Positions 1 through 25,906 of a stretch of DNA of 25,906 nucleotides are shown piece by piece. The position numbers and the translations under genes were made by a program. This stretch comes from a virus. How positions within the stretch are numbered: position 1 is the stretch's first letter; the number at the start of each line of letters is the position of its first letter. The notes beneath the pieces were generated by a model that did no database searches, had not been told where the DNA came from, and saw only the letters and a program-made list of their open reading frames with translations. Where the stretch lies: positions 1 through 25,906 of IMG/VR virus record IMGVR_UViG_3300009151_005268. One strand, given 5' to 3'.

Positions 1-15
1 AAGTGGGTTTTGTTA

Positions 16-432
16 TTATTGTATCTCAACAACTTCAATCTCAAATACAAGATCTTTACCTGCTAAAGGATGATTTCCGTCGATAACTACAGTATCTTCA
101 TTTACCTCTTTAACAAAAACTTGTGCAGATTGACCATTATCTCCTTGTGCTTCTAAAGCTTGACCAACTTCAACATCACCTGGCATTTTTTCAAGAGGAA
201 CACTTACTATAAGGTCTTCTCTAACTAATCCATATCCTTCTTCAGGAGTAATGTTTGCAGTAACTTTATCACCAACAACTTTACCAATAATTGCACTTTC
301 AAATCCTGGAATCAACTGACCAGATCCTACTTCAAATTGAAGAGGCTCTCTTCCTTCTGAACTGTCGAATACTTCACCGTCAGTAAATTTACCAACATAA
401 TGTACACTAACAACTTTACCGTTTTCTATCAT
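16..432 (-). CDS. FKBP-type peptidyl-prolyl isomerase, SlyD-like
   Basis: This 138-residue protein should catalyse cis-trans isomerisation of prolyl bonds and act as a cytoplasmic folding helper. The N-terminal half has the FKBP core: VxVHYVGKFTDGEVFDSS at about residues 8-25, then GSGQLIPGFE at 36-45. Residues of about 70-120 form the insert-in-flap region typical of SlyD, and the chain returns to the FKBP fold near GNHPLAGKDL (119-128). It is shorter than Escherichia coli SlyD because the His/Cys-rich metal-binding tail is absent. The start is the ATG at 430-432; an AT-rich element (CTCTATAAT) lies about 18 bases upstream and there is no Shine-Dalgarno. It is the last minus-strand gene here and is separated from the phosphoesterase by about 40 bases. 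FKBP-type isomerases are not common phage cargo, so host acquisition is plausible. The family call is secure; substrates are unknown. Confidence 0.9.
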   Translation of the reverse strand: MIENGKVVSVHYVGKFTDGEVFDSSEGREPLQFEVGSGQLIPGFESAIIGKVVGDKVTANITPEEGYGLVREDLIVSVPLEKMPGDVEVGQALEAQGDNGQSAQVFVKEVNEDTVVIDGNHPLAGKDLVFEIEVVEIQ

Positions 433-475
433 TATAAATATATTTTTTTAATTATAGAGCCAAAAATAAATAAGT

Positions 476-1237
476 TTAGTCAAGTATCACTAATTTTATG
501 TTTCCTTGCAAATCTTCATATAAAAATGAACAAGACTCACACCAATCCCCTGTATTATAATAATTTTTATCATCTATTTTCTCAATAGCTGGTGTATGAA
601 TATGACCAATCATAATAGAATCACAATTTGTTTCTTCTAACTTTTTTATTGATAAGTATTTAAAGTCATTTATAAAGGCGATAGCATCTTTTACTTTTAA
701 TTTTAAGTATTTTGATAAAGACCAGTAATCCAATCCAAAAATTCTCCTTAATTTATTATAGTATTTATTTATTTTAAAACTTAATTCATAAGCAAAATCA
801 CCTAAAACATATAAAAATGGATGTAATCTAATAAAACCATCAAACTGGTCTCCATGACAAATAAAAATCTTTTCTCCTTTAGATGTTTCATACTTATATT
901 CATCACAGATTAGAATATTTCCTAAATTTATATCAAACTGTTCTTCTTTTATTAAACCTCTCAAGAAGTGATCGTGATTACCAAGCAAATATACTATGTT
1001 TATATTGGATCTTGACATTTTTAATATCTTCTGTATAACAGTTGAATGTTCCTCCTTCCAATAGAACTTATTCTTTAAAGCAGTTAAATCTATAAAATCC
1101 CCAACAATTATTAAATTATCAAAATTATATTTTTTAAAAGTATCCAAAAGTTTATCAGCTTGAGATTTTTTGGTTCCTAAATGAACATCTGATATAAATA
1201 GTGTTCTAACTTTTATTCTGTTGTCCATTTTTTCCAT
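476..1237 (-). CDS. Calcineurin-like metallophosphoesterase, LpxH-like (UDP-2,3-diacylglucosamine hydrolase family)
   Basis: This 253-residue protein has the full two-metal phosphoesterase signature: SDVHLG (16-21), GDFID (46-50), GNHDH (86-90), CHGDQFDG (127-134) and GHIHTP (211-216). The closing YNTGDWCESC (227-236) is typical of the LpxH-like branch, whose members hydrolyse UDP-diacylglucosamine in lipid A synthesis. The real substrate here is unproved. Two in-frame ATGs exist, at residues 1 and 4. Both lie inside the last codons of the upstream homing endonuclease gene, which ends at 1213, so the genes overlap by 25 bases. No separate promoter element is visible, so expression probably depends on read-through from upstream. 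Family confidence is high; substrate confidence is moderate. Confidence 0.85.
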   Translation of the reverse strand: MEKMDNRIKVRTLFISDVHLGTKKSQADKLLDTFKKYNFDNLIIVGDFIDLTALKNKFYWKEEHSTVIQKILKMSRSNINIVYLLGNHDHFLRGLIKEEQFDINLGNILICDEYKYETSKGEKIFICHGDQFDGFIRLHPFLYVLGDFAYELSFKINKYYNKLRRIFGLDYWSLSKYLKLKVKDAIAFINDFKYLSIKKLEETNCDSIMIGHIHTPAIEKIDDKNYYNTGDWCESCSFLYEDLQGNIKLVILD

Positions 1238-2124
1238 TTTCTTTTTAATATTGGTAGTTTATTATCATCAATAAATTCATTTAATTTATTAAAAATATCA
1301 ATTCCACAAATTGTCAATGTTGCATATCCTCTACTATCCAATCTAACTTTAGTATTTATTTTTTTAATAGTATTTATTTTTGATAAAATAAGTTCTAAAA
1401 AAGAAAACCAAGAATGATGTAATTGAATAGTTATCTGTAAAGATGGTGACTTTCTTATATGTCCATCACCATCAATAAATCCTATTATTAATGATAATAA
1501 TTTATTAAATTCAAATTTGTCATATATTTTGTTACTTGGTGGATATATAGTTTTATTATTAAATATATCAAATTTATCTTTGATACTATTCATATTTTTC
1601 CTATCTGATATAGATATGGCACAACAATTTCTTCTTTTATATATTTTACTATCACATTCTATATATTTTAGAAAATTTTCCATATGTTCTATATCATTTA
1701 TAGATACTTCTAATGATAATCCATTTGAGAAATTACCATCTGCTAATAAATATCCCATATAGTAATATGATATTGGATTTTCATCTAAAAGATTTTTTAA
1801 GTTTTCTTTATAAATATCTTTATAATGTGTTTCTTTAGATTTTTTTAACTTTAGAATATTTAACTTTCTGTTTATTGCAAAACTTGTTCTATTTAGAAAG
1901 ATTGCCAATTCATTATTACTTAATTTATTATAATTTTCTAATAAAAACGAAAGTTCTTGTTCATTCCAATTCCAACATAATTTTATATTATTTTTATATG
2001 ATGTTTTCTTTAAAGATTCTAACGTTCTTTCTGGGAAATATGGTAATATATCTGTCCAATTTTTACTAACCTCACATAACTCTTTCAATTTTATAATTTC
2101 ACTATTTTGCCATTTTTTACCCAT
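1213..2124 (-). CDS. Free-standing LAGLIDADG homing endonuclease with N-terminal Myb/HTH-like repeats
   Basis: This 303-residue protein carries two LAGLIDADG helices, MGYLLADG (123-130) and IGFIDGDG (214-221). Each ends in the acidic residue that binds the catalytic metal, so this is a single-chain enzyme of the double-motif type. Residues 1-95 hold two short DNA-binding repeats of the W-x-I/L..R(T)..(A/S)I..K type (about 23-46 and 57-92), resembling SANT/Myb or transposase-like helix-turn-helix units. Such enzymes cut a specific site and spread their own gene by recombination. No intron or intein signature is seen: the gene stands alone between the glycosyltransferase and the phosphoesterase, and its 3' end overlaps the latter's start. 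An AT-rich promoter-like element lies 17 bases before the start codon. Confidence 0.85.
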   Translation of the reverse strand: MGKKWQNSEIIKLKELCEVSKNWTDILPYFPERTLESLKKTSYKNNIKLCWNWNEQELSFLLENYNKLSNNELAIFLNRTSFAINRKLNILKLKKSKETHYKDIYKENLKNLLDENPISYYYMGYLLADGNFSNGLSLEVSINDIEHMENFLKYIECDSKIYKRRNCCAISISDRKNMNSIKDKFDIFNNKTIYPPSNKIYDKFEFNKLLSLIIGFIDGDGHIRKSPSLQITIQLHHSWFSFLELILSKINTIKKINTKVRLDSRGYATLTICGIDIFNKLNEFIDDNKLPILKRKWKKWTTE

Positions 2125-2141
2125 AATATAAAAGTCATTTA

Positions 2142-2155
2142 TAGTATATATAAAA
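2142..2155 (-). promoter_or_regulatory. Promoter-like AT element before the LAGLIDADG gene
   Basis: On the minus strand this reads as a variant of TTTAATATATAATA with a TATATACT core, 17 bases before the ATG. It matches the spacing of the virion-gene elements in this window. The assignment rests only on recurrence of the motif. Confidence 0.4.
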
Positions 2156-2171
2156 TAATAAATATCATTTT

Positions 2172-3149
2172 TTAACTTTTTGCATAATCACTTATCTTTT
2201 TTATAATTTTATCAATAGGATTAAACCAATTATATTCAATGTTTTTACACTCATAAATCCACTCAAATATTGTTTCATTGTTTAAATTTTTTGTGAAAAC
2301 TCCAATTTTTTCAAGTGCTTTTGCATTACAAAGTTGTTCGTATTGTCCTTTAATAGGAATAGACCATAACTTTTTACCTAATACTAAAGCTTCTGATGTA
2401 GTAGAAAATCCAGATGCAGTTATTACACCAGAACAACTTAATAAATCTTTACTGAATTTTTCTTTATCTAACTTTTTTAATTTTACTATACCATCAGTTA
2501 CGTCTTCTAATACATCAGGTGAATAAACCTTCCAATTTCCTGTACCATAGGTATTTATTTGATCTGATATGAATTTTGAAGACATTGAAGGTAAATAAAT
2601 TAAATAGAACTTTTTATCAGTTACTTTTTTATTTATGAAGTCATCATTGATAATAGGTAGTGTAATGAACTCATCATACTTTTCATAGTTTATTCCGATA
2701 TGTTCCTTACAAGGTGCAAAATATTTTATGAATAATTCAGAGAATATATCTTTAAAGAAAGGTCTGGGTGTTTTTTTAGATCTAAATGAGTATTGATTAC
2801 CAATACCCAACGACTTTTTATTAGAATTTCTTGCAGACCAAGCAGATACTGGTTCAAAATCAGATATGATGAGATCATATGAACTTACATCATATTTTAA
2901 ATCTGATAGAAATTGTTTAAGTTTAAGTGATAATAAAGTTTTTATCCAATCAATACCACCTTTCTTATTATAAAAGAATGATAAACCTTGAAATTGTTTT
3001 TTAATTTCAAATGGTAACTTTAATTGTGAATTAGTACCCGATGTTATAATATCTACATCAAATCCAGCAGATTTTAATGCAGTAATTATTTTAATAGACC
3101 TTGTTATATGTCCATTTCCTGTTAGTTGAATACCATACAGAATTTTCAT
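2172..3149 (-). CDS. Glycosyltransferase, MJ1255/GT28-like (GT-B fold)
   Basis: This 325-residue protein starts with a Rossmann strand and the GNGHITRS loop (11-18), the acceptor-side motif of GT-B enzymes such as MurG and the MJ1255/VC2487 family. The C-terminal half has ITASGFSTTSEAL at about 243-255 and then IPIKGQYEQ.NA..L (about 267-281). This is the donor nucleotide-sugar region of that family, with its typical G-Q-x-E-Q-x-x-N-A pattern. The enzyme should transfer a sugar from a nucleotide donor; acceptor and sugar cannot be read from the sequence. Its ATG lies two bases after the stop of the DHH phosphoesterase gene, so the two are probably translationally coupled. Possible targets are cell-envelope glycans, a capsid or tail glycan, or modified DNA. 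Confidence 0.75.
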   Translation of the reverse strand: MKILYGIQLTGNGHITRSIKIITALKSAGFDVDIITSGTNSQLKLPFEIKKQFQGLSFFYNKKGGIDWIKTLLSLKLKQFLSDLKYDVSSYDLIISDFEPVSAWSARNSNKKSLGIGNQYSFRSKKTPRPFFKDIFSELFIKYFAPCKEHIGINYEKYDEFITLPIINDDFINKKVTDKKFYLIYLPSMSSKFISDQINTYGTGNWKVYSPDVLEDVTDGIVKLKKLDKEKFSKDLLSCSGVITASGFSTTSEALVLGKKLWSIPIKGQYEQLCNAKALEKIGVFTKNLNNETIFEWIYECKNIEYNWFNPIDKIIKKISDYAKS

Positions 3150-3151
3150 AA

Positions 3152-4636
3152 TTATCTTGATTTAAAATTTTCAAAACTTTTTATCAAGTTACCTTGTTTG
3201 TCTAATTTAGTAACATCTTTTGTAGCAATAACTTTATTATCCATTTCTGGAGACTTTGGTTTAAAATGTTCAGCTGGTTCACTCCATTTTAAACTTAAAT
3301 TGAAAGGAACACCTGATAAGTCAGATATAATTTTATTCTTAAACATATCAACATATTTTAATCCTTTATATTGTTCTACCTCACAAACACCAAAGACATT
3401 TGAAATTGAACCAATCCCACCGTGACCACCTGAAACAGTAATCTCATCTTGTCCTAATGAAGTATCTGGATTATAATAACCTAAGTGTTTTTGAAAGTTT
3501 TGTAATAATTCTGTCATATATTTACCTAAATCATTTACAACTTCACCAGTTCTTAATTTAGGAAGATTTTCAATCTCATCCATTTTCTTATATGAACAAA
3601 CTTGAAGTGTTGAACCATATTGAAGTAATATGAAGTTAGGTTCTGAATCTAAAACACCGTCTCTAAAGTCCTTTTCAACAATAGTTCTTGCTCTTAACGC
3701 ATTTGCCCAAGTACCTGTTGGTACAAAAACTAGATCTCCAATTTTTTGATAACCATCTATTTGAAGGTATTGACCATTTTTAAATTGACCAGTAAACTCA
3801 GCTTGTGTATTATAAGTCTTTTTATTAGACATTGAACCTCTAGTTTTCTTTTGCATTTCTCCTAATCTCCATTCAGAATCCTCAATAAAATCTTTCTTTT
3901 CACCTCTTTTAGGTCCACCCATTATAGCATTATGTTCTGGATAAACTTTCTTCATTACATTAAAGATAGAGTAAATAGAAGCATCTGGACAGTTTTCAAT
4001 AACAGATATAATTGTTTTTGAGTCTGAACGTTTTATAAATTGATTAAATGCTGCACCAAACTCTAATCTTCTTTTAGGAGATTTTTTAATTTCTGATAGA
4101 TTAAAATCTAAAAGTCTTTGCCAATCTATTTCATAATCCTGATACTTAGCAGCATCAATCATATCAATTACATCTAATGTAAGTGAGTCTTGTGGAGCAC
4201 CAAGTGCTTGACAAATTGCTTCATATGCAGAAGCAGTTTTTTTCTTTTGTACTGGTGAGTTTTTATATTTTTCTAAATCATCTTCATTGAATAACCCGTG
4301 ATGATCTAAGTAATAATCAATTAAATCATCTCTTTCATCTCCTGGCATGGAAGCAAAATCTAAAACAACATTTATAAGTTTCGGATCTAAAGTTGTGTAT
4401 TTCCAACCTTCAGTATAATTAAGAATGCCATATTTAACAATAGTAAATCCTTTATTAAGTAAGTATTTTTTTACTTCGATCGCGCTAGCAATTCCATCCA
4501 TGTCATCGTGAGTGTAGAGTGCAACAAATTTACCTTTTTTACCTTTTCTTAACCAATAGTCTTCCGATTTCGGAAGTCTAGGTGATGATTCCTCATTGAG
4601 TAATTCAAACTTATTAAATTGTTTTATGTTTTCCAT
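3152..4636 (-). CDS. DHH/DHHA1 family phosphoesterase (RecJ/nanoRNase-like)
   Basis: This 494-residue protein has the DHH superfamily motifs in order: THDDMDG (42-48), VVLDF (90-94), YLDHHG (109-114) and a metal-binding Asp near DAAKYQD (about 157-163). A DHHA1-like Gly-rich loop GGHGG lies at 403-407. Such proteins hydrolyse phosphodiesters of single-stranded nucleic acid, short oligonucleotides or cyclic dinucleotides using Mn2+; which of these applies is not clear. The chain has extra sequence at both ends, each containing the same pattern: IKQFNKF at 4-10 and IKSFENF at 485-491. An LNE tripeptide follows the N-terminal copy (13-15). A promoter-like element ends one base before the ATG, suggesting a leaderless message. 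The amidoligase gene ends 23 bases upstream, and the glycosyltransferase starts two bases after this stop. Confidence 0.85.
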   Translation of the reverse strand: MENIKQFNKFELLNEESSPRLPKSEDYWLRKGKKGKFVALYTHDDMDGIASAIEVKKYLLNKGFTIVKYGILNYTEGWKYTTLDPKLINVVLDFASMPGDERDDLIDYYLDHHGLFNEDDLEKYKNSPVQKKKTASAYEAICQALGAPQDSLTLDVIDMIDAAKYQDYEIDWQRLLDFNLSEIKKSPKRRLEFGAAFNQFIKRSDSKTIISVIENCPDASIYSIFNVMKKVYPEHNAIMGGPKRGEKKDFIEDSEWRLGEMQKKTRGSMSNKKTYNTQAEFTGQFKNGQYLQIDGYQKIGDLVFVPTGTWANALRARTIVEKDFRDGVLDSEPNFILLQYGSTLQVCSYKKMDEIENLPKLRTGEVVNDLGKYMTELLQNFQKHLGYYNPDTSLGQDEITVSGGHGGIGSISNVFGVCEVEQYKGLKYVDMFKNKIISDLSGVPFNLSLKWSEPAEHFKPKSPEMDNKVIATKDVTKLDKQGNLIKSFENFKSR

Positions 4637-4637
4637 A

Positions 4638-4651
4638 TACTATATATTTTA
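4638..4651 (-). promoter_or_regulatory. Close-spaced promoter-like element of the DHH gene
   Basis: The minus strand reads AAAATATATAGTAT immediately before ATG, with the TATATAGT core at 4639-4646. The spacing of about one base groups it with the UvsW, amidoligase, HNH and HAD genes. If active as a -10 element it would give a leaderless or nearly leaderless mRNA. Confidence 0.4.
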
Positions 4652-4659
4652 TTTAGATT

Positions 4660-6033
4660 TTACTTTTTGAAACCTTTTATTGCACCTTGTTTGTCTCCTT
4701 TTCTATCTTCTTCGAATGGTGTATCAAAGAAGTTTGAATTATCAGTAACAACTTTAACTTCTGAGTCTAAACTAGCATAAGGTCCTAATTCCCCTGAACG
4801 GAATACACCTGCATACATATTACCATTAAGATAACCACCCATAAAGTAACAGTTAGTCAATTCACTTTGTTCAACTTTACAGTTGAATATTTTTGAATTA
4901 TCTACATCAGAGTGTTGAATTTTAGATTTTGTAATTTGTGAATTTTTTATTTCAGATCCAACAAAGAAACAATCTTCAAAGATTCCCTCAACATTACAGT
5001 TTATTAAGTCACATCCTTTAATTGTTAAAAGTGATTTAAAATTCGCATCAACTATTTCAACTATTTGTGTATTGATAACATAATTTATGATACATTCTTT
5101 TAAATCTTCTGTAGCTTCAACTAAAGCAAATAGTTTAGGATAAATTTTATCATAGTAAGTATTTACCATATCATAATTATTATTCTGGTCTATTTGTATT
5201 TGTACACTAGGGAAATCAACAATAAAATTATCATATTTTGAAAGATTTTTAAATTTTGATATATTTTTCTCTAAGAACTCTTCTAATTTTGAAACGTCTT
5301 CTGCATTAAATAAAGTATCGATAGAATCAAATACATTTATAATAAATCTATCCATAAAATAAATTAGTTGACCTAAATTTTTTTCGTAGTCTTTACCACC
5401 AATATATCTTAACTCTAATCTCTGAGTTTCTTTATCATTATTGATATGTAGAAAGTTTATACCAAAATATTTATCATTTGGTAATCTTAAATTATTTTTA
5501 ACAACTGAAATAGGAATATTAAAAAAGTCATATTCTTTAAAAGGAATCATATTTTTAATACTTTTTGCATAAACATTTGCTTTTCTAGATGGATAACATC
5601 TGTATATCTCATCTTCGTCAGTATTTAATATAAGTTTTAGTATATTTAAGTCATTTAAGTTTTTATCACCATTAAAAGATAAGTTAAAATGAATAGAGCA
5701 TTTCTCGTTGGTGTACCCATAAGTTTGGATAAATTTAATAATTTTAACAAGAAAATACTTAGCATCAAAATAATCTAATGGTCCAGTTACTAACTCAACC
5801 ATGTTTGAACCTCCAGATAAATCGGGTTCGATTTTAAAGTTTCTATCATCTGGAGTAAAGTCAGAGTGATACTCTCTAAAACCCCAAACCTTTACTGGGT
5901 CTAGTTCTTGGTTAAGTAACTCTAATGCTTTATAGAAGGAAAGGTCTCTAAGGTACATCTCGAATTCAAATCCTACTACGGCGTTTTTAAGTTTGCTTGA
6001 CTGGTTTAAAAATTTGTCTGAATATTTTTCCAT
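4660..6033 (-). CDS. Amidoligase-like enzyme fused to C-terminal pentapeptide repeats
   Basis: This 457-residue protein opens with VVGFEFEMYL (19-28), the G-x-E-x-E strand of the glutamine-synthetase-like amidoligase family. It continues with IEPDLSGGSNMVELVTGPL (about 68-86) and CSIHFNLSF (about 112-120), which correspond to the E-D-S...E.vt.p and H-x-x motifs of putative amidoligases. These enzymes are predicted to form amide bonds using ATP. Residues about 339-408 are a five-residue repeat with central I/V/L/F and frequent S/C/N, such as EIKNS, QITKS, KIQHS, DVDNS and KIFNC. This is the pattern of a pentapeptide-repeat right-handed beta-helix, with about 14 turns' worth of pentads. I know of no standard family with this pairing. 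The gene has a close-spaced promoter element and is transcribed away from the HNH gene. Substrate unknown. Confidence 0.6.
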   Translation of the reverse strand: MEKYSDKFLNQSSKLKNAVVGFEFEMYLRDLSFYKALELLNQELDPVKVWGFREYHSDFTPDDRNFKIEPDLSGGSNMVELVTGPLDYFDAKYFLVKIIKFIQTYGYTNEKCSIHFNLSFNGDKNLNDLNILKLILNTDEDEIYRCYPSRKANVYAKSIKNMIPFKEYDFFNIPISVVKNNLRLPNDKYFGINFLHINNDKETQRLELRYIGGKDYEKNLGQLIYFMDRFIINVFDSIDTLFNAEDVSKLEEFLEKNISKFKNLSKYDNFIVDFPSVQIQIDQNNNYDMVNTYYDKIYPKLFALVEATEDLKECIINYVINTQIVEIVDANFKSLLTIKGCDLINCNVEGIFEDCFFVGSEIKNSQITKSKIQHSDVDNSKIFNCKVEQSELTNCYFMGGYLNGNMYAGVFRSGELGPYASLDSEVKVVTDNSNFFDTPFEEDRKGDKQGAIKGFKK

Positions 6034-6035
6034 AT

Positions 6036-6049
6036 TGTTATATATTAAA
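6036..6049 (-). promoter_or_regulatory. Close-spaced promoter-like element of the amidoligase gene
   Basis: The minus strand reads TTTAATATATAACA, an almost exact match to the recurrent element, ending two bases before the ATG at 6031-6033. It faces the HNH element at 6071-6084 across a short dyad. Confidence 0.5.
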
Positions 6050-6051
6050 AA

Positions 6052-6066
6052 TTAAAGGGACTTTAA
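6052..6066. promoter_or_regulatory. Perfect inverted repeat between divergent promoters (operator candidate)
   Basis: TTAAAG-GGA-CTTTAA is a perfect 6-base inverted repeat around three bases, lying exactly between the two divergent promoter-like elements. The position suits a repressor or activator site controlling both genes. It could also be chance in such AT-rich DNA. Confidence 0.3.
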
Positions 6067-6070
6067 TCGA

Positions 6071-6084
6071 AATTATATATAATT
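6071..6084 (+). promoter_or_regulatory. Close-spaced promoter-like element of the HNH gene
   Basis: A TATATAAT core at 6076-6083 sits one to two bases before the ATG at 6086. This is the same arrangement as the other non-virion genes in the window. Confidence 0.4.
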
Positions 6085-6085
6085 T

Positions 6086-6862
6086 ATGAAATTGTGTAAA
6101 AAGTGTAATACTACCAAAGAATTTTTAGAATTTTCAAAAAAGAAAAGTAATAAAGATGGACTAAATAATTGGTGTAAAGAGTGCAACAAAGAATATTTGA
6201 AGAATTACTATTTAGAAAATAAGGAATTATACTCTGATAGAAGTAAAGAATATTATGAATTAAACTCTAATACAATTAAAGAAAATAGTAAAAAATGGAG
6301 AGAGAGTAATATAGAGTATACAAAAGAATATCATAAAAAATACTATTCAGAGAATAAGGAAGGATTATTAGAGTATAAAAAAGAATATTATAATAATAAT
6401 AAAGATATATATTTAGAAAGATCTAAAGATCAAAGAGATAGTAATCCTGTTGAATACTCAAATTATCTTAAAAATTGGAGAAAATCTAATCCTGAATATA
6501 TGAGGAATTATTGGAAAGATAATAAAATTAGTAAACAGAGATATGATTATAATTATAGAACTAAATATCCTCATGTTGTAGCATGGAGAAGTTCTTTGAA
6601 GTCTGCACTTACTAGAATTGGAAGTATTAAAGAATCAACAACTATTGATATGTTAAAGTATTCTGCAAATGATTTGAGAACTCATCTAGAGTTATTATTT
6701 TTGGATGATATGTCTTGGAATAATTGGGGAGAGTGGCATATAGATCATAAAATACCGGTTTCAAAGTTTGAACCAAATACACCGATTCATATTGTTAATA
6801 GTCTTAGTAATCTCCAACCTTTATGGGCCTTTGACAACCTATCAAAAAATAATAGATCTTAA
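6086..6862 (+). CDS. HNH homing endonuclease with N-terminal zinc ribbon
   Basis: This 258-residue protein has three parts. An N-terminal treble-clef/zinc-ribbon-like unit has Cys4, Cys7, Cys30 and Cys33. A long Lys/Tyr/Asn/Glu-rich helical stretch (about 34-150) repeats KEYY..N units, as is common in phage HNH enzymes. The C-terminal HNH domain has WHIDHKIPVS (217-226), then SNLQPLWAFDNLSKNN ending at residue 256. Such enzymes nick or cut DNA to spread their own gene. It stands alone with no visible intron or intein, and its stop is one base before the ATG of the next gene. It belongs to a different family from the LAGLIDADG enzyme about 4 kb away. Confidence 0.88.
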   Translation: MKLCKKCNTTKEFLEFSKKKSNKDGLNNWCKECNKEYLKNYYLENKELYSDRSKEYYELNSNTIKENSKKWRESNIEYTKEYHKKYYSENKEGLLEYKKEYYNNNKDIYLERSKDQRDSNPVEYSNYLKNWRKSNPEYMRNYWKDNKISKQRYDYNYRTKYPHVVAWRSSLKSALTRIGSIKESTTIDMLKYSANDLRTHLELLFLDDMSWNNWGEWHIDHKIPVSKFEPNTPIHIVNSLSNLQPLWAFDNLSKNNRS

Positions 6863-6863
6863 T

Positions 6864-7253
6864 ATGGAATTCTTTTGTGTGTACTGTAAAACGAGGAAGA
6901 AATTCGATAAATTCGTAAAAGTTAATGCCATCAAAAATAAATATATCATAGATATAAATAAAATAATTAGTGAGGAAGAGGTTGACTTCACGGATGATAA
7001 AACATATTTAAAGATTTTAATTTTCAACAAAATACAACAAGCAATAGATAAAAAGAAGGACATATACTATATTCCTGACTTCGATAACGAATTCTCAATC
7101 GAAAAACTACTTAACCTCAAAAAAATACTCGGAGAAAATAATTTTAATGTTCTAATATTCTATAATGAATTTAGAAGAAATCCAGAAGTTATGGATGATG
7201 TTTTCTCAAACTTATCAAAATTTACAACAAGTCAAATAATTCGTGATTATTAG
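6864..7253 (+). CDS. Small protein of unknown function with N-terminal CxxC
   Basis: I do not recognise this 129-residue protein. It starts MEFFCVYCK, with a lone CxxC (Cys5, Cys8) and no second Cys pair visible. The rest is a mixed alpha/beta sequence rich in Lys, Ile and Asn, with a conserved-looking core around YYIPDFDNEFSIEKLLNLKK and an acidic/aromatic C-terminus. The reading frame is open further upstream to an ATG at 6768, inside the HNH gene. The ATG at 6864 is preferred because it sits one base after the HNH stop, as expected for a gene whose upstream region was invaded by a mobile endonuclease gene. No Shine-Dalgarno is present. It ends about 55 bases before the next gene. Confidence 0.65.
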   Translation: MEFFCVYCKTRKKFDKFVKVNAIKNKYIIDINKIISEEEVDFTDDKTYLKILIFNKIQQAIDKKKDIYYIPDFDNEFSIEKLLNLKKILGENNFNVLIFYNEFRRNPEVMDDVFSNLSKFTTSQIIRDY

Positions 7254-7274
7254 TCAATCAGAGATTACTAATTT

Positions 7275-7289
7275 TTTATATATAGTATA
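7275..7289 (+). promoter_or_regulatory. Promoter-like element of the plus-strand virion operon
   Basis: TTTATATATAGTATA lies 19 bases before the ATG at 7309, followed by an A-rich leader. It resembles the elements of the other virion-type genes. The flanks (CTAATTTTTTATATA and the complementary bases up to 7306) also form an imperfect inverted repeat around it. Confidence 0.45.
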
Positions 7290-7308
7290 TAAAAAATAAT
7301 TATTAGCT

Positions 7309-9486
7309 ATGGCTTTATTAGGTGGTTCTCCACTTGGACTTATCGGTGTTAGAAGTTTACCAACTTCCGATGGTATGTCAACATTTAATGGTGGTGCCAG
7401 TAGAAAAATATCAGTAAATTCATATAATAATGCATCTGGTGGACTAGTTGGTACTAGATCGTTATTTAGTGGTTCTGCATCTGCGTCAGTTGCACCCTAT
7501 GGAAATATTGGTAAAATAGGAACATCGGATGGTGGTGGTCAAGATATGTCTGGACCTTATAAAGGTATTAAAAGAAGTACTTTACACAATAATGTTGTAT
7601 ATGATATGAGTTTATTAAATATTATTGAACAACTATCAGGTACACAAGCTGAATTAAGACCATCTGACTTTGCTTATCTTAAAGATGTCGGTGTTTTTCC
7701 AAATAATAGACTAATGGTTGCAAGAAGATATGCATCACCTCATAATTCTAATATTTTCCGTAAAGGTTTGGCAACTCATCAACCGCTTGCGATTATGATC
7801 TCTTGGAAACCACAAGGAGAGGATTTTTTAAAAATTACTTTTGGTGAAAAGTGGGAAGAAGCAAAGGCGGATTTTAAGGATGTTTTAGATTCATTAGGAC
7901 AAGATTTCTTAGGTGCAGATCTTGGTAAAAAATTAGGTGGTGCTGTTGCAGTTGTTCCTTTACCAGGATTTACAGAAACAATACAACGAACTGTATTAAG
8001 AAAATTAGGTGTTCTAACTGGTGATGGTTCAGAGCCACTTCCATCAGGAAATCCAAATCTTATTAAAATGGCGAAGAGAAGACAAACTGTTGCAAGTGAG
8101 ACTGCGGGTTCTGGATTAAATTGCACGGTTTCTATACAAATGATTTGTGAATGGGAACAAAAGTTTATATCTGGTATCGATCCAACGGTTGCTTGGCAAG
8201 ATATTTTAGGTAAAATACTAACATTCGCAACTTCTAGAAGTAATAATTATGGATTAGCAAAATCTTTTGAAAGAACAATGCAAGATTGGATGGATCATCC
8301 AGATCATATAGTAAAAGACATGGTTACATATATTACCGCAGGATTGGCTGAAGCAAAGGACGCAATTCAAAAGATGATTGAAGGTTTAGATGCAAAGCCT
8401 AAAGAGGATCCTAAAAAAGAAAAAACTCAAGAAGATGAAAATGATTTAGCTAAAAAGGCAGCACAAGCAACACTAGATTTGATTGATAAAATTACAAACA
8501 GTATTTCCAGCGGTTTGTCAAAACAACTAAAAAAATATGAGATTGCTATTCAAGGAATAGCGAGATCACTTAGTGGTGCTCCTTCTACACCTTGGCATAT
8601 TACTATTGGTAATCCTTTAAGACCTATTTTTTGTGCAGGTGATATGTATATGGATCAAGATCTTGTATTAGATTTAGGACCTACATTGGCATTTAATGAT
8701 TTACCATCAAATATAAAAGCAACATTTACTTTAACTAATGCTAGACCTTGGGGTTTACAAGAAATTGCAGAGAAGTTCAACGCAGGGTCTATTAGAGTTG
8801 TTACTACTGTTAAAGATGCGAATGATCTAAATCATGGTGAAACTCTTAAAGATCAAATTTATGTTACTCCAAAAACAGGAACAGAAATAAATCCTACTAA
8901 CACTAATGTAGCAAATGTGGCTGGTGCAACTGGAGGAGCCGGTGTGGTTTCTGCGGCATCCACTACACCAACAACAAATCCACAAGTTCCTGCAACAGTT
9001 GCAACAGTTGCAGCAGGTCCTCAATTACCACCGGTTCCTACATTAGCAAATAACTTTAACACTGATCTTCCTGTACCGGGAACAACTAATTTAACGGCAG
9101 GAGCTGCAACTAATTTAGCGAATGCACAAAGTGGTTTAAGTAGCGTCACAGCAGCAGTCAATAGTGGACAAGATCAAGCAGCTGCTTTGGCGGCTAAGGC
9201 AAGTGCAGCAGCAACCGCAGCAGCAACCGCAGCTGGTACTGCCACTGGAGGTTTATTTAATGGTGCTATTGCGGGTGCAGTGGCAACGGTACAAAATGCG
9301 GCACAAAATGCCACAACGACTGTACAAAATGGAGTTGCAACAGTTGGTGCAAATATAAGTTCAATCGCGGCAAGTGCTGCAGGTACGGTAAAAGAATCTG
9401 TTAATTCGGAAAGTATAGTAGCCGATGCAAATTCAACAATAGGAACAACATTACAAAATATAGATCTTGGTGCATTCGCTCTTTAA
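7309..9486 (+). CDS. Large virion structural protein, probable baseplate/tail-tube-associated
   Basis: This 725-residue protein opens with a Gly/Ser-rich segment holding two related motifs, GLIGVRSLP (10-18) and GLVGTRSLF (45-53). A folded middle follows (about 90-500). Near its end is IGNPLRPIFCAGDMYMD (433-449) and a DLPSNIKATFTLTNARPWGLQEI stretch (464 onward), which looks like a conserved structural core of T4-type baseplate or tube-cap proteins. From about 530 to the end it is Ala/Thr/Asn/Gln-rich low complexity, with repeats of the AxNAxxxVQN type, probably helical or disordered. No signal peptide, membrane segment or enzyme motif is evident. It is the first gene of a three-gene plus-strand operon that also encodes a LysM-like baseplate protein and a cell-wall hydrolase. 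The exact T4 equivalent (gp48/gp54-like or other) is uncertain. Confidence 0.6.
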   Translation: MALLGGSPLGLIGVRSLPTSDGMSTFNGGASRKISVNSYNNASGGLVGTRSLFSGSASASVAPYGNIGKIGTSDGGGQDMSGPYKGIKRSTLHNNVVYDMSLLNIIEQLSGTQAELRPSDFAYLKDVGVFPNNRLMVARRYASPHNSNIFRKGLATHQPLAIMISWKPQGEDFLKITFGEKWEEAKADFKDVLDSLGQDFLGADLGKKLGGAVAVVPLPGFTETIQRTVLRKLGVLTGDGSEPLPSGNPNLIKMAKRRQTVASETAGSGLNCTVSIQMICEWEQKFISGIDPTVAWQDILGKILTFATSRSNNYGLAKSFERTMQDWMDHPDHIVKDMVTYITAGLAEAKDAIQKMIEGLDAKPKEDPKKEKTQEDENDLAKKAAQATLDLIDKITNSISSGLSKQLKKYEIAIQGIARSLSGAPSTPWHITIGNPLRPIFCAGDMYMDQDLVLDLGPTLAFNDLPSNIKATFTLTNARPWGLQEIAEKFNAGSIRVVTTVKDANDLNHGETLKDQIYVTPKTGTEINPTNTNVANVAGATGGAGVVSAASTTPTTNPQVPATVATVAAGPQLPPVPTLANNFNTDLPVPGTTNLTAGAATNLANAQSGLSSVTAAVNSGQDQAAALAAKASAAATAAATAAGTATGGLFNGAIAGAVATVQNAAQNATTTVQNGVATVGANISSIAASAAGTVKESVNSESIVADANSTIGTTLQNIDLGAFAL

Positions 9487-9501
9487 AAAATAAAATAAAA
9501 A

Positions 9502-10005
9502 ATGGATATATTTTCTTTATATAAAACAGTTAAATTTAGTAATGCAGATAATACTTATAACCTTTTTGAACCGACTATTCTTTTTCTTAATGATGGTTTG
9601 AATGAATACACAGTAACCGATACAGATGAAATGCGAATAGATTTAGTAATTCAAAATATGTATAATTTAGAACCAAACTCAACATATAATATATTAGAAA
9701 ATATTGATGTTATTTTAAGACTAAATAATATTGATAATCCACTAAGTGTTAAGTCAGGAATGATTTTAAAATTCCCACCTATAGGTAAGTTTGAAGATTT
9801 TAGATATTCTGAATCATTAGAAGAAACTAGTAATAATGTTACTAAACAATTAGGAGTTAGAAATAATATTAGTAAAGTAACTAGAGTAGACCCAAATAGA
9901 CAAAATTATATAGAAAATGATTACTCATTATCACCAGTTGTTTTGGATACACCAAGAGAACCTGTTAGAATAATAGATGGTAGATTTTCAATAGGAGGAT
10001 TATAA
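9502..10005 (+). CDS. LysM-like baseplate wedge protein (gp53-like)
   Basis: In this 167-residue protein, residues about 35-92 read as a LysM-type unit: YTVTDTDEMRIDLVIQNMYN, then ILENIDVILRLNNIDNPL and SVKSGMILKFPP. The order is entry threonine, helix, N-N-I-x-N-P and a closing hydrophobic strand. T4 gp53, a baseplate wedge component, has a comparable LysM-like arrangement, and the size and setting suit that role. The C-terminal 70 residues are polar, with no recognised domain. The gene starts 15 bases after the upstream stop and ends one base before the start of the hydrolase gene, so it is mid-operon. An AGGAGG precedes the next start but is embedded in this coding region. A generic LysM peptidoglycan-binding role is the main alternative. 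Confidence 0.55.
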   Translation: MDIFSLYKTVKFSNADNTYNLFEPTILFLNDGLNEYTVTDTDEMRIDLVIQNMYNLEPNSTYNILENIDVILRLNNIDNPLSVKSGMILKFPPIGKFEDFRYSESLEETSNNVTKQLGVRNNISKVTRVDPNRQNYIENDYSLSPVVLDTPREPVRIIDGRFSIGGL

Positions 10006-10006
10006 T

Positions 10007-11656
10007 ATGGATGAGATTAAATCAGTAAGAGTAAGAAGAACGGATATAAAGTCAGGTACTTTGGATATTAGAGTAACTATATATGAGGATAAACATACAT
10101 TTGGTGCAGATGATCGAATAGTTGTGGGTGTTTACAATCCATTCAAACCAGATGCAAAAGTAGTTTGGATAGAAACAACATATAAGAAAAAGGGTTTATA
10201 TAAAGATTTTACCGATGATCAATTTATAACAGACTTCATAGATATGAATTCTAAAAGTGAAGGTGGTGGTAAAGAATATGAGATAATACAAGATCCCTGG
10301 GAGAATAAAGTGCCTATTTGGAGAAAGTATGGATTTGATCCTTACTACTTAAATAATGGAGCACAGATAATTATAAGTTGGAATGAGAATAATATAATAT
10401 CGGGTGGATATACTTATAGTAGTGATACTGGCAAAGAAGTAAATACATCCTCTCTGATTAGTAAAACAAATTGGATTATTGGTGTCAATGATCCATCTAA
10501 AGATCAAAATAATTTATTACATTTCACTAAAAATAATGAAATCGATTATAGAAATAAAGCTGTTGATTGTAAAGTATATGGTGGCTTAGTTACCGATCTT
10601 TATATAATACAAGAGATTATTGAAGCTTGGAAAAGAAAAGTTCCTGGTTATGATGAATTGGCACTTTGTTCACCTAATAATGAAAGTTGTTCTATAATAC
10701 CTTATAAAAGTCCTTTAAAACCACCTGAACCAGAAACACCACCTACAGTAAAAGAAGCAGTCAATGAACCACCTAAAGAAAAAATGACAATAGTTCTACC
10801 ACCAGATGTGGTAAAGGTTAAAAGTGATATAACATCTTTTGTAGTTTATGTTGGTAAAGGGAAAGAGAAAGGATTATTAGAAAATCCGAAAACTGAAGAA
10901 GATGAATTTATTTTTGATGATTCTCCTGGTATAGATGAATACACTGAGTCTGAATTTGTCGGTAACGAGGAAGCCCCTGCGGATCTACCAGATGTTGATC
11001 CTGCCGCAAGTTCTGTACAAGAAACATCTACGGAGACCTCTTATACACCACCAGTGGTAGCATCAGGTAAAGTTGTTTCACTACCAACAACATATTCACA
11101 TACATCAACACAAGGATTTAATTTATTAAATTCACAATGGATTGGTGATCTAATAACATCTGCCATTAGTCATATTGGACACCCAACATATGATATTGAA
11201 GGAACAGAAAAGGGTGGACTTGGTTGTGCATCAGCGGTTTCTATGATGTTCTATCGAGCGTTTGGTGTTCACATGAGAACAGGTAGTGCAGTAAAAGCAA
11301 ATCCTAAATCTATTGGTGATTTTGGTAGTAAAGGAACTGGAGAACTTGCAGGTTGGTTATCAAATGGTAGTTTATATGTTAAATTAAATTGGAAGGATGC
11401 ACAACCTGGTGATATATTAAATACAGCAAAAGCAAGTAAGGCAGGTCATATTGGTGTTGTAATTAATACTAAAAATAATGACGGTAGTTGGAATGTAGTA
11501 TCTAATAGTTCTAAAGGTTTTGCCGGTGGAGGTGGTGGTGCAGTTAAACAAAACTACTCTGTTAAAAAATGGCAATCTGTTGCAGATAGAAATCCATCAG
11601 GAACATTTGCATATAGATATACTGGTCCTAAACTAGGCAGTGGAAACATAGCATAA
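10007..11656 (+). CDS. Tail-associated cell-wall hydrolase with C-terminal NlpC/P60 (CHAP-like) cysteine peptidase domain
   Basis: This 549-residue protein should cut peptide bonds of peptidoglycan during infection. Residues 1-230 are a beta-rich unknown domain, probably the virion attachment part. Residues about 235-350 are a Pro/Glu-rich linker containing an acidic segment, DEYTESEFVGNEEA (310-323). The C-terminal domain (about 375-540) has GLGCASAVSMMFYRA with candidate nucleophile Cys407, the QPGDI turn typical of the family (466-470), and AGHIGVV with candidate His481. The third polar residue may be Asn500. It is the last gene of the plus-strand operon and is followed at once by a strong hairpin terminator. 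The acidic linker motif recurs in the GH19 lysin on the other strand. Domain call fairly firm; bond specificity unknown. Confidence 0.75.
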   Translation: MDEIKSVRVRRTDIKSGTLDIRVTIYEDKHTFGADDRIVVGVYNPFKPDAKVVWIETTYKKKGLYKDFTDDQFITDFIDMNSKSEGGGKEYEIIQDPWENKVPIWRKYGFDPYYLNNGAQIIISWNENNIISGGYTYSSDTGKEVNTSSLISKTNWIIGVNDPSKDQNNLLHFTKNNEIDYRNKAVDCKVYGGLVTDLYIIQEIIEAWKRKVPGYDELALCSPNNESCSIIPYKSPLKPPEPETPPTVKEAVNEPPKEKMTIVLPPDVVKVKSDITSFVVYVGKGKEKGLLENPKTEEDEFIFDDSPGIDEYTESEFVGNEEAPADLPDVDPAASSVQETSTETSYTPPVVASGKVVSLPTTYSHTSTQGFNLLNSQWIGDLITSAISHIGHPTYDIEGTEKGGLGCASAVSMMFYRAFGVHMRTGSAVKANPKSIGDFGSKGTGELAGWLSNGSLYVKLNWKDAQPGDILNTAKASKAGHIGVVINTKNNDGSWNVVSNSSKGFAGGGGGAVKQNYSVKKWQSVADRNPSGTFAYRYTGPKLGSGNIA

Positions 11657-11690
11657 TAAAAAAACCTCTTTAAAGAGGTTTTTGTTTTTA
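11657..11690. terminator. Bidirectional intrinsic terminator between convergent virion operons
   Basis: AAAACCTCT-TTAA-AGAGGTTTT is a perfect 9-base stem with a 4-base loop. It has a T-rich tract on the plus-strand side and, read in reverse, a T-tract from the A-run at 11657-11664. It starts right after the plus-strand stop and overlaps the end of the minus-strand gene, so it can serve both. Confidence 0.85.
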
Positions 11691-11954
11691 TTGTCCTAAA
11701 GGTCTTAATCCATTATCAGAGGTTGATGATGCAGTTGCAATAATCATTAAATTATTTAATGCGGTTGCATAGGAAGAACCAGTTGCATAAATTCTAATCT
11801 CTGGCATACTAGCTTGGAAATAACCACCAGAATAAACAATTGATTGGCTAACTAATGAACTACTACCATCTGATTGTGTTGCATATGTTCCAACTGACCC
11901 GTTTCTATACATTGGTACGTAAGCAATATTAACTAAAAATTGTGGATTTGTCAT
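11688..11954 (-). CDS. Small beta-rich protein, likely virion-associated, function unknown
   Basis: This 88-residue protein is rich in Ser, Thr, Tyr, Ala and Gly, with alternating polar/aromatic pattern suggesting beta strands. A C-terminal helix-like stretch YATALNNLMIIATA lies at about 62-75. No Cys, no membrane segment and no recognised motif. It sits at the end of the minus-strand virion block, with its own exact copy of the TTTAATATATAATA element 17 bases upstream and a two-way terminator at its 3' end. It can therefore be expressed apart from the spike gene, perhaps at a high level. Placement suggests a tail or decoration component, but I cannot identify it. Confidence 0.65.
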   Translation of the reverse strand: MTNPQFLVNIAYVPMYRNGSVGTYATQSDGSSSLVSQSIVYSGGYFQASMPEIRIYATGSSYATALNNLMIIATASSTSDNGLRPLGQ

Positions 11955-11971
11955 GATAAAATATTATTTTT

Positions 11972-11985
11972 TATTATATATTAAA
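11972..11985 (-). promoter_or_regulatory. Promoter-like element TTTAATATATAATA of the 88-residue gene
   Basis: An exact copy of the recurrent 14-mer on the minus strand, 17 bases before the ATG. The leader between is A/T only. One of four exact copies in the window. Confidence 0.55.
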
Positions 11986-12000
11986 TATGAAATATTATTT

Positions 12001-13959
12001 TTAACCTCTTTCTAATTTTAGTTGGTCAAAATCTTTTTGAGCTTCTTCTTTTAAAGTCTTTTGTAATAATTCTAAGTTAGTATTTTTATAAGTTTCACTT
12101 TTTATATCTCTACCATTTGTAGAAGTTAAAGTACCACTATAATTTCCTACTGTAGTATCTTGTGTAATTATATATTCTACTTTTATATCATTATCAACAT
12201 ATAAATCTTTACTAACCATTTTACCTGCAGACCAATCTAATAAAGGACTCGTTGTATTAGTTGCCTCAACTGTTGGAGTGGTTGTAGTAGTTTCACTTGT
12301 TGTTGGAACAAAAGTATCAAACTCACTTTGTTTAGCAAAAGTATAAGTAAATGTATCTTTTTTAGCAATAGTAACTTGACTTTCACACAATGATATAAAT
12401 TGATCCCATTGTGATACGGTTTTAAATACTTGTGCACCACCAGAATAGTTAAATACATTTTCTGCGGACCCTACATCACTTGACTTATGAATTAAGACAA
12501 TTGATTTCACGTTTATTTTTTCTGATTTATAATTATAAATACTTGTAGAATCATTTATATGTATGGTAACCTCATCAATCTTTATACATTTATCTGTTTT
12601 AATTGGTGTTGTAGTAGGGTCGGATGTATAAGTATCTAACTTACATAAATCTGCATATTGTCCTAATGCCAATAATCCAACACCCTCTGGTAATAATTCA
12701 GTTTTTGGGAAATAACCAGGCATTGTTGTTATTTGATATTCTAATAATTCCCAATTTCCATTTTGATTTTTATAGAATACATTTAGTGTATCATCAAATT
12801 TATTTGATATACTTCCATTATCTTTTTTACTAGATTGAAACGCAACAATATTTAATACACCAATTTGATCATAGGTTCTATAATTCTTAGATTTTAGGAA
12901 TTTAAGAAGAGTATCTATTTTTGGATTTGATGTTGGTGATGATAATGGTTCCGCAGGTGGATTAGTATTTATCGCATTTGTTGCACCATTTGCAATACTT
13001 GAAGTCGCTGTATTAGTTACTCCATTGGTCACACTTGGTGTTGTTCCAGTAGCTGTGGGTGTATTACCCGTAGTACCAGTCGTTGCTGGACCAGTTGCTA
13101 GACTTGTTGCTGGAGGAGTAGAAGGTTCTACGTGTTTATCATTATACTCTGGCTTAGGTCCATCTACTGGTTTAAAATTCTCATTGGTTTTAGAAGTTAA
13201 ATCATTATCTTTTTTAGTAGAACTCCAAGCATCACCAAGTTGTGCAGTATCTTCTCTATGAGTATTCTTAACTGTAGAAACTTTATTATTATCCACAATG
13301 TTTACATGGTGTGATAAGAAAACAGGATCTCTTAATTGTTTATACTTCATTAAAACTTGTATCATTGCAGGATTAGTAACAACTGGTGCTCCTAAGTTAC
13401 CTAAATAAGGACCTCCTTTATCTCCCATTAAATTATCAACAAATTCATCAAACCAGTCCATCCAGTGATTTCCTAAGATCGCTTGTTGTCCGGCAGTAGC
13501 ATCTCCAATATTCACGTGTCTATTATTGTCCTTTAAATTAAGGTCAATAGTATTTTCTGTAATATTGATATTATTATACTTATGATCTATTTTTAAACCT
13601 TCTTTATCATTTACATATATTTGAGTTTTATGATCAAATATAAGTGACTTCATAGAAATATAATCTGTTGTAGATAATGATGTTAGTTTTTTTTCTAAAT
13701 TCACATTATAGTGATCTGCAGATATAAACTCTGGTTTGTGTTCATCACCAGAATCAAATACAACTAAAAGTACTTTACCTTTTTCAGGTACATTAAACTC
13801 ATTACCATTAAGATCCTTCCACGGACTGGCGAAAGGTATATCTTCTGTTTTAATATTATCAAATACATCCAGAACTCTAACCCTTGCACGACCTAATTTT
13901 AATGGATCATTATTATCTTCAACAACTCCAATATATGTTTTATTTGCTTCTACTTTCAT
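12001..13959 (-). CDS. Baseplate central spike, gp5-type OB-fold plus C-terminal L,D-transpeptidase-like domain lacking the cysteine
   Basis: Residues 1-85 of this 652-residue protein form a gp5/VgrG-type OB-fold, starting YIGVVEDNNDPLKLGRARVRV and followed by TEDIPFASPW. Residues about 95-180 are short strand repeats ending in NIGDATAGQQAILGNHWMDW, the usual run into the spike beta-helix. Residues about 265-345 are a Thr/Pro/Asn-rich linker. Residues about 347-545 resemble a phage-associated domain related, as I recall it, to L,D-transpeptidases: LNIVAFQS, NKFDDTLNVFY, TTMPG, LALGQY, LIH (His491), SGGAQVF (506-512) and TFTYTF. In the relatives I remember, the last-but-one motif is S-x-G-C-Q-V; here Ala509 replaces Cys, so the domain is probably non-catalytic. 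Unlike T4 gp5 there is no embedded lysozyme. The gene starts six bases after the preceding gene's stop, in the same operon. Confidence 0.75.
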   Translation of the reverse strand: MKVEANKTYIGVVEDNNDPLKLGRARVRVLDVFDNIKTEDIPFASPWKDLNGNEFNVPEKGKVLLVVFDSGDEHKPEFISADHYNVNLEKKLTSLSTTDYISMKSLIFDHKTQIYVNDKEGLKIDHKYNNINITENTIDLNLKDNNRHVNIGDATAGQQAILGNHWMDWFDEFVDNLMGDKGGPYLGNLGAPVVTNPAMIQVLMKYKQLRDPVFLSHHVNIVDNNKVSTVKNTHREDTAQLGDAWSSTKKDNDLTSKTNENFKPVDGPKPEYNDKHVEPSTPPATSLATGPATTGTTGNTPTATGTTPSVTNGVTNTATSSIANGATNAINTNPPAEPLSSPTSNPKIDTLLKFLKSKNYRTYDQIGVLNIVAFQSSKKDNGSISNKFDDTLNVFYKNQNGNWELLEYQITTMPGYFPKTELLPEGVGLLALGQYADLCKLDTYTSDPTTTPIKTDKCIKIDEVTIHINDSTSIYNYKSEKINVKSIVLIHKSSDVGSAENVFNYSGGAQVFKTVSQWDQFISLCESQVTIAKKDTFTYTFAKQSEFDTFVPTTSETTTTTPTVEATNTTSPLLDWSAGKMVSKDLYVDNDIKVEYIITQDTTVGNYSGTLTSTNGRDIKSETYKNTNLELLQKTLKEEAQKDFDQLKLERG

Positions 13960-13965
13960 AACTTA

Positions 13966-16209
13966 TTACTTTTTAATAAAACTAGTCGCTCCACTTAAAA
14001 TATTACTGACTGCACCTCCTGCAAAGTCTGCTAGCTCATTTCTAATATCATAGAAGAATCTATCAGTTGTGTTTGTTAAAGCAATACCCATTGGATCTTG
14101 AGGTCCAGTATAAATATTTTGTGGTGGACTAATTCCCTTTTTCCCAACAAAATCAATTAAAAGTTTATTTATTGTTCTTGATAATAAACTAACTCTACCA
14201 TTTACTAATGTTGCCAATTCCTGTTTAGCACTTTTAACAGTTTTATCCTTTAATCTTTCAATAAAGTTACCAATATTAGTATCTGCTTTTTTATTAGTTA
14301 GCTCTTTTAAAGATGTTGGAATCCCAACAGTTTTATTTTTCTCAGTAAAGTTTTTTATTGCAGATTCTGCACTACTTTTTAATATTGTTTTAGGGTCGTT
14401 TAATAACTCTAATTTTTTAGTTTGTTCTTTTGCCAACTTACTCAAATCTGCACCAATCGCAGTTTGATCTTTTGCGTATTTTTTATATTTATCTAAGTCA
14501 AATTTATCTTCTTTATCGGTAGCTTCTAAATCATCTACTTTGTCATCTTTTGTGAATAAATCCAATAAATTTGTACCATCTGCTAAGTTAACACCAAATC
14601 TACTTAGTACCGCAGGTGATTTAACACCATTATCATTAGTTGTATTAGTACCTGATGTAAAAAATCTAGGTAAAGAAGTATCACTGGTAGTGGATTGTGT
14701 TCCACCTCTTGCAACTCTTGCACCAGGATTACCAATTTTCCAAATTGCACCACCATCATAACCTATGTATTTACCAAAATTGGCAGATGGCATAAATCTT
14801 TCAAACTTAACAGTAGAGTATTTATAATCAAATTGAATACCATAAGTATCATAAGTTGCAATATTAGCCATATCAATATCTGGATTATGTGGCATTGTAT
14901 TAAAATAGAACTGACACTCCTTTAAAGAATAGACATATCTAGATAAGTTATCCTTAATAACTTCTAAGTCACCATTACCCATTGCTTTTCTAACTCTATT
15001 AAAATTTCTACATTCAGAAACTATAATATCACAATTAAATCTTAATAAATTTTCAGGAACTAAATTTTTACCATTTGGTTTAGACCAATATAATAATTTA
15101 TATAAGTGTGCTAAAGTACCCATTGTCAATGATACGTCCTCTGTAAAATCAAGTGTAATAACATCTGTTCTATAATCAACAAGGAATTTTTTCTTGTCTG
15201 GTGTATTTGATTCTATTAAATTTCCTAATCCACCAATCTTTTTAAGATAATAACTCATATAAGCTGCCTTACCACCTCTAAATATATCCTTAGAACTATC
15301 AGTATTTGCATAATTTGATTTACTTTTACTTATTGATACCTGATCTGCATTTATATTTAGATTAGTTTTAGTTCTGAATAATTTAGAAAACTGTTGTTTA
15401 AAATCCTCATAAACTGGAATCTTATATTTTATCTCATCAACACCACTATATATTTTTAGAAAATCAAGTACAGAACCATTTAATAATGGAGAAGATACAT
15501 CATCTATTATGATTTCGAATCCAAACATAACAGGAACATTATTCTCGAAAGGAGTTTCTTGAAACTGTGATAAACGTAGATCCGATTTTCCATTTTCTGG
15601 ATTCTCAATAGGAGTTAAATTATCAATTACTTGTAAACCGTGTTTAAAATAATCTGTTTTTGTATCATTAAATAATAGGTAGTAATCACGTGTACTATAA
15701 GGAGATGTTTTTAAATCATTTTTAGTTTTTGGTAACTTTTTACTTTCATTAAATCTATCACTAGTATCCAAAATAGTTGAGTTTGCACCTGGTTTTATTA
15801 GTTGTCCCATCCAATCAACATATTCATACTCTCCTAGCTTAATTTCATTTACTGTACTAGGAGTTGCATCTAAATTATTTTCAGGATTAGTATTATCACC
15901 AGTAGTACCTGCAGTATACTGATCAGTTGACTTTGGTGTTGTTCCAAATCTAAGATCTTTACTGGGGTAAATAAAATGTGGTGATAAAAAACCTTTATCA
16001 ATACTTGCTTGTGGCCATGCTGTTCCTTTTTTAATAATATTATCGATGTTTGATCTTAAATCACCTTTAATTTTATTAAGATCAACTGTCTCAATTTGTC
16101 CAGTCGCTTTGTTAAAAATAGTATATGTTCCTGCCTTATACGAGTATTTTGGAGGAGCACCAACAATTGATTGGTCACTTGCAGAGGTAGGAGTTTTACT
16201 TAGATCCAT
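13966..16209 (-). CDS. Large baseplate/tail-tube-related structural protein
   Basis: This 747-residue protein has a polar, mostly unstructured-looking N-terminus (1-125). A structured middle (about 170-480) includes FGFEIIIDD (229-237), LLNGSVLDFLKIYSG, and LLRFNCDIIVSECRNF (388-403). The stretch YVYSLKECQFYFNTMPHN (425-442), followed by GIQFDYKYSTVKFER (457-471), has the look of the central strand pair of tail-tube-fold proteins, such as gp19 and its baseplate relatives gp48/gp54. The C-terminal third is Lys/Asp/Thr-rich, probably helical. A single GTQS tetrapeptide occurs at 503-506, echoing the repeats in the hub and lysin. The gene has a promoter-like element 18 bases upstream and is followed six bases later by the spike gene. 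Role as tube initiator or hub adaptor is an inference from position and this weak resemblance. Confidence 0.5.
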   Translation of the reverse strand: MDLSKTPTSASDQSIVGAPPKYSYKAGTYTIFNKATGQIETVDLNKIKGDLRSNIDNIIKKGTAWPQASIDKGFLSPHFIYPSKDLRFGTTPKSTDQYTAGTTGDNTNPENNLDATPSTVNEIKLGEYEYVDWMGQLIKPGANSTILDTSDRFNESKKLPKTKNDLKTSPYSTRDYYLLFNDTKTDYFKHGLQVIDNLTPIENPENGKSDLRLSQFQETPFENNVPVMFGFEIIIDDVSSPLLNGSVLDFLKIYSGVDEIKYKIPVYEDFKQQFSKLFRTKTNLNINADQVSISKSKSNYANTDSSKDIFRGGKAAYMSYYLKKIGGLGNLIESNTPDKKKFLVDYRTDVITLDFTEDVSLTMGTLAHLYKLLYWSKPNGKNLVPENLLRFNCDIIVSECRNFNRVRKAMGNGDLEVIKDNLSRYVYSLKECQFYFNTMPHNPDIDMANIATYDTYGIQFDYKYSTVKFERFMPSANFGKYIGYDGGAIWKIGNPGARVARGGTQSTTSDTSLPRFFTSGTNTTNDNGVKSPAVLSRFGVNLADGTNLLDLFTKDDKVDDLEATDKEDKFDLDKYKKYAKDQTAIGADLSKLAKEQTKKLELLNDPKTILKSSAESAIKNFTEKNKTVGIPTSLKELTNKKADTNIGNFIERLKDKTVKSAKQELATLVNGRVSLLSRTINKLLIDFVGKKGISPPQNIYTGPQDPMGIALTNTTDRFFYDIRNELADFAGGAVSNILSGATSFIKK

Positions 16210-16227
16210 TAAGTTAAATTATATTTG

Positions 16228-16241
16228 TATTATATATAAAT
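16228..16241 (-). promoter_or_regulatory. Promoter-like element of the tube-related/spike operon
   Basis: The minus strand reads ATTTATATATAATA, 18 bases before the ATG at 16207-16209. Spacing matches the other virion genes. Confidence 0.5.
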
Positions 16242-16267
16242 TATCCTAGTTCTTATTAGACTATACT

Positions 16268-18460
16268 TTAAGCTAAATTTTTATAAAGACTTGGTGCAGC
16301 ATTAAATGCTTTCTTTCTACCACCAGTTGAATCTGCAACAAGAAGACTATAAGAATTACCCCAACCAGCATTTGCATGATAAATAGCACCAGTTGCATCA
16401 TTTAGTGTTTTAAAATCATTAATAGAACCTGATGTATTATACTGAGTTCTAAATTTACTTGGCATTTCGGCCATTCTTTGTATAAAATATACAACAATAC
16501 AATCTGCGGCAACTTCTATTGTATTAAGTAAATCAGGGTCTGCTACTATTTTGTGTCCTGTCTTTTTTTGTGCTTCTTGGTAACCACTCTTAAATGTCAA
16601 TTGATTAAAACCTCTTCCTCTATATTTATATCCTTCATCCGCAGCATTACCATATTTACCACCATATATTATGTCAAAAAACTCTTTAGGTATTTTTTTA
16701 ATTCTATCAACTTCCGAGTCACTATATTTTCTAAATTTAGAAAATATAGACTTTATTCTACTTGCAGATGTTTTTGCATAAGAGCCTTCATTTCTTGGAA
16801 CAAAAGCACTCTCTTTACTAACAATTGCAAGTATTGCGGCTTGTGTAAATTTATTTGTTATTTGTTTTTTCTTCATTGCTGCTACAATAGCAGCAATGTT
16901 TGCTTGTTTATTTTTAGGTATTGGATATGGTGAACCAGCATCTGTTGAAATAGCAGGATCCGGATTCTCAGGATCAAATCCTTTAATCGAATTTAATGCC
17001 TCAACATCTACAGTGGCATCTTCTTTTAAAAATTCTGCAGATATTTCTTCACTTCCGGCAAACTCATCTTCAACATATTCACTACCAACATCAACACCGT
17101 CATCATATAATAAAGTTTCATCTTCTTGACCAATAATAAATAGGTTACCAAAGTCCGCATTTGAAAATATATCTAATTGCTCTACATTAAAAGTAAACTC
17201 TTGTGTACTTATTATTGTACTTGCAGTTGGACCAGGAACTGAACTTTCTGAAGCACCAGTTACTACACTTGCAGTTGAACCTACTGGTGCATCACTTGGT
17301 GGAACTACCGGAGGTCCATCTGGTTCTGTATATTTAAGATAAATTGCCAACCCATAAGTACCTTCAACTATATTTTGTAAATTTATAATTACATCATCTG
17401 CAAGAGACTTTTTAGTTCCAGTACTTTTACCACTATTAAATGTAATAGTACCTGTGTTATTTGGTACTACTACTTTAGTTTTTGGATTTGTCCAAGGATT
17501 TGGTAATCCATTTAATGTACTATTAGGAATTATATATGTTCCACTTTCGATAAAGGTTATTTTACCTTCAACTTTCTTCTCAATATCACTCAGTGGATTT
17601 ATTACACTCAATATATAGTCATTGCTAGCAGTAGATTGTGTACCAGATTGTGTACCAGATTGTGTACCAGATTGTGTACCAGAAGTTTGAGATGGGAAAA
17701 AGTTATCACCTGCTTCTAAAACCGCTTGGAAATATTTGGATTGATCTGAACTAGCATTAATACCACCTAATTTAAAACGTGAACCTTCATCATAATAACC
17801 CTTTAGATAACTATCTCTTAACTCATCTTCAATACTCATGAAAAGACTAGAGTAGTCACTTCCTTTTAATGTTGATACAGATATTTTTGAACCATATATA
17901 GTTCTATATAACGAATGCATCCAGAAATCAAACCAAGCTTTACCTCCTAAATTTTTAAGTTTTTTAAGTGCCTCAAAAGTAACAAACTCATCACAATTAT
18001 CATTTAAAACCGACTTCAAAATAAATACATCTGTAGGTTGTGATGTTATATGTAGTGCATTTTTATATTGTTGTCCCAAATAAGACATTGTTCCATAAGT
18101 ATATCCGTCAATATAAATTTTAGTATCTGTTACACTATTATCATCGGGAATATATTCATCAACTATAATTGACTTTCTTCTACGATTATCAAATTTATCA
18201 ACAATAGGATTACCATCTACAGGATAAGACCATTCAAATAGTTGTCCTAATGTCGTTACATCAAATCCAGGTATTGTAAAGTTTTCATCTTCATTTCTTG
18301 GATATATTTTTAATGCAGGCATCTTTAATACAAACGGAACAGTAAGTGCAGTAGCAGTTTGTCTTGCTGCTAAATATTGATTTATATTTTCCTGTGATGC
18401 GGCTATCTTTACATCGACTTCTGTATTCCATGCATCAATAAATTCTTGTATCTTTGACAT
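16268..18460 (-). CDS. Tail lysin with C-terminal GH19-like (chitinase/lysozyme) domain
   Basis: Residues 1-378 of this 730-residue protein are a module shared with the hub gene just upstream. Shared landmarks are MSKIQxFID, INQYxAARxTAxA, LEAGDN/IEAGDN, four GTQS repeats (261-276), the SD.xKKxEGxIxF strand, LPxPxTNPxT, and LADxVIINLQ (353-362). An acidic segment EYVEDEFAGSEE lies at 461-472. Residues about 518-730 look like a glycoside hydrolase family 19 domain. AAILAIVSKESAF carries candidate catalytic Glu550, DEGYKYRGRGFNQLT (608-622) carries Glu609 and the hallmark YRGRG, and AIYHANAGWGN follows near the end. It should cut the glycan strands of peptidoglycan at the tail tip. It starts six bases after the hub gene's stop with no promoter of its own. 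Family call firm; virion location inferred from the shared module. Confidence 0.85.
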   Translation of the reverse strand: MSKIQEFIDAWNTEVDVKIAASQENINQYLAARQTATALTVPFVLKMPALKIYPRNEDENFTIPGFDVTTLGQLFEWSYPVDGNPIVDKFDNRRRKSIIVDEYIPDDNSVTDTKIYIDGYTYGTMSYLGQQYKNALHITSQPTDVFILKSVLNDNCDEFVTFEALKKLKNLGGKAWFDFWMHSLYRTIYGSKISVSTLKGSDYSSLFMSIEDELRDSYLKGYYDEGSRFKLGGINASSDQSKYFQAVLEAGDNFFPSQTSGTQSGTQSGTQSGTQSTASNDYILSVINPLSDIEKKVEGKITFIESGTYIIPNSTLNGLPNPWTNPKTKVVVPNNTGTITFNSGKSTGTKKSLADDVIINLQNIVEGTYGLAIYLKYTEPDGPPVVPPSDAPVGSTASVVTGASESSVPGPTASTIISTQEFTFNVEQLDIFSNADFGNLFIIGQEDETLLYDDGVDVGSEYVEDEFAGSEEISAEFLKEDATVDVEALNSIKGFDPENPDPAISTDAGSPYPIPKNKQANIAAIVAAMKKKQITNKFTQAAILAIVSKESAFVPRNEGSYAKTSASRIKSIFSKFRKYSDSEVDRIKKIPKEFFDIIYGGKYGNAADEGYKYRGRGFNQLTFKSGYQEAQKKTGHKIVADPDLLNTIEVAADCIVVYFIQRMAEMPSKFRTQYNTSGSINDFKTLNDATGAIYHANAGWGNSYSLLVADSTGGRKKAFNAAPSLYKNLA
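17633..17683 (-). repeat. Four tandem 12-base coding repeats (SGTQ units)
   Basis: The plus strand shows AGATTGTGTACC four times in a row with no base change, encoding GTQS repeats at residues 260-276 of the GH19 lysin. Identity at the DNA level points to recent slippage expansion. Confidence 0.85.
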
Positions 18461-18466
18461 TATTCA

Positions 18467-21400
18467 TTAAATATTTTTTATAGTTGCTTTTACTTCTTTA
18501 CCATTTTCAGAAACTTCAGTAATTGTAAGTTTAAACGTTTTGCCAGAATTATTCTGAACAAGATATATTTGACCTACTTTGTAAACACTATTTGGTGGAA
18601 CTGCAGTAGATAACTTCGGTTGTACTTGACCAGGTACAACCGGATTTTCATTTTTCTGAGTATTGACCTCAGCTTTAGCAGGTTCGGAATTTGCATCTTT
18701 TTTCAACTCTTCATCTGTTTTACTAAGTTCTTTTCTAACCGCAGTAACTTTTTGTGTTAGATTACCTTGCATCCAAGTATATGATATATCAATAATAACC
18801 CATTCACCAGTTAAACGTTTTTGAGAAACTTCATCATTGGTAACAGTGGATTTCATATTGACAAAGTTTAGTTGTATTTTCATAAACTTATATAAATTGA
18901 AATTTGCATTAGGAAGTTCTAAATCAACAGAAATCCTTGCCATATTATCAAAGTTTACTTTATTCTGTGTTTCTGAATAGTAATATTGTTTATGTACATT
19001 TTCAGTATCCATTTTACCAGAGTATTTTGTACGATAGTTATCTTTAATGCTCTTATCATCAGCCGGAGCACCCTTTAGTATAATACTCTTTGATCCATCT
19101 GATGTCTGTGAATCAACATCAAATACTAAAAATTGTTTTTTTATACTATCATAAACTTTCGATACCGTAAAGTGACCATTATTAAGAGAAGTTTGTGTTG
19201 AATTATTATTTACTCTATATTTGTTAAAAAAGAATGAACTACTATTTTGACTTAAATCATTACTTAATTGTAATTTTACAACCTTTTCACTTTCATCCTT
19301 ATTACTATTTAAGTGACTCAATCCTTTAGAATTTATACCAACATCCGTAGATATATCTCTATTCCACTCTTTTTCTATATCTACATAATTGAAACAGTAA
19401 TAAAAGTCAACATAACCAATAAGAAATGTTGTATCCGAAATATATGAGTGTGAAATAATATCAGACATAAAGGTTCTAAATAACTTACCATTATTTACCC
19501 AATTCATACTATCAGAAGTATTGGTAATATTAGAATTAAAACCTATTTCTAATTCTTTAGATATTTTTTGTAATACCTCAAATGATGTTCCTTTATAACT
19601 TTGAAATCTTATTTTATAAAAGTCTTGAAGATCTAAAGTACCGACTATTGTATATGTTTTACTCTTATTTTCTTGGAAATTTTTTAATTTAAACTTTAAG
19701 TGTATTGATTTAAGATTTTTTGAACCAGAGTTTAAAAATATTTCAAATTTACTGTCATCAAGTGGAAATCCTTTCTTTTTCATAACACCAATTGAATCAA
19801 TAAATACAATTGATACCACAGGTACAAGACCTTCATAATATAGATTTAATGATTTTATATATCTTTGATCTATCTGAACTCCAGCATACCAAAAGAATGG
19901 TGTAAATCCAAGTGCACCCGCCACTTCTGCATTATCCTTTTTATCCTCTAGTGCATCAAATTCAATAGACTTTAACTTAATAGTAGGTTTATCTATTTGT
20001 GCAATTATTGGACGAGTACCTTTTACTTCTATTTCTTTATCACCACCTCTTGACTTATCTTGTGCAATAACATCATCTTCTGGTAAAACTTTTATTGTAA
20101 CCTCGGATGTTTCTACGAGATTTGAATCAGGTATCACCGTAATAACATAATCACCAGGAGCATCAAACTGAATGCCTACAAAATTTACAAAACCGTCTTT
20201 TACTATTTGTTCTACTTCACCTATTATTTCACCAGGTCCACTTTTCTTTTGTAGTTTAATCTTTATTCCTGTAGCATCAAAAGTACTTTGAGTCATACCA
20301 GATTGAGTTGCGGTTAAAGGTGTAGACTGTGTACCTGATTGAGTACCAGATGCCGATGCAGAAACAGGAGTAGGAGCATCAGGATTTTTTGTATATTGTA
20401 ACTTTAATTCAACTCCGTAGTAATAATCTATCATACTTTGTAGATTTATAATTACCTCGTCTGCTAATACTGTTTCATAAGTATCAGGGTAAGATGATGC
20501 ACTTATTTTTTTTGTTTTATAGGTTAATTCTCCATTAGCATCGGTAGTTTCTTGTGACGTTACTTCTCGACCAGTTCTTGGATTAGTAAATGGAGTTGGT
20601 AAGTTAATCAATCTAGAACTAGCACTAACTTGTGGACCTAAATGTGTGAATGAAATAGAACCTTCAATTTTTTTATCATTATCACTTTTAGGATCCTTTA
20701 CAGTTATTTTATAATCACCTGTTTCAAGAACGGATTGTGTGGCTGATGATTGTGTAGCATTTTGTGTCACTGATTGAGTTCCAGACTGTGTACCGGATTG
20801 AGTTCCAGACTGTGTCGCAGATACCGGTGCTGGTAGTTGATAGTTATCACCTGCTTCAATAAATGCGTCATATAAAATTTGATCAGTAGAAAACCACTCT
20901 ATTGGACTATCAGCAACACCATACTGACCATATCTATCTTTAAATTTTTCAATAAAGTCATTATAGTCATGATTAAATTCAGAAAGTGTTTTATAATCTG
21001 ATGTTAATTTTTGTTCTGATTTTAAAAATGTAAGTGCTGATGACATAAACGCATCAAACCACTTTTGTGCACCAAATGATCTAAGATCGTTAATATAATC
21101 TAAGGAATTTTTATATCTATATGTACTCTTTAAAATTTCATATACTGGTTTTGCACCAGTATCTGGATCTTTAAGAACACCAATAACATCAACATATATA
21201 GCACCTTCACCCCCTGAGACATTTGGAAGTATTTGTTTTCCACCTTCAGGATTAGGATAAACAAACTTAAATAAATCACCAACTGTTTTTACACTCGGAT
21301 CTGATTGATAAACATTATTACTATCTGGAGAACTACCGTAGGGCCAAGAACATATTTTACCATAAGTTATTGCAATCGCAGTAGTCCTAGCGGCTTTATA

Positions 21401-21484
21401 TTGATTTATCTTATCAACAAAGGAGTTAAGTACTGGTAGTAACGTTGGCTCAAAATTATCAATAAAAGTTTGTATTTTTGACAT
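18467..21484 (-). CDS. Baseplate hub protein, gp27/gpD-like, with N-terminal module shared with the GH19 lysin
   Basis: Residues 1-366 of this 1005-residue protein are paralogous to the start of the GH19 lysin (see that entry), with GTQS-type repeats at 223-251. A second cluster lies at 379-400. Residues about 405-470 look like an Ig-like or FN3-like strand domain. From about 525 the chain resembles hub proteins of contractile tails: FFWYAGVQID, then SIVFIDSIGVMKKKGFPLDD, and SYKGTSFEVLQKISKELEIGF (629-649). A late LTGEWVIIDISYTWMQGNLTQKVT stretch followed by VRKEL is the usual close of gp27/gpD-like hubs. It would form the ring joining the tube to the spike. It has a promoter-like element 20 bases upstream and is first in the minus-strand virion block. 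The hub call rests on pattern resemblance, supported by the neighbouring spike and lysin. Confidence 0.65.
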   Translation of the reverse strand: MSKIQTFIDNFEPTLLPVLNSFVDKINQYKAARTTAIAITYGKICSWPYGSSPDSNNVYQSDPSVKTVGDLFKFVYPNPEGGKQILPNVSGGEGAIYVDVIGVLKDPDTGAKPVYEILKSTYRYKNSLDYINDLRSFGAQKWFDAFMSSALTFLKSEQKLTSDYKTLSEFNHDYNDFIEKFKDRYGQYGVADSPIEWFSTDQILYDAFIEAGDNYQLPAPVSATQSGTQSGTQSGTQSVTQNATQSSATQSVLETGDYKITVKDPKSDNDKKIEGSISFTHLGPQVSASSRLINLPTPFTNPRTGREVTSQETTDANGELTYKTKKISASSYPDTYETVLADEVIINLQSMIDYYYGVELKLQYTKNPDAPTPVSASASGTQSGTQSTPLTATQSGMTQSTFDATGIKIKLQKKSGPGEIIGEVEQIVKDGFVNFVGIQFDAPGDYVITVIPDSNLVETSEVTIKVLPEDDVIAQDKSRGGDKEIEVKGTRPIIAQIDKPTIKLKSIEFDALEDKKDNAEVAGALGFTPFFWYAGVQIDQRYIKSLNLYYEGLVPVVSIVFIDSIGVMKKKGFPLDDSKFEIFLNSGSKNLKSIHLKFKLKNFQENKSKTYTIVGTLDLQDFYKIRFQSYKGTSFEVLQKISKELEIGFNSNITNTSDSMNWVNNGKLFRTFMSDIISHSYISDTTFLIGYVDFYYCFNYVDIEKEWNRDISTDVGINSKGLSHLNSNKDESEKVVKLQLSNDLSQNSSSFFFNKYRVNNNSTQTSLNNGHFTVSKVYDSIKKQFLVFDVDSQTSDGSKSIILKGAPADDKSIKDNYRTKYSGKMDTENVHKQYYYSETQNKVNFDNMARISVDLELPNANFNLYKFMKIQLNFVNMKSTVTNDEVSQKRLTGEWVIIDISYTWMQGNLTQKVTAVRKELSKTDEELKKDANSEPAKAEVNTQKNENPVVPGQVQPKLSTAVPPNSVYKVGQIYLVQNNSGKTFKLTITEVSENGKEVKATIKNI
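20732..20818 (-). repeat. Diverged TQS/GTQS repeats in the hub gene
   Basis: This stretch encodes about six TQS-containing units at residues 223-251. A second, shorter cluster lies at about 20285-20353. Codons differ between units, unlike the exact copies in the lysin gene. Confidence 0.7.
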
Positions 21485-21504
21485 TAAATATAATAAATTT
21501 TATC

Positions 21505-21518
21505 TATTATATATAAAG
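21505..21518 (-). promoter_or_regulatory. Promoter-like element of the hub-lysin operon
   Basis: The minus strand reads CTTTATATATAATA, 20 bases before the hub ATG. This is the virion-type spacing. Confidence 0.5.
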
Positions 21519-21527
21519 ATAGTGCCG

Positions 21528-23141
21528 TTACAAATTGATTTTTATTATCTTATATGGGTATTTTCTTTTATTATAAAATCCCTCTCTTTCTTTAAAATGT
21601 TTATAAAGTATATTGGACATATCATTTGGATTGAATATATCAACTAAATCAAATATGTTTACTTTATCCTTATCAGTGTGTAAACGAAGTCCACGACCAA
21701 TACTTTGAATAATAATCTGTTCTGACTTAAATGAATCGGTAAATATAACATTGAAAATAGCATTTATTGACACACCTGTACTCAGTGTACCAAAAGAAGC
21801 AACAAGTACTTTAACTTTATCTGAAGTTACTTCCATTAATTTTTTAATTTCTTCTCTTTTCTTACCACTTATCTCACCATCAATATAATAGAATTCTTTA
21901 TCAGGCAATTCGTCTTTTAGTTTCTGAAATATTCTTTGACCATTATCAATAGTATGAAATAATAATAAAGTATTATTATCACACTTGTCAACTATCTTTC
22001 TAATAAAAACTAATCGTTTCTCAGATTGATGAGCATAAGCTTTCTCTAAATCAAATGCTGCCTTACCATCACCACTCTTTCTTATCAATTTCAATCTATC
22101 ATGAAACTCTAAGTCATTATGATTCATTATAACTGCTTTTACTTCCATTGGTGTAATAATACCCTTCTTCTTTAATTCATCCGCAGAAACCTCTGTTATT
22201 TTAGGTCCTAATACAGCTTGTATATTAAGTATCTCACAAGTATCATCTGTTGGAAAAGTACCTGATACACCAAATCGACAATAAGCGTGTGTAAATGTAC
22301 TTTCTAGAATAGATGAAATTGTTTTTGCTTTAGCACCGTGAGCTTCATCGGTTGCAATTGTATGAAATTGTTGAAAGAATTTTTTCGGCCACTTCTCTAA
22401 AGATTGATAAGTACCAATATAAACATTAGGATTTTCTGTACCAGAGAACTTTCTAGGTCTATCAGACATTACTTCTTCTACCCTAACAGTACAAGGTGTA
22501 TGTCCATTATTTAGATCCTCAAACTTCTCAATTTTACTTTCTCTCATTTGAAGAAGGTTATTTAAACCATAGTTATACTCAACTATATTATCATAAAATT
22601 GCGTAACTAAAGTAATTGAGGGAACTATTATTAAGAATTTTGCATCAGGTTCAGTATGTTTTAAAGTGTAAAACATAACTATCGATATAATAAGTGATTT
22701 ACCACCTGAAGTTGCCACCTCTGCCATACAAAATCTATTTTTTAGTATTTTATAAGCAGCTTCAATTTGATGGTCGTATGGCATAAAAGCAACTATCTCA
22801 CCATCCTTCTTCATTTTATGAGTTTTGAAAAAGTCTTTACAGAAGTCTTGAACTTTTTCTAAAGTAATATCTCTATTGATTGGAAAGTCTTCTTTATTTT
22901 CAACTATAAAAGGAGCATCAATTTCTTTACAACCTCGCATAGCTTCTTTCCACAAACCTAAGTTTATCTTACCATCTCTAAAGAATGATTTCTTACCATC
23001 CCATACTCCCATTTTCACTGCAGGTTGATATTTCCAACCTTTAACATGACGAGTCAACCACAGTGATAACTGATGATATTCAACTCTACTTGCTTCTGTG
23101 ACTACTAACTCTTCTTTTTCTTTATCATATCTAAGTTTCAT
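21528..23141 (-). CDS. uvsW: UvsW-like superfamily 2 DNA helicase
   Basis: This 537-residue protein is close to T4 UvsW in size. It should unwind branched DNA and R-loops, as UvsW does when T4 switches from origin- to recombination-dependent replication. The N-terminal region (about 1-110), with WKYQPAVKMGVWDGK at 36-50, matches the small DNA-binding domain of UvsW-type enzymes. The SF2 motifs are present: Q-like YDHQIEAA (122-129), Walker A ATSGGKS (143-149, Lys148), DEAH (265-268), SGTF (293-296) and motif VI QSIGRGLR (479-486, with the arginine finger). A promoter-like element lies only five bases before the ATG. It sits apart from the virion genes, transcribed on its own; its stop is about 45 bases before the hub start. 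Confidence 0.9.
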   Translation of the reverse strand: MKLRYDKEKEELVVTEASRVEYHQLSLWLTRHVKGWKYQPAVKMGVWDGKKSFFRDGKINLGLWKEAMRGCKEIDAPFIVENKEDFPINRDITLEKVQDFCKDFFKTHKMKKDGEIVAFMPYDHQIEAAYKILKNRFCMAEVATSGGKSLIISIVMFYTLKHTEPDAKFLIIVPSITLVTQFYDNIVEYNYGLNNLLQMRESKIEKFEDLNNGHTPCTVRVEEVMSDRPRKFSGTENPNVYIGTYQSLEKWPKKFFQQFHTIATDEAHGAKAKTISSILESTFTHAYCRFGVSGTFPTDDTCEILNIQAVLGPKITEVSADELKKKGIITPMEVKAVIMNHNDLEFHDRLKLIRKSGDGKAAFDLEKAYAHQSEKRLVFIRKIVDKCDNNTLLLFHTIDNGQRIFQKLKDELPDKEFYYIDGEISGKKREEIKKLMEVTSDKVKVLVASFGTLSTGVSINAIFNVIFTDSFKSEQIIIQSIGRGLRLHTDKDKVNIFDLVDIFNPNDMSNILYKHFKEREGFYNKRKYPYKIIKINL

Positions 23142-23146
23142 CTAAT

Positions 23147-23160
23147 TATTATATATTAAA
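23147..23160 (-). promoter_or_regulatory. Close-spaced promoter-like element TTTAATATATAATA of uvsW
   Basis: An exact copy of the 14-mer on the minus strand, ending five bases before the ATG. The same sequence appears 17-18 bases from the start in virion genes, so the difference is in position, not in motif. Confidence 0.5.
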
Positions 23161-23231
23161 ACCTTGCATTTGTTTAGTTTATGAAGTTTTTGTTGTTTTT
23201 TTGGGGTTTTTTACAAAGGGGAAACGATAGA

Positions 23232-23245
23232 TTGAATATATAATA
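23232..23245 (+). promoter_or_regulatory. Promoter-like element of the 104-residue gene
   Basis: TTGAATATATAATA lies 19 bases before the ATG at 23265 and is followed by an A-rich leader. The 70 bases between it and the divergent uvsW element (23161-23231) hold T-runs and a GGGG but no other recognised site. Confidence 0.5.
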
Positions 23246-23264
23246 AAAAAATAAATTAAATATT

Positions 23265-23579
23265 ATGGGATTATTCAAATTCTTAAAAGGAATTTTTGGA
23301 GCAAAAGAGACAGAAACTTGTCCAACTCCAGAAGTAGAAGTACCAACTGTAAAAGTTGTGGAAACTAAAAAAGTAGTAGTGAAACAAGAAGTACCAGTTC
23401 AATCTGTGGAAACTAAAGTAACTGCAAAAGAAATTAAAGCAAAAAGAACACCTGCTATTAAGAAAACTGAAGAAGTTAAAGTAGAAGAGGTTTCAACTGA
23501 AGTTGTTGCTGAGAAAAAAGCTAAACCACGTAGAAGAAGAAAGCCAAAAGCTAAACCAGAAAACGGAGATCAAGCATAA
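23265..23579 (+). CDS. Small Lys/Val/Glu-rich protein with amphipathic N-terminus and Arg/Lys tail
   Basis: I do not recognise this 104-residue protein. The first 14 residues (MGLFKFLKGIFGAK) form a strongly amphipathic cationic helix. Residues 20-85 are low-complexity Val/Glu/Lys/Thr with a run of VxTKxV-like repeats, probably disordered. Residues about 86-97 are a basic cluster, KPRRRRKPKAKP, suited to binding nucleic acid. A single Cys is at 19. It has its own virion-type promoter-like element and its own terminator, so it is a one-gene unit that could be strongly expressed late. Possible roles are a DNA-condensing internal protein or a membrane-interacting peptide. These are guesses. Confidence 0.65.
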   Translation: MGLFKFLKGIFGAKETETCPTPEVEVPTVKVVETKKVVVKQEVPVQSVETKVTAKEIKAKRTPAIKKTEEVKVEEVSTEVVAEKKAKPRRRRKPKAKPENGDQA

Positions 23580-23612
23580 TAAAAAAACCACTCATTTGAG
23601 TGGTTTTTTTTG
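23580..23612. terminator. Bidirectional intrinsic terminator
   Basis: AAACCACTC-ATTT-GAGTGGTTT is a perfect stem with an A-run before and a T-run after it. It lies directly after the plus-strand stop and two bases before the end of the convergent minus-strand gene. Confidence 0.85.
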
Positions 23613-23613
23613 T

Positions 23614-24078
23614 TTAAAAGAATCCTATATTATTATCTTTTAGGATATCATCTATTTTCTCTTCACGTTTAATTGATTTTAAACGTAAATCATCTTCAAA
23701 CTTATATAATCTTATATTATATCGACTAGTATTAGGATCATAAGTCAAATCATAAAATCCAATAACTTCAACATCTTTTAAATAACCAATAACACTTTGT
23801 GCTAGATCATCTAATGTAGAACTCTGTGATGTCGAAACACTATAGGTATTTTGTAAAACCTGACTACCTACAATTTTACTAAGAGTACCATTGGGTGCAT
23901 TTAAAATCTTAGTTGTTCTATCTGAAATCTTTTCAAAGAATGATTTAAGTTCAGAATCACTAATTTCATTTTTTGGAAATAAAGTATTACTTATACTGAA
24001 TATACTAAATTTGTGTTTTACATCGGCAACCAATTTTTGAACTTTCTCATCATCCGATAGAAATGTTATATCTTCCAT
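23614..24078 (-). CDS. Phage protein of unknown function, co-transcribed with clpP
   Basis: This 154-residue protein has no motif I recognise. It is acidic in its first 15 residues, helical in the first half, and beta-rich in the second half (VIGFYDLTYDPNTSRYNIRLYKF at about 110-132), with a Lys/Asp/Glu-rich close. No Cys and no membrane segment. It begins five bases after the ClpP stop and shares that gene's promoter, so it may work with the protease. It ends against a bidirectional terminator. Adaptor, inhibitor or structural roles cannot be told apart from sequence. Confidence 0.65.
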   Translation of the reverse strand: MEDITFLSDDEKVQKLVADVKHKFSIFSISNTLFPKNEISDSELKSFFEKISDRTTKILNAPNGTLSKIVGSQVLQNTYSVSTSQSSTLDDLAQSVIGYLKDVEVIGFYDLTYDPNTSRYNIRLYKFEDDLRLKSIKREEKIDDILKDNNIGFF

Positions 24079-24083
24079 TCATA

Positions 24084-24743
24084 TTACTTATTTTTTAGTA
24101 TAATCTTATCAATCATTCCATACTTTTTGGCATCTTGTGCAGTCATCCAGTAATCTCGATCACCATCTTTATATACTTTATCTAAAAGTTGACCTGTATT
24201 ATCAGAGATTATTTCATATAATTCTTTTTTCAAAGAGATTATTTCTTTTGTTTCAATTTCTAAATCAGATGCTTGAGAGTATCCAACATATGATAGTGGT
24301 TGGTGTATCATTGTTCTACTTCTTTTAAGAGCCATTCTCTTACCTTTTGTACCAGAACATAGAATTACGGCAGCCATTGAAGCAGCGAGTCCCGTATTGA
24401 TTGTAACAATGTCTGGTTTAACAAAGTCCATTACATCAAGTAAACCTAATCCAGTATAAACTGAACCACCTGGTGAATCAATATAGATTGATATGTCTTC
24501 ATCACTTTCAGATTCTAAATAAAGAAGTTGTGCTTTGATTATATTTGTAACATATTCATCAACTTCAGTAGATAAAAAGATAATCCTATCTTCTAATAAC
24601 TTTGAAAAAACATCAACAGACATTCCATTACTCTCTAATAACATAGGAGTACTGTTTTTTCGTTGTAAGTGTTTAAAGTAATTGTCTTGAAAGGTACTTG
24701 AAATAGATTGACTTCGTAGAAATTTTTGTAAGTCGTTTTTCAT
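24084..24743 (-). CDS. clpP: ClpP-family serine protease (S14)
   Basis: This 219-residue protein has the full Ser-His-Asp triad: GLAASMAAVIL with Ser122, MIHQPL with His147, and DRDYWM with Asp197. The spacing equals that of bacterial ClpP. IYIDSPGGSVYTGL (86-99) gives the oxyanion-hole region, and TAQDAKKYGMIDKI (201-214) the usual C-terminal signature. The first 30 residues are slightly longer than in host enzymes. ClpP forms a barrel that degrades proteins fed by a Clp ATPase; no ATPase is encoded here. It may borrow the host's, or act as a head maturation protease, as S14 relatives do in some phages. A weak TATAAT-type element lies about 23 bases upstream, in the 60-base divergent gap with the HAD gene. 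Confidence 0.9.
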   Translation of the reverse strand: MKNDLQKFLRSQSISSTFQDNYFKHLQRKNSTPMLLESNGMSVDVFSKLLEDRIIFLSTEVDEYVTNIIKAQLLYLESESDEDISIYIDSPGGSVYTGLGLLDVMDFVKPDIVTINTGLAASMAAVILCSGTKGKRMALKRSRTMIHQPLSYVGYSQASDLEIETKEIISLKKELYEIISDNTGQLLDKVYKDGDRDYWMTAQDAKKYGMIDKIILKNK

Positions 24744-24787
24744 TTATAGGTATTATTTTTTGTTTTTATTATAAAATAGAGTAAAAG

Positions 24788-24801
24788 TTTAATATATACT
24801 G
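24788..24801 (+). promoter_or_regulatory. Close-spaced promoter-like element of the HAD gene
   Basis: TTTAATATATACTG ends two bases before the ATG at 24804, as in the other non-virion genes. A leaderless transcript is possible. Confidence 0.45.
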
Positions 24802-24803
24802 AT

Positions 24804-25454
24804 ATGAAGTATTTAAAGATTTTCGAGACATTTGATAGAAATGACACATTATACGTGTTCGATTTTGATGATACTCTTGTAAACACGCCAGAATTTGAAG
24901 GGTTTGTTATTGAATACTTAACAGAAGATGTTTCTATAAAAGAAATAGTAGATAAATCAACTAAAAGTATTGGTGTAAATAAGTCAGATTTAAAATGGCA
25001 AGATGGTAGAATCTATATAGAAGATCCAAGTGAGAATATTGAAATAAAAGGAAATTGGGTTAGAAAAGGTAAAAGAGTTTATCTTACTGCACCAGATATA
25101 TTTGGTACAACTGATTTAAGTTTACCAACAGAAACATTGGAACTAGTAGATTTTTATAATTCAGTAGAGAATAAATGTATAGTAACTGCTAGACCTGAAC
25201 AAATTAGATTTAAAATTGAGATGGTAATGAAAAAACTTGGAATTGAATATCCTAAATATGGACTACATATGTATCCTTATAAAAATCATTATAATGCAGG
25301 TGGTTGGAAAGGCGAAAAGATTGTTGAGTTAGTTGAGAAAACTGGATTTAATAAAGTCATATTCTACGATGATAATATAAAGTATTTAAAAGGAGCTACT
25401 AAAGTTGTTAAGAGTAAACTACCGAATCTTGATTACAAGTATGTAAAAGTGTAA
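24804..25454 (+). CDS. HAD-superfamily phosphatase
   Basis: This 216-residue protein has HAD motif I FDFDDTLV (19-26, nucleophile Asp20, acid/base Asp22), motif II VTARPE (about residues 130-135), and a late acidic pair FYDDN near 189-193, with a Lys in between. The set suits a nucleotide or nucleic-acid phosphatase of the polynucleotide-kinase/RNA-repair HAD kind, but the substrate is not readable. Its first ten residues, MKYLKIFETF, lie ahead of the HAD core. They carry the LKxFxxF pattern at exactly the positions (4-10) where the DHH protein has IKQFNKF. It is divergent from clpP. No terminator is seen between it and the acidic-protein gene, which has its own promoter-like element. Confidence 0.8.
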   Translation: MKYLKIFETFDRNDTLYVFDFDDTLVNTPEFEGFVIEYLTEDVSIKEIVDKSTKSIGVNKSDLKWQDGRIYIEDPSENIEIKGNWVRKGKRVYLTAPDIFGTTDLSLPTETLELVDFYNSVENKCIVTARPEQIRFKIEMVMKKLGIEYPKYGLHMYPYKNHYNAGGWKGEKIVELVEKTGFNKVIFYDDNIKYLKGATKVVKSKLPNLDYKYVKV

Positions 25455-25470
25455 AAAAGAGGTTTAATAA

Positions 25471-25484
25471 TTTAATATATAATA
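25471..25484 (+). promoter_or_regulatory. Promoter-like element TTTAATATATAATA of the acidic-protein gene
   Basis: An exact copy of the 14-mer, 18 bases before the ATG at 25503, followed by an A-rich leader. Confidence 0.55.
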
Positions 25485-25502
25485 AAAAAATAATAAACAT
25501 AT

Positions 25503-25808
25503 ATGAAAACTAAAGTTGAAGTACTTGGATATGAAATCGAAATTGAAGAAGTTGATGGTGTTGTAACTGTTAAAGCTGAATTAGATGGTGAAACTGTTGA
25601 AGAATTCACTCTTGAAGCTCCTGAAGAAGGACAAGGTCAAGAAGAATCTGAAGATGGTGTTAAAGCATTTAAAGATTTTGATGGTCAAGGTGAAGAAGAA
25701 GATTTCGGAGACGAAGAATCTGAAGGTGAAGAATCTGAAGAAGAAGATGAGGACGAAGAAGAAGGTAAAGCACTAGAATCTTTTCAATCTTTTTTCAATA
25801 AAAGATAA
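25503..25808 (+). CDS. Small, very acidic protein, possible prohead core/scaffold component (gp67-like in character)
   Basis: This 101-residue protein has a short beta-rich N-terminus (1-38) and then an almost purely Glu/Asp/Gly/Ser tail (40-88), broken by VKAFKDFD (53-60). It ends in ALESFQSFFNKR (90-101). T4 gp67, a small prohead core protein, likewise has an extremely acidic C-terminal half, but there is no alignable identity, so the comparison is one of character only. Both hydrophobic islands fit the [ILV](K/E)xFxxF pattern found at the ends of the HAD and DHH proteins. It is a single-gene unit with a virion-type promoter-like element and a strong terminator, which suggests high late expression. 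Alternatives are a DNA mimic or a chaperone-like acidic protein. Confidence 0.65.
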   Translation: MKTKVEVLGYEIEIEEVDGVVTVKAELDGETVEEFTLEAPEEGQGQEESEDGVKAFKDFDGQGEEEDFGDEESEGEESEEEDEDEEEGKALESFQSFFNKR

Positions 25809-25812
25809 TAAG

Positions 25813-25838
25813 AAAGAGGATTTAGTCCTCTTTTTTTA
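25813..25838 (+). terminator. Intrinsic terminator after the acidic-protein gene
   Basis: AAAGAGGA-TTTAG-TCCTCTTT is a perfect 8-base stem with a 5-base loop, followed by a T-run. It begins four bases after the stop codon. Confidence 0.85.
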
Positions 25839-25847
25839 TAAATGAAA

Positions 25848-25861
25848 TTTAATATATAATA
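25848..25861 (+). promoter_or_regulatory. Promoter-like element TTTAATATATAATA of the last gene
   Basis: An exact copy of the 14-mer, 17 bases before the ATG at 25879. This is the virion-type spacing. Confidence 0.5.
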
Positions 25862-25878
25862 AAAAATATTATAATACT

Positions 25879-25906
25879 ATGTTATTAAAATTTAATAATT
25901 TCATCA
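25879..25906 (+). CDS. Start of a further gene, cut by the window end
   Basis: Nine codons are visible (MLLKFNNFI). The start is supported by an exact promoter-like element 17 bases upstream and by the terminator of the previous gene just before it. The residues LKFNNF again give an FxxF near the N-terminus, a one-residue variant of the pattern in the HAD and DHH proteins. Nothing can be said about function. Confidence 0.5.

What the first reader, a model, noticed from the sequence alone, without database searches (positions are those of the whole stretch)
17327..21484. Hub and GH19 lysin share a duplicated N-terminal module of about 370 residues
Seen: both proteins start MSKIQxFID and share INQYxAARxTAxA, LFxxxYP, (L/I)EAGDN, GTQS repeats, SDxxKKxEGxIxF, LPxPxTNPxT and LADxVIINLQ in the same order, then diverge to a hub fold or a GH19 lysin. 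The genes are adjacent. Inference: a tandem duplication produced a common docking part, placing the enzyme on the baseplate in the same way as the hub, rather than embedding a lysozyme in the spike as T4 gp5 does.
Basis: partly seen in the sequence, partly recalled or inferred. Interest (0 to 1): 0.65.

Follow-up and report, generated by a model that had tools for sequence, protein, structure and literature searches.

The report
Swappable tail lysins at phage hub
Two neighbouring tail-tip proteins of an uncultured, huge-phage-related virus share two domains; relatives show that the wall-cutting enzyme is an interchangeable end piece that moves between tail-tip proteins at a short acidic joint.

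Summary
The hub (18467-21484) and the GH19 protein ("gene2", 16268-18460) are homologous over residues 1-375, but the module is two separable domains: helical A (26% identity, E=3e-8) and B (37%, E=1e-22). Two AlphaFold2 models made from separate alignments agree in secondary structure (A 78%, B 92%); no coordinate overlay was possible, and gene2's A is low-confidence. The hub core has the T4 gp27/VgrG fold. In 23 related genomes A and B come and go independently: gene2 carries A+B, B, A or neither, and hubs often lack both. All 20 gene2 proteins share an 'FNVE...GxLxI' segment, nearly all followed by an acidic 'EYxExxFxGxEE' motif. That motif recurs in a second baseplate enzyme protein (10007-11656), and enzymes are exchanged at it. 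Docking parts stay with their gene (174/188 similar pairs); enzyme parts do not (25/41, 20.4 expected). Enzymes fused to the hub itself in six relatives support placement at the hub. Best reading: modular virion lysins at the hub, with A/B a duplicated accessory. New variant of a known kind.

The parts
18467..21484 (-). Baseplate hub protein, 1005 aa: A, GTQS linker, B, beta-sandwich domain, gp27/VgrG-type core, C-terminal tail
20840..21484 (-). Hub domain A (residues 1-215), all-helical
20351..20716 (-). Hub domain B (residues 257-378), beta4-alpha-beta
18719..19930 (-). Hub core (residues 519-922), T4 gp27/VgrG fold
   Evidence: VIA Z 19.3, rmsd 4.2, 312 aligned to T4 gp27 1k28_D; Z 20.1, rmsd 4.2, 314 aligned to P1 hub 9vzk_1
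16268..18460 (-). gene2: probable virion lysin carrier, 730 aa: A, linker, B, M1/M2 joint, GH19 enzyme
17699..18460 (-). gene2 domain A (residues 1-254)
17633..17683 (-). Perfect 12-bp tandem repeat (4.2 copies) coding the GTQS linker of gene2
17282..17620 (-). gene2 domain B (residues 281-393)
17045..17251 (-). gene2 joint region M (residues 404-472): M1 'FTFNVEQLDIFSNADFGNLFI' and acidic M2 'EYVEDEFAGSEE' (461-472, 17045-17080)
16271..17044 (-). gene2 enzyme cassette (residues 473-730), GH19; putative catalytic Glu550 and Glu558
10007..11656 (+). Second lysin carrier, 549 aa: its own N-terminal docking part, M joint (residues 251-323; acidic motif at 10937-10972), CHAP/DUF1287-like enzyme
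12001..13959 (-). Spike protein with gp5-type OB domain; no enzyme domain detected
13966..16209 (-). Conserved baseplate-cluster protein, 747 aa, between gene2 and spike; function unknown
9502..10005 (+). Conserved 167-aa protein next to the second lysin carrier in the baseplate cluster

Best explanation
The phage carries two separate tail-tip lysins beside the hub: gene2 (GH19) and the 10007-11656 protein (CHAP-like). Each is built as carrier-specific docking part, then acidic joint, then interchangeable peptidoglycan enzyme. They most likely sit in the virion at the gp27-type hub and open the cell wall when the tail contracts, while the OB-fold spike itself has no lysozyme. Domains A and B are shared by hub and gene2 because an old duplication or exchange copied them between these neighbouring genes; they are accessory domains of the hub region and not the essential anchor. 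The best candidate anchor of gene2 is the FNVE...GxLxI segment. Enzyme cassettes are swapped between gene2, the second carrier and the hub, with the crossover at or just after the EYxExxFxGxEE motif. Shown: homology of A and B, hub fold, GH19 fold, cassette exchange, hub-enzyme fusions in relatives. Inferred: presence in the virion, contacts with the hub, action during entry, anchoring by the FNVE segment.
For: Homology of A and B. Hub core gp27/VgrG fold: Z 19-20. GH19: profile against PDB 8p8e E=4.7e-18, VIA Z 10-11 to phage GH19 endolysins, Glu pair conserved in L040, L011 and L054. Docks stay with their gene in 174 of 188 similar pairs (all 14 exceptions involve L051 gene2); enzyme parts 25 of 41 against 20.4 expected from carrier-label flips, P=0.125; five of eight multi-member enzyme families occur on more than one carrier. 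Breakpoints at the motif: W/L040 gene2 36% identity just before it, 89% after; W/L001 gene2 95% before, 26% after; L003 gene2/L004 second carrier 18% before, 91% just after. Profiles trained on one carrier type find the acidic motif in most proteins of the other type above the best shuffled score. Enzyme fused to the hub: N-terminal in L017, L054, L020, L037; C-terminal in L026, L055. A and B dispensable.
Against: No proteomics or complex prediction, so virion location is inferred from gene position and fusions. The M region is predicted disordered (pLDDT under 50), so an anchor there is a guess from conservation. Similar pairs are not independent, and some distant gene2 proteins (L014, L016, L018) were identified partly through the M profile. 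In L037 and L016 the acidic motif is not clear.
Confidence: 0.68

Rival explanations
1. One reading: a tandem duplication of the hub gene's 5' part made a common docking module (A+B) that places the GH19 enzyme on the baseplate by the same contacts as the hub.
For: A and B are homologous and collinear in adjacent genes, in the window and five related contigs; predicted secondary structure agrees.
Against: A and B occur separately; gene2 lacks A in L008, L010, L040, L025 and L012, lacks B in L037, and shows neither in L011, L017 and L064; many hubs lack both. A recent duplication is rejected (AU p=2e-5). L008's hub B groups with gene2 B of its own lineage (89/95 support), though a single hub-B clade is not excluded (AU p=0.077).
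Confidence: 0.15
2. gene2 and the second carrier are late-lysis endolysins and not virion proteins; the shared domains serve expression or folding.
For: The enzyme classes (GH19, GH24, VanY, CHAP, Amidase_2) are also those of endolysins.
Against: Both lie in the conserved baseplate cluster, gene2 shares domains with the hub, and homologous enzymes are fused to the hub in other lineages. In cultured Synechococcus phage BUCT-ZZ01 a 43% identical GH19 lies in a protein annotated as gp5-like baseplate hub subunit.
Confidence: 0.07
3. A and B are assembly or trimerisation domains needed to build an enlarged hub in this subclade; their presence on gene2 makes it a structural ring or collar first and an enzyme second.
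For: They are found only on hub or gene2-type baseplate proteins, and the hub's N-terminal position hosts an enzyme or other domains in other lineages.
Against: No complex structure; no fold match could be assigned to A.
Confidence: 0.1

Closest known systems
T4 gp27-gp5 cell-puncturing device (PDB 1k28; gp5 as tail lysozyme, PMC7650644)
   Same: gp27-type hub core; OB-domain spike encoded nearby; tail-borne wall enzyme
   Different: The spike has no detected lysozyme; enzymes are on separate carrier proteins beside the hub, two per genome in most relatives, and of exchangeable class
Tail-associated lysins with a gp27-like hub part and a hydrolase in one chain (Tal type; for example NF5, PDB 9m7n, matched; that such proteins carry hydrolases is from general knowledge)
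   Same: Enzyme tied to a gp27-type hub; relatives L017, L054, L020, L026, L037 and L055 have such fusions
   Different: In the window the enzyme is on a separate gene with its own carrier parts
GH19 phage endolysins (SPN1S 4ok7, KTN6 gp46 8p8e)
   Same: GH19 fold and the Glu pair
   Different: Here the domain is the C-terminal cassette of a baseplate-cluster protein
Polymorphic toxins (PMC3482391)
   Same: Constant delivery part with recombining C-terminal enzyme domains
   Different: Enzymes would act on the host wall during phage entry; exchange runs between different carriers of one machine

Membership tests
gp27/VgrG-type baseplate hub | Core fold of gp27/VgrG hub proteins | tested here: met
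   Residues 519-922 align to T4 gp27 (Z 19.3, rmsd 4.2, 312 residues) and P1 hub (Z 20.1, rmsd 4.2, 314 residues)
gp27/VgrG-type baseplate hub | Neighbouring OB-fold spike gene | tested here: met
   12001-13959: phrog_430 baseplate hub and tail lysozyme 1.9e-13 over the OB part; Phage_base_V 7e-5, just under the Pfam cut-off here but above it in L001, L004, L012, L017
gp27/VgrG-type baseplate hub | Trimer binding tube and spike | not testable with these tools
   Needs complex prediction or structure
GH19 lysozyme/endolysin | GH19 fold | tested here: met
   phrog_181 endolysin 1.8e-19; profile to 8p8e 4.7e-18; VIA Z 10.5, rmsd 5.1, 180 residues to 8p8e; Pfam GH19 2.7e-4, under its own cut-off
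GH19 lysozyme/endolysin | Catalytic glutamate pair | tested here: met
   Glu550 aligns with a Glu of 8p8e and Glu558 with the ENL region; the role as catalytic pair is from general knowledge of the family
GH19 lysozyme/endolysin | Peptidoglycan hydrolysis | not tested
   Bench assay needed
T4 gp5-type spike lysozyme | Lysozyme domain within the OB-domain spike | tested here: not met
   Only the OB domain is detected in 12001-13959 by Pfam and PHROGs
Hub-fused tail lysin (Tal type) | Enzyme in the same chain as the hub | tested here: not met
   In the window the enzyme is on a separate ORF; met in relatives L017, L054, L026, L055

The most novel reading that the evidence does not exclude
The acidic EYxExxFxGxEE motif is a general joint or release signal for tail lysins in this huge-phage lineage: one binding partner or processing step recognises it on every lysin carrier, so that any enzyme placed behind it becomes a virion lysin, and the phages swap wall enzymes across it as hosts change their cell wall.
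Probability: 0.3. Interest if true: 0.7.

Novelty: new variant of a known kind. Interest (0 to 1): 0.52.

Why it matters
How huge phages open the host wall is largely unknown because their baseplate genes are mostly unannotated. These loci define a conserved cluster (hub, gene2, 747-aa protein, spike, second lysin carrier) and a rule for finding its enzymes: look behind the acidic joint. Constant carrier parts with freely exchanged wall enzymes form a natural cassette system that can be tested in virions and could help in finding lysins.

Tried and rejected
Recent tandem duplication in this lineage: rejected for A. Whole-gene duplication: rejected, since gene2 shows no hub core and the window's hub no GH19. 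A in other phages or bacterial genomes: no relative in annotated phages (one hit at E=0.5 taken as chance) or in genome contigs. B as an alignment query could not be searched. PDB sequence search with the hub profile found nothing credible. No fold match was assigned to A; weak Z 5-6 matches of gene2's B to actin-capping protein were taken as a common arrangement. Lysozyme in the spike: none detected. Acidic motif in the loci of Flavobacterium phage MaF61 and of LR756500, LR756501, LR756502 and LR756504: none convincing. Coordinate overlay of the two models: no coordinates available.

Full report
Observation. The two ORFs are where the finding says. They align collinearly from residue 1 (E=7e-36). 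Without the GTQS repeats two significant blocks remain: A, 26% identity, E=2.8e-8, and B, 37%, E=1.3e-22. The pattern and its order recur in L001, L002, L004, L044 and L045.

Fold. Hub and gene2 were predicted from separate alignments; no hub A or B sequence was in the gene2 alignment and no gene2 sequence in the hub alignment. Through the sequence alignment, predicted secondary structure agrees at 78% of positions in A (53% expected from composition) and 92% in B (36% expected). The hub model is good in most of A (80-95) and fair in B; gene2's A is poor and its B good. The hub core, residues 519-922, has the gp27/VgrG fold. The enzyme is GH19.

Surroundings. The window is a 25.9-kb virus record with 30% GC. 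Its relatives are IMG/VR contigs and the uncultured phage records LR745206 (635 kb) and LR756502 (642 kb), with weaker hub matches in LR756500, 501, 503 and 504. The 735,411-base records match in size the 735-kb genome of PMC7162821; that link is my inference. The conserved set is hub, gene2, 747-aa protein, OB spike and, in most, an opposite-strand second lysin carrier with a 167-aa protein.

A and B are mobile. A was found on hubs of the window, L001, L002, L004, L008, L044 and L045, and on gene2 of the same set except L008; L037 has A on gene2 only. B begins gene2 in L008, L010, L040, L025 and L012, a further ORF in L014 and L016, and the hub of L051, and it ends the hub of L012. Hubs of L010, L040 and L025 have neither. 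gene2 of L011, L017 and L064 starts with an SLT domain, and that of L051 with a docking part like that of the second carrier. Tree of A: gene2 copies and hub copies separate (100/100), and a recent duplication in the window's own clade is rejected (AU p=2e-5), while the place of L037 is open (p=0.40). Tree of B: L008's hub copy groups with gene2 copies of its lineage (89/95), but one hub-B clade is not excluded (p=0.077). So copying between neighbours happened, but the history is not one tandem duplication of a 370-residue block.

What is constant. All 20 gene2 proteins share 'FNVE...GxLxI'; nearly all follow it with 'EYxExxFxGxEE'. The acidic motif, without the gene2-specific part, is also in the second carrier. 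Profiles trained on one carrier type find it in the other: scores of about 10 to 32 in most, against a best shuffled score of 5.9 or 4.9; both L016 proteins and L037 gene2 fail.

What is swapped. Enzymes behind the joint are GH19, a second GH19 type, GH24, VanY/M15, CHAP types, Amidase_2 (L037, joint unclear), Phage_lysozyme2, C39, DUF5675 and unassigned types. Docking parts stay with the gene in 174 of 188 similar pairs (all exceptions L051 gene2). Enzyme parts do so in 25 of 41, against 20.4 expected when carrier labels are flipped within genomes (P=0.125). Pairs are not independent; counted by family, five of eight multi-member enzyme families occur on more than one carrier. Examples: the window's GH19 is 88-89% identical to L040's gene2 enzyme although their docks are 41% identical, and 62% identical to the enzyme of L011's second carrier; L003 gene2 and L004's second carrier share a VanY-type enzyme at 73%. 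Identity changes at the acidic motif.

Where it acts. Six relatives carry an enzyme on the hub chain: GH19 at the N-terminus in L017 and L054; a weak GH19-like match in L020 (E=2.5e-5); a homologue of the unassigned L044 gene2 C-terminal part in L037 (E=1.4e-11); GH19 at the C-terminus in L026; joint plus VanY at the C-terminus in L055. L020, L026 and L055 show no separate gene2. Such fusions argue that the separate lysins work at the hub. In Synechococcus phage BUCT-ZZ01 a 43% identical GH19 lies in a protein annotated as gp5-like baseplate hub subunit, and in Maribacter phage Colly_1 in the tape measure.

Conclusion. The claim that A+B is the docking part made by tandem duplication is not supported as stated. 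The more informative pattern is the carrier-joint-enzyme plan and the exchange of enzymes across it.

Noticed in passing
L002/L003, L016, L018: UvsW gene next to the hub: The UvsW helicase ORF is split in several relatives (L002/L003 near residue 267; L016 and L018 near residues 451-471, with a 319-aa ORF between the pieces in L018): recurrent intron-, intein- or homing-endonuclease-like insertions.
   Followed up: no
1213-2124 (-) and 6086-6862 (+): Probable LAGLIDADG and HNH homing endonucleases in the window; both Pfam matches are under their cut-offs.
   Followed up: partly
12001-13959 (-), residues 551-652, and spikes of L001, L003, L004, L044: The spike's C-terminal tail is also replaced between close relatives (at least three tail types), so it may be a further variable position.
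   Followed up: partly
2172-3149 (-): Glycosyl transferase family 1 protein (Pfam 2.4e-32) near the baseplate cluster.
   Followed up: no
3152-4636 (-), 24804-25454 (+), 25503-25808 (+): Several unrelated window proteins begin or end with short similar motifs (MKYLKIFETF / SFENFKSR / SFQSFFNKR), possibly a targeting tag; not tested.
   Followed up: no
4660-6033 (-): Protein with a weak pentapeptide-repeat C-terminal part and, by eye, an amidoligase-like N-terminal part.
   Followed up: no

Follow-up and report, generated by a model that had tools for sequence, protein, structure and literature searches.

The window, as the whole stretch of DNA analysed here is called, comprised the complete 25.9-kb IMG/VR record IMGVR_UViG_3300009151_005268 (25,906 nt) and encoded three proteins with a short N-terminal tag: a DHH protein and two HAD proteins. 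It was compared with nine relatives searched in full, i.e. five full genomes (W01 = LR756501, W02 = LR756502, W03 = LR745206, W04 = LR756504 and W05 = LR756500) and four long IMG/VR contigs (G001–G004). The first HAD-family protein, HAD1 (216 aa; 24804..25454, plus strand), had a weak match to phrog_415, a phage polynucleotide kinase family (E 5.8e-6), and orthologues in G001, G002, G004, W02, W03 and W04; it began with the tag MKYLKIFETF (24804..24833, plus strand), which scored 12.4 with the matrix described below. Its residues 6–8, IFE, fitted [LI]xE; distant orthologues did not keep IFE, and a processing site at this place is doubtful. The acidic protein between HAD1 and HAD2 (101 aa; 25503..25808, plus strand; orthologues in W02, W03 and G001–G004) had no N-terminal tag and contained an internal VKAFKDF (25659..25679, plus strand), appearing as VKGFKDF, VQSFKDF, VQGFDEF or VQGFEDF in orthologues, and a C-terminal LESFQSF (25773..25793, plus strand), conserved as LESFQ[SA]F[FIV]. 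The last gene, HAD2 (25879..25906, plus strand), was a truncated second HAD-like gene. The original prediction had counted LKFNNF at its start as a further copy of the motif; it is indeed present (MLLKFNNFI..., from 25879) but falls outside the strict pattern, though the orthologue in an IMG/VR contig reads MLLKFNNFIKESVSGKGTLLFYAFDWDDNIL and the full-length orthologue (MLLKFNNFIKES...) has a typical tag. The [ILV]xE site of HAD2 was present and conserved among orthologues, and the gene order HAD1 - acidic protein - HAD2 was conserved in relatives.

The DHH-family protein (494 aa; 3152..4636, minus strand; orthologues L005–L013, with 53–95% identity in the closer IMG/VR relatives) combined an N-terminal tag, MENIKQFNKFELLNE (4592..4636, minus strand; score 12.9), with a similar C-terminal motif, IKSFENF (3164..3184, minus strand), which was kept as LI[KR][SN]FE[NS]F in L005–L009. 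Its family was named from a Pfam DHH match (E 1.7e-4) of one member of alignment A2, which includes the W03 member of the window's DHH family. The LNE at residues 13–15 (4592..4600, minus strand), proposed earlier as a cutting point, remained a good candidate for a prohead protease site: orthologues read LNE, IKE, ILE, INE or VNE, i.e. [ILV]xE was kept while the middle residue varied. LKIFETF, IKQFNKF, IKSFENF, VKAFKDF and LESFQSF all translated exactly where the original prediction had placed them. Searches of PDB sequences with the HAD and DHH proteins gave no match. Elsewhere in the window (16268–21484), two adjacent large ORFs had alike N-termini (MSKIQ[ET]FID...) and GTQSGTQS tandem linkers, and one of them (730 aa) showed a weak GH19 chitinase-like match.

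The UvsW protein of the window was 76% identical to those of LR756502 (642 kb) and LR745206 (635 kb), 52% to that of LR756504 (636 kb) and 45% to that of LR756501 (735 kb). The window represents part of the genome of a T4-type huge phage, kin of the 634–735 kb putative Mahaphage genomes. The four complete genomes of greatest length in Al-Shayeb et al. 2020 measure 634, 636, 642 and 735 kb and belong to the Mahaphage clade, in which Bacteroidetes are the predicted hosts of the genomes above 634 kb (PMC7162821). The G+C content of the genomes was 24–32%. ORFs were called with a simple caller (ATG starts, longest first) and protein families were clustered on the part of each sequence from residue 21 to the end (the body), which left the N-terminus as the only region that different families might share. 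The window fragment contained no head genes, and the capsid and protease genes were read in the nine relatives.

The tag occupied about 10–15 residues of the form [ILV]-[KR]-x-[FY]-x-x-[FY], with [ILV]-x-E nearby in about 40%; examples from the huge phages include MKYLKIFETF, MENIKQFNKFELLNEE, MIKKYIQFINEA and MKHLKTYKIFES. The excess of the motif at N-termini over shuffled sequences, the comparison set by the original prediction, proved to be very large. The window itself had 2 strict N-terminal matches, where the rate in protein interiors predicts 0.03, and strict [ILV]KxFxxF starting within the first 12 residues was found 19 times in LR756502, 24 in LR756501, 16 in LR745206 and 24 in LR756504, with 0.36, 0.47, 0.76 and 0.46 expected, respectively. 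Shuffling by column or within proteins, with each family represented by one protein, did not remove the excess. The loose motif was present in 83, 66, 61 and 64 families of W02, W03, W01 and W04 versus 18, 16, 13 and 13 in shuffles preserving column composition, and the full motif K.[FY]..[FY][ILVF].E occurred 8, 10, 14 and 10 times in the same order versus 0.3–0.5 when shuffled. The earlier statement that the copies lie at termini therefore holds for the N-terminus, where the excess is far above chance, but VKAFKDF is internal and the C-terminal enrichment is modest.

A scoring matrix was built from the huge-phage tags only, i.e. trained without T4, and applied with a threshold of 10. It marked 81, 89, 73, 59 and 28 proteins in W01 to W05 (0.8–2.2 expected), belonging to 71, 86, 69, 57 and 24 body-unrelated families; with leave-one-genome-out matrices the numbers were 75, 80, 71, 52 and 26. 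Tagged proteins made up 7–10% of the total in the four largest genomes and 5% in W05, and a short variant of the tag, MKHLKxYNES, was found in a further 10, 32 and 30 proteins of W01, W02 and W03. Of the ORFs in 80 new IMG/VR loci, 73 (40 families) were without homologues in the genomes used for training; 16 of these (9 families) were tagged, with an expectation of 0.00. A MAFFT alignment of 80 mutually unrelated tagged proteins had an informative consensus solely at the start, MKxxKxFxxFxNE. The [ILV]xE triplet stood near about 41% of the tags versus 19% of the untagged N-termini in the full genomes; in the IMG/VR relatives of the window the difference was small (24% versus 21%). It ended at tag position +8 (in the T4 register) or +6, with E at +8 enriched 2.9–7.8 times in the huge-phage tags. 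Codons at the tag positions followed genome-wide usage, therefore it is the peptide that is selected. The tag signal is thus real, strong and genome-wide.

The distribution of tags over functions was uneven. Among 84 homologues of T4 core proteins (including polymerase, clamp loader, helicases, UvsX, UvsW, SSB, nrdA, terminase, sheath, portal and topoisomerase) five scored as tagged, namely four gp46 and one RNA ligase. The gp46/SbcC hits were rejected as false positives of the matrix: GYKSFG is the start of the SMC domain. Tags were absent from replication, packaging (terminase, portal) and tail proteins and present in families of RNA ligase, tRNA nucleotidyltransferase, PNK 3'-phosphatase, 2H-phosphoesterase, NUDIX and DHH proteins, GH25 and GH108 lysins, methyltransferases and CoaE, while most tagged proteins had no assigned function. 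Identification of one tagged 2H protein as the anti-CBASS protein Acb1 was discarded, 2'-5' RNA ligase (PF13563) fitting better (1e-11 versus 1e-6). The RNA ligase started with a tag in W03 (MKLFKYIEFINENSKNEYSIPSYEEA) and, just below the threshold, in W02 (MKKLHRYNSFIKES...), and directly at its domain in W01 (MNKYYIPTYREC) and W04 (MIEKFHIPSYEEA); likewise, the tRNA nucleotidyltransferase and HAD2 were tagged in some genomes and began at the domain in others. In orthologous pairs of W02 and W03, both members were tagged in 19 families (2.2 expected) and one alone in 16. The tag is an add-on to accessory proteins, present or missing among orthologues.

No special promoter class was found for the tagged genes. 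The element TAATATATA, enriched 19–30 times in the 60 bases preceding genes in the five genomes tested, did not single them out; it also occurred upstream of capsid and protease genes, with an example in the window at 25473–25482, and is probably the main promoter of the window's phage and its relatives.

C-terminal copies of the motif were modestly enriched in W01 (15 versus 6.5), G001 (6 versus 1.1) and G002 (6 versus 0.9), with none beyond shuffles in W03 and W04. Two of them were strictly conserved within their families (LI[KR][SN]FE[NS]F of the DHH protein and LESFQ[SA]F of the acidic protein), and by analogy these copies may be C-terminal versions of the tag; C-terminal processing is undergone by Alt and gp21 of T4 (PMC9026906). 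Other terminal peptides were also recorded. In the 735-kb LR756501, the hexapeptide DPYGEE (consensus [LI]DPYGEExW) was present in 104–106 copies in 65 body-unrelated families (L151–L187, e.g. L151:5130-5426) versus a maximum of 3 families in the shuffled proteome; it often ended two residues short of the stop, which then followed the W. DPYGEE had 48 different codings and is therefore selected as a peptide. The other genomes did not have it among their top peptides, and no description of it was found in the literature. In LR756500, at least 13 proteins ended in NADDFGFFDN or a close variant (L094–L118, e.g. L094:13446-14282); 10 of them were above the tag threshold and most others had a variant such as MKFILEYKVF, so that NADDFGFFDN is a second, C-terminal motif on tagged proteins of this genome. 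In LR756504, five tagged proteins had an acidic stretch of the S[ED]xWDDEE type right after the tag (L190:7163-7552, L191:2693-3121 and others), and six small proteins ended near RKSRIE.

The internal head proteins IPI, IPII and IPIII of T4 carry an N-terminal capsid-targeting sequence (CTS), and the original prediction had pointed to its likeness to the motif. This likeness was borne out: the termini exceeded shuffles, and the huge-phage matrix recovered the T4 internal proteins, ranking gp61.1 (MKTFKEFIKE) first, IPIII second, IPII third and IPI fourth among 259 T4 ORFs (chance of the three named proteins among the top four, 1.4e-6). The other T4 head proteins, Alt, gp21, 22, 23, 24, 67 and 68, scored below zero; Alt, gp24, gp67 and gp68 are core proteins without the motif, therefore untagged does not mean outside the head. 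Mutagenesis has assigned residues 4 and 7 of the T4 CTS to targeting and residues 8 and 10 to processing, and the T4 prohead protease cleaves after L/I-x-E (PMC9026906); IPI is injected and acts against restriction (PMC3012670, PMC9958956). The most constant positions of the huge-phage tag, the aromatic pair, which is part of the motif definition, correspond to T4 residues 4 and 7, and its +6 and +8 positions ([ILV] and E) to residues 8 and 10. The huge-phage sequences thus have a short N-terminal motif common to otherwise unrelated proteins, matching the IP CTS with aromatics at T4 positions 4 and 7, and, in the nine relatives, a T4-type head encoded together with a gp21-type protease. The T4 protein gp61.1 (L220:18966-19130; 54 aa, MKTFKEFIKEDM), which outscored the known internal proteins, is predicted from its sequence to be packaged; no report of it in the T4 virion was found in the literature.

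A gp23-type capsid protein and a gp21-type S77 protease were encoded by adjacent genes in all nine relatives, in the order portal, protease, capsid protein. The protease matched PF03420 with E 2e-12 to 2e-4 (above the curated cut-off in LR756500 only), and its motifs G-E-[FL]-[DN]-H-P and SSR aligned with T4 gp21, i.e. both the His and the Ser motif were conserved. The ClpP-type protease of the window (24084–24743) was considered as the prohead protease and rejected, the relatives having the S77 protease beside the capsid gene; PHROGs labels its family as head maturation protease, and the window's ClpP probably has another task. The S77 protease formed the N-terminal part of a protein of 632–807 aa, whose remainder was acidic and scaffold-like, with about 9–15 tandem 14-residue repeats (degenerate in LR756500). 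The repeat consensus, [NS]IxYSEY[IL]AEN[LV]DK, matches the core of the tag (YQEFIAE in the T4 CTS). Of 89 repeat units, 87 had Y at +2, 88 had Y at +5, all had I, L or V at +6, 85 had A at +7 and all had E at +8. Since the extraction pattern itself demanded an aromatic at +2 and +5, [ILV] at +6, [AGS] at +7 and E at +8, the information lies in the near-fixed Y at +2 and +5, in the A at +7 and in those conserved columns that the pattern did not cover. The protease-scaffold protein contained 10–14 copies of [FY]xx[FY][ILVM]xE, with no other protein of the respective genome exceeding 7, and was unsurpassed in 8 of the 9 genomes, tying for first place in W05 with its degenerate repeats; 9–15 copies of the core were also present in 78 of 80 IMG/VR relatives. 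No tag core was found in T4 gp22, gp67 and gp68. The likeness of tag and repeat owes partly to a shared predicted cleavage site, but the aromatic pair is not simply protease specificity, because the predicted sites of the capsid protein (FHSINE|N, HQMNE|N) and at the protease N-terminus (LIVE, LIRE) lack it. AlphaFold2 models of the protease-scaffold protein were of low confidence (mean pLDDT 44 and 56); the sole part used, with caution, was the continuous helix drawn over the repeats (residues 240–453, pLDDT about 50–74) in an otherwise poor model. The original prediction had assigned the docking role to the acidic protein of the window, which is conserved and has two FxxF elements, yet nothing ties it to the head; with its tag core repeated about 10 times, the protease-scaffold fusion is the better docking candidate. 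Four small tagged proteins (L038:294-539, L071:15409-15912, L080:5826-6290, L084:2785-3084) had NASxxAGMGxV directly after the tag, a sequence that also stands just past the predicted major capsid cleavage site (SINE|NAYVNASNVAGMG), and apparently mimic the mature N-arm of the capsid protein.

We regard it as highly probable that the N-terminal motif is a CTS of the T4 internal-protein type in greatly expanded use, whose cargo would be co-packed, cut and ejected with the DNA. During prohead assembly, tagged proteins would join the inner core, the tag packing against or among the scaffold repeats via its aromatic pair; docking would probably be a mimicry of these repeats, with the tag joining as one more of them. 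The protease would then cleave after [ILV]-x-E in the scaffold, the capsid protein and many of the tags, freeing the cargo within the head, and the ejected proteins could act at once, e.g. in RNA repair or against host defence. In the window, the predicted cargo would consist of the DHH protein, HAD1 and the truncated HAD2. Probably, the largest phages take dozens of ready-made enzymes into the cell in this way. With somewhat less than even confidence, the proposal may be extended to heads preloaded with about 60–120 different proteins, in which the tag is a single scaffold repeat, the cargo co-assembles, one and the same cleavage frees it and breaks down the scaffold, and about 12 residues suffice to turn any gene into cargo.

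It seems improbable that the tag sends proteins to another shared place or partner unrelated to the head, such as a membrane, the replication compartment or a host factor: a short amphipathic N-terminal motif would fit such roles and a clear cleavage site is present in a minority of tags, but the matrix specifically recovered the packaged internal proteins of T4, the tag shares its register with the prohead scaffold repeat, and no tags stand on the replication proteins, the ones that a replication compartment would be expected to contain. Mere ancestry, i.e. one expanded gene family that diverged past recognition, might account for the many MKHLKxYKIFES proteins of like size in LR756502 and LR745206 and for the adjacency of some tagged genes beyond expectation (26 pairs versus 7.5 in LR756501). 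However, the bodies of tagged proteins gave matches to Pfam families unrelated to each other (RNA ligase, PolyA_pol, PNK3P, GH25, CoaE, methyltransferases) and orthologues occur both with and without a tag; we give this origin a very low probability, and tags on proteins of unrelated known folds largely refute it.

The lowest probability, close to nil, is left for an effect of base composition or of a translation-start signal yielding K/F/Y-rich N-termini in AT-rich genomes. The G+C content of 24–32% would favour such an effect and column shuffles do yield some matches, but these amounted to 13–18 loose matches versus 61–83 observed and 0.3–0.5 full-motif matches versus 8–14 observed in W01–W04; moreover, synonymous codons vary in the tags as elsewhere and the core genes have no tag. 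The explanation by base composition or start-codon context was thus refuted by the column-preserving shuffles and codon usage.

As of 2021, no megaphage had been brought into culture (PMC9723777). Should the tag function as a CTS, the virion cargo of the largest phages would become readable from sequence, and dozens of hypothetical proteins per genome would gain a name, that of delivered protein. The cargo list leans to RNA repair, nucleotide enzymes, lysins and proteins of no assigned function, which may come into play within minutes of infection. The findings also suggest a way in which a CTS may be recognized, by imitating a scaffold repeat. No paper linking huge phages with capsid targeting was found in the literature search. 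As read from the genomes, the signal is best explained by a T4-type CTS system in greatly enlarged form in huge phages.

Compared with the T4 CTS, the huge-phage tag is likewise N-terminal, about 10 residues long, with the aromatic pair at 4/7 and [ILV] and E at 8/10, and it stands on otherwise diverse proteins in genomes encoding a gp21-type protease. The differences lie in scale, since 6 of 259 T4 ORFs were above the threshold (at least 2 of unknown status) versus 28–89 proteins in the huge phages, in the cargo, which in the huge phages would include enzymes, and in the scaffold, which forms one protein with the protease and contains the tag core repeatedly, in contrast to the core-free gp22, gp67 and gp68 of T4. 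The fusion shares with T4 gp21 and with the protein of Tenacibaculum phage PTm1, also annotated as a scaffold-protease fusion, the S77 domain, the conserved His and Ser motifs and the order portal-protease-capsid, but differs in its length of 632–807 aa and, in most genomes, 10–15 tandem 14-residue repeats. PTm1 (225 kb) had 4 tagged ORFs out of 308 and no protein with more than two core copies; heavy tagging is therefore not general among T4-like phages (6/259 in T4, 4/308 in PTm1). The propeptides of SPN3US/phiKZ-type ejection proteins and the signal of DarB in P1 are also N-terminal sequences by which proteins enter the head to be ejected later (PMC5694885, PMC9024508). The SPN3US propeptides, however, are mostly longer than 100 residues, in contrast to the short huge-phage tag, and the Dar proteins of P1 have no common consensus, while the huge phages have one short consensus on dozens of proteins.
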